Shown piece after piece: positions 1-40,354 of a stretch of DNA of 40,354 bases (position 1 is the first letter of the stretch; the number at the start of each line of letters is the position of its first letter). A program made the position numbers and the translations under genes. The stretch covers positions 1 through 40,354 of the forward strand of contig JANYCU010000015.1 of NCBI GenBank assembly GCA_025360125.1. The letters run 5' to 3'. The notes under the pieces were generated by a model that searched no databases, had not been told where the DNA came from, and was given only the letters and a program-made list of their open reading frames with translations. This DNA comes from Armatimonadota bacterium. GTDB taxonomy: Bacteria > Armatimonadota > Fimbriimonadia > Fimbriimonadales > Fimbriimonadaceae.

Positions 1-15
1 ATTAGCCAATAGAAA

Positions 16-24
16 AGTAGAGAC
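16..24 (-). promoter_or_regulatory. Integrase arm-type site, inverted copy
   Basis: AGTAGAGAC here is the reverse complement of the 9-mer GTCTCTACT found at 182-190, 194-202 and 40196-40204. It lies inside the terminal repeat, so the same site also appears at 40229-40237. It is on the left of the tRNA core in the circle and points the other way from the other copies. It probably binds the N-terminal domain of the integrase or a directionality factor. Confidence 0.55.
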
Positions 25-73
25 GTTGGTAGACTTCCTGGGAATCTTGTCAAGGGGTTTGAGCACTTTTTTC

Positions 74-123
74 TCTCGTTTACACCGAGAGGGTTGGGGG
101 TTCGAGCCCCTCATCGCCCACCA
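74..123 (+). other. attP core: 3' half of a tRNA-Val(UAC) gene
   Basis: The segment folds as the 3' half of a tRNA. An anticodon stem (74-78 with 86-90) closes the seven-base loop 79-85, giving anticodon TAC at 81-83 (valine). A five-base variable loop (91-95), a T-stem GGGGG/CCCTC with loop TTCGAGC (96-112), the acceptor strand ATCGCCC (113-119), discriminator A120 and encoded CCA (121-123) follow. No matching 5' half is present: the D-arm and the GGGCGAT acceptor strand are missing and the spacing just upstream is wrong. This is the usual arrangement when a tyrosine integrase recombines in a tRNA 3' end, so that integration restores the host gene. The exact crossover point cannot be seen. 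Confidence 0.88.
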
Positions 124-181
124 CTATTTTAGGTTCAAAATGGCCTACGCAGTGTAGACGAACAATCGTTCCAGAAGTTTA

Positions 182-202
182 GTCTCTACTAAAGTCTCTA
201 CT
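182..202 (+). promoter_or_regulatory. Two integrase arm-type sites between attP core and integrase gene
   Basis: GTCTCTACT occurs at 182-190 and again at 194-202, a 12-base period. Matching sites lie on the far side of the core at 40196-40204 and, as the variant GTCTCTATT, at 40208-40216, with the same 12-base period. Paired repeats on both sides of a tRNA core next to an integrase gene match arm sites of lambda-type recombinases. The pair also sits 44-64 bases upstream of the integrase start, so it could let the integrase repress its own promoter. Confidence 0.6.
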
Positions 203-245
203 AGGTAACCCAAGATTTCAAAAATCGTGGTGTACAACCATTGGT

Positions 246-1403
246 ATGGCGACAAGATCAGCACACGGAGACGGTTCCTGCAAAATCGTCCTGTCTGGTC
301 GTCATAAAGGCAAGTGGAGGGTTCAAGTCTCCCTCAAACGAGAATTCGGAACCATCCGCAAGATTTCCCGACTTTTTCCTACCCAGCACGACGGAAAAGA
401 ATTCCTCCGTTCGCTCATTCGAGAAGATGGCAAGGCAGAGTCCTTAGCCAAAAAGGAACTGACCCTCTCCGAGTGGTTCCGCTGGCTTGCAAAGAACGAT
501 TGGCCAGATACGCTCGATGCCAAGACCATCCACGGCAGGCTCCAACGATTCGAAAAGTTCGTGGAAGTCCGCTGGGGCAAATACCCACTTACCAAGATTG
601 ATCCCATGGAGGTCAAAGAGTTTTATGCGGATATGCGTCTTGAAGGAATTGGTCATGCCACTCGCGAAGCCATCCGCTGTGACCTTGTTCGGGCATTTAA
701 CCAGGCTGTATCGCCATACCGAAAGGTTCCGATGATTTGGGGCAATCCTTTCCGCCTTACAATGGATTCAAAGGAGCGGCGCGATGCCATCGCCCTAACT
801 CCAGACGAGGCTTCCAAAGCCCTGCGATCGCCAAAACTTGATGATTCGCGCCGTGCCATGCTTGGACTCTTCCTACTTGGAGGACTAAGGCTTTCAGAGC
901 AAATGGCGTTTACTGTCCGCCAAGTCAACTTTGAGGAAGGCTTAATCTATATCGATCAGGCAATACATATTGATCCGAAAGGACATCAGACGATTGAACT
1001 TCCAAAAGGAGACAAAAAGAGGGTTGCGGTTATGACCGCCGAACTCGCCGACCTACTTCGCCCTATTTGTGCTGGAAAGCCCCAGGAAGCCTATTTATGG
1101 CCCGCGCTTGCAGAGAACAAGCCTCGTATGAAAAAGCTCGTGTATGCCACTTGGAGAACGATTATTAAGGCGACAAAACTTCCCGACGAGATGAGTCCTC
1201 ACGATTGTAGACTCAGCCATATCAACTGGATTGAGAAGCTTTGCCCCGACGTTTCCGAAACCACCATGAAGGAGCATGTCGGTCATGCGGCAATTGGTGT
1301 GACACAGGTCAACTACACAAGGCCAATTACTCCGGCACAAGACTTGCTTCGTGCGAGTCTCAGTCGAATCATCAAGCTAAGGCTGGAATCGAAGGCCGCT
1401 TAG
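246..1403 (+). CDS. int: Tyrosine-family site-specific integrase
   Basis: Phage-type integrase of 385 residues. The N-terminal part (about 1-60) is basic and probably binds arm sites, a SAM-like core-binding domain spans about 70-170, and the catalytic domain about 180-370. The full active-site set is visible: R215 in GGLRLSE, a lysine at about 254-257 in LPKGDKK, H319 and R322 in HDCRLSH, H347 in VGHAA and the nucleophile Y357 in VNYTRP. The gene lies directly beside the tRNA-Val attachment core, reads away from it and is preceded by paired 9-base repeats, so it almost certainly drives integration and excision there. No strong Shine-Dalgarno site precedes the ATG. The stop overlaps the convergent gene at 1400 by four bases. 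An HTH protein at 2302 is the likely directionality factor. Confidence 0.93.
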   Translation: MATRSAHGDGSCKIVLSGRHKGKWRVQVSLKREFGTIRKISRLFPTQHDGKEFLRSLIREDGKAESLAKKELTLSEWFRWLAKNDWPDTLDAKTIHGRLQRFEKFVEVRWGKYPLTKIDPMEVKEFYADMRLEGIGHATREAIRCDLVRAFNQAVSPYRKVPMIWGNPFRLTMDSKERRDAIALTPDEASKALRSPKLDDSRRAMLGLFLLGGLRLSEQMAFTVRQVNFEEGLIYIDQAIHIDPKGHQTIELPKGDKKRVAVMTAELADLLRPICAGKPQEAYLWPALAENKPRMKKLVYATWRTIIKATKLPDEMSPHDCRLSHINWIEKLCPDVSETTMKEHVGHAAIGVTQVNYTRPITPAQDLLRASLSRIIKLRLESKAA

Positions 1404-2188
1404 GAAGGATTCTTGAATGCTGGCGCGACATATTTTGTGAGGTAGTAGAGAATTGAGATGCATCTCAAGCTGTTGGCCTCGGTCCCATAACTTAAGTCCT
1501 GGCCATGCAAAACCCGGTGCCTATTCAGGACCTTCTCGTCAACTAACCCGTCTGGACCATTCAGACAGTTGATCATTTCCAAAAACGAAAGTCTCTCTTT
1601 GTCGCTCACATACTTTTCGACGCGCCTACTAATTTTTGGCTTATGGTCGTTGGTCGAGAAGAAGTAAACGCTACTAATATCGAAACAGACTCCGTCGATC
1701 TGTGTAAGAAGTAGCAAGCAGCTAAACGAGTACTGACCGCTTTTGTGGGCAGTAATGGCCTCGCCAATCAATCCGCTTCTTTTCGGCCAGGAGCCCTGCA
1801 AGAGCGATTCAATCTGGTCTATGTGAGGTCGGTAGTACTCGACCATCCAATCGTCAAGCTGCTCATCACTGACCTCATGTTCGTCAGCATGAACCTCAAC
1901 TGCCATAAATGGAAAATCTCCGTGGAGCATCCATCCCCGCGCCCAAAATCTCGCTTCTGAATCCTTTAGGCGCTGGAGCATTCCCTCGCCCACCTTGCGC
2001 ATAGACTCTCTTAAGGAGTCTGGAATCAGGCTCTTCTTTATCGCCTCAATATCGACAGAAGGTATCGAAGATTTTGGAATGGCGCATTCAAGCATTCGCT
2101 TCACCATATCCTCGCTTATCGCAGTAAGGTGCGCCGTTTGCGAGTCAACCATGGCTTGCGCTAACTGCTTCATCCGGTCATTTTGCAT
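1400..2188 (-). CDS. HEPN-like protein, putative RNase or defence factor
   Basis: 262 residues with no signal peptide or membrane span. The N-terminal half is charged and helical. The C-terminal part (about 140-255) is an all-helical block ending in NRHRVLHGQ, where R223 and H228 form R-H-x3-H. This fits the Rx4-6H signature of HEPN domains, with the usual polar residue after the arginine. HEPN proteins are often RNases in toxin-antitoxin, abortive-infection and CRISPR-associated systems. No antitoxin such as a minimal nucleotidyltransferase lies beside it, so a two-gene MNT-HEPN system is not supported. It is convergent with the integrase gene (four-base overlap) and divergent from the HTH gene at 2302. 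The motif is clear, but catalytic activity is inference. Confidence 0.55.
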   Translation of the reverse strand: MQNDRMKQLAQAMVDSQTAHLTAISEDMVKRMLECAIPKSSIPSVDIEAIKKSLIPDSLRESMRKVGEGMLQRLKDSEARFWARGWMLHGDFPFMAVEVHADEHEVSDEQLDDWMVEYYRPHIDQIESLLQGSWPKRSGLIGEAITAHKSGQYSFSCLLLLTQIDGVCFDISSVYFFSTNDHKPKISRRVEKYVSDKERLSFLEMINCLNGPDGLVDEKVLNRHRVLHGQDLSYGTEANSLRCISILYYLTKYVAPAFKNPS

Positions 2189-2301
2189 TCGTTTATGATA
2201 GCAGGCTCTGCATCACCGTCTAGTTTTAGTGCGAGCCCCTTTCAATGACTTTAGGCAACACTAAACATGCGACTTTTCGTTGAAGGATCAACGCCAAATC
2301 A

Positions 2302-2511
2302 TTGAATCATAGATGTATGAGGCAAGAACCGGCGAGTTCGAAGCTAGCCTATTCAATAGACGAGGCAAGCGGTTTGATTTCTGTATCGAGAGCTCATCTC
2401 TATCGTCTCCTCGATTCGGGTGAAATGAAGTCGATCCACATCGGACGGTCACGTCGGATTACCCACGGCCAACTCAAGGAATTCTTAGGGAAGCGGGAAG
2501 CTATCGGCTAA
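2302..2511 (+). CDS. Excisionase / AlpA-like MerR-fold HTH protein
   Basis: 69-residue DNA-binding protein. Residues 16-65 form a helix-turn-helix of the excisionase/MerR type: a YSIDEAS start, a recognition helix around VSRAHLYRLLDSGEM, a basic beta-wing HIGRSRRI, and a final helix through LKEFL. Proteins of this size next to tyrosine integrases commonly act as recombination directionality factors or regulators of excision, as AlpA does. The called start is TTG at 2302; an in-frame ATG at 2317 would drop five residues and leave the domain whole. The gene is divergent from the HEPN-like gene and about 0.9 kb from the integrase. That it controls this element's excision is inference from context. 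Confidence 0.75.
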   Translation: MNHRCMRQEPASSKLAYSIDEASGLISVSRAHLYRLLDSGEMKSIHIGRSRRITHGQLKEFLGKREAIG

Positions 2512-2535
2512 ATTGTCATCAATCGAAGACAGCAC

Positions 2536-3099
2536 TCAAGCACCTGATTCCATGCGTTTCGCCTGATTTCGGAGCATGGCCGTACCAAGCCCAGAATCAA
2601 GGGTGGGTTCGTCCCAGTTATGGGGGTAGTTCCTCTCCAACCAGGCGAAAAGCTCTACCTGGTCGTCACCAAACTCAGGGTCGAGGAGTGCCAACAAGAC
2701 GGTGTAAATGCGGTTGGCAACTTCCTTATTGAAAGCCTTCATTTCAGGATCAGAAATCTTGCCGGAAGAATGATACTCCTCAATGACCGTGTTTCGGACA
2801 CAATTGACGGTCATGAGGAGTGCTAGCCTCTTGAGACTGGCCGGTGTTGAGTTAACTGCCTGTTGCGACATCCCCAGCCCGATCCTGTTCCGTGCTTTGG
2901 ATATCTCAGATCGATGAACTTGCCTGCCCAATCGCCGTGTTGCTTCTTCGGCCATGGTGCAATTAAGAGTATTCGGGTCACTGAGTAACAGCTCACGAAC
3001 GATTTTGTTGAGTTGTTCTGACTTTGATTGCATATAGGCACATGCTAACTGTTTGGTAGCTGGTGTCAACTTGAGGGGCGTTGAAAGAAGCAGCGGCAT
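2536..3099 (-). CDS. Hypothetical protein, possible N-terminal HTH
   Basis: 187-residue soluble protein that I do not recognise. Residues about 1-75 are basic and helical, and the stretch from AEEATRRLGRQVHRSEISK onward could form a helix-turn-helix, as in transposase-like or replication proteins. The remainder is helical with an acidic stretch around 150-170. It has no signal peptide, membrane span or catalytic motif I can name. It ends 24 bases past the excisionase-like gene (convergent) and starts 65 bases from the divergent zinc-finger gene at 3165. It reads as a real coding sequence with sensible composition, but its role is unknown. Confidence 0.6.
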   Translation of the reverse strand: MPLLLSTPLKLTPATKQLACAYMQSKSEQLNKIVRELLLSDPNTLNCTMAEEATRRLGRQVHRSEISKARNRIGLGMSQQAVNSTPASLKRLALLMTVNCVRNTVIEEYHSSGKISDPEMKAFNKEVANRIYTVLLALLDPEFGDDQVELFAWLERNYPHNWDEPTLDSGLGTAMLRNQAKRMESGA

Positions 3100-3164
3100 C
3101 GTAGCCCCGTTGCGTAAACGCTCCTCATCTTGCGTTCAAGTCTAACCGCATGTAATCCGGTACT

Positions 3165-3437
3165 ATGCCCAACTGCTATTTGTGTGGACGTAAAATCCCA
3201 GATGACACAAGGCTGATCCGGCGCAAGGTAAAGACCGGCGAGTACGTGCGGAAACGTTACTCCCCCTACCGCCTCAGCTCTACTCAGTCTAGTTTTGGTA
3301 TGCGCATTGTGTGCAAGTCTTGCGCCTCCTTCCTGGACAAACAAGCCTTCAAGACTGAGCTTCTCTCTCATGCCTGGGTACTCGCAGCCTTGGTTCTTTT
3401 TGTTCTGCTATTTCTCGCTCCAGGTCTTTTTCACTAA
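3165..3437 (+). CDS. Small zinc-finger membrane protein
   Basis: 90-residue protein with two CxxC pairs: CYLC near residues 4-7 and CKSC near 50-53, which could together bind one zinc ion. Basic residues lie between them (RRKVKTGEYVRKR). A single hydrophobic helix at about 70-87 would place the finger in the cytoplasm against the membrane. It has no signal peptide. It stands alone between the divergent gene at 3099 and the convergent ArdC gene. The 164-residue protein at 31121 has a broadly similar finger-plus-membrane plan, but I see no clear homology. Function unknown. Confidence 0.6.
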   Translation: MPNCYLCGRKIPDDTRLIRRKVKTGEYVRKRYSPYRLSSTQSSFGMRIVCKSCASFLDKQAFKTELLSHAWVLAALVLFVLLFLAPGLFH

Positions 3438-3438
3438 G

Positions 3439-3464
3439 AAAAACCCCCATGACTGGCATGAGGG
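3439..3464 (-). terminator. Rho-independent terminator of the ArdC-like gene
   Basis: Read on the minus strand, CCCTCATG (3464-3457) pairs with CATGGGGG (3451-3444) across a five-base loop, with one T-G pair inside an eight-base stem. A run of five T follows (3443-3439). It begins 11 bases after the stop of the minus-strand gene ending at 3475. On the plus strand the stem has an A-C mismatch and a weaker T-run, so it is mainly a minus-strand terminator. Confidence 0.75.
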
Positions 3465-3474
3465 TGTGTGATTT

Positions 3475-4335
3475 TTAAGCCGCTGAATACTCAATTCCTT
3501 TGATGTAGTCCGTTGCTTTCTGTGCTTGCGCCGCTGCTGTGACAATGGCCTTAGGATCATTTCTCAGCGCTTTCATCCAGGACTGGATGTAAGGAGCCGA
3601 GTCTGTCTCGACTGTATTGTTTATTCCCACCGTTGCGCAACAGAAGGCGGCGGTAAGTTCGGCAACCAACTCTTCTCGACTGTAGTCTTCCGATCCAAAG
3701 TGAACCCGTTCCATAACCCCTGATCGATTCAACCTTGACGAATGCCCGGTGGAATGGCCTAGCTCGTGAAACTTCACGGAGTAGTAGGCGTCGATCGAAT
3801 CGAATGATGCCAATTTTGGAATGCGTATCAGATCCTGGCTCGGTAAATACCAAGCTTCGTTTCCTTTTTCCTCAATAAAGGGAGGTCTAGGAATTGAGTC
3901 AATGAGGGCATCAGCCCTGCTTATCCGGTGTTCATCGGTGAGGTGTCCAAGCTGTGGTAAAGGTGGCAAACCCAATCCTTCACATTGTTCGGCATTGAAC
4001 GCGGTGAAGTATTTGAGAACGGGGATCGACCTCGGCGGCTTTTCCTCATTCTCGTCCTTCTTCTGCCACTGCTTCCAGAAGACCACCAACGATCCCTTTT
4101 CACCAGGTGTTACTCTTCCTCCAAGCTCTTCAGCCTGTTTGAAAGTGATCCAACGGTGGTCGGCGTATGGCGAGAGTCCTAGTAGCAGGACGTTCACCCC
4201 TCGATACGGTTTATTGCTGACAGCGCTCACCGGAAGCATGGTCTGATCCTTCCACGGCTTGCGCCATGGGACAACACCTTGCTCAAGGGCTTTGAGGATT
4301 TTCAAAGTGACGATTTCGTAAAGATTGCCATTCAT
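3475..4335 (-). CDS. ardC: ArdC-like antirestriction protein (ssDNA-binding, zincin-like)
   Basis: 286 residues with the two-domain plan of the ArdC family (DUF1738-type). The N-terminal domain (about 1-130) carries the typical signatures, including VVPWRKPW at 21-28, NKPYRGVN at 41-48 and TPGEKGSLVVFWK at 76-88. It is expected to bind single-stranded DNA. The C-terminal zincin-like domain has HELGH at 190-194 and a following glutamate near 226 as metal ligands. Family members protect incoming plasmid DNA from restriction during conjugation and are common next to transfer or attachment regions. It is transcribed alone, with an AGGTGAG ribosome site before the ATG and a terminator after it. 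The family call is firm; its specificity is not known. Confidence 0.85.
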   Translation of the reverse strand: MNGNLYEIVTLKILKALEQGVVPWRKPWKDQTMLPVSAVSNKPYRGVNVLLLGLSPYADHRWITFKQAEELGGRVTPGEKGSLVVFWKQWQKKDENEEKPPRSIPVLKYFTAFNAEQCEGLGLPPLPQLGHLTDEHRISRADALIDSIPRPPFIEEKGNEAWYLPSQDLIRIPKLASFDSIDAYYSVKFHELGHSTGHSSRLNRSGVMERVHFGSEDYSREELVAELTAAFCCATVGINNTVETDSAPYIQSWMKALRNDPKAIVTAAAQAQKATDYIKGIEYSAA

Positions 4336-4603
4336 TGGCTCACCTCTACTTTTTGTATTTCGATTGCGATCGATTCTGTTTTCATTTCAGTTCCAAGCTG
4401 CTATGTTCGCGGCAAAGTGCCGCAACGCCATCCTGGAACGGGAGGAACTAGTGTTCAAATGAACGAACTTTTGCGCAACGGCGAATAACAAAGATAGGTC
4501 ATCTACCTAGTAGATCTTGGGCTAAATATTGACGACCTCTTTACTTCGATCGAAAGTGCAACGCCGGACTACGGCTTAGTTCGATTTCTGCTTGCCGAAG
4601 AAA
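4336..4603. other. Intergenic control region with a perfect palindrome
   Basis: 268 bases between the ArdC gene start (4335, minus) and the end of the 203-residue gene (4604, minus). It must hold the ArdC promoter. At 4501-4515 lies ATCTAC-CTA-GTAGAT, a perfect inverted repeat with six-base arms that could be an operator. I see no credible gene in the region; the only plus-strand reading frame across it has no recognisable content. Confidence 0.4.
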
Positions 4604-5215
4604 TCACAAATCGATTTCGGCAAGTAAGATTGTCACGCAGATTCTTTGCCCTTTTGCCTCGCAAACTACTCCAGTTGCCGCCAGCCCATAATTGCCAGAC
4701 AAAAGTGCGTCTCGATAGGGTTTCCGTCGGAGCCAACTGCCTACGATATCCTCTGGCTTAGACTTGGAGCGTACTGAGGTGACTTCAAGTCCCGAGGCAT
4801 ATCTATCTCGCTGCTGAAGCCGATTTCGAAGAAGCTCTGGAAATATGCGCCATCTGACGGAAATCCTTTTGCTTCTCGCCCTGGCATCAGCCAAGAGTGG
4901 GCCATGCATCGCAAGGCAACTCGCATTGGCACTTCTCCTGGCATCGTTCACTAGCCTTAGTATTTCTTGCTCGAAGCGCAGTAGATCATCATCACGGATC
5001 GATTTCTGCTTCATCACCTGATTGGTGCTGGGCAGACCGGCGGTTGACAGGGCTCCTCTGAATGGTGTTCTCAGACGAAGAAAGAATGGTAAGCCCAGCA
5101 ATATAAGGGTCAGGACGAGCAAGATTATGGCAAGTTTTGGATGGTGGACAAAATATGACCACGCAGCTGCGACAAACGATCCAGCGGCTAACCCAAAGCA
5201 TACTTTTCTCACCAC
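4604..5215 (-). CDS. Membrane protein of unknown function (third gene of operon)
   Basis: 203 residues. Two hydrophobic helices (about 7-23 and 28-46) form an N-terminal membrane hairpin, followed by a basic, mainly soluble C-terminal domain of about 150 residues that I do not recognise. The GTG start at 5215 overlaps the stop of the upstream gene and is preceded by AGGAGGTG, a strong ribosome site lying inside that gene's end, so translation is coupled. An alternative GTG at 5212 would shorten it by one residue. It is the last gene of the operon 7406-4604. Function unknown, but the coupling points to a joint complex with its partners. Confidence 0.7.
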   Translation of the reverse strand: MVRKVCFGLAAGSFVAAAWSYFVHHPKLAIILLVLTLILLGLPFFLRLRTPFRGALSTAGLPSTNQVMKQKSIRDDDLLRFEQEILRLVNDARRSANASCLAMHGPLLADARARSKRISVRWRIFPELLRNRLQQRDRYASGLEVTSVRSKSKPEDIVGSWLRRKPYRDALLSGNYGLAATGVVCEAKGQRICVTILLAEIDL

Positions 5216-5922
5216 TTCACCTCCTCGTCTGAACCGAAGATATGGAAACGTCCTTTGGCATCAAGCTTAGAGAACTTGGGTCGTATCCCTTCCCTTTGGG
5301 CCGGGCGAACTCCCCAGAAGACGATTTCAACATTAGGGATTGTTTCGAGATACTTCACGCTGTCCTCGTAAAGCTTCTCCATCGCAGGGCTGTGATCTTC
5401 GTAGCTTCCGTCCGTTGGAATGAGCAAGCGAACTCGGTATCTCCTTAAGTCCGTGTTTTTCAGAGAGTTGGCCAATGCCGCGACTGCCATCGCCTGGCTC
5501 GTTATCTGTTCCCGACCCGTACCTCCACACGCCTTGCATTTGTGCCGCAGAGGCTCCAGCCCGTGACATGCTTGGCACGGAATTGGCTGCAGAATGGCTC
5601 TTCTGAGAGATAACGAGAATGCTTCGGTGTCGGCGGGAATTTCACTGGCAATTTCCCGAACGTCGTGGTCAAATACGAAAAGCCGAAGCTGATCCTGACC
5701 TCGCTTCAGCGACTCAATTTCATCAAGCGTGACACGTCCATACGCCAGCTTATCGTCCTCAGAACCGCTGTCACTGGCATCGATTGCTCCGGCAAAGAAA
5801 ATGGGAAGGTCGCTCGCTGTGCCCGTCGCCGACTGGGCGGTCACGGTAGGCTTCGCGAAGCCCCAAACTAGGCAAGCGGCGACGATAACGACGAAACCAA
5901 TAAGTGCTGTTTTCATATTCAT
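5209..5922 (-). CDS. Exported protein with paired CxxC motif (DnaJ-zinc-like or haem-c-like)
   Basis: 237 residues with an N-terminal signal or anchor helix (4-22). The middle holds CQACHG at 116-121 and CKACGGTG at 129-136, a spacing like one zinc module of DnaJ. Because the protein looks exported and C116-x-x-C119-H120 also fits the CxxCH haem-c consensus, haem attachment cannot be excluded. The flanks (FVFDHDVREI at about 82-91, RVRLLIPTDG in the C-terminal half) alternate strands and helices in a way that recalls von Willebrand A-like folds; this is inference. It overlaps both neighbours (ATGA with 5919, GTG with 5215), so the three genes are coupled. No homologous family could be named with confidence. 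Confidence 0.65.
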   Translation of the reverse strand: MNMKTALIGFVVIVAACLVWGFAKPTVTAQSATGTASDLPIFFAGAIDASDSGSEDDKLAYGRVTLDEIESLKRGQDQLRLFVFDHDVREIASEIPADTEAFSLSLRRAILQPIPCQACHGLEPLRHKCKACGGTGREQITSQAMAVAALANSLKNTDLRRYRVRLLIPTDGSYEDHSPAMEKLYEDSVKYLETIPNVEIVFWGVRPAQREGIRPKFSKLDAKGRFHIFGSDEEVKW

Positions 5923-7406
5923 TTACCTCTTCGACCGGCTTTGCCAGACACTTCGTAGTGCAGTGCAAAGTAGTCGTTTATTAAAGCGTTCATTTCGATT
6001 TGGATGCCAGCCAGATTCTCTCTCGCATCTTCGACGCGATTCTTCATCTCTGGTGTCCATTCAAGCGGCCATGGAAGGCGTTGGGCTTCCGCTCGCGCGA
6101 TCAGTTCGTCAAATGGAGCCTTTGCTGCACTGAGCCTCTCTGCGGTCCATGCGTAGACTCTTTTGGCTTCCTTGACCAAACTCAACGTGCGAAGTGCTTC
6201 TTTGACGTCAGGGTCAGACCGGCGCTGTTCAATCCGATTTCGGACTTCTTCTTGGAGATGTCCGTGAACTGCGTTTGTGATGGGGTCTTGCCTGCCCTTG
6301 AGCAGTCCCTCGGCGAATCCATACAGCATGTACGCGGCGGAAATTGCCGCTGCAACAAGCCACCAAACCAAGGGAGACACGTCAGTCGACGATTTCTCAA
6401 AGGCGGCGTGGGATTGGGCTGCACGAAGGATTCCCTGACGGTCCATTCCGACAACCGATCCGCCAAGAAACAGGATGACGGCCAGTGCCAAGAGGAACCA
6501 AGCAACCTGTCTCCGGCGTGTTTGCTCTAGGAAGTAGGTTTCGATGAACTGGACAGCATAGAGCCTAATTGCGCCACGAAGAAAAATTGCGACCGCAAAT
6601 ATCCCAATGAGGCACGAAATGCCGATCGAGACGGGCTTTGGATCTTTGAAGAGATCGTTGGCTTTAAGAGCGCCACTCGCCAGAGCGGCAGAGACTCCGA
6701 TAAGGCATCCGCACGCGACTGTCCCCACCCATGAAAGCCAAGTTGGCAGTAGCGATTCGAGGGCGTTCTTGCCAAACGGAACCTTCTGTTTCCACGCTGA
6801 CTCTTCAGTGGAAATCGGCTGAACGCGAATCAGCACCTCCTCGGTAGGGTTCTCAGGATCGTGACATGCCCCAACCTTCGATGCGTAGTCCGCTGCTTCC
6901 TTATGAGCGGCGGAAAGCTCGTCGTGGGCATTTTCAACTGCTTCAACGAAAGGCACGAGCTTTTCATCTCGTTCCTTCGTCAGCTTAGAAACCGTTAGAT
7001 CAACAAGCTTGTCGAGGCTTTCTGATCTCGCCCGCAACGCTTTGAGTTGATTTTCAACATCTAGTCGAACATCCCCGAGCCGCTGGAACTGGGGCACAAT
7101 ATGATCCTGTTGGATTGACCGGAGGTGCGCGGCTAGCAACGAATCATCTTTGGCGATCTCGTCCAAGAACTCCTTAAGCTTCATATCGTCGAGATCGAGA
7201 CCGCCCGTAATGCTTGGGCCATATGAAATACGACGAGGAATACTGTCACCGTTCGGACCTCGCTCCAGAGGCAAAATGGAATGTTCGAGGTTTGAACCGT
7301 TCGCCTTGTAACCGTTCTTCTGTGCGGAATTCTCAGATGCTTCAGATACTATCGAAGACCCAATCACTGCTCTACCGTTTAGATTCTTCTTTTCCGTACT
7401 TTCCAT
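5919..7406 (-). CDS. Four-span membrane protein with coiled-coil arms
   Basis: 495 residues from the ATG at 7406; a TTG at 7415 would add three. The first 80 residues are polar and probably disordered. Residues about 105-180 look like a coiled coil, four hydrophobic spans follow at about 223-243, 259-278, 300-319 and 345-363, and the C-terminal 120 residues are again helical and charged. There is no enzyme motif. It is the first gene of an operon with the exported CxxC protein and the small membrane protein, joined by 4- and 7-base overlaps. The arrangement suggests an envelope complex with a large cytoplasmic part, possibly defence-related, but I cannot assign it to a known system. Confidence 0.7.
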   Translation of the reverse strand: MESTEKKNLNGRAVIGSSIVSEASENSAQKNGYKANGSNLEHSILPLERGPNGDSIPRRISYGPSITGGLDLDDMKLKEFLDEIAKDDSLLAAHLRSIQQDHIVPQFQRLGDVRLDVENQLKALRARSESLDKLVDLTVSKLTKERDEKLVPFVEAVENAHDELSAAHKEAADYASKVGACHDPENPTEEVLIRVQPISTEESAWKQKVPFGKNALESLLPTWLSWVGTVACGCLIGVSAALASGALKANDLFKDPKPVSIGISCLIGIFAVAIFLRGAIRLYAVQFIETYFLEQTRRRQVAWFLLALAVILFLGGSVVGMDRQGILRAAQSHAAFEKSSTDVSPLVWWLVAAAISAAYMLYGFAEGLLKGRQDPITNAVHGHLQEEVRNRIEQRRSDPDVKEALRTLSLVKEAKRVYAWTAERLSAAKAPFDELIARAEAQRLPWPLEWTPEMKNRVEDARENLAGIQIEMNALINDYFALHYEVSGKAGRRGK

Positions 7407-7505
7407 TTTAAACAACCCAAAACAAAACTCTATGAACCTTCTCGCTCATCTGCTTCGCTTATAGGAATACTATACAGCGCAAGTTTCACAAACCGAATTA
7501 AACTA

Positions 7506-7560
7506 ACATTACACGACACTATGCCCGTAATGTCATGCCTAACAATGCGTAGCCGTTAGG
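7506..7560. repeat. Two consecutive inverted repeats between operons
   Basis: The 173-base gap between the helical-repeat gene (ends 7580) and the membrane-protein operon (starts 7406) holds two stem-loops in a row. ACATTAC (7506-7512) pairs with GTAATGT (7527-7533), and CCTAAC (7538-7543) pairs with GTTAGG (7555-7560) over an 11-base loop. Neither has a T-run, so simple terminators are unlikely. A similar CTAAC-11-GTTAG repeat lies at 15121-15141, at the other end of the gene block. The region must also hold the promoter of the 7406 operon. Confidence 0.45.
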
Positions 7561-7579
7561 TCGACTACAGCGTGGCTCC

Positions 7580-8335
7580 CTAGTTATCCTTATCAACGCC
7601 TAATACATGCGCAATTTCATCAATTGCATCCTCTTCCATTCCCGCAGACAAAAACCGATTTCTAAAAGTCAGAACAAGCTTTCCATATCCTGCTTTGACT
7701 AACTCCGCCGCAATGATTCCTGCACTAAGGCCTTGGAATTTCCCAATATTTATTGCCAAACTCCATGAGTTTCCGCCTTCAATTAGCGTTCGGGCCAACT
7801 CTTCTTGTTCTGAGCTAGTTAGCTGCTCTGCATGGTCTGCTATTGTGCCAATACGACCGCTGGCAATTAACCTATCAATTATGAAAGAGCTAGTGACTCC
7901 CGAAAATTGTGTCTTGTTAAGCAGAAGTTCTACATCATCGTGAGCAGCTATCAACTGATCGACAATGTCGGCATGTTTGGAAGCATCGATTTTGAGAATG
8001 TTCTCAGCAACTGACCAGCCACAACCATTTTGGATTAGCTCACTTACCAATCCATCGGAAATACTTTCGATATGATTGAGTCCAAGAGCTATATCCGTAA
8101 AGCACCGGGCTTGTTCGAGCTTGCCAACAATGATGCCTTGACTCACTTCATCAAATTCATCGAGGCAGTACATCATCTTCCAAGCCTCTCCAGCAACAAT
8201 GGCTTCTTCAATGTTTCTCCCCAATCCTTCTAGATCAGGTTCGCTATCTACTCCTTCAATGTTGGGCTTATCCTGTCCTGCCTCGCTAACTTCCTCATAT
8301 TCACTCCCGCCAAGTTGAGGAAACTGTTCATTCAT
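7580..8335 (-). CDS. Alpha-helical repeat protein of unknown function
   Basis: 251 residues. After an acidic N-terminus (about 1-45), the protein is made of imperfect repeats of about 35 residues, each a pair of helices. A recurring theme is a W/S-x-A core, then ILK or IGKF, then a second helix such as IVDQLIAAH, FIIDRLIAS or IIAAELVKAG. GWSVAENIL and SWSLAINIG are two matching repeat starts. This is an alpha-solenoid, normally a protein- or peptide-binding surface. It lies 216 bases downstream of the receiver/winged-helix gene on the same strand, so it may be co-regulated with that operon or have its own promoter in the gap, where I see no clear gene. Function unknown. Confidence 0.6.
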   Translation of the reverse strand: MNEQFPQLGGSEYEEVSEAGQDKPNIEGVDSEPDLEGLGRNIEEAIVAGEAWKMMYCLDEFDEVSQGIIVGKLEQARCFTDIALGLNHIESISDGLVSELIQNGCGWSVAENILKIDASKHADIVDQLIAAHDDVELLLNKTQFSGVTSSFIIDRLIASGRIGTIADHAEQLTSSEQEELARTLIEGGNSWSLAINIGKFQGLSAGIIAAELVKAGYGKLVLTFRNRFLSAGMEEDAIDEIAHVLGVDKDN

Positions 8336-8551
8336 CGAAATATAGTGTTACAGCCTGTTTATTCAATCCTAGCTAATCGAGACTCGATTGTAAACATGCT
8401 TCATCTTAGCCATAGTTTCCAAATATTCGAGGTAATTCCGAACAATCCCGTTGTCAGTGCCATCATGAACACTAGTGCACCAAGATGCTTTAATATGAAG
8501 AAATATTGCAAAGGTGCTTGCAACTCAGATTGACTACAAGAGCAAAGAATT

Positions 8552-9448
8552 CTATTCGTTCCAACTCACAAGTCCTTGAATTAGATGATTTCCGTCATCC
8601 ACTTTGTAGAATGTCCCTGGAAATTTCTTCAGGAGAGCATCCACACAGTTCCTTAAGCGCTGGGCAACCTGCGGACGCATATCCCTGTCTTCAAGGACAT
8701 CCCAAATCGGGCTGACCTCGGAAAGCTTCTGACGATTCGTGTAAAGCAGATCTATGATTTCTTCAGTTGACCAAGTTTTTTTGGGTGTCCGCGCCAGTAA
8801 CTGAAATACAATTGTTCTCGAGGACCAAGACTGGAGGCGAGCTTTTTTGCCCGTGCTTTCCACAACAATATCTCGATACACTTTGAATCCTGAAATTACG
8901 ATGGACTCGTCGACATCGTACGGCGATATCAAGACGCCATTGCCTTCTCGAAGGTCAAAGCTCTTGACAATATGTGCCCTAATTTTGTCCCAGTGGGCGG
9001 AATTTCGGATATTGTCAACATCAATGAGTACTTCTCCAAGCAACACTAAACGCATCTCCTTGATTAGTTTTTCCTGCGCTATTCTTTCCGGTCTTGTACT
9101 TGCAAACAGGATCGGTGGAGTGCTCTCGCCTAGTACCAACGCAATCTGTCTAACAAGATGTAAACCACCAAGCCAAGAATTCTTCTCTGAGTGTGGCATT
9201 CTTACATCGGATACAATGAGCCGGACATCATATTGTGAAAGTTGATTCAGAAGCGTTGGCGACCCTAAAAGCTTTAATCCAATTGCAGAGTGAGTATCAG
9301 GTGAGTATCCAATACAGTGAAGAGAGGTGATTTCAAATTGTCGCAGCATGGGCCCTAGTGCTTCCTCCCATTCATCATGCATCATGCCAGCATCATCCAG
9401 GTAGATGATGGCCGGTTTACCCTTGCGAGGCGGATCAGGAGCGGCCAA
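8552..9448 (-). CDS. Receiver-domain response regulator with C-terminal winged helix
   Basis: 298 residues from the TTG at 9448, preceded by AGGAGGAAGG nine bases upstream and one base after the stop of the previous gene; a TTG at 9475 would add nine residues without a ribosome site. The receiver domain (about 15-165) has an acidic pair in IIYLDD and the likely phospho-acceptor Asp in IVSDVRMP. The later lysine normally found in a KP motif is not evident, so the switch may be atypical. The C-terminal 100 residues look like an OmpR-type winged helix. It is a close relative of the receiver-only protein encoded just upstream. As last gene of the operon 15081-8552 it is the probable transcriptional output of the kinase encoded at 9947. 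Confidence 0.72.
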   Translation of the reverse strand: MAAPDPPRKGKPAIIYLDDAGMMHDEWEEALGPMLRQFEITSLHCIGYSPDTHSAIGLKLLGSPTLLNQLSQYDVRLIVSDVRMPHSEKNSWLGGLHLVRQIALVLGESTPPILFASTRPERIAQEKLIKEMRLVLLGEVLIDVDNIRNSAHWDKIRAHIVKSFDLREGNGVLISPYDVDESIVISGFKVYRDIVVESTGKKARLQSWSSRTIVFQLLARTPKKTWSTEEIIDLLYTNRQKLSEVSPIWDVLEDRDMRPQVAQRLRNCVDALLKKFPGTFYKVDDGNHLIQGLVSWNE

Positions 9449-9449
9449 C

Positions 9450-9950
9450 CTAACCTTCCTCCTGAAATTGGTCAAGACATTTCATGATGTACTGCAAAAT
9501 GTTTTGCCACTGTTCAGGACTATCAGGATCATCTCCGTCCGTCCATACTTCTCCAAGGATTGTAAGGTCCTGCTCTTTTGCCAGAATTGCCTGTAATTCC
9601 TTTTCCGGTCTGGCACTTGCAAAGAGCACCGGCGGCATATCTCCCTCAAGTACGATTGCGACTTGACGAACGATCTCGATACCGCCCAATCCACGGCCTC
9701 GGCCCGGAAACGGCATCCGAACATCAGATACAATTAGCTTGATATCATATGACCGAAGGCTATTTAGTAATTCATGGGTTTTTAGCAATTCAAGCTTGCT
9801 TGTCGAACTGTGGTCTGGTTCGTATCCAATGCAGTGGAGAGTTTTTACTCCTCTTTTCTTAAGGAGAGTACCGAGAGCCCAATCCCAAGCTTCATGCATG
9901 TCATTGACGTCGTCAATATATACTATCGCTAGTCCCTTCTTTTGAATCAT
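9450..9950 (-). CDS. Stand-alone receiver-domain protein
   Basis: 166 residues, essentially one CheY-like domain without an output domain. The acidic pocket is YIDD at 11-14, the probable phospho-acceptor is D76 in IVSDVRMP, and a switch serine lies in LFASARPEK. The usual KP lysine is not evident. It shares its layout and many residues with the N-terminal half of the next gene (VSDVRMP, VRQ-IA, GEV-D), so the two look like a tandem duplication in which one copy kept a DNA-binding domain. The ATG overlaps the kinase stop as ATGA. It may be a phosphate sink, a relay step or a partner-binding regulator of the kinase. Confidence 0.75.
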   Translation of the reverse strand: MIQKKGLAIVYIDDVNDMHEAWDWALGTLLKKRGVKTLHCIGYEPDHSSTSKLELLKTHELLNSLRSYDIKLIVSDVRMPFPGRGRGLGGIEIVRQVAIVLEGDMPPVLFASARPEKELQAILAKEQDLTILGEVWTDGDDPDSPEQWQNILQYIMKCLDQFQEEG

Positions 9951-11980
9951 TTCTCTTCGAGAACCTCTATTGGAAATCTAAGAATGGCTTCTACCACGTA
10001 GGGAAAGCAACCATGCTCATCTTTGTGTGGACTTAGTTTAAGCGTCCCGTTCAATACCCTCTCTGTAAATACTCTAAGCTGACTCAATCCGACTCCACTC
10101 CCCTCACCTAATGCAAGTCGCTCGCTGTGACTGTTAAGGTTGAATCTCATCCAAGTCGATGCGCATTTCTCACAACATGCCATCCCGGCGGCTAACATTG
10201 GATTTGGCGCTGAACACTTTTTATGTTTTGACATCCACTTGCAAAGTGGGAGCACTGAGTCATTATCAGGAATCATTAAAGACTCTACAAGACTTGACCT
10301 ATTTTTGATGGTTATTTCGCAGTGCCCTTGGATAATTCTAGCTTTGACTTGAATGTCGGTCCCAGCAAAAACATATTTATGTGCGTTAACTAGAAGCTCG
10401 ACAAGAAGCAAAATAAGGACAGGTCGACTTCTTAAAGCAACTTGCTTCTCTAGGTCCGGAGAGATATCGCACTCATAATTCGCTACTTGTCCGGTCTTTC
10501 CACGTGAGAACTTTATGTCATACAATCTTCTGCAGGCAGCTTCCTGCATACACTCTTTTAAAGTCTCACTAATATTTATTGCCGTAGCCTTGTCTCTAAG
10601 AATCTCTTGGCTCTGTGCAATCATTCCAGATGAATAGCTTCTGACGATCGTAGCATATGCTTCCAATGCATCATATAGAGATTTCTGCGTTCCAATACTC
10701 CCTTGAATAACATCCATGTGGGACTCAAGTTTGCCAAACTCGAAAGATTTCTTGTCCTCAATTTCATTTCGAATTTCTTTGATTTCTCTCCGGATCATTT
10801 GAACGCCCTTATCAAGATCGTGCCGGACATGACCAAACACTGTATGCCAGTCCTTGCGTTCACGGTCAGCTAGTACCTCTAACATTCTCAATGGTTCAAG
10901 TAACATCCGACCAGCGTGAGCGATTCCTTCAAGGGTTGAAGCAGGCACTCGAACCGACGTGTATAGATTCAGGGTTCCCAAATTGTCATCGACAACGCTG
11001 CCTCTTAGCATTGGAAAGCACGATTCCAGTGGAAATGTATAATAGAAGTCAAAATTGCCGACAAAAACTCCGTCCAAGGGATTTAGATTTTCCTTAAAAT
11101 CGGGAACTTCAGCGAGAGTGTCCCGTAGCCATTCGACAGACTCTCTCCACTCCGGGCCAAGGTTGCGTTCTATTGAAAGGCATAGCTGATTTAATTGCTC
11201 AAGACTACTGGAAAACTGTGCACCAGTCTGGTTGCAAATCATTGATTTTAACAAGCCTTCCCAAAGCTGTTCAAGAATTCTTTCCGATTCTGGATCGAGC
11301 ACTCTGTTAGAAGAAATAATCGGAAACGAAGGTATTTTCGTCATGCCGTGGCGCGACCATTGCTCTGACATTTGGTCGTTTAATGTCCTGATGATTACGC
11401 CGGGCGCGGCATTGGGAGTTAATTCTACACTGAGAATTCGATCATCACGGTCGCCTAAAGGTTTCGCACTTATTTCAACGGCTATCGGCGGATTTGCTAG
11501 TTGTCGAACAAAGTCCCACCATTCGGTGAATCCTCTTGTCTGAACGCCGCCAAGATTCTGATCGTAAATTGCCCTCATCCAAAGTACGAGCGGAAAGGCT
11601 GTTGAAAACACATTTGAACCTTTCGTACCCCAACCAACTTGGCGAGTGCTCAAGTCCTTTATTGAGCTTTTTTGTTCAATTTGCGTTGTAGACAGTTCTC
11701 GGATGTCAAATCGTTGTGGACCCTTGGACTCATCAGATAACCATCTATACCCAGGCCAAATGAACCACGGATCGGAATCTCTGTGTCCGGGAAGGCTCTT
11801 GAGAATCGTCGCAACATAATGACCCAGCGTTACAGTTATCTCCCTGTGTAACTCAAATATTTCATGCCCGTCCAGGCGACCATTTTTTAGCGCATTTTGC
11901 AATTGCGGTTGCAATTGTCTTCGCTGCACCAGGAGGTGACGAAGTGCTTCAAGTTCATTGTTGATACCATTTCCCGGCAT
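9947..11980 (-). CDS. Soluble sensor histidine kinase with cysteine-rich insert
   Basis: 677 residues from the ATG at 11980, preceded by GAGG; a TTG at 11995 overlapping the previous stop would add five. There is no membrane span, so the signal is probably cytoplasmic. The large N-terminal region (about 1-370) is unfamiliar. A helical dimerisation part contains HVRHDLDKG, where the H of RHDL is a plausible phospho-acceptor (AgrC/SpoOB-like). The GHKL ATPase part has the N-box VELLVNAHKY and the G2 box GEGSGVGLSQL. The normal D-x-G-x-G box is not visible; in its place is an insert with cysteines (CKWM, KKC, ACCEKC) that could bind metal. It is coupled to the di-iron protein gene before it and the receivers after it. 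Confidence 0.7.
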   Translation of the reverse strand: MPGNGINNELEALRHLLVQRRQLQPQLQNALKNGRLDGHEIFELHREITVTLGHYVATILKSLPGHRDSDPWFIWPGYRWLSDESKGPQRFDIRELSTTQIEQKSSIKDLSTRQVGWGTKGSNVFSTAFPLVLWMRAIYDQNLGGVQTRGFTEWWDFVRQLANPPIAVEISAKPLGDRDDRILSVELTPNAAPGVIIRTLNDQMSEQWSRHGMTKIPSFPIISSNRVLDPESERILEQLWEGLLKSMICNQTGAQFSSSLEQLNQLCLSIERNLGPEWRESVEWLRDTLAEVPDFKENLNPLDGVFVGNFDFYYTFPLESCFPMLRGSVVDDNLGTLNLYTSVRVPASTLEGIAHAGRMLLEPLRMLEVLADRERKDWHTVFGHVRHDLDKGVQMIRREIKEIRNEIEDKKSFEFGKLESHMDVIQGSIGTQKSLYDALEAYATIVRSYSSGMIAQSQEILRDKATAINISETLKECMQEAACRRLYDIKFSRGKTGQVANYECDISPDLEKQVALRSRPVLILLLVELLVNAHKYVFAGTDIQVKARIIQGHCEITIKNRSSLVESLMIPDNDSVLPLCKWMSKHKKCSAPNPMLAAGMACCEKCASTWMRFNLNSHSERLALGEGSGVGLSQLRVFTERVLNGTLKLSPHKDEHGCFPYVVEAILRFPIEVLEEK

Positions 11981-11991
11981 ACCAAAAATCC

Positions 11992-12831
11992 TCAATAAAT
12001 CGGATGAGCGGCAAGACAGGCATCATACACTGTGAGACGCACTTGATAGAATTTCACCATTGTATTTATGCTGTCACCAATGTTTGGGATCAGGGAAAGA
12101 GCTTGTTTCATGATAGGACCATGCTTACCATCATCCAATTCAATGTGTGCTTTCAAAAAATGTCTGTAGGCCTCATATTTGCTTTCGTTTGGAATTTTGA
12201 GCTGTAGATTTTCAAAAGCTGGACTCAGGCTCAGTTCTCTTAGCCCAACCGTAGACAATGCTTCATAGTAAGTATTGGCGCAGTGCTCACTGAGCACCAT
12301 GTAATCTGTGCAGGACGTGTGAAATCCTTCGCCTACCATCACGCTTCGAACATTCGCCCTGTGTTCTCCATCTTGGGCACCAAAGTGCTCCGTCCGAGCA
12401 TTTCGAACCAAGATCTCAACGGGCTCCGTATTAATTCCAGCCTGCTGTGCCGCTTCAAGCATTGCAACATAATGAGGACCAATTGATACTCGCTTCATCG
12501 GAATGTTGTCGGTGGATAGCTCCTCATCAGCTAACGAGAGAATCAAATGAAGAAATTGCCCATCCTCTTTTACAGCAAAAGGATGGCTCGGCAACGCAGC
12601 CGACAAATAACCACGTAGGCAACCAAGCAAATTACCATAAAAACAGACAGTAAAAAGCAGGCTCGCTCGGACCATATTATCAATTGCTTCTGGCCGTTCC
12701 AGGTTAACGGCTGGGTGATTGTAGAGCTTCAAAGTAACCTCTTCGAGCCTATCAAATCTAGAGTGCTGCCGAAAACTATCAGGGAAACCGTCGAGCAAGT
12801 TAGGAACGTTAATCATATTATTCAATCTCAT
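11992..12831 (-). CDS. Haem-oxygenase-like di-iron (HDO-type) protein
   Basis: 279 residues, all helical. The pattern fits the haem-oxygenase-like iron-containing redox family: glutamates in LADEEL (103-104), H120 in GPHYVAML, E190 in YYEAL, and H229, D233/D234 and H237 in HIELDDGKHG near the C-terminus. Together these resemble the two-iron ligand set of enzymes such as UndA, SznF and BesC, which oxidise or cleave amino acids and fatty acids. The His/Asp spacing in the last motif is slightly unusual, so activity is not assured. The gene overlaps the ABC ATPase gene by 14 bases and the kinase gene region by a few, within one operon. An ATG at 12816 is an alternative start. A natural guess is that it acts on, or makes, the compound handled by the transporter. 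Confidence 0.6.
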   Translation of the reverse strand: MRLNNMINVPNLLDGFPDSFRQHSRFDRLEEVTLKLYNHPAVNLERPEAIDNMVRASLLFTVCFYGNLLGCLRGYLSAALPSHPFAVKEDGQFLHLILSLADEELSTDNIPMKRVSIGPHYVAMLEAAQQAGINTEPVEILVRNARTEHFGAQDGEHRANVRSVMVGEGFHTSCTDYMVLSEHCANTYYEALSTVGLRELSLSPAFENLQLKIPNESKYEAYRHFLKAHIELDDGKHGPIMKQALSLIPNIGDSINTMVKFYQVRLTVYDACLAAHPIY

Positions 12832-13552
12832 TCAGTTCATCCGCCGCAAATAGAAACCTTTTTAGCCGATCAGTCTTTGGATCAGATAATATAGAAACTG
12901 GTCCATTTTCATGTATTTCGCCACGATCTAGGAATACTACTACATTTGCAGTCTTCCGAACAAATCCTAGCGAATGAGACACGAATACTATCGCCACGCC
13001 TTGCTTGCTTCGATCGGTTATGACTTCCCGAAGTGTTCGAATATGCTCAACGTCAAGTGACGCCGTAACTTCATCTAGCAAGAGTAAATCTGGATCAAGG
13101 GATAGCGCTCTACACAAGGCGAAGAGTTGTCGCTGTCCGCCAGATACCTGGTTCGGAAAGCGAGATCCAATCTTTTCAATCTGAAACATTTCTAGGTATT
13201 CCTCAGCACGTTCAATCTTGCTCATGTCCATTTGCTGCCTAAGCGGCATCAAAACATTCTCTCGTAAACTGAGGTGTGGCCACAAACAAAGGCTCTGAAA
13301 CACGAGTGTGGTCTTTGGCCATGGCTTGTGTAGCCTTAACGGATCGCAAGGGAAATCGTATAAGTGCGAACACAAGTTCAGTTGGCCAGAATTTGCGGAC
13401 TCGATACCTGCGATGACCCTGAGTAGGGTGCTCTTTCCTGCGCCACTTGGGCCAATAATTCCGACGACCTCACCAGGTCTTACATCAAGTGATACATCGC
13501 TCAATATTGAACAACCTTTAATCTGCTTGGATATATTTCTAGCCTGTATCAA
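12818..13552 (-). CDS. ABC transporter ATP-binding protein (polar amino-acid type)
   Basis: 244 residues with all ABC ATPase motifs: Walker A GPSGAGKS at about 33-40, a Q-loop in LVFQSLCL, the signature SGGQRQ, Walker B LLLLDEVTASLD and the H-loop VFVSHS. Length and motifs fit the GlnQ/HisP group. It works with the permease encoded 5 bases upstream and the lipoprotein encoded before that to power import. It is unusual to find this transporter fused by overlapping genes to a di-iron protein and a two-component system. Its 3' end overlaps the start of the di-iron protein gene. Confidence 0.9.
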   Translation of the reverse strand: MIQARNISKQIKGCSILSDVSLDVRPGEVVGIIGPSGAGKSTLLRVIAGIESANSGQLNLCSHLYDFPCDPLRLHKPWPKTTLVFQSLCLWPHLSLRENVLMPLRQQMDMSKIERAEEYLEMFQIEKIGSRFPNQVSGGQRQLFALCRALSLDPDLLLLDEVTASLDVEHIRTLREVITDRSKQGVAIVFVSHSLGFVRKTANVVVFLDRGEIHENGPVSILSDPKTDRLKRFLFAADELNEIE

Positions 13553-13557
13553 TTTCC

Positions 13558-14217
13558 TTAGGTCTCCGAGTAATCACGACCAAACCGTTTTTGAATCTGA
13601 TTGGCAACCAAATAGACAGGAATCGTGACTGCGAGGAAGAAGATGGCTAGGGCAGTATATATCTCGACAGGCTTATAGATCTGGGAATTAATTCGTTGGG
13701 CGGCTCTGAATAGTTCATCAACGGAAATGAAGCTCGCGAACAAACTGGCGTGAAGCATATTAATTTGAACGATGAGAATCCCGGGCAATGCATGGCGTGC
13801 CACGAGGGGCAAAGTTATCCGCCACGCAATCGTCCCAGGATTCAGACCCGAGACCTTTGCGACCAGTTGATATTGCATTGGGCAATCTTCATAGCACCTA
13901 CGCCAAATATCGGCCACCCAAAATATATTGAGCGTACTAAGAGCCACAATTGCGGTCAATTTTGGATCGACCACTATGCCAAGCATATATTGAGCCGGAT
14001 AGTGGAGCCAAAAGAGCCACACAATGATAGGTATCCCTGAAAGTCCAAGTCCTATTGCTCGAACAGGCATTCCCACCAACACACGATATCTGCCCGCTGC
14101 AACACCAAGTGGTGTCCCAAGGGCTATTCCAAGCCCCCAGATCCACGCGCAAATCACTAGCGTTGTCCGTAGCCCGCCTGCGAACTCACCAGCATGTTCA
14201 GACAGTATTTTCAGCAT
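13558..14217 (-). CDS. ABC transporter permease (polar amino-acid type)
   Basis: 219 residues with about five membrane spans. The conserved cytoplasmic loop contacting the ATPase is in the middle, around AKVSGLNPGTIAWRITLP, close to the EAA loop of HisM/GlnP-type permeases. Only one permease gene is present, so it would act as a homodimer, which is normal in part of this family. It sits 15 bases after the lipoprotein gene and 5 bases before the ATPase gene. Substrate cannot be read directly; the family takes up polar amino acids and related compounds. Confidence 0.88.
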   Translation of the reverse strand: MLKILSEHAGEFAGGLRTTLVICAWIWGLGIALGTPLGVAAGRYRVLVGMPVRAIGLGLSGIPIIVWLFWLHYPAQYMLGIVVDPKLTAIVALSTLNIFWVADIWRRCYEDCPMQYQLVAKVSGLNPGTIAWRITLPLVARHALPGILIVQINMLHASLFASFISVDELFRAAQRINSQIYKPVEIYTALAIFFLAVTIPVYLVANQIQKRFGRDYSET

Positions 14218-14232
14218 CCTTGCACTTCTTCG

Positions 14233-15081
14233 TTATGGCAAATACGGCTTGGCTACTCTATAAAAAAGGTGGCTGTCACCCTCGTATTTTTTAATGATCG
14301 CGTCCATTGTTCCCGTGTTTTGAATCTCTTGCAGGGCATTGTCAATCATAGATTTGAATTGAGGTTCATTCTTAGGCATAACAAAAACGTCGGCAAAAAT
14401 CCGTATCGGCTTCTTCTCAGCAACATTCTTAACTGAATTTGGATTGCTTGCAAGAAACTTCATGCCCTGATAAGGCTCAGCAAAAAACAAGTCTGCCTTG
14501 CCTCCTACAACATCTAGAAAGAGTTGTGATTCAGACGTGTGGTCGGGATACGAAATAATCTTGGCCTTTGGAAATTGTGTCTGTGCAATGAGAAGAGGGG
14601 AAGATCCGTCGATAGCGGCGATCCTAATGTTTGGATTGTTAATTGACTGCCAATCATTATCTGGATTCAAGCGGGTTTCACCAGGTCGAGTCCAGATTCC
14701 GATTCCGCTGTAGAAAGCTGGGACGGATAGCGTGGCAAGTTTGCCTCTTGCCGAGTTAGACCAGACTCCTGCCCCAACCATGTCGTAACGGCCAGTACCT
14801 AACCCCTCTAAGAGCCCTTCCCAGCCTACTTCCTCTGTAAACTCGACTTTTAGTTTTAGGCTTTTCGCCATCTCTCTCAGGGCATCGGGGAAAATTCCCG
14901 TCACTTCCTTTGTCTTGGGGTCGACTATGCAGTTGGGAGGGTAGTTGATATAAGCGGCGTGGATTACTCCCGAATCGAGAACTTTTTGATAGGCCGTTGT
15001 GCTCGAATTAATCTGGCGAGTTGGTTGACAGCCGACAAGAGCAACGCCAATGAGGATGAAAAGGGCAGGTTTTAGTTGCAT
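14233..15081 (-). CDS. Extracellular solute-binding lipoprotein of the ABC importer
   Basis: 282 residues. The signal peptide ends in a lipobox LVGC with Cys at 18, so the mature protein is a lipid-anchored receptor. The rest is a family-3 (amino-acid type) binding protein: VLDSGVIHAAYINYPP near the start, then VTGIFPDAL, GRYDMVGAGVW and a hinge with GGKADLFFAEPY. It is the first gene of the operon running down to 8552. The divergent ATPase gene starts at 15359 on the other strand. Family-3 proteins bind polar amino acids, opines and modified amino acids; the ligand here is unknown. Confidence 0.87.
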   Translation of the reverse strand: MQLKPALFILIGVALVGCQPTRQINSSTTAYQKVLDSGVIHAAYINYPPNCIVDPKTKEVTGIFPDALREMAKSLKLKVEFTEEVGWEGLLEGLGTGRYDMVGAGVWSNSARGKLATLSVPAFYSGIGIWTRPGETRLNPDNDWQSINNPNIRIAAIDGSSPLLIAQTQFPKAKIISYPDHTSESQLFLDVVGGKADLFFAEPYQGMKFLASNPNSVKNVAEKKPIRIFADVFVMPKNEPQFKSMIDNALQEIQNTGTMDAIIKKYEGDSHLFYRVAKPYLP

Positions 15082-15358
15082 GTATGAAGTATATGACCCA
15101 GTTCTCGAAACTGAATTAATCTAACGTTTGCTACCCGTTAGGCTTTTTAAAGATCGGATCTGCTAGCGAAGAATATGACTGGGCACACGTCTGAGAACGA
15201 CTTCCCATTAGGTAGGAGCTTTGGCATCATCTCTGTGATCCACAAATGTCACCTTGATCTGCTTTGACAAGGAATCATTTGGGTATGTTAGACAAGGTCT
15301 TCTCATGTCGTTCAAGAGTCGTGATGGGATCATTCTGTCGACCACTTTAGGAAAGAAA
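15082..15358. other. Divergent promoter region with an inverted repeat
   Basis: 277 bases between the divergent lipoprotein gene (starts 15081, minus) and the AAA ATPase gene (starts 15359, plus). It must hold both promoters. CTAACG (15121-15126) pairs with CGTTAG (15136-15141), followed by a T-run on the plus strand; the same CTAAC-11-GTTAG pattern occurs at 7539-7559. An in-frame extension of the ATPase gene into this region from 15254 looks non-coding. I see no separate gene. Confidence 0.5.
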
Positions 15359-16657
15359 ATGCATATCAGCCGTGTCATCGTCAAGAAGCTAAACGGGAGT
15401 ATTTCGTACGATATTCCGTTTCACCCATCAGGAATTACCCTCATTACGGGACCTAACGGCTATGGAAAAACGTCTGTTTTGAGACTGATTGACGCCATGT
15501 TCAACATACGACTAGATACCTTTGCTCAGATAACATTTGAGGAGGTAGAAATTGAATTGTCGGACGGCTCAGGCTTGGCGGTTCGAAAGCTTTCAGAGGT
15601 ACTAGAGGGCTTTAATTTGAGCTTTGGGACCAGATCGTCCCGAAAGAAAGCATTCCATTTTCAATCCAAAGACTTTTCATTTGATGATTTTGCTGCCGAG
15701 TCTGATGGAAGCAATAGCTACTCATTGAGTTTCGATAAATTCATTCGAGAAAAAGAGCGCAAAGGAACAATCCGACGACTTCCTGGAGGAAGATGGCGAG
15801 GGAGGTCCGGGGAAGCTCTTGCTCTGGAGGATTTGCAGGTTGAGTTTATGAAATCCTCGGCCGCACTTGAAGAAGTTCCGGACGAGTATTTATCTGTTGT
15901 CCGAAATTCAATTCCATTGTTCCTTTCTGCCCACCGACTTCACGGCTCAGATCAAGCCACAGCGGTTGATCTTGTGGCCGAGCAGGTTCGGAGCCAAATC
16001 AAACTTGCGCGAGATGAACACAGTAAGGCTAGTCAACGGATTGATCAAGATTTTCCACGCAAACTGCTAAGCAGATCAGAATTAATCCCCTGCACTGAAC
16101 TTGAAGTACGGCAAGCATTCGATCGCTTAGCGGAGTCGTGGACCAGATATAGGGATTTAGGACTTTTGCAGGAACCAAGTTTTGAGGGATTTGGCAAAGG
16201 GATTCAAAAAGATCGCCTCTCAATTGCGATGCTCTTCCTAGAAGATCAGCGAAAGAAACTTGAGGTCTTTGCCTTGATCGAGAAACGCTTGATGCTATTT
16301 CGTGCCCTTGTTGATGAGCATCTAGAACTGAATAAAACGGTTACTTTTTCGGACATCAAAGGGATTGAAATTATTGATACAAGGGGGACCCCGATCCCCT
16401 TGACGCGACTGTCTTCGGGAGAGCAACAGCTCCTCGTCCTGTTTGCGACACTACTTTTCTGCGAGCCTTTGCCAAGTTTTGTCCTGATTGATGAACCCGA
16501 ACTAAGTCTTCACCCTAGTTGGCAAAAGAGCTTCGTTGAAAATATTGAGCGAATCCGAGAATTAGTTGAAGTGGATTTTGTGCTTGCGACACACTCACCA
16601 ACTATTGTTGATGGCAGGCTGGATCAAATGGTTGATCTTTGGATGGCCCAGAAATGA
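15359..16657 (+). CDS. ariA: AAA/ABC-type ATPase, probable PARIS AriA
   Basis: 432 residues from the ATG at 15359, preceded by AGGA at seven bases; an upstream ATG at 15254 would add 35 unlikely residues. It is an SMC/ABC-like ATPase of the AAA15/21 kind: Walker A GPNGYGKT at 31-38, a central helical region (about 190-330), a signature-like SSGEQQL near 353, Walker B FVLIDEPELSLHP near 375-387 and ATHSPTIVD near 411. The stop overlaps the next gene (ATGA), which encodes a DUF4435/TOPRIM protein. This pairing, order and size match the two-gene form of PARIS, where AriA holds AriB until an antirestriction protein is sensed. The system call rests on gene pairing and motifs only. Confidence 0.65.
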   Translation: MHISRVIVKKLNGSISYDIPFHPSGITLITGPNGYGKTSVLRLIDAMFNIRLDTFAQITFEEVEIELSDGSGLAVRKLSEVLEGFNLSFGTRSSRKKAFHFQSKDFSFDDFAAESDGSNSYSLSFDKFIREKERKGTIRRLPGGRWRGRSGEALALEDLQVEFMKSSAALEEVPDEYLSVVRNSIPLFLSAHRLHGSDQATAVDLVAEQVRSQIKLARDEHSKASQRIDQDFPRKLLSRSELIPCTELEVRQAFDRLAESWTRYRDLGLLQEPSFEGFGKGIQKDRLSIAMLFLEDQRKKLEVFALIEKRLMLFRALVDEHLELNKTVTFSDIKGIEIIDTRGTPIPLTRLSSGEQQLLVLFATLLFCEPLPSFVLIDEPELSLHPSWQKSFVENIERIRELVEVDFVLATHSPTIVDGRLDQMVDLWMAQK

Positions 16658-17646
16658 AGCCAGAAAAGAGTTTTGACTGGTATGTTAATTCAGAGAGTAG
16701 GCGCGCAGCCCAGGCGGCAATGACTCCGTTCGAAATTACTATTGCAGTAGAGGGTGAATCAGATTGGGAGTGGCTTTGCAAATTAGTAATTCCTAATCGA
16801 GTAAGAATCGAGTACGGGAACAACGGCGGCAAGAAATGGGTCTTGGAAAGAGTACGAAGCTCCCGAAAGGATTCCTTGAACGTCATCGGAATCATTGATC
16901 GGGATTTTGAGGGACTATGTGGTGAACGTGTTGAGGAGGGTGAAAGAGGCATTTTTGACACTGAAGTAAGGGACTCGGAGGTCTTAATCGCTTCATCTGG
17001 TGTCCTTAGAGATGCGCTCCTACATTGCTGCCCGCCCAAGACAAAACTTGAAAGGCAAATTAACCGTGTTGATCAAATCATTTCAGAAGCACTTGCATCC
17101 GCAGCCTTAGTCGGTGGTGTTCAACTTGCCAGTCACAGGAGGTTTGGCCTTGGGAAAGTCGTACCAAGAAAAGCTTGGAATCGTCTCTGGACATTTTTTG
17201 TTAAAGATTCATCGGGGCGCTGGGTTTTTGACCTCGAAAAATGGCTCTTGATCTTAAAAACCCAATTTAAATGGACAAATGACGAAGCTAATTTGCTTCG
17301 TGTTGAAACCATGAATGTCCTTGCCGAGGTCACCAAGGAAGCCGAGTTTTGGATGATCAGGTTAGGTGTCGAGACACCCACAAATGACCAAATTAGCAGG
17401 GCTAGGCACCTTTTGTTAGCTCATGGTCATCACCTTATTGATTTCGCTGCAATGGCCTGGTTCACGGAACTAGACGGCTTTAGAGCGCAAGATAAAGTTC
17501 GAGAGAACTCAAGCCGGAATTTAGCCGAACGATCTCGCCTTCTTTTCAGCGTGGCACTTTTCAAGACAACAGACTTGTTCTCAAAAATTGAAGTCTATTG
17601 CAAATCTAATTTTGGAACTGAATATGCAGTTTTTCGCAGTGCCTAA
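16654..17646 (+). CDS. ariB: DUF4435/TOPRIM-like nuclease, probable PARIS AriB
   Basis: 330 residues from the ATG that overlaps the AriA stop as ATGA; a TTG at 16639 would add five. The N-terminal 120 residues carry the TOPRIM pattern of DUF4435: E33 in AVEGESDW, D82 and D84 in IIDRDFEG, and acidic residues in FDTEVRDSEV (101-110). The rest is helical. In characterised PARIS systems AriB is released from AriA when phage antirestriction proteins are detected, and cleaves host tRNA. The acidic catalytic set looks intact, so an active effector is plausible. Other ATPase-TOPRIM pairs (OLD-like) are the main alternative. Confidence 0.62.
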   Translation: MKPEKSFDWYVNSESRRAAQAAMTPFEITIAVEGESDWEWLCKLVIPNRVRIEYGNNGGKKWVLERVRSSRKDSLNVIGIIDRDFEGLCGERVEEGERGIFDTEVRDSEVLIASSGVLRDALLHCCPPKTKLERQINRVDQIISEALASAALVGGVQLASHRRFGLGKVVPRKAWNRLWTFFVKDSSGRWVFDLEKWLLILKTQFKWTNDEANLLRVETMNVLAEVTKEAEFWMIRLGVETPTNDQISRARHLLLAHGHHLIDFAAMAWFTELDGFRAQDKVRENSSRNLAERSRLLFSVALFKTTDLFSKIEVYCKSNFGTEYAVFRSA

Positions 17647-17794
17647 TTGAGTTCTTTGGCAGTCAGAACTTGCGCAATTCGCATTGCTGAGAGGGAAATT
17701 CCATGAGTCGACGGAAGGTTTTCGAAGACACGAAGGAAATCCCTCTCGAACAGGGATCATCCTTACCAGTTCACAACTATGAAAGGTCGAGATC

Positions 17795-20050
17795 TCAAAT
17801 TGCATCTCCCGGCTCACATAGCAAATGGCAATGAAGATCCTGATCACAAAGTATGAGCATGAAGGCCGGCTTCCCTGCTGGATACATTCGGTCAGCAATC
17901 CAGGCCATTTGAATGAGGTCACGATCGCTTGGACCACAAACTGCGCGATCCGGGTGAGAATGCCATTCACCAACATACGAGACCTGATTCCAGGTCTTTC
18001 GTTCGGCTTCTCGAATCGCATCCGCCAAGCCTTGGATTCCCCGCTGACAACTCGACGGATCCTCCTCACTATCAATCGGAGCTGGCAGTGCATCGATCAG
18101 GTAAAGGCACTTTCGCTGAGTATCAATATCGCCTAGGAGGACTCCGCACGTCTCCGAAGGAAGTTTTGCTTTGCGAAATTCGTGGAGCTTCTGGAGAAGT
18201 CCGGCATCTGCCTTCACGGTCCACGAATCGTTCCTAACCTTCGAGGAATGGGATGGATACAGCGGGATTGTATGACGAACCACCTCCAACGATTCAGGAT
18301 TGCAACGTGAAACGAATAACTGAGCCTCTGTTGACGAGTCAATACTCCGGATCGTTCTTGCCACGACCGCGCTATGAATACTCACCGGTTCAGGTGATAT
18401 CCGAGAGCTCAAGTCCCGGCAAGAGCCTCCGAATCGGAAAGGTTCATCGAATGCTGGTAAATGATCTGCTAAGTTAGGGTCATTGAGGATAGCTCGAATG
18501 TACTGAGATTCTATGCAGTCAATCGGGATTTCGCGCTGACCATCTTCAGCCATGCAAACGAGGTCTCTTCCGTCTGGTGTGAAGAAGCCGCTAAATCGCC
18601 TTGCATTCCCATATTCTACTAACGATAGTTGGCGTCGAACTGGCGTTGAGGCCGTCAAATCTACAATAAGCTGGGCATCCTTTGAGGCGTTCAGAATTGC
18701 TTCGGCCTGACCCATCGGAAACAAAATGTCAGCGTTAACGAAACTAGCCAATTCTTCGGTGAAAATCGTATTCGCGCCATGAGCCATTTCCTCGGCTTTG
18801 TAGAGTCCCCATCGTCGACCTAAAACTTGATGGCGAACAATGTTGTGAGGCAAGATCACGTCTTCGTCAACGAGCGTCCAACGCCCGAACGCCTGTCTGG
18901 CCAGCATCGCGAAGGTCTGAGAACCCAGTGCACCAAGTCCGAACATGACCATTTTCGATCGGTCGCTCTCTGTACTGCCACTAGCGTATGCAGCCTCGTC
19001 CGGCGTCAGCACAAGCCGCGGCTGAAGCATTTCTAAGCGTATGTTTAGCGAAGCTCCTTGAACCGCACCGTCGCTCGACAACAAGGCCTGGTATTTGCCT
19101 CCCATCTGGGCCAGAAAACCGAGTTGAACCCCGAGTTCCCCAGGTGGCAGCTCCTTACCGTCATTGCTGACGCATCGAAAAACACTGTAATCGATCCTTT
19201 CAACGTCGCCTCCTTCGGTCCTCACCATTGGAACCCGCAGAACGAGAAATGTACCTCGCAGATTCTCTAATCCCAGTCCCGATCGTTTTCGCAATTGAAC
19301 CTTCAGGGAGTCAAGCAAATCAAAACCAGCATTGTTACAAAGCTCTTGAAGTTGGTCCAACGTCTCCGGGCTGGTTCTAATTACGCCGTGAATCTGACCA
19401 GGCAATTCGATTTGAATCAGGGAAGCCTTTGTGCCTTGCAAATGGCGAGGCAATTTATCAGCCGAATCAGCTACGAAGACTTCATCCCTCGTCCCACTGT
19501 TGGCCACATAGACATCGAGGAAAAGCTCCCCTTCGGGAACAGAAAGCGCCTGTGGCGGAAGAATGATGGCCTTAAGCGCGGCCGGCAGAAACGGCTCCAG
19601 ACTCTGTCCCGGTCCGTGGAGGCGACCTCGAGAGTTCTCCTTGAACCACCAAAGTATGCGCTCGCCCAACAATGAGGCGGTCCATCGCATGAACACGAAA
19701 TTGGGATCTTCTCCAAAAAGGCAGAGGCTCTTCGGAAATCCCCTGTGGACCATATTGAGATGCGGAACGTCGGGAAAATCGCCCCGTTCGGACCAGACCT
19801 CTGGCATGATTCCGATACCAAGAAAGAAAACCGCCACCAACGGCTCCTCGTAGAGCAGTCCCGGATAGATGGGTTTCGAAGGGACATCTGGCTTTACCGT
19901 AAACCGAACAAATTCAATGCCTTCCGCCTTGCGGCATTCTCGAAGTTCGAATAGCTCGTTTAGATCATTGCCGACATATTCAGCAAAGGCCCGTGCCCGC
20001 GCATCGTTTAACGATTCAAGCATGACAGCTTCCCCTATCTCATAGATCAC
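17795..20050 (-). CDS. Fused E2-E1-JAB protein of a ubiquitin-like conjugation system
   Basis: 751 residues in three modules. The E2-like domain (about 15-150) has PHLNMVHRGFPKSLCL, resembling the HPN...G-x-IC-L region of E2 enzymes, with C110 as candidate catalytic cysteine. A spacer domain spans about 170-345. The E1/ThiF domain (about 365-570) has GLGALGS at 371-377, D395 in LVDEDV, N403 and R406 in HNIVRH, and D464 in IVDLTAS; C499 could be its thiolate. The JAB/JAMM peptidase (about 610-740) has E633, H697 and H699 in WHSHP, S708 and D711. All key residues look intact. Start is GTG 20050; ATG 20023 after GGGGA is an alternative. It follows an MBL gene by eight bases. The combined E1-E2-deubiquitinase logic recalls bacterial CBASS Cap2/Cap3 and Bil/Bub systems. 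Confidence 0.85.
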   Translation of the reverse strand: MIYEIGEAVMLESLNDARARAFAEYVGNDLNELFELRECRKAEGIEFVRFTVKPDVPSKPIYPGLLYEEPLVAVFFLGIGIMPEVWSERGDFPDVPHLNMVHRGFPKSLCLFGEDPNFVFMRWTASLLGERILWWFKENSRGRLHGPGQSLEPFLPAALKAIILPPQALSVPEGELFLDVYVANSGTRDEVFVADSADKLPRHLQGTKASLIQIELPGQIHGVIRTSPETLDQLQELCNNAGFDLLDSLKVQLRKRSGLGLENLRGTFLVLRVPMVRTEGGDVERIDYSVFRCVSNDGKELPPGELGVQLGFLAQMGGKYQALLSSDGAVQGASLNIRLEMLQPRLVLTPDEAAYASGSTESDRSKMVMFGLGALGSQTFAMLARQAFGRWTLVDEDVILPHNIVRHQVLGRRWGLYKAEEMAHGANTIFTEELASFVNADILFPMGQAEAILNASKDAQLIVDLTASTPVRRQLSLVEYGNARRFSGFFTPDGRDLVCMAEDGQREIPIDCIESQYIRAILNDPNLADHLPAFDEPFRFGGSCRDLSSRISPEPVSIHSAVVARTIRSIDSSTEAQLFVSRCNPESLEVVRHTIPLYPSHSSKVRNDSWTVKADAGLLQKLHEFRKAKLPSETCGVLLGDIDTQRKCLYLIDALPAPIDSEEDPSSCQRGIQGLADAIREAERKTWNQVSYVGEWHSHPDRAVCGPSDRDLIQMAWIADRMYPAGKPAFMLILCDQDLHCHLLCEPGDAI

Positions 20051-20058
20051 GGTGCTTT

Positions 20059-21171
20059 CTATCCTGCTTGTGGTGGTTTCGCGTTGATAATTGACGTGCT
20101 GCCAAGACCCGTTGCAATCTGGAACGGAGACATGCCGTATTGGTCTATTTTGATCTCAATTGGCTTTGGCGTTTGCACGTTTGGCTCCTCCATTGTAACG
20201 AGGAATCTACCTTTCTTGGCGTTCTTAACATCCAGATAGTAGTTCTTCGCTTGGATATAAGGAGGATTGCTGTCGTCCTCCGCTAGAATTTGCTTACAAG
20301 ACGCAATGAGCCAGGCACCTTCACGTCCTCGCTCAAACCAGTCGGCAATGTCCGGCTTCGGAACAGTCTTCGTGATTCCTTTTTCATTGCTGAGGGAAAG
20401 GTAGCTGCAGTGATGAGGGAGCTTGCAGATATCGTATTCCAGCCTGTCTTCATTGCCGTAGTGCTTCGTAATCTGGGCTATGTCTTCCAGAGCTTCCCAT
20501 GGCGCATCTCCGAGCAAAAGAACCTTCGTTTCGGTTCCGCTACTCGTAAAGACTGCATGAAGGACAACGCAGTCTTGATTCCGGTCCTCAACTTCCCTTT
20601 CGTCGATTCTATGTCCGTGTGGCGAATGCACAAAGAATTCGACCCCATCGGATTGAAGATTGAAACTCGGAATGAGTTCTCCAGCATCGGTGATGAGATG
20701 ACTAACTTGATCCAAGGTTAGACCAAGAGATTCGACATACTTCTTGAGTCGAGTTGGCCGTCCGAAAATCCGAATTCCTGAACCGTTCTTCAGTCTATGA
20801 CGTGCTTCCTGCCTCCAGATGCGGGCGTCGTCCGAAAGTCCCTCCTCCGTGATTGCCCCAGCCGGAACCCAGAGTTCCTTGATCTTAATCCGATCGTCCC
20901 CCTGATGTTCATTGCATGAATCAAGGTGAAAAAACTTGCATGCATTTATGATGTGGTCACTGTCGATATGGGTGATACAGAAGACGTCAACATCCTTTCG
21001 GTTAAGACCCTTTAGCCGCTCTCTGAGATCCGACTCAATGTTGCAACGGTTGTCGTATGGGTCGTCGACATTCTTGACATGAGCGTAGTCAAGGATGATA
21101 AGGCGACCACCTTCAACTTCAATGAATGTCGTGTCGGCGTTGCCGATTGGGAAAAAAGTGAGTTTGTGCAT
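20059..21171 (-). CDS. Metallo-beta-lactamase-fold hydrolase linked to the E2-E1-JAB gene
   Basis: 370 residues from the ATG at 21171; a longer reading to 21213 would run through a likely promoter. The fold is the ComEC/Rec2-like MBL type: a first strand HKLTFFPIGNADTTFI, the metal motif CITHIDSDH at 65-73 (HxDxDH, with Asp replacing the second His), a later GDAPWEAL and PHHCSYLSLS. The altered motif is common in this branch and still compatible with metal binding. It ends eight bases before the fused E2-E1-JAB gene, so the two form an operon. MBL genes next to E1/E2/JAB genes have been noted in comparative surveys of prokaryotic ubiquitin-like systems; the substrate is unknown. Confidence 0.78.
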   Translation of the reverse strand: MHKLTFFPIGNADTTFIEVEGGRLIILDYAHVKNVDDPYDNRCNIESDLRERLKGLNRKDVDVFCITHIDSDHIINACKFFHLDSCNEHQGDDRIKIKELWVPAGAITEEGLSDDARIWRQEARHRLKNGSGIRIFGRPTRLKKYVESLGLTLDQVSHLITDAGELIPSFNLQSDGVEFFVHSPHGHRIDEREVEDRNQDCVVLHAVFTSSGTETKVLLLGDAPWEALEDIAQITKHYGNEDRLEYDICKLPHHCSYLSLSNEKGITKTVPKPDIADWFERGREGAWLIASCKQILAEDDSNPPYIQAKNYYLDVKNAKKGRFLVTMEEPNVQTPKPIEIKIDQYGMSPFQIATGLGSTSIINAKPPQAG

Positions 21172-21183
21172 AATGTAGACACC

Positions 21184-21213
21184 AGTATACCTAGTATGCG
21201 GACCATTCCTCAA
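21184..21213 (-). promoter_or_regulatory. Probable sigma-70-type promoter of the MBL/E2-E1-JAB operon
   Basis: On the minus strand, TTGAGG (21213-21208) and TATACT (21189-21184) are separated by 18 bases, and the ATG at 21171 follows 12 bases after the -10 box. The very short leader suggests either a nearly leaderless message or a later start. It argues that the 21171 gene is transcribed independently of the membrane-protein gene upstream. Confidence 0.45.
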
Positions 21214-21325
21214 TCGCCTTTGGCCACTTTTTCACAGATTTCCGATAAAGATATCACCCTTGGCCGGTAATAAATCTAGGACCGGCTTTGGCTTGTCAAA
21301 TTGTCTGCTATTCCAAGCTGTCTAG

Positions 21326-22015
21326 TCATCCAGACTGGCCAGTAGGCCTCTTTTTCTGTGTCGATATAACCTTCTTGCCGGATTCCAGCGCCAGCACGGT
21401 CGTTACTAGCCGAGAGGATGAATTCCGAGCCGAAATCATGAAAAGGAAGAACTGAACCGCAAGTACGGCGTCGGTCATTAGCACATCTTTGACAGCCAAG
21501 TGAAGGAGAATGGAACCCAAGGGTACGACTATCGCGGCTAGGAAGGATATCGCAGCCAAGTCTCTGAATAATAGGAACATCTGATGAGCCTGTTCAACCT
21601 CCGGCTGCTTTTCGTGAATCTTCAAGAACCTGTACCAAAGGGCATTTTGCTCCCGCGGATCGGTAGGCAATTTCTTGTGCTTCTTCGTAAGCTCAGCAAC
21701 ATCTATCCGAGGATCAGACTGGAGATAGTAAGAAAATGCTCGATGTCCTGGCAAAACGTCCTTTGTTCGCCAAAACACTAAGATTTCCTTGACATCCGAT
21801 GAAAAGAGATGAGCCAAGACAAGCCCGAGAAGCGAAAAAGCTCCAGCGATCGATCCACTTTTGGCAATCTCTGGTGCGAGATCTTTGAAAGTGGAAGTTG
21901 CGAGTGTTTCCCGGTGAAACAAGAGGCTCCCCATTATTAGGGCATCGACAACACAGAGACTCACAATATATTTTGTGTTTTTGCTTTTCAAGGACTCTTT
22001 CGATTTCTTGGGCAT
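21326..22015 (-). CDS. Four-span membrane protein next to MBL genes
   Basis: 229 residues with two N-terminal hydrophobic helices (about 15-33 and 48-68) and two in the C-terminal half (about 147-168 and 173-193). Between them is a cytoplasmic loop with conserved-looking features: VFWRTKDVLPGHRAFSYYL, DPRIDV, and LPTDPREQNALWYRF. The loop looks like a structured domain rather than a linker. I do not recognise the family. The ATG follows the MBL gene stop (22024) by eight bases with AAGG in front, so these two are co-transcribed. A membrane protein beside an MBL gene and a ubiquitin-like locus suggests a defence effector or sensor, which is inference. Confidence 0.65.
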   Translation of the reverse strand: MPKKSKESLKSKNTKYIVSLCVVDALIMGSLLFHRETLATSTFKDLAPEIAKSGSIAGAFSLLGLVLAHLFSSDVKEILVFWRTKDVLPGHRAFSYYLQSDPRIDVAELTKKHKKLPTDPREQNALWYRFLKIHEKQPEVEQAHQMFLLFRDLAAISFLAAIVVPLGSILLHLAVKDVLMTDAVLAVQFFLFMISARNSSSRLVTTVLALESGKKVISTQKKRPTGQSG

Positions 22016-22023
22016 TTCTTACC

Positions 22024-23010
22024 TTATGCAACGACTCGCTTAATCCATCGATATCCTTGGGTATTCACTTCAGTTGCTCCAGGAGCATACTTGTCGGCGA
22101 ACGACGTGTTCTCGATGTAAACATCGATTCCATCGCTATGGCTCTCCAAGACAATGTTTCCGGCCTGGTTCGAAGTAATCTTCTCGAGGCCTCGATTGCT
22201 CCACGCAGCATAGTCCAGGTCCTTCGATGGTGCACACCCAAAGAATGAAAGCTTCGGTTGCATTGCATCGAGAAAGTCGTAGTTTCGATTTGAACCCCGA
22301 CCATGGTGAGGCGCAATCAGAATTGAAGCGTCTTCGATGTCCTTCTTGTGGTTTTCGAGAACATAATCCCAAGTGGCGTCATGTGCATCGCCGGGAATAA
22401 TGATCTTTCCACCTGCACTGTGGTAAAGCAAGACGTACGACCCATCGTTAACATCTCCGCCATTGTTAATGACGTCAACGATGTCTTTATCTGGTGCTAA
22501 AATATGAAGTCCATCCCCTCCGTCATCGCTGGAATCAGTCTTATTAGCATATTTGAAACGCGAACCAGACTTTGGGGTCACGACCGTAACTGCACTCTCC
22601 TTGCCATCCCGAACGCTCACATGCTTATCCCAATCGGCTTCGAGGTACTGACCTCCCGCTCCAAATGCAGGCTTTTCTCGCCTCACTTCAGAATCCCAAT
22701 AGTTAGAGACGGTAACACCGTCCATGAGCGCATTGAACCCATCCAGATGATCCATGTCAGGGTGAGTCAAGATAAATCGAAAAATGTCCGTTATGCCTAG
22801 CCCCTTCAGATACGCTAGAGGGTTTGTTGACTGATTACACATCTGAAAGTTACCCAGCACTGCTTTCCTTTCGATGGCAAATTCCGCGGTTTTCGTAACA
22901 GCCTCAGACTGATTGCCGCAACAAATGTCGACCATTGTTATGTGACCGGTATTGTGCTGAATTATAGTGCAATCACCCGGATTTACATTAAGGAAATGGA
23001 GAGTACTCAT
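22024..23010 (-). CDS. Metallo-beta-lactamase-fold protein (ComEC/Rec2-like)
   Basis: 328 residues. MBL fold with first strand LHFLNVNPGDCTIIQ, metal motif LTHPDMDHLDG at 81-91 (H83, D85, D87, H88), then GKIIIPGDAHDATW and IAPHHGRGSN. It has no signal peptide, so it is cytoplasmic, unlike true ComEC. It is the first gene of a pair with the membrane protein. It is clearly related in fold to, but distant in sequence from, the MBL proteins at 20059 and 39375. ComEC-like MBL domains act as nucleases or phosphodiesterases; the substrate here is unknown. Confidence 0.78.
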   Translation of the reverse strand: MSTLHFLNVNPGDCTIIQHNTGHITMVDICCGNQSEAVTKTAEFAIERKAVLGNFQMCNQSTNPLAYLKGLGITDIFRFILTHPDMDHLDGFNALMDGVTVSNYWDSEVRREKPAFGAGGQYLEADWDKHVSVRDGKESAVTVVTPKSGSRFKYANKTDSSDDGGDGLHILAPDKDIVDVINNGGDVNDGSYVLLYHSAGGKIIIPGDAHDATWDYVLENHKKDIEDASILIAPHHGRGSNRNYDFLDAMQPKLSFFGCAPSKDLDYAAWSNRGLEKITSNQAGNIVLESHSDGIDVYIENTSFADKYAPGATEVNTQGYRWIKRVVA

Positions 23011-23110
23011 ATCACGGTTTGTTCTTAAATTGAGTGCCGTTTAATTGCATCCAATCTGATGACTGCTTTACGTTATTTTACCACTTCACTCATATGGCAC
23101 GTCTCTTACC

Positions 23111-24703
23111 TTAGCCTCTTGCCTTTTCGGTGGAATCGAGCAATAGTTGCTCCTTCGCAATCTTTCTCATAGCGCGTATTAGACTCCACCAAAATGAATT
23201 TGCAGGTACAAATTCGCCTAGTTGCGGACTCTCAGAGCCATCTTTGAGACGTTCGCATGAGGCGATTTTTTGTAGTACCGGATCGATGTCGAATTCCAGG
23301 TTTCCCAGAGTGAGATAGTGAGTTTTACCCAGAGATCTAAAGAGCCCCCGTTTGCCTGTAATTTCCAAAGTCTCGAACCTGCTCGCCTTCTCGGCAATAT
23401 CCAGTTTCTCCTCAACATACCGATTTATTCTCTCCGACTCGGTTAAGAGCTCGTTCTTTGCTTGGTTAGCCTTGGCAAGTTGTGGCTCTACTTCAGCCTT
23501 TATTTCTCGGTAGTCATCAGCCGTGATGGTTTCGTCTACGACCTTGTTTCGCGCACTCTTCAACCTCGAATCGAGAGTCAATATTTTCTGCTCGATCATC
23601 GGTAAGGAAACCGAAATAACTTCCCTATCTTCTTCCGCTACATGTTGCAGTGCGTATTTCGCCCACTGATTGAAAATTGGATTGATCTTTACCTTTGACA
23701 CGATGTCAAACCCAATGTCGTAAATCTCCTTCTCTCGCTTACCAACTTTTCTGCATCCCTTCGTTGCAGAACAGTGGTAGTACGTATAGATCGCTTGACG
23801 ACCCGTGCTTGCATACTCCTTCCTCTTCGTCTCCCCGATATTTGAACAACCGCAGTTTCGACAAACGAAGACTCCAGAGAATAGATGCTCGTGTGTCCTC
23901 ATACGTCTCAAAGGCGTTCTTCCGAGGAGTACCTGCGCGCGTTCGAACTGATCCCATGAAATCATGGGTTGGTGCTTGCCTTTCAATAGTTCACCCTTGA
24001 AATAGAAAGATCCTGCGTAAAACGGATTTGAGAACAGCTTGTAAAACAGGCTCTTTGAGATTGGCTTTTCCCTATCTCTTTTTTGGGCTCCCTTGAGGCC
24101 AAGCTTGGTTAGTTCTCGATGAATCTCTGGCAGATTGTAGTTACCCGACAATAGGAGGCTCCACGCTTTGTTTACTAGCTCGAACTTCACCGGATCAGGG
24201 TCAATTTCCCGAGTGATCGGATTGTTGATATACCCCAGCGGAGCTTTGCACGTATGCCACCCGCGCTCGGCTTTTCCTTTCATGCCGCGTTTCACATTGC
24301 GGCTCAAATCTTGGATATAGCCCGTAGCCATGCCATTTTCAATTGACATGAGGAGAACATTATCTTCAGGCAGATAGGTTCGCTCTGGGGTGCGGATGAA
24401 CTTCAAGGTCCCCGCTTGCAAGAGGTGAGCAATCAGTCCTCCATCGACCATGTTTCGCGATAATCGATTTATTGCCCAAGTAAGAATCCCCTCGATCTCA
24501 CCAGACTGCACCTTACCCATCAACCTCTGAAACTCCGGCCGCGTGTAAGGCTCTTTCGCCGATCGCGATTCAACGATGATTTCGGAGACTTTAAGGTTTT
24601 CGCGCTTTGCGAGCTCGTGAAGGGCGGATAACTGGTCGTCCAAGCTCTGAATTTGCCTGTCCTCGCTTTCCGTTGATTTTCTCGCGTAGATAGCTACAGC
24701 CAT
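23111..24703 (-). CDS. Large serine recombinase
   Basis: 530 residues. The resolvase domain (about 1-140) begins AVAIYARKSTES with catalytic S10, followed by R-x-x-Q-S-L-D-D-Q and the typical NRLSRN motif. A recombinase domain (about 150-260) follows, then a zinc-ribbon (FVCRNCGC, later YYHC and KGC) and a coiled coil (about 370-440). This is the full plan of phage- and ICE-type large serine recombinases, so the gene looks intact. The element therefore carries two unrelated recombinases; this one could be a relic of an earlier element, serve a second attachment site or resolve multimers. No attachment site for it can be seen. Confidence 0.9.
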   Translation of the reverse strand: MAVAIYARKSTESEDRQIQSLDDQLSALHELAKRENLKVSEIIVESRSAKEPYTRPEFQRLMGKVQSGEIEGILTWAINRLSRNMVDGGLIAHLLQAGTLKFIRTPERTYLPEDNVLLMSIENGMATGYIQDLSRNVKRGMKGKAERGWHTCKAPLGYINNPITREIDPDPVKFELVNKAWSLLLSGNYNLPEIHRELTKLGLKGAQKRDREKPISKSLFYKLFSNPFYAGSFYFKGELLKGKHQPMISWDQFERAQVLLGRTPLRRMRTHEHLFSGVFVCRNCGCSNIGETKRKEYASTGRQAIYTYYHCSATKGCRKVGKREKEIYDIGFDIVSKVKINPIFNQWAKYALQHVAEEDREVISVSLPMIEQKILTLDSRLKSARNKVVDETITADDYREIKAEVEPQLAKANQAKNELLTESERINRYVEEKLDIAEKASRFETLEITGKRGLFRSLGKTHYLTLGNLEFDIDPVLQKIASCERLKDGSESPQLGEFVPANSFWWSLIRAMRKIAKEQLLLDSTEKARG

Positions 24704-24842
24704 AGGTTTGGTAAAAATAGATTAGTAAGACTTGGGTGGCCAGTTCCTGGGCGTGGTCATAAGCCAACTCTAGCCCAAGTTCTTGGAGAACTAAAGACTG
24801 GAACGACCTAACATCGGTATCGGTGGGAGTTGGAAGCCACAT
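24591..24842 (-). CDS. Small ORF overlapping the start of the serine recombinase gene
   Basis: 83 residues from ATG 24842. The part before the recombinase start reads SFQSLVLQELGLELAYDHA then QELATQVLLIYFYQTYG. This resembles short helical proteins (pattern FQ-x(5)-ELG-x-L-x(4)-A-x(2)-A-x-x-LL) that sit just upstream of serine recombinases in several bacteria. The last third overlaps the recombinase gene by 113 bases in another frame and looks non-functional. The ORF is short, so it is listed with caution. If real it may be a co-translated helper or regulator. Confidence 0.35.
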   Translation of the reverse strand: MWLPTPTDTDVRSFQSLVLQELGLELAYDHAQELATQVLLIYFYQTYGCSYLREKINGKRGQANSELGRPVIRPSRARKARKP

Positions 24843-24955
24843 GAGCCGATTTTGAATCCTATCTCCATGCAAAAAAACATGAGGACATTCTAGGCATTGG
24901 TGCGTAGAATTACTCCTTTTGGACGGCGAAAGCGCCAACTTCTTATCATGGGTTT

Positions 24956-25396
24956 ATGAACAACCCAACCCCCAAACAGGTCTTCGGACCGGTCATCTCT
25001 CGGCTCGCCGACGCGATGATTCATGTGCCGTATTATGCCTGCGATGGCTCTCCACGGCTTGCCTTGGATGCCAGCGTAGACCGATCAACAGTAACCCGAT
25101 TGAAGCGGAGTGCCTTGAATCCTTCTTTTGCCATGGTGGCCCGTCTCACCGCGGCAATTGAGAAGAGGGTCGGATGCCGTATAGACCCGAGAGATCTCTT
25201 TGCGGAGAACGGACAGTTTCTTACTCCGCATATTTGCGACCTCTTTCCAACCTGTAATGGCTGTTTGCCTGATGCAGCCCTGAATGAATTCGGCGAGCTA
25301 CAACCCTTGTTTCACGGAATTGGTAAAGGCGAATGGGTCACATCCCAGTATCCACGCGGATACGAACAAGAGGAAGGAGGAGCATGGACGATCTAG
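24956..25396 (+). CDS. HTH protein with C-terminal CxxC motif
   Basis: 146 residues. Residues about 30-80 form a likely XRE-type helix-turn-helix (RLALDASVDRSTVTRLKRSA, then FAMVARLTAAIEKR). A short C-terminal region follows, with HICDLFPTCNGCLP, where three cysteines and a histidine could bind metal. It is the first gene of a plus-strand group that leads into the replication genes, and its end overlaps the Mrr-like gene by 13 bases. It is divergent from the serine recombinase across a 252-base gap. It probably regulates replication genes, but this is inferred from position. Confidence 0.6.
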   Translation: MNNPTPKQVFGPVISRLADAMIHVPYYACDGSPRLALDASVDRSTVTRLKRSALNPSFAMVARLTAAIEKRVGCRIDPRDLFAENGQFLTPHICDLFPTCNGCLPDAALNEFGELQPLFHGIGKGEWVTSQYPRGYEQEEGGAWTI

Positions 25397-25896
25397 GGAT
25401 GGTAGCAGCCCTGCAAGCCTGCTCGCTCTTTGAACTTCTGATACTGCTTCAACCGATTCTGGCCCGTGAGGGATACGGAGACGTGGAGGTTCTTGACCGG
25501 CTGCTCACCACCCAGAAGACCCGTCATGGAGGCTTTGAAATGGTGAGCCGGATTGGGGCCGGAATCTTGCCCCTAACGTGTGTAATCAAGGTCATCAACG
25601 ACGATATCCGGGTTCGCATGCTCTCTGAGCTTGTGGGCACTGTTGATCGCATTAACGCCGATGTCGGCCTCGTTATCACCCCAAAGAAACTCTGCAAGTC
25701 AGCCGAAAAAGAATTACCGAAGTACACCACGACGAAGCTTCAAATCCTGGACGGAGAAGCTTTGGCCGGGCTCATGCGAAAGCACAAAATCGGGGTGCGG
25801 CCAGGTGGCGGTGTGGACTACGCCTTTTTCGGTGGACTTGAAGACTTCGCTAACTGGTCTGAACCGCTCATAACCGACATGAAGCGATGGATATGA
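25384..25896 (+). CDS. Mrr-like restriction-endonuclease-fold protein
   Basis: 170 residues from the ATG at 25384, which follows a clear AAGGAGG site; an upstream in-frame start at 25333 is unlikely. The middle has the strand-helix order of Mrr_cat-type nucleases: an N-terminal helical part, HGGFEMV, PLTCVIKV, then LSELVGTVDRINADVGLVIT and a final helix beginning KSAEKEL. The usual D...QxK active site is not clean: the lysine is in CVIKV but the expected acidic residue and glutamine are not obvious. It may be an inactive or divergent nuclease. It overlaps both neighbours by 13 and 10 bases, so it is part of the replication operon. Confidence 0.5.
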   Translation: MDDLGMVAALQACSLFELLILLQPILAREGYGDVEVLDRLLTTQKTRHGGFEMVSRIGAGILPLTCVIKVINDDIRVRMLSELVGTVDRINADVGLVITPKKLCKSAEKELPKYTTTKLQILDGEALAGLMRKHKIGVRPGGGVDYAFFGGLEDFANWSEPLITDMKRWI

Positions 25897-26300
25897 CCCG
25901 CCCCAACCAAATCGCGCTTCAAATGCATTCTTTAGGAGTCAGCCGCAAAGCGATCATTGATATCTTAAGCATTTATCCTTACGACCAGATTGAAGCACAA
26001 CTCGAGTATCTTCCCTTTCGCAAGGCGCGTCGGCCCGAAGCCTTCATCGTCGACGCCATACGCTACAACTATTCAGCCCCTAAAGAATTCTTCTATGCCA
26101 AGAATAAAGCTAAACGTAACAAACCACCACAACAATTGGACCAAGACCCCGAATCACCTACTGGACAGCTTGATGCCGAAACTCAAGGATACGGAATTGA
26201 GAGTCCTTCTGGTGCTCCTTCGCCTCACGACGGGCTGGAACCGGGAGGGACAGACCCTGATCCTCTCCTACCAGACCTTGATCTCGAAAACTGGGCGTAG
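25887..26300 (+). CDS. Rep-associated protein (plasmid replication-protein-like domain)
   Basis: 137 residues. The first 70 residues resemble the C-terminal domain of plasmid replication proteins: LGVSRKAIIDILSIYPYDQI, RKARRPEAFIVDAIRYNYS and a following P-x-EFF. The tail (about 75-137) is rich in Pro, Asp and Gly and looks disordered; this part is coded by the same DNA as the start of the RepO-like gene at 26095 in another frame. It overlaps the Mrr-like gene by 10 bases. The N-terminal domain is credible; the tail may be constrained mainly by the overlapping gene. It probably works with the RepO-like protein at the origin. Confidence 0.6.
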   Translation: MDMTRPNQIALQMHSLGVSRKAIIDILSIYPYDQIEAQLEYLPFRKARRPEAFIVDAIRYNYSAPKEFFYAKNKAKRNKPPQQLDQDPESPTGQLDAETQGYGIESPSGAPSPHDGLEPGGTDPDPLLPDLDLENWA

Positions 26301-26442
26301 GAGCGAAGCGATCTCGCTTGCTCTCAAAAGCCTCAAAGCCCGGGGACTTATCCACATACCCCGTGAATCTGCGCCATTTACACCCCATAAACCGAAGAGA
26401 ATCCGCCCGAAAAGCAAACTGCAACAATATAAAGACAATTAA
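26095..26442 (+). CDS. RepO-like replication initiation protein
   Basis: 115 residues from the ATG at 26095. It has the N-terminal winged-helix domain of phage O / plasmid initiator proteins: TKTPNHLLDSLMPKLKDTEL, then VLLVLLRLTTGWNREGQ, LSYQTLISKTGRRSEAI and SLALKSLKARGLI. A basic tail follows. The first 206 bases overlap the previous gene in a different frame, so the two are separate proteins or are joined by a frameshift. A DnaA box lies inside its 3' end and another just after it. Position and motifs make this the likely initiator of the element's own replication. Confidence 0.72.
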   Translation: MPRIKLNVTNHHNNWTKTPNHLLDSLMPKLKDTELRVLLVLLRLTTGWNREGQTLILSYQTLISKTGRRSEAISLALKSLKARGLIHIPRESAPFTPHKPKRIRPKSKLQQYKDN

Positions 26443-26646
26443 GTAAAAGACAACCAAAACAACGCCACTTATCCACAGCGCACATGAAAAGTGAGGTGAA
26501 TACCTCATAAAGTCAGGTTTTGACTTAGCCAAATTTGAACCTAAATATAGTAAACAACCCCGCACATCCTTGTGCGGGGTTCTGTGCTAGCTTGGAACAG
26601 GCAACAGAAACGAGAAACTGACAACAAAAACGGAAAACCGACAAAC
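26348..26646. other. Candidate replication origin (DnaA boxes and short repeats)
   Basis: Two perfect DnaA boxes, TTATCCACA, lie at 26348-26356 (inside the RepO-like gene) and 26469-26477. The stretch between is AT-rich. A strong hairpin follows at 26556-26581, and two imperfect 20-base direct repeats occupy 26607-26646, centred on AAACGAGAAAC and AAACGGAAAAC. This combination next to initiator-like genes suggests a theta or phage-type origin. The 241 bases from 26443 to 26683 hold no gene. Which part unwinds cannot be told by eye. Confidence 0.62.
26556..26581. terminator. Strong perfect hairpin (terminator or origin structure)
   Basis: AACCCCGCACA (26556-26566) pairs perfectly with TGTGCGGGGTT (26571-26581) over the loop TCCT, an 11-base stem. 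It lies downstream of the Rep operon and could end its transcripts; the T-run is short. Its place inside the origin region leaves open a role as a single-strand origin or initiator structure. Confidence 0.6.
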
Positions 26647-26683
26647 AGACAGGGCGGGAGGGCGGGTTACCTTAGAGCGCCGC

Positions 26684-27622
26684 TTATTCACCTGATGCCC
26701 ATCTGACTTCACTTAAAAACAGGCCGCGAAGTGCGACGCTCTCAGGTGATGAATCGATGGGGGCATCTCCAGTAAACGCTATCTTTCCGCCACTTGCTGG
26801 CTGATATATGAATCCCATGGTAAACCCTTGATCGTCTTGACCGGTAAGAAGCGTCGCACTTGCGCTCACTGGAGCTACTCCTTGACCCGATACATTTTGC
26901 CCAAATAGATTGGCGCCCATCGGAAACCCACTGACAGACCCTGAAACGATCTGAGCAGTACGAAACGGGGTGAAGCCGCTTGAATTAGTAACTCCGCCAC
27001 AGAAACTGCCGATTGAACTTATGTTGTCATTATTGAGGTCGCCCGTCGCCAGAAGCCTAGTGGAATAGCGAATGAGCACCACGCCTCCTCCTGCATTCAT
27101 GAACGATTTGATGGCTGGAACATCCGACGGGCTCACGGCCGCACTCGATGCGATGACGATAACGTCGGCGGAAAATACTCCCGGCAGGGCGTGGCTTACC
27201 TGAACCGGCTGAGTGCTGAGACCCTGCAAAAGGTCGGTCTCCTGGTTAACCCCGGATTGGGCGGTATCCGCCAAAAACAGGATTCGCTTGGAACCCTTTT
27301 GAACTGACACGGTGATGAGCGACGATACGGAGTTTCCGTCCGTGCCGTGAGCCGTAATTTTGTAGGTCGTTGGGACGGTCGGCTTATCCGTGAACGATCC
27401 GTTGAGAGTGGAGCCATTTACAGGGAAGCTCGCGCCCTCAATGGAATCCACGTTCTGAGAACTCCAACTGATAGTGGTCGGTTGTCCGTATGCAACCGAT
27501 TGAATTGATGAAGAAAGCGTTATGGACGCCGTCGATGATCCCCCGATGGACCCTCCGCCGCAACCAAGCGGCAAAAGGCTAAGGGCAAAAAGGGGTAGGA
27601 GAAGGATTGATTTTGGATTCAT
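26684..27622 (-). CDS. Surface lipoprotein with Ig-like and Rossmann-like parts
   Basis: 312 residues from the ATG at 27622, which has AGGT in front; longer reading to 27703 would cross the promoter. The signal peptide ends in LLPLGC, a lipobox, followed by a Gly/Ser-rich linker. Residues about 35-110 look like a beta-sandwich (TTYKITAHGTDGNSVSSLITVSV). Residues about 115-220 resemble the glutamine-amidotransferase-like fold (RILFLADT, then SPSDVPAIKSFMNAGGGVVLI). It is likely an envelope protein. Gene and downstream origin are convergent. It shares a short palindromic control region with the HTH gene at 27712. Function unknown. Confidence 0.65.
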   Translation of the reverse strand: MNPKSILLLPLFALSLLPLGCGGGSIGGSSTASITLSSSIQSVAYGQPTTISWSSQNVDSIEGASFPVNGSTLNGSFTDKPTVPTTYKITAHGTDGNSVSSLITVSVQKGSKRILFLADTAQSGVNQETDLLQGLSTQPVQVSHALPGVFSADVIVIASSAAVSPSDVPAIKSFMNAGGGVVLIRYSTRLLATGDLNNDNISSIGSFCGGVTNSSGFTPFRTAQIVSGSVSGFPMGANLFGQNVSGQGVAPVSASATLLTGQDDQGFTMGFIYQPASGGKIAFTGDAPIDSSPESVALRGLFLSEVRWASGE

Positions 27623-27671
27623 AGCTACCTGGTCTTCCGAAATCTGGGAGACTATATAGTATATCTCAAAA

Positions 27672-27688
27672 CCACCTAACTTAGGTGG
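27672..27688. promoter_or_regulatory. 17-base palindromic operator
   Basis: CCACCTAA-C-TTAGGTGG is a perfect inverted repeat with eight-base arms, between the divergent lipoprotein gene (start 27622) and XRE gene (start 27712). A TATACT box for the minus strand lies at 27663-27658, so the palindrome covers its -35 area. It is the natural binding site for the XRE protein, which would then control both genes. Confidence 0.6.
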
Positions 27689-27711
27689 AAAGTAATTGAA
27701 CACGATGAAGT

Positions 27712-27972
27712 GTGTCTAAGCTTCCCGTAGCCTCGTTCAACACCCCCGAATACGACAAGCTGATCGCGCTTCTCAAGACCATTCGCAAGGAAAAACGGGT
27801 TAGTCAAGAGGAATTGTCGAGGCGACTCGGGCAGTCCGTGAATTTCGTGCTGAAGATCGAACAGAAAGACCGCCGATTCGACGTTGTTGAATTCTTTCAG
27901 CTTTTTACGGCCCTTGAAGTTGACCCTGTTGAGGCGTTCACAAGGTTCGCAAAGGAAGTCCGGGCTACTTAA
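27712..27972 (+). CDS. XRE-family HTH repressor
   Basis: 86 residues from a GTG at 27712. Residues about 15-70 are a typical XRE/Cro-C1 domain: LLKTIRKEKRVSQEELSRRL, recognition helix around QSVNFVLKIEQ, and a last helix with FFQLFTALEVD. The gene starts 23 bases after the palindrome 27672-27688, fitting autoregulation and control of the divergent lipoprotein gene. Its stop overlaps the convergent HTH-TPR gene by four bases. Confidence 0.85.
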   Translation: MSKLPVASFNTPEYDKLIALLKTIRKEKRVSQEELSRRLGQSVNFVLKIEQKDRRFDVVEFFQLFTALEVDPVEAFTRFAKEVRAT

Positions 27973-29066
27973 TAGTCTAGATAGAGCCTGGTAAGCTCAC
28001 GGTCAGCTTTAGCCGCGTGGTAAAGATTGAATTCTTCATGGCACACCCGTGCAATTTTGCGAAGCTCAGACTCCGCCTCTTCCCTTTTGCCACGAAGAAT
28101 GTTTAGTTTTGCCCTGGTAAAGCCTAGGCGAACCGGAAACTCGGCGCAAAAATTCATGCCATCGGCCTCGATTTGCTCAATCGTATCCTCGGCCTTCATG
28201 GTGTTACCTCCGGCGAATTCTAGCCGAGACCTGACTTCAAGGGCGTAGTAGTGAAAGGCAGGATCGTTTTCGAACTCTCCTGAGCGGGCGAGAGCAACAT
28301 GCGCGGTTTCGAGCGCAGAATCCGTCAACTCATGCCTTTCAACGGCGGAAAGCACATTGAGAGCGAAGTCTCGGTCCATCTGGAATCTTTTTTCTCGCCA
28401 AAGCATCAAGACTTCTGCGCTTCTTGGTTTTGTTGCGTCGGCGTACGAAACGGCATTCTCATGACTGGAATTGAGCTGTTTCCAGGTCACGAACGGAATG
28501 CCTCGAAGGACGTTGCCTCGCATCCATAAGCCCGTGGCTGCATGGACTTGCTCTTGGTTGACTTTAGCCCGGACTTCCATGGCATCCAATGCCTTCAGTG
28601 CGCTGGCTGTGCGCATAAGTCGCTGATTCAAATGGACGATTCTTTCGCTAAGCAACTGCCAAAGTTCTGGATCGGATTCGTGTTTTCTTGCCGCTAGTGC
28701 TAATTTCAAGGCCCGCTGTGGGGAAACCGACTCACCAACTGACTGTATCTGCTGGAGCACTACTCTGGAATCCAGTCCCTCCGCCTTTTCCGTTGGAATC
28801 GGGGCGAATTCCTGAATCCATGCCTCGTGAATGCGCTCTTGTAACCGAGACTTCCTGAATACAGTGAGAACCTTTCCAAGAGTTTGGGGATTGATTTCTT
28901 CTGGTCCTTGAACAAGCTGACTAACCCGACCGGGCGAGACACCCATTGCAATCGCGAACGCCTTGCTAGAACCAAACTCTTCGCCAATTGATGCTTTGAG
29001 AGTTGCACCGAATGACTTCTGTTTAGCCTTGCCTAAAGAATCGTCGTACTGAGTATGTGTCTCCAA
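27969..29066 (-). CDS. HTH-TPR regulatory protein next to the transfer genes
   Basis: 365 residues. The N-terminal HTH (about 15-75) has KAFAIAMGVSPGRVSQLVQG, and the remainder (about 110-360) is helical in TPR-like pairs, for example ETAHVALARSGEF and AKLNILRGKREEAESELRKI. This HTH plus helical-repeat plan recalls peptide- or ligand-sensing regulators of the RRNPP kind, which control conjugation in some Gram-positive elements; no candidate peptide gene was found nearby, so that is only an analogy. Its start is 28 bases from the divergent transfer ATPase gene, so it very likely controls that gene. Confidence 0.6.
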   Translation of the reverse strand: METHTQYDDSLGKAKQKSFGATLKASIGEEFGSSKAFAIAMGVSPGRVSQLVQGPEEINPQTLGKVLTVFRKSRLQERIHEAWIQEFAPIPTEKAEGLDSRVVLQQIQSVGESVSPQRALKLALAARKHESDPELWQLLSERIVHLNQRLMRTASALKALDAMEVRAKVNQEQVHAATGLWMRGNVLRGIPFVTWKQLNSSHENAVSYADATKPRSAEVLMLWREKRFQMDRDFALNVLSAVERHELTDSALETAHVALARSGEFENDPAFHYYALEVRSRLEFAGGNTMKAEDTIEQIEADGMNFCAEFPVRLGFTRAKLNILRGKREEAESELRKIARVCHEEFNLYHAAKADRELTRLYLDY

Positions 29067-29094
29067 GTATCCCTCGTATCATCGTTACACTACG

Positions 29095-30450
29095 ATGGAT
29101 AAGTTCTTTAGGATGCTAGAAATACCTCTAATTCTTCTTTCACAACGCTCTAATAGGCGAGAGAGGACTTTGACTCCAGAAATTCCCAAAGGTGCTTTGG
29201 GGACGATTGTGGACACAAATGAGCCCTTTCGATTAACCGCTAAAGATCTCTCAAAGCATTGTTACATCCTTGGAAGCACCGGCTGTGGTAAAACGTCGCT
29301 GATTCTCAAGCTAATCGAAGAAGATATCAAGGAAGGCCATTCGATTGTCATTCTCGATTTGCGTGGTGACCTCGTAAATGGTTCGCTCGGATTGTGCGAA
29401 AGACTCAAGGTGAATCCTGATCGAGTAACCCTGCTTGATTTGCGGGAAAGGGAGCGCATTCAGGGATTCAACCCATTAGGTGGTGCAGGAGAGCCATATA
29501 TCCGCGCACTTCACCTTTTGGAAGTGCTGGCTAATGAAGCTGAATCTTGGGGAGTGCAACTTGAAGAGACTTTGCGATCCGCACTCCTTCTACTAGCCGA
29601 GTCAGGCTTCCGGATTACGGAAATCGAGAAAGTATTTTACGACCAAGAATTTCGAAGTCAATGTTTAGGGATGTGTAGTGACGATAGTGTTGTCCGGTTT
29701 TGGGAACGATATGTCTCGCTCACACTTATCCAACAGCAGTGCTGGGCTCTTCCTGTACTCAACAAAGTAACTTCCCTTCTCGCCGTTCCGACACTTCGCC
29801 ACATCCTAGCTGCTGAATCTGATCTCAATTTAGGTGAACTTCTGGCGCGGAAGGGACAAATTCTCCTCGTTTCACTGGCCGTGGACGAGTTGCATCGTTC
29901 GGCACGAATGATGGGAAGCCTTGTGGTTTCGGCAATTTCCCGTGAAATGATGGCTCGGGTCAATGCATCTGAGGCGGATCGCAATCCGGTGAGGCTATAT
30001 GTCGACGAGTTTGAGAACATGGCGTCCGAAAGCTTTGAGAGCTTAATCGCTGAAGGCCGAAGATTCAAATTGTCTTTGGTACTCTCGCACCAGACACTCT
30101 CTCAGTTAGATAAGAAATTGAGGTCGGTGATTCGCAACAACGTAGGAATCCAAATCCTCTTTCAATGTGGCTTTGAAGATGCTGTACAGGTCCAGAAGGA
30201 ACTACCAGACAACTTTGCCGGAGATGCAGTCAGAAACCTAAATACGGGTGAGTCAATTGTATTGTCGCGAAGCGACGAAACCGTGCTCGTTAAATTTCAT
30301 CCTCCCCGCGAAGGCTCTTCGATGGTGCGGGTCGCAATGTATCGGAGTCAAATACTTGCCCGACTGCCCAATTCGCCAGCGAGACAAGCTCGAAAAGTGG
30401 CGAGCTTGGAAGAAGATGTACCAGTATTCGATTGGGAGGATTGGCTGTGA
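29095..30450 (+). CDS. VirD4/HerA-like DNA-transfer ATPase
   Basis: 451 residues without an obvious membrane anchor. Walker A is GSTGCGKT at 60-67, then VILDLRGD at 85-92, and Walker B is LYVDEFEN at 301-308, followed by RRFKLSLVLSHQTLSQL, a motif typical of type IV coupling proteins and HerA/TraD-like ATPases. It probably pumps or guides DNA in transfer, in a hexamer. No other type IV secretion genes occur in the element, so it is either a mobilising ATPase using a host machine or a single-protein translocator. The next gene overlaps its stop by one base. Confidence 0.78.
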   Translation: MDKFFRMLEIPLILLSQRSNRRERTLTPEIPKGALGTIVDTNEPFRLTAKDLSKHCYILGSTGCGKTSLILKLIEEDIKEGHSIVILDLRGDLVNGSLGLCERLKVNPDRVTLLDLRERERIQGFNPLGGAGEPYIRALHLLEVLANEAESWGVQLEETLRSALLLLAESGFRITEIEKVFYDQEFRSQCLGMCSDDSVVRFWERYVSLTLIQQQCWALPVLNKVTSLLAVPTLRHILAAESDLNLGELLARKGQILLVSLAVDELHRSARMMGSLVVSAISREMMARVNASEADRNPVRLYVDEFENMASESFESLIAEGRRFKLSLVLSHQTLSQLDKKLRSVIRNNVGIQILFQCGFEDAVQVQKELPDNFAGDAVRNLNTGESIVLSRSDETVLVKFHPPREGSSMVRVAMYRSQILARLPNSPARQARKVASLEEDVPVFDWEDWL

Positions 30451-31130
30451 TGATAACCGCTCGGGACATAAAGCTCGTGAAAGATGTTGCCCTGAGCCAC
30501 GTCCTCTCTCGCGACCAAGTCATCGCGCTCGGCTACTTTGAATCTGTAAATCGGGCGAATCGGAGGCTAGCCGCACTGGTGAAAGAACGCTCCTTGAGAG
30601 TAATAACCACTCCATTTCATTCGCAGCGGCTATACGCCGCCGGAGAAAAGGCACACGAGGTGGTAGGAGAAAAAATAGCTCGGATACTTGGAAATCGCTC
30701 CTCGTCGCCGAGATTTTTGCAACACTCATTAGCTGTAACAAATGTGCGCATCGCTCTCCTGAAGCGCGGATGGTCCGACTGGAGGTTTGAGCAACAAATC
30801 AGGGATTCGGTAATGATGGATGGCAAGACCTATGAAATTCGAGCGGATGGTCTTGTCGCAAGTCCAGTTGGCCTGGTTTTCATCGAGGCAGACCTGGGTC
30901 ACGTTAGCCGTAGGAACTTCTCTCGAAAGGTCGAAGCATTTGATCAATACGCGAAAAGTGGTCGGCACAAGCAGGTGTTCAAAATGGAAAGTCTCAGAGT
31001 TCTCGTCATTACGACGGGACACCTTCGCAAAACCCACTTAAAGGATTTCACCAAGAACTCGAATTCCTTTACTTCGAGTTTCATGACGTTCAATGACCTT
31101 GGTGTCGATGTTCCCGGAGGATGGTCTTGA
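30450..31130 (+). CDS. Replication-relaxation family protein (putative mobilisation)
   Basis: 226 residues from the ATG at 30450, with GGGAGGA ten bases upstream. The N-terminal winged helix (about 1-75) starts ITARDIKLVKDVALSHVLSR and contains RRLAALVKERSLRV. The rest has strand-rich motifs such as RADGLVA and VFIEADLGH, which match the replication-relaxation family (PF13814-like) found beside VirD4/FtsK-type ATPases in integrative elements. The exact activity is not settled; nicking or DNA melting at a transfer origin is a plausible guess. The acidic residues (RADG, EADLGH) could be an endonuclease-like site. It overlaps the next gene by ten bases. Confidence 0.7.
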   Translation: MITARDIKLVKDVALSHVLSRDQVIALGYFESVNRANRRLAALVKERSLRVITTPFHSQRLYAAGEKAHEVVGEKIARILGNRSSSPRFLQHSLAVTNVRIALLKRGWSDWRFEQQIRDSVMMDGKTYEIRADGLVASPVGLVFIEADLGHVSRRNFSRKVEAFDQYAKSGRHKQVFKMESLRVLVITTGHLRKTHLKDFTKNSNSFTSSFMTFNDLGVDVPGGWS

Positions 31131-31615
31131 TTCTATGCTTAGCCTGCAAAAGACTTTCACCTGCTGGAAGCAATTGGTGTGGAGCTTGCAAATCTACGCT
31201 TGGCAAGCGAATCTGTTCCGAAGGTCATCAAACCCTGCTCAGCGCTTCTTGTTGCTCAATCTGCGGATCAACAAAGTTGTCGCCCGGAGTACCTTCCTTA
31301 AACCTACGGCTGGCAATACATTGCCTCAGTCTGGTTCTTGCTTACCTTTTTATTCCTCCGTTGGCGAAACATATGTGGTCGATCCTGGCGGATAATCTCT
31401 TTTTCATTTGGCTCAAAGTCCTCCAGCTCCTAACGCTTCCGATCACGGTGTCAATTCTTGTGGCTCTGTTTGGAGGAGACAGCGGCAGGACAATGGTGGC
31501 CAAGTTCTGGAAGCACGTCATTCGCTTACCAATCGACCTGGTAATGGCCCTCGCAAAGCTGGTCGGCGCATTTAGAAAGCAGAAGAAATCGAGGTCCAAA
31601 CGCGAAGAAGACTAA
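31121..31615 (+). CDS. Zinc-ribbon membrane protein of the transfer operon
   Basis: 164 residues. The N-terminal 50 residues carry two zinc-ribbon-like parts: CLAC and CGAC, then C-x-EGH and CSIC. Two hydrophobic helices follow at about 63-85 and 95-115, and the C-terminus is strongly basic (KQKKSRSKREE). It starts inside the previous gene with GGAGG in front, so translation is coupled. It may anchor the transfer ATPase to the membrane, since that ATPase lacks its own anchor; this is inference. Confidence 0.65.
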   Translation: MVLILCLACKRLSPAGSNWCGACKSTLGKRICSEGHQTLLSASCCSICGSTKLSPGVPSLNLRLAIHCLSLVLAYLFIPPLAKHMWSILADNLFFIWLKVLQLLTLPITVSILVALFGGDSGRTMVAKFWKHVIRLPIDLVMALAKLVGAFRKQKKSRSKREED

Positions 31616-31634
31616 ATTGTGCTAGATTTAACCA

Positions 31635-32072
31635 ATGGCTCGCAGCGTTTCCAATCCAAGTGATATCAGCAACAACGACCTAGTCCTCCTCCGGAAGGGA
31701 GCAAAGAAATATACGAAGGTTTTGATCACAGCGGGCACAAAGAAGTTTGCAATCGAGGGAACGAATGTTTCGGTTGTTTCCAGTAAGGACGGACTCTCCT
31801 TCATCAGTGTTCCAGCCACGAATGTCATCCTAAGGAACGGAACTCCGGTTACCAGTGCAGATGAAGTAAAGGCCGCTATCAAGACACTCAAGGAAGTGGG
31901 GCGAAAGTCTGGCGGATCAGCATCGAAACGATCAACTAGACCAGAACTTCCTGAAGAATTGAGAAAACAACTTGAGGCGTTCTCAAAGGCCAACAATAGC
32001 CGAGTGATTATTGATCCATCAAATCCTGGTGGATACAAGGTACAGAAACTGAGACCTCGCCCAAAGAAGTAA
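31635..32072 (+). CDS. Small basic protein of unknown function
   Basis: 145 residues. The N-terminal 80 residues alternate strands (KVLITAGTKKFAIEGTNVSV, FISVPATNVILRNGTPV); the middle is a basic helical linker (KKTLKE-like, then GRKSGGSASKRSTRP), and the C-terminus ends in RPRPKK. It has no signal peptide. It follows the zinc-ribbon gene by 19 bases on the same strand, so it may belong to the transfer operon as a DNA-binding accessory. I do not recognise a family. Confidence 0.6.
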   Translation: MARSVSNPSDISNNDLVLLRKGAKKYTKVLITAGTKKFAIEGTNVSVVSSKDGLSFISVPATNVILRNGTPVTSADEVKAAIKTLKEVGRKSGGSASKRSTRPELPEELRKQLEAFSKANNSRVIIDPSNPGGYKVQKLRPRPKK

Positions 32073-32123
32073 TGTTTAATTCCGTTTGGAGTACCTGGCG
32101 ATACTTTTTGAGAGTGAGCAGAT

Positions 32124-32447
32124 TCAAGGAAATTCGACAGTGACATCCTTTCCAGATCGGCCTTCGGCCTTAACGGGTATGGAATGTGTTTTCCCCGTCT
32201 CATCCGTAACCTCCACAGTTCCTTTCTCATCTGTTCGTAGGAAAACACCAATCACACGCTTTTCTCCTGCTTCAACCTGGTCCCCTCGGCTGTCTCCCAG
32301 CTCAGTCTTCAGAAATGCCGTTACTGGTGCTTTCGAAAGGTTGCGGAGATAAACACCACCATTGGTTCCAGTACTTGGAGCGCATGAGGTGGAAAGTACT
32401 ATCGCAGGCAGACATACGAAAACCTTAATACTATTTAGTAAGTTCAT
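32124..32447 (-). CDS. Small lipoprotein downstream of the RHS gene (possible immunity)
   Basis: 107 residues from the ATG at 32447; the reading frame opens upstream at 32504 but the signal peptide fits the later start. The signal ends in LSTSC, a lipobox. The mature part is mainly beta-strand (GGVYLRNLSKAPVTAFL, KRVIGVFLRTDEKGTVEV). It lies 90 bases after the RHS gene on the same strand, the normal place for an immunity gene. A lipoprotein could neutralise a toxin active in the envelope. Immunity is inferred from position only. Confidence 0.55.
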   Translation of the reverse strand: MNLLNSIKVFVCLPAIVLSTSCAPSTGTNGGVYLRNLSKAPVTAFLKTELGDSRGDQVEAGEKRVIGVFLRTDEKGTVEVTDETGKTHSIPVKAEGRSGKDVTVEFP

Positions 32448-32537
32448 TTCTTGCTCGCTTCTATCTTGTTCAGGGTCGTGAAGTGCCCTGCTCTGCAAGG
32501 ACATCGCTTCAACCTAGACACAGCTGGCTTTTGCCAT

Positions 32538-35500
32538 TCAATGGGTATTAGCATACTCTTCAGCATACAGCTCGTAAAGTATCCAGTCATGCCCCGGGGG
32601 ATTTGTTCCTTGACTCGGAGGAAGATAGCCCTCTTTCTCCAAAATCAGGCAAGGCAACCAGTTGATCAAATACGGTATACCATCCTTCCAAAATTCCCAG
32701 TCTTCAATGATATGGGCTTCCTCGTGCTTCTGCCAGTGAGAATTCCTAACATATTTGTCCCAAGTTTCAAAGTCTGCCAAGTGAATTTTCTCAGCAAACG
32801 TCATACCATTTGGTGCAGGATTAATTAGATTGGTGGGCCCACCAATTACTACCTCATTTCCTCGGGGGTCAATTCTGGTTCTTCCCAGCAAGTCACCAAA
32901 GAAACCTTCCACTTGATTGGCCAGGTCAGCCAATCCTTCAAGCATCGCGGGAGTCAGTCCACTACCATCATAAAACGTGATTGGATTGTTGTTGCAGTAG
33001 ACGTACCAATTCCGTCCGACCTTTGAGGTATCCCTCGTCAAAAATCTTCCCGTGCTTGAGTTGTAATAGCGATGACCAAGTAACTTGAGTCCTGTAGCAT
33101 CCTCCTGGTATCCATATTGACCACCATCACCAAATGAGCCCTGCCAGGCTCCTGTTGAGGCGACAATCGAGCCAAAGGCATCATAAGTGCGAGTTGCGGC
33201 AATACTACCGGTTACTGTCGTTTCTTCGTCGGTGTTTTTTAGCCCTGAGTGAAGAAAACTGCTGGTCGAACCTCTCATCTCGGAGATCCCCGGCGTGTAT
33301 GAAGCAGCTGAGTCTCGGATGACTGATGCCGTTGCATCTACGCCGTCTCGAACAAAGGTATTTGAAACAGAATTCTCTACCTTTGACACGCGAGTGTCAA
33401 AGCCATTGTAGGAGTAGCTTGCGGATATTCCTGGACCAGAAAGTCCCGAGATTCGGCTTTCGTAATCGTAGTTAAGCGTTGTCGTACCAGACCCATCAAC
33501 TATTGACGTGGTTCGACCAGCCGTATCGTAGCCATAGGACTTGGACCCAGCCGTAAGCATCTTATCTCCGTCGTCATAAGTGTACGACTCGGTCGTGCCG
33601 TTTAGGGTCTTTGTCAAACGATTTCCGTTGGCATCATACGTGTAGGTGCAGACGTATCCGGTGCGCGACTCGCCAGAGAGTTGACCATTCGCGTCGTAGG
33701 TATACGTCGTCGTCACACCGTCCTTTGTTTTGCTCGTCACCTGGTTCTGCGTGTCAAGGATGTAATTTTCGGTACTCATGACTGCTTGAGTAGCCGTAGT
33801 TTGAAGGGTCTTTGACGTCAGACGGCTACTTGTGTCATAGCCATTCACCTCTTCGGTTCCATTTGCGTTGGTGCGCTTTTGGACCCGGCCCAATGAGTCG
33901 TAGGTAAGAGTCGTGGTTTCACTAAAACGATTGGTAATACTGTTTTGGCGACCGTAACTGTCGTATCCATAAGAAGTTGTCCCAAGTCCGCTTTCAGTCA
34001 TTCCCGTTCGTTGACCGGCGTCATTATAGGAATATGTTTGGGTTCCTTGGGGCTGAACAAGCTGTGTTAACTGACCGCCGGAATTATAGGTCCAACTTGT
34101 GGTCCCACTTGCGTCGGTCATTGCTGTTGGTCGCGCCAAGGCATCGCGTGTAAATGAAGTGTTCGTTCCCGAAGGATAAGTCACGGAAGCCTGTCTGCCA
34201 GCATCGTCAAAGCCATAGCTGATCGCATAGCCCAGTGGGCTTGTATATCCTGCGACTTGCCCTGTTCCATTGAATGTCCATTGCTCGATCGCTCCATCGG
34301 GCATCGTCAGTTTCTTCTTCTCGCCACGAGCCGTATATTCAAAAGTCCTGACCTTGCCGCGACCATTGGTAACCGAAGTCTTCCAATTGTTACTGTTATA
34401 AGCAGTGGTTTCAGTCTCGATCTTCGGATTTGTGACGCTTGTTAAGCGCATTGCTGCGTCGTAGACGGATGTAGTGGTACGTCCCAGTGAATCAGTTATC
34501 GATGTGGTCAAACCACCAGCGTCAATCGTCTTCGTAGTTGTTCCGCCATGCGGACTGGTAGAAGCGTATGGACGACTCCATGCATCATATGAAGCTGCCC
34601 AAGCATAGCCACTCATATCCTTAATTTGTGTATTGAATCCAAGGGAATCATACACATAATCTTGATATACACCTGAAGGGCTGATACGCCTAGAAAGGTT
34701 CCCGTAGCCGTCGTGTTGGAATGTCGACGTGCGGTTAAGGGCATCTTTCGACGAGTTCAACTGACCGAGACTATCATACGTTCTTGCAATTACGGTCTTG
34801 CCCAGTGGGTTCACAACGGTAAGAAGATTCTCATTGGAGTCGTAAGTTGCAGTTGTCGTCTGACCTAATTCGTTTGTGTAGCTCGTAATGTGAGAAAGGG
34901 AATCGTACACATAGGTTTGAACCTGCCCCAGCGAGTTCGTCGAAGTGAGGACATTTCCTTTCGAGTCATAGGTCTTTGTCCAAACCTTTCCACGTTCGTC
35001 AGTTGTGGTAAGGGCATTTATGTTCGAGTCATAGGTGTAGGATTTGCTAAAACCGGCTTCATCGACATGCGATGCTAGGAGTCCGCTAGAGTAGTTGTCA
35101 ACTATTGTCTGTCCTCCTGGTTTCGTTGTCGTAGTGGATCCGGTTCCGTAGCTAAATGTCGTGGTGTGGCTAAGCGGATCAGTCGTCGACGTAACTCTCT
35201 CTTGAGAGTCGTATGTCCAACTCCAGGTGTTTCCGCGAAGGTCAGTTTCGGAGAGGACATCATGAGTCGAGTTGTAGGTCAAGGTCCTCGTATAGGTTAC
35301 GCCGCCGATCGCGGGGTAGATAATTCCCGTCAAGTCCTTAGCCGAGTTGTAGGCAAAAGTCCACACGCGGCTAGTTGGGTCAGTCACGCTTGAAACTTTC
35401 CCATTCGTTCCGTAGGCAAAAGTCAGAGTTCTGCCATTTGAACTTACGACGGTTGCGACTTGGTTCGACGAATTGCGTGTGATGGTAACTGTGTTTCCGT

Positions 35501-36326
35501 TCGCGTCCTTTGTCGCAGTAAGGAGGCCCGTTGAACTAAATTCGAATGTGCCCCCTGACTTGAATTTCATCGTGAAAGATCCGTTACTATTTTTGACGAG
35601 ATCATGATTCCATCCGGCAGGACGAGTAAATGTGCCACCTGATTCTGTATAAGGAACTTGAAGACCGGTCGGCAGAGAAATAATTGCAGAAGACCCCGAA
35701 GTATAGATCAGTGACGCTTCATAGCTGTGCCCCCAACCTGGTCCAAAGGCTCCTTCCGTATTGTTAAGGCTTCCGTGAAACAGCTCAAAGGAAACGCCAG
35801 CACCGCCGATACCGGCCCAATTAACTATTGGCAACCTTTGCAAGTTGTTTCCAGTATTGGAATTGCTAGTTCCACCAATTCCTCCTCCGCCTCCACCGAC
35901 TCCCGGTCCCCCTCCACCGCTGCCAGGGCTACCAGAACCACCCGAGCCTGATCCACCTTCTCCTGGACCTGTACCACCATCTCCTCCGCCCGGTGCACCT
36001 TGAACCATTGCTCCCAACAATGAAGCAAATAGGTTTTCTCCAGATGCAACGTCACTCCTAATTCTTGCAATTTCGAGATCGGCCCTTAACTTTGGAGTCC
36101 ACCAGCGCGTACGCGAAGGGTCTCGTTTGGGATTCGCCCCCTTGAATATGGGTAACGGCTTCTCACTGAATTCTGCGGCCCTACCGCGAAGTTGGTCAGA
36201 TGCGAACTTTGCCGCGTTCGCAATGATTGAGTTGAATCCGTATGCTGAGACCGAATAGGCCAACGAGATTACAGCAACTACGCTGAGAATTTTATGTGAA
36301 CGACTATGCCGGGTGAAGAGGGTCAT
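32538..36326 (-). CDS. RHS/YD-repeat secreted toxin with zincin-like C-terminus
   Basis: 1262 residues from the ATG at 36326; the frame opens earlier at 36539 but a signal peptide (about 10-30) follows the later start. A Gly-rich linker occupies about 110-152. A long run of YD/RHS repeats (for example TYDSLGR, YSYNDAGQRTG) covers about 280-1060, forming the usual toxin-enclosing shell. The core closes with LLGHRYYNSSTGRFLTRD and NNPITFYDGSGL. The last 130 residues differ from the shell and contain HEEAH at about 1201-1205, then ELYAEEYA about 50 residues later, a zinc-protease pattern. It is therefore probably a polymorphic toxin whose tip is a metallopeptidase. No secretion genes lie nearby; export by signal peptide is possible. 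Confidence 0.85.
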   Translation of the reverse strand: MTLFTRHSRSHKILSVVAVISLAYSVSAYGFNSIIANAAKFASDQLRGRAAEFSEKPLPIFKGANPKRDPSRTRWWTPKLRADLEIARIRSDVASGENLFASLLGAMVQGAPGGGDGGTGPGEGGSGSGGSGSPGSGGGGPGVGGGGGGIGGTSNSNTGNNLQRLPIVNWAGIGGAGVSFELFHGSLNNTEGAFGPGWGHSYEASLIYTSGSSAIISLPTGLQVPYTESGGTFTRPAGWNHDLVKNSNGSFTMKFKSGGTFEFSSTGLLTATKDANGNTVTITRNSSNQVATVVSSNGRTLTFAYGTNGKVSSVTDPTSRVWTFAYNSAKDLTGIIYPAIGGVTYTRTLTYNSTHDVLSETDLRGNTWSWTYDSQERVTSTTDPLSHTTTFSYGTGSTTTTKPGGQTIVDNYSSGLLASHVDEAGFSKSYTYDSNINALTTTDERGKVWTKTYDSKGNVLTSTNSLGQVQTYVYDSLSHITSYTNELGQTTTATYDSNENLLTVVNPLGKTVIARTYDSLGQLNSSKDALNRTSTFQHDGYGNLSRRISPSGVYQDYVYDSLGFNTQIKDMSGYAWAASYDAWSRPYASTSPHGGTTTKTIDAGGLTTSITDSLGRTTTSVYDAAMRLTSVTNPKIETETTAYNSNNWKTSVTNGRGKVRTFEYTARGEKKKLTMPDGAIEQWTFNGTGQVAGYTSPLGYAISYGFDDAGRQASVTYPSGTNTSFTRDALARPTAMTDASGTTSWTYNSGGQLTQLVQPQGTQTYSYNDAGQRTGMTESGLGTTSYGYDSYGRQNSITNRFSETTTLTYDSLGRVQKRTNANGTEEVNGYDTSSRLTSKTLQTTATQAVMSTENYILDTQNQVTSKTKDGVTTTYTYDANGQLSGESRTGYVCTYTYDANGNRLTKTLNGTTESYTYDDGDKMLTAGSKSYGYDTAGRTTSIVDGSGTTTLNYDYESRISGLSGPGISASYSYNGFDTRVSKVENSVSNTFVRDGVDATASVIRDSAASYTPGISEMRGSTSSFLHSGLKNTDEETTVTGSIAATRTYDAFGSIVASTGAWQGSFGDGGQYGYQEDATGLKLLGHRYYNSSTGRFLTRDTSKVGRNWYVYCNNNPITFYDGSGLTPAMLEGLADLANQVEGFFGDLLGRTRIDPRGNEVVIGGPTNLINPAPNGMTFAEKIHLADFETWDKYVRNSHWQKHEEAHIIEDWEFWKDGIPYLINWLPCLILEKEGYLPPSQGTNPPGHDWILYELYAEEYANTH

Positions 36327-36545
36327 TTTCAGTACCTTCAAGTGCCCAGCAAACTTACTTGCCAAATACTCGTGAAAGTATGTTAACCGAAAAAGGGTGT
36401 ATTTGATCAAGAAAAAGCAGCAGCATGTCCAAAATTTATTAAATTGCGAAGATTCCTGCTTGTTGCCAGGGCAAAGACGCCCGTCAAAGATCGAAATACG
36501 TTGCCAAGTACAACCTGTTCTTGATATCATTCCATTCATTCACTC

Positions 36546-36575
36546 AAAAAAACAGCCCCTCAATCCAGAGGGGCT
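36546..36575 (-). terminator. Terminator whose hairpin contains the DprA-like gene's stop codon
   Basis: On the minus strand, AGCCCCTC (36575-36568) pairs with GAGGGGCT (36561-36554) over a six-base loop and is followed by a run of seven T. The stop codon TGA of the gene ending at 36560 lies at the loop/stem edge, so the last codons form the 5' arm. Strong Rho-independent terminator. Confidence 0.85.
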
Positions 36576-37162
36576 AAGAAATCGAAAATCGAACTTTGTT
36601 GAGGCGCGAACTTTCCAATTTCCCTTTGAAACAGTAGTCCTGGAATCAAGCCAGAAGCGATTTCAAATATCAACCTGTCAATGGTCGGGTTGTGAGTTGC
36701 AAATGTAGGCTTCTTCTCCGGAAATCGGCGAGAAACCGCCAAGTCTGTATTCCGGTCCCATTCGTACCTCCACAATCGAGCAACGCGAAATGGCTCTTGG
36801 TCGAGCCTCTCTCCAAGATGGTGATAAAAACCACCCGAGAACACTACAATCCTCGGTGCTCCCCATCGAAGCGGAACGATCGCTGCTCGTTGGTGGGCGG
36901 CGTTGTGTATTCCGCACACTAATACGCTTCCAGCCAGAACCAATTGTTCGGCCCTACACTCGATCTTGGCGAGCTGGGATTCAGAATGGAGTTCTGGACC
37001 AAACGATTCTGGGATGTGCACAAGTTGAGATTGCAAAAGCCTAGTGTTTCCATACAGCCAAAGACTAGCTGGCTCATAGAATCCTGGCTCAAGATCAAAC
37101 GGTGCGGTACGACGAGGAGGAGCGACTTTAAAGCCGCTCTGAATGGTTTCAAGGTTCGACAC
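36560..37162 (-). CDS. DprA/Smf-like Rossmann-fold protein
   Basis: 200 residues from a GTG at 37162. The order of motifs follows DprA: a lead-in with YEPASLWLYGNTRLL, then VLVCGIHNAAHQRAAI, LRWGAPRIVVFSGGF and SRRFPEKKPTFATHNPTIDR, matching the DprA stretch SGxAxGID-AAH...G-TIAV...G...FP.RN. Some conserved residues are changed (CGIHNAAH for the usual SGLARGID), so binding of single-stranded DNA is not assured. The protein is shorter than chromosomal DprA, lacking its SAM and winged-helix parts. It stands alone between the RHS gene and a palindrome-rich region; the GTG lies in the inverted repeat GACACT-TAGCT-AGTGTC (37158-37174), which could control it. Short DprA/SLOG relatives are found in defence and transfer islands. 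Confidence 0.6.
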   Translation of the reverse strand: MSNLETIQSGFKVAPPRRTAPFDLEPGFYEPASLWLYGNTRLLQSQLVHIPESFGPELHSESQLAKIECRAEQLVLAGSVLVCGIHNAAHQRAAIVPLRWGAPRIVVFSGGFYHHLGERLDQEPFRVARLWRYEWDRNTDLAVSRRFPEKKPTFATHNPTIDRLIFEIASGLIPGLLFQREIGKFAPQQSSIFDFLAPLD

Positions 37163-37503
37163 TTAGCTAGTGTCTTAGGGTCTGGAGTCTCATGCAAAAC
37201 CAAGAACACTCATGCATGAGGAAGTAACGGTGCTTCACAACTAAACTTAACTATCAAGACATTGTTCGTAATTGTCCCGTTAATTTACCTAGTCGCGCAT
37301 TTTCAGTTCGTTCAATTATTTCACATTCTGCCAAATGCAAAGCCGGCCACATCGCAATTTCGACTCCAATGGGAAGGAAATCAGACCACGTCCCATCAAA
37401 CCCGAAGGAACTTACAAATGAGCAACTCACTTATTAATTCGATAGCGGATATACATCAAGCCAATTGGGTACTATCGGCTTGTCAGAATGTGGAGATGTT
37501 ATC
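37163..37503. other. Intergenic region with palindromes
   Basis: 341 bases between the DprA-like gene (starts 37162, minus) and the exported-protein gene (starts 37504, plus). It holds the inverted repeat 37158-37174 and the perfect palindrome CTCATGCATGAG at 37209-37220, with a half-copy CTCATGCA about 20 bases earlier. An open frame from 37262 crosses into the next gene but has no recognisable content. Promoters for both divergent genes must lie here. Confidence 0.5.
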
Positions 37504-38811
37504 GTGTCTACTTTATCAAGGGTTCCTGTACTTGGCGCAATCGTTCTTCTTTCAACTGCCTCACCAGCCCAACCGGCTCCTCGAATGGCAAGCGGTGACC
37601 AAGGCAACTACTATCCGCCACTGATTCTGCAGCGTTCGGGCGTCGTAGACTCCGACGACCGAGGATTTACCAAGGGTAGAGACTATATAAGCATTCAACT
37701 CGTTGATTGGTATGTAAATCAGCAGAGCAACTGGGCCGACGACAAGTCAGTTATTGGAACCGTCACCGTAGATTTCGGACCCGAGAAGTTTAGTTTCGTG
37801 CTTGGTCAATATTTGCTCAAGCACGGAGCCACGACTATTCCTCAATTCAACGACCCACTCGTCAGAACTCATCCTTATGTTACGGCTCCAATAATTACTG
37901 TTTTCGCCAAAACTGTCGACAAAAAGACTCCCTGGGGTGCATTTGCTGAAAGTCTCAAAACAGCCACATTTTCACTTGCTAACACATATATTCAAACAGC
38001 CATCGTTGGAACGTCCGGGCCCTTGTTGTTAGGACCTGCCCAGACGGCCGTTTCCGGTCTCCAGACCGCCCTAAACTCTCAGCCAAACGAAAAGCCTATA
38101 TTCGACTTAAGTGGATTTTCTGGTGGAATTCAGTCGGAGCAACTTAGTCATCCTGTGACTTACATCCTTTTCCACCGGGGATTTGTTGATCCCACACAGT
38201 TTCAAATCACTTTGGGTTCTGGAGCCACTCCATATCCGATGCTGGGCAATCAACCTCTTGCAGATGGTGCCTGGATGCTCTTTCGGGTGACCCGATCTCA
38301 GGTCTTCGACGGCGATAGGCCCTGGACCTCCGAAGTTACAGGCGTGACGGATTCCCTTGCTGAGGCTTTTCGAGCGTGGGAACTGAGCAGCACAAATAAG
38401 GTGGAAGCCACCAATGCTCTAATGCTTACCCCTGAAAGAGGCAGTAAGAGTGCAGCCGATCGGATTTCAAATCTGCGCATTCTTATTAATGGGGACACTT
38501 GTTTGACTCGCCTTGACCAGAGGTTTAATGTCGCTCGACTGGATGCGATCACCAAAATCGCCAATGATGCGCTCGCAATGGATAAAGCAAGTGACTACAG
38601 AACGCGCGTAAACAAACTGGAACATGATTTGGAGGTTTCTGGCTATCCAAGCGACCCGGAGCTTCAAGCTTTTTTTGAAGATCATCCTCAATCAGGAACA
38701 AACATCAGTTTTCTCGTTGATCTATCAACGCCAGTTCCCATAATGGCGGCACAGAACACTTATCGCATCGTCGCGCAGAAGAGAAAACTTCGAGAAATTC
38801 ATATTCCTTAA
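37504..38811 (+). CDS. Exported protein of unknown function, first of a three-gene set
   Basis: 435 residues from the GTG at 37504, chosen because GGAG lies eight bases upstream and the N-terminus then reads as a signal peptide (STLSRVPVLGAIVLL, cleavage near SPA-QP); a TTG at 37465 would add 13 residues. The mature part mixes strands and helices (about 30-200 beta-rich, about 260-430 more helical with acidic turns). I recognise no domain. It is followed by a 150-residue gene and an MBL gene on the same strand. Being next to the attachment site, the trio looks like recently gained cargo. Confidence 0.6.
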   Translation: MSTLSRVPVLGAIVLLSTASPAQPAPRMASGDQGNYYPPLILQRSGVVDSDDRGFTKGRDYISIQLVDWYVNQQSNWADDKSVIGTVTVDFGPEKFSFVLGQYLLKHGATTIPQFNDPLVRTHPYVTAPIITVFAKTVDKKTPWGAFAESLKTATFSLANTYIQTAIVGTSGPLLLGPAQTAVSGLQTALNSQPNEKPIFDLSGFSGGIQSEQLSHPVTYILFHRGFVDPTQFQITLGSGATPYPMLGNQPLADGAWMLFRVTRSQVFDGDRPWTSEVTGVTDSLAEAFRAWELSSTNKVEATNALMLTPERGSKSAADRISNLRILINGDTCLTRLDQRFNVARLDAITKIANDALAMDKASDYRTRVNKLEHDLEVSGYPSDPELQAFFEDHPQSGTNISFLVDLSTPVPIMAAQNTYRIVAQKRKLREIHIP

Positions 38812-38929
38812 GCCTTATTTGAATACTGGATGTACGACTAACTTGAGACCGATCCTGATGGATTTCCGCTAGATTTGGAGGTGTGCTTACTACTATTTTC
38901 ATTATGACTGGCTGGGCGGTCGTCCGTTC

Positions 38930-39382
38930 ATGAACATTGATTTTCCGCTGTTCGTAGATGAGCTTCGCGATGGTCAGGCCAGCGTGTTTATATACACCCT
39001 TGAATTCGTCGAGGGTGTACCCACCAATGCTGAAATTGGAGGAGCTTGGGGATTTGTACCAGCGATATCCTCCCTAGCATTGATCTGTCCGGAGCCTTTC
39101 TCTGAGTCAGTTTTCTCAGAGTCAGACTTCGATAGGATCTTCAATTCCGTTTTTGATGCCGGGTGTCTGATTACGCCGGTCTACGCGCCTCAGACAATAA
39201 GAATTCCTGCAAACTTAAAAGGAGAAACAGGCTCGGTATTGCGCCTTGGTCAGCGGTACGCTGAGCGATTGTTTGCGGACGAGCAGGGGTTGGAACTAGA
39301 TTTAAGATTCCGCAATTCAGACGCAGAGACCTTAGCCTTCCTATCATGGCAAAGGTCCCTCATAGGTGACGGCCATGGCTAA
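38930..39382 (+). CDS. Hypothetical soluble protein, partner of the MBL gene
   Basis: 150 residues, acidic, with no signal peptide or membrane span. Alternating strands such as VFIYTLEFVEG and LALICPEPF, and a C-terminal helix (VLRLGQRYAERLFA), suggest a small alpha/beta domain. It overlaps the MBL gene's start by eight bases, so the two are translationally coupled and probably form a pair, with this protein perhaps inhibiting or targeting the hydrolase. Family not recognised. Confidence 0.6.
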   Translation: MNIDFPLFVDELRDGQASVFIYTLEFVEGVPTNAEIGGAWGFVPAISSLALICPEPFSESVFSESDFDRIFNSVFDAGCLITPVYAPQTIRIPANLKGETGSVLRLGQRYAERLFADEQGLELDLRFRNSDAETLAFLSWQRSLIGDGHG

Positions 39383-40193
39383 GCTCTCCGTGACTCTTAT
39401 CGACGTTGGTCACGGCGACTGCATATTTATCGAAACCGAAGACTCTTCAAAGGACTTGCATTTTGCCCTAATCGACTGCCCCGATTCTCGATTTCAACGC
39501 CCAGGCTTTCTGTATGTTAAACGTCGAGTTGAGCGACTGTATCCCGACAAAAAGAAACGTCCCCACCCTATCTTTGAGTTCGTCATGATGACCCATTCAC
39601 ATAAGGACCACTGTTTAGGGTTGTCGAGAATCATAAAGGAATTTGGATGCAAAGCCTTTCTCCATGGGCGAATGACAAGTGGGGCGTCATCGACCCATGT
39701 TCTAAGCTATGTAAAGAGAACGATGGCCTCTTCCACGTTTCTCGTGGATTCTACAACTCCGTTTCCAGTGCCGTCACTCGGTGTGGCCAACTTGACAGTC
39801 CTCTACCCCGACAGTTCTCCAGCCTCGATTAGTGAAAATGACAATTCGGTCGTACTTGCAATAGAACAGGATGGAATTTCCGTCCTTCTGACAGGAGATA
39901 TTGAGAATGGTTGTTGGAGCGCAATCACCGTGCCTTCAGGAACAGAAGCAATCAAAGCCCCACACCATGGTGCATCAAACGCCACGATTTCCTCTCCGGG
40001 AATATCCCCTTGGGTTCCTTTGCTTACAAACGCCAAAGTAGGAATTTCCTGCCATTCAGTACCGCACGGACATCCCGACCCGGCATCCGTTGCGCTCATC
40101 GAACTGAGCCACACGGTTTACCGAACTGACCTGCACGGAGACGTTTCGTTTTGCATCGAAAATGGCGCTTTCACAGTTAAGTGCTGGCAATAG
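39375..40193 (+). CDS. Metallo-beta-lactamase-fold hydrolase beside the attachment site
   Basis: 272 residues from the ATG at 39375, with AGGTGA five bases upstream; a GTG at 39366 would add three. It is a ComEC/Rec2-like MBL domain without membrane parts: LSVTLIDVGHGDCIFIE, then MMTHSHKDHCLG at 71-81 (H74, H76, D78, H79, the full HxHxDH), ISVLLTGDIENG and IKAPHHGASN. Unlike the two MBL proteins at 20059 and 22024, the second histidine is kept. It is coupled to the 150-residue gene. Its stop lies two bases before an integrase arm site, so it marks the right edge of the cargo. Confidence 0.8.
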   Translation: MAKLSVTLIDVGHGDCIFIETEDSSKDLHFALIDCPDSRFQRPGFLYVKRRVERLYPDKKKRPHPIFEFVMMTHSHKDHCLGLSRIIKEFGCKAFLHGRMTSGASSTHVLSYVKRTMASSTFLVDSTTPFPVPSLGVANLTVLYPDSSPASISENDNSVVLAIEQDGISVLLTGDIENGCWSAITVPSGTEAIKAPHHGASNATISSPGISPWVPLLTNAKVGISCHSVPHGHPDPASVALIELSHTVYRTDLHGDVSFCIENGAFTVKCWQ

Positions 40194-40195
40194 CT

Positions 40196-40216
40196 GTCTC
40201 TACTTTTGTCTCTATT
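40196..40216 (+). promoter_or_regulatory. Two integrase arm-type sites on the far side of attP
   Basis: GTCTCTACT at 40196-40204 and GTCTCTATT at 40208-40216 repeat with a 12-base period, the same spacing as the pair at 182-202 on the integrase side. In the circle they lie to the left of the tRNA core. They are part of the attachment site rather than of the MBL gene that ends at 40193. Confidence 0.6.
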
Positions 40217-40354
40217 AGCCAATAGAAAAGTAGAGACGTTGGTAGACTTCCTGGGAATCTTGTCAAGGGGTTTGAGCACTTTTTTCTCTCGTTTACACCG
40301 AGAGGGTTGGGGGTTCGAGCCCCTCATCGCCCACCACTATTTTAGGTTCAAAAT
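40214..40354. repeat. Terminal direct repeat, right copy (circular junction)
   Basis: Exact copy of bases 1-141, reaching the last base of the window. It contains the second printing of the tRNA-Val 3' half (40287-40336) and of the inverted arm site (40229-40237). In the closed circle only one copy would exist. Confidence 0.9.

Follow-up and report, generated by a model that had tools for sequence, protein, structure and literature searches.

Why would one operon on a mobile element of an Armatimonadota bacterium encode an amino-acid-type importer, a haem-oxygenase-like (HDO) protein and a two-component system? An initial annotation, made from the sequence of contig JANYCU010000015.1 (assembly GCA_025360125.1), had described seven such genes, and we re-analysed them within the whole stretch of 40,354 nucleotides, hereafter the window. 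Only about a dozen HDO enzymes, a growing class, have been characterised, most of them with fatty acids or amino acids as substrates (PMC13108848). An HDO encoded together with a dedicated importer and sensor would reveal substrate and signal at once, a rare situation.

Organization of the operon

All seven ORFs are present in the set and order initially described, co-directional on the minus strand from 15081 to 8552, and the opposite-strand ORFs of the region do not exceed 132 residues. They code for a solute-binding lipoprotein, a permease, an ATPase, a 279-residue helical protein, a 682-residue kinase-like protein and two receiver-like proteins of 166 and 307 residues.

14233 to 15081, minus strand: solute-binding lipoprotein of family 3, with an LVGC lipobox (SBP_bac_3, 2.7e-23)
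13558 to 14217, minus strand: single ABC permease of the PAAT type (BPD_transp_1, 2e-13)
12818 to 13552, minus strand: ArtP/GlnQ-like ABC ATPase (ABC_tran, 2.3e-30)
11992 to 12831, minus strand: haem-oxygenase-like, putative dimetal protein, a divergent DUF3050 member (28.3 bits)
9947 to 11980, minus strand: soluble histidine-kinase-like protein (HATPase_c, 17.2 bits, and motifs; the mechanical start is TTG 11995)
9450 to 9950, minus strand: stand-alone receiver-like protein (Response_reg, 13.9 bits, and motifs)
8552 to 9475, minus strand: receiver with a C-terminal domain of about 140 residues, a putative winged helix (likely start TTG 9448)
15121 to 15141, no strand: inverted repeat CTAACG-N9-CGTTAG, a weak candidate for a regulator site

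The genes of the lipoprotein and the permease are separated by 15 bases and those of the permease and the ATPase by 5, while the ATPase and HDO genes overlap by 14 bases and the kinase gene overlaps that of the first receiver by 4. Two junctions depend on the start codons. The HDO and kinase genes overlap by 4 bases with the mechanical TTG or are 11 bases apart with ATG 11980, which is preceded by GAGGA and is probably the kinase start. The two receiver genes overlap by 26 bases with the first TTG of the second one or are 1 base apart with TTG 9448, which is preceded by AGGAGG and is probably the start of the last gene. The gaps of at most 15 bases and overlaps of 4 to 14 bases initially reported thus hold as stated, with these two junctions refined to gaps of 11 and 1. 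The seven genes are largely translationally coupled, and their even GC content (0.445 to 0.488) fits one transferred unit. A divergent intergenic region of 172 bp separates the operon from AriA/AriB-like genes (15254 onwards), and the inverted repeat listed above is the only one with arms of at least 6 bases in it.

A PAAT importer with a likely amino-acid-like ligand

The Pfam matches of the three importer proteins are firm, and a family 3 solute-binding protein with a matching permease and ATPase makes this a PAAT importer. It shares these features, including a one-domain permease and an ArtP/GlnQ-like ATPase, with the GlnHPQ, ArtJQMP and EhuABCD importers. Unlike them, it has a single permease and a lipoprotein as its binding protein, and its NCBIfam equivalog scores, which would assign a named substrate, are all far below the cut-offs. 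The best NCBIfam model for the ATPase is ArtP (171 bits against a cut-off of 369), and the permease is GlnP/ArtQ-like, again with all scores below cut-off. The binding protein aligns along its length with ancestral cyclohexadienyl dehydratase/amino-acid binding proteins, its nearest solved chains being AncCDT/amino-acid binding proteins (E 1e-18). In the alignment, inspected by eye, the carboxylate-anchoring Arg position is kept and the position of the amino-contacting Asp is occupied by Glu. Judging from these sequences, the ligand is likely to be amino-acid-like. With clear Pfam matches and a binding protein that resembles amino-acid binders, the importer is of the type initially proposed.

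A divergent DUF3050 protein with a haem-oxygenase-like fold

The 279-residue protein passes the gathering cut-off of DUF3050 (PF11251), with 28.3 against 22.2 bits. Using the pattern H-x-E-x-D-x3-H-G-P, we collected 44 different DUF3050 proteins of full length from viral contigs, and their alignment (A1) yielded an AF2 model of the operon protein with a pLDDT of 74.6; a fold predicted from the single sequence was poor and was set aside. The model shows the seven-helix, haem-oxygenase-like fold. Its closest solved structure is HamA (9vwb, Z 22.2, rmsd 3.1 over 230 residues), further matches being UndA and HrmI (both Z 18.1) and CADD (Z 17.4), with PolF also among the nearest. The A1 profile finds 9vwb at 9e-81, and a fold search of the viral library gave no credible match. 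With HamA as the closest structure and MgoB as a member of DUF3050 (PMC3298696), the proposed link with the HDO enzymes of the leudiazen/valdiazen clusters is supported.

The ligand set of HDO proteins consists of three His and three carboxylates (PMC13108848, PMC13185094), which in MboA are E86, H89, E143, H172, D176 and H181 (PMC13185094). We assigned the role of each residue by pattern against MboA rather than from coordinates. Five of the six expected metal-ligand positions (H120, E199, H229, D233 and H237) are invariant in A1, including the operon protein, which also retains R198 and E231. The sixth position, the alpha-1 carboxylate, has moved to D102/E103/E104, where the confidence of the model is low. 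The description as a haem-oxygenase-like di-iron protein therefore stands for the fold and the family but is uncertain with respect to this ligand. We dropped the idea of a di-iron site broken through the loss of D64, since the MboA ligands (E-x2-H, E, H-x3-D-x4-H) map to other conserved positions.

A face of helix 47-79 (H58, W63, D64, F65, M66, Q73) together with Y124/M128, near-invariant in the A1 relatives, is lost in the operon protein, which has L58, C63, F64, Y65, G66, M124 and A128. As the ligand positions are kept and this face is lost, we infer that the metal site is likely conserved and that the substrate pocket may have been remodelled. The protein thus has the Pfam family, the fold, the H-x3-D-x3-H helix, R198-E199 and H120 in common with HamA and MgoB of the fragin-valdiazen cluster and the mgo operon, but it differs from them in the helix-face residues, at about 16-21% identity, and in its association with an importer and a kinase in a genome where no AurF N-oxygenase was detected. 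With UndA, MboA, HrmI, PolF and CADD, representing HDO proteins at large, it shares the fold and most of the three-His/three-carboxylate set, except that its alpha-1 carboxylate is not placed with certainty.

A soluble kinase-like protein and two paralogous receivers

The kinase harbours H, N and G2 motifs (GHVRHDL 388, ELLVNAHKY 533 and GEGSGVGL 630), the last two of which flank a Cys-rich insert (585-611); no recognisable G1 box was found by eye. Its HATPase_c score is 17.2 bits, and 19.6 bits (0.0013) for the C-terminal part, against a cut-off of 26.4. No stretch is hydrophobic enough for a membrane helix, and the N-terminal 385 residues match no family, so the kinase would need some input partner. 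The receivers are paralogues, 46% identical to each other, and both keep the acidic pair DD, the SDVRMP motif, the phospho-Asp and the Ser/Thr, with the usual Lys absent. Their Response_reg scores are 13.9 bits for the stand-alone protein and 13.3 bits for the other one (cut-off, 30.2). The kinase and both receivers are so divergent that motifs are the main means of recognising them. The motifs and the lack of a membrane segment are compatible with the cytoplasmic histidine kinase and two receivers originally proposed, although all scores are under the Pfam cut-offs. For the larger receiver, the motifs agree with the receiver assignment, but the winged helix was found by no tool and remains an eye-read pattern; neither Pfam and NCBIfam nor the PDB sequences gave a match for the last 140 residues (8555-8983).

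The nearest systems to this part are two-component systems with soluble kinases and Detocs, which has a three-gene layout. Shared with them are a soluble kinase, a stand-alone receiver and a receiver with an output domain in one operon. In contrast, the domains here are divergent, they are embedded in an importer operon and there is no PNP or other toxic effector; Pfam detected no PNP domain in any protein of the operon, the receivers included.

Search for relatives

In 291 genomes of the phylum, the kinase, the HDO protein and a DUF3050 family search retrieved the window alone, and the large receiver the window plus stray matches (E 0.03-0.1). Across two other phyla (195 and 392 genomes), the kinase gave a single match, which lies in a spurious frame of high GC content. 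None was found in the plasmid collection for the kinase, HDO and receiver or in phage records for the HDO protein. Contig collections were scanned for exact short peptides of the kinase and receiver: no exact 8-mers of the kinase occurred in the genome contig and viral contig collections, nor any of the receiver in viral contigs. A receiver motif pattern gave one match in viral contigs, which was false. A DUF3050 pattern devoid of the invariant R228 identified five stretches in the genome contig collection, three of which match the HDO protein, and none has an importer or a kinase in the fetched flanks. One locus (L084) codes for a second divergent DUF3050 member, without importer or kinase neighbours, and the fetched flanks of the phage DUF3050 loci contain no importer or kinase either. 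The seven-gene set was found nowhere else within the collections searched, and the operon is a new combination of known part types. As no relative has the same combination, conservation cannot back the link between importer, HDO protein and kinase.

In addition, contigs of T4-like phages (L064:2291-6620, L007, L037 and L021) have HamA-type DUF3050 genes next to radical SAM genes, in L064 between gp32-like SSB and UvsX-like genes. These genes possibly represent an unexplored phage biosynthetic module.

The operon is cargo of an integrative element

The contig ends are identical over 141 bp (window 1-141 and 40214-40354), so that the contig either closes to a 40,213-bp circle or ends in attachment repeats. 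Parts of this end sequence, from about base 74, recur in contigs C14, C32, C38, C41 and others, in C14 and C41 at the contig ends. Among the genes of the contig are those for an integrase, ArdC, a large recombinase, a T4CP-like ATPase and a Replic_Relax protein. Several homologues of the T4CP-like gene were found, both in other parts of this genome and in four further genomes of the genus. Eight sister regions harbour the backbone genes (ArdC, recombinase, etc.) in varying subsets, none of them with the operon genes; SIR2, HerA, GajB/Old, TIR and lanthipeptide genes are among their cargo. The operon lies between the ArdC and recombinase genes, together with PARIS-like and E1-E2-JAB genes. It is thus mobile cargo in the variable slot of an integrative-element family, in a setting of defence and small-molecule loci, in agreement with the mobile-element context first noted. 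This family (window 246-1403, 3475-4335, 23111-24703 and 24956-30450; L110-L117) is present in several copies in one genome, in which recombinase, ArdC, Mrr-like and T4CP-like genes surround the slot (SIR2, HerA, Gabija-type, TIR).

Two candidate defence loci accompany the operon: an AriA/AriB-like pair (PARIS-like, DUF4435) at window 15254-17646, and an E2-E1-JAB fusion beside two metallo-beta-lactamase-fold genes at 17795-23010.

Possible functions

Our preferred reading, to which we give a probability of about 40%, is that the operon imports and oxidises an amino-acid-like compound, as a self-regulated module with its own two-component control. It builds on direct observations, namely the gene order and spacing of seven co-directional, largely coupled genes of even GC content, the PAAT importer with its amino-acid-binder-like protein, the fold nearest to HamA, UndA, HrmI and PolF with invariant H120, E199, H229, D233 and H237, and the H, N and G2 motifs of the kinase along with two similar receivers that keep the acidic pair and phospho-Asp. 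The lipoprotein would capture an amino-acid-like compound, to be imported by the permease and ATPase, and the haem-oxygenase-fold protein would bind this compound or a cytoplasmic derivative at its metal site and oxidise it. The soluble kinase might respond to the substrate, to its product or to the redox event by phosphorylating the two paralogous receivers, of which the larger may adjust transcription, probably of its own operon, and the smaller would compete for phosphate. The uncertain alpha-1 carboxylate, the substrate-facing DUF3050 helix devoid of its invariants, and kinase and receivers under cut-offs, with no G1 box, no usual Lys and no DNA-binding domain detected, argue against this reading. 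The logic connecting importer, HDO protein and kinase is plausible and rests on adjacency in a single locus. A bolder version, in which an HDO of new specificity modifies an imported amino-acid-derived signal and the dedicated soluble kinase reads the product rather than the original, as a mobile circuit, is speculative and quite unlikely. If the link holds, a mobile element would carry a ready-made unit for perceiving small molecules alongside defence genes.

Alternatively, two independent modules might be stacked in the cargo slot, an importer-HDO unit of catabolic or detoxifying function and a kinase-receiver trio without relation to it, whose co-transcription would be an accident of insertion. 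Slots of such elements in the genus do hold unrelated cargo side by side, and no relative connects the two halves. Nevertheless, with either start the HDO and kinase genes are spaced as tightly as the other genes, and the base composition is even, and we regard mere stacking as rather unlikely. The abutting HDO and kinase genes, and the need of the soluble kinase for an input partner, could also reflect a non-enzymatic HDO protein that binds a ligand or metal and relays the importer status to the kinase. The loss of the DUF3050 invariants (H58, W63-D64-F65-M66, Y124 and M128) would fit such a sensor; however, H120, R198, E199, H229, E231, D233 and H237 are all kept, which argues for a used metal site, and we deem this role unlikely.

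The operon might also serve in phage defence or competition, with the two-component pair detecting an attack and setting off a response. This is possible from the location alone, by guilt by association: AriA/AriB-like and E1-E2-JAB genes lie next to it, and SIR2-HerA and Gabija-type genes are found on sister elements. A kinase with two receivers also recalls Detocs. However, a nutrient-type importer is unusual in defence, and no scanned gene convincingly matches a PADLOC model: of the operon, the scan covered the kinase and large receiver, which had no match, and the HDO protein, which had one weak CARF match (0.006). A toxic effector domain is also absent, whereas the best-described system of the named Detocs family uses a PNP effector (PMC11249213). 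Defence thus appears very unlikely. The least probable reading, which we consider hardly tenable, is the leudiazen/valdiazen-type signal system initially evoked, with an HDO making a diazeniumdiolate from an amino acid and a kinase sensing the product. HamA is the closest fold and MgoB belongs to the same family, but the active-helix residues are replaced, no AurF-type N-oxygenase (mgoC/hamC, PF11583) was detected in the genome, which is 98.6% complete, and no NRPS domain was detected among the window ORFs scanned with Pfam. The lost helix face and the missing N-oxygenase leave this pathway unsupported, and the chemistry of the HDO protein probably differs from it.

Other loci of the element family

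Four minus-strand genes downstream of the operon (window 4604-8335) have no Pfam match above cut-off; three code for proteins with hydrophobic segments and one for a protein with a DnaJ-like cysteine motif, which might represent a separate membrane system. The element also encodes an RHS-repeat protein of 1333 residues (32538-36539). Lastly, a lanthipeptide-type cluster with lantibiotic dehydratase domains and a LanC-like protein is apparently cargo of a sister element (L112, G000:C55:11200-31100). The cluster, which probably includes a luciferase-like monooxygenase, is assigned to this locus on the basis of gene lengths.
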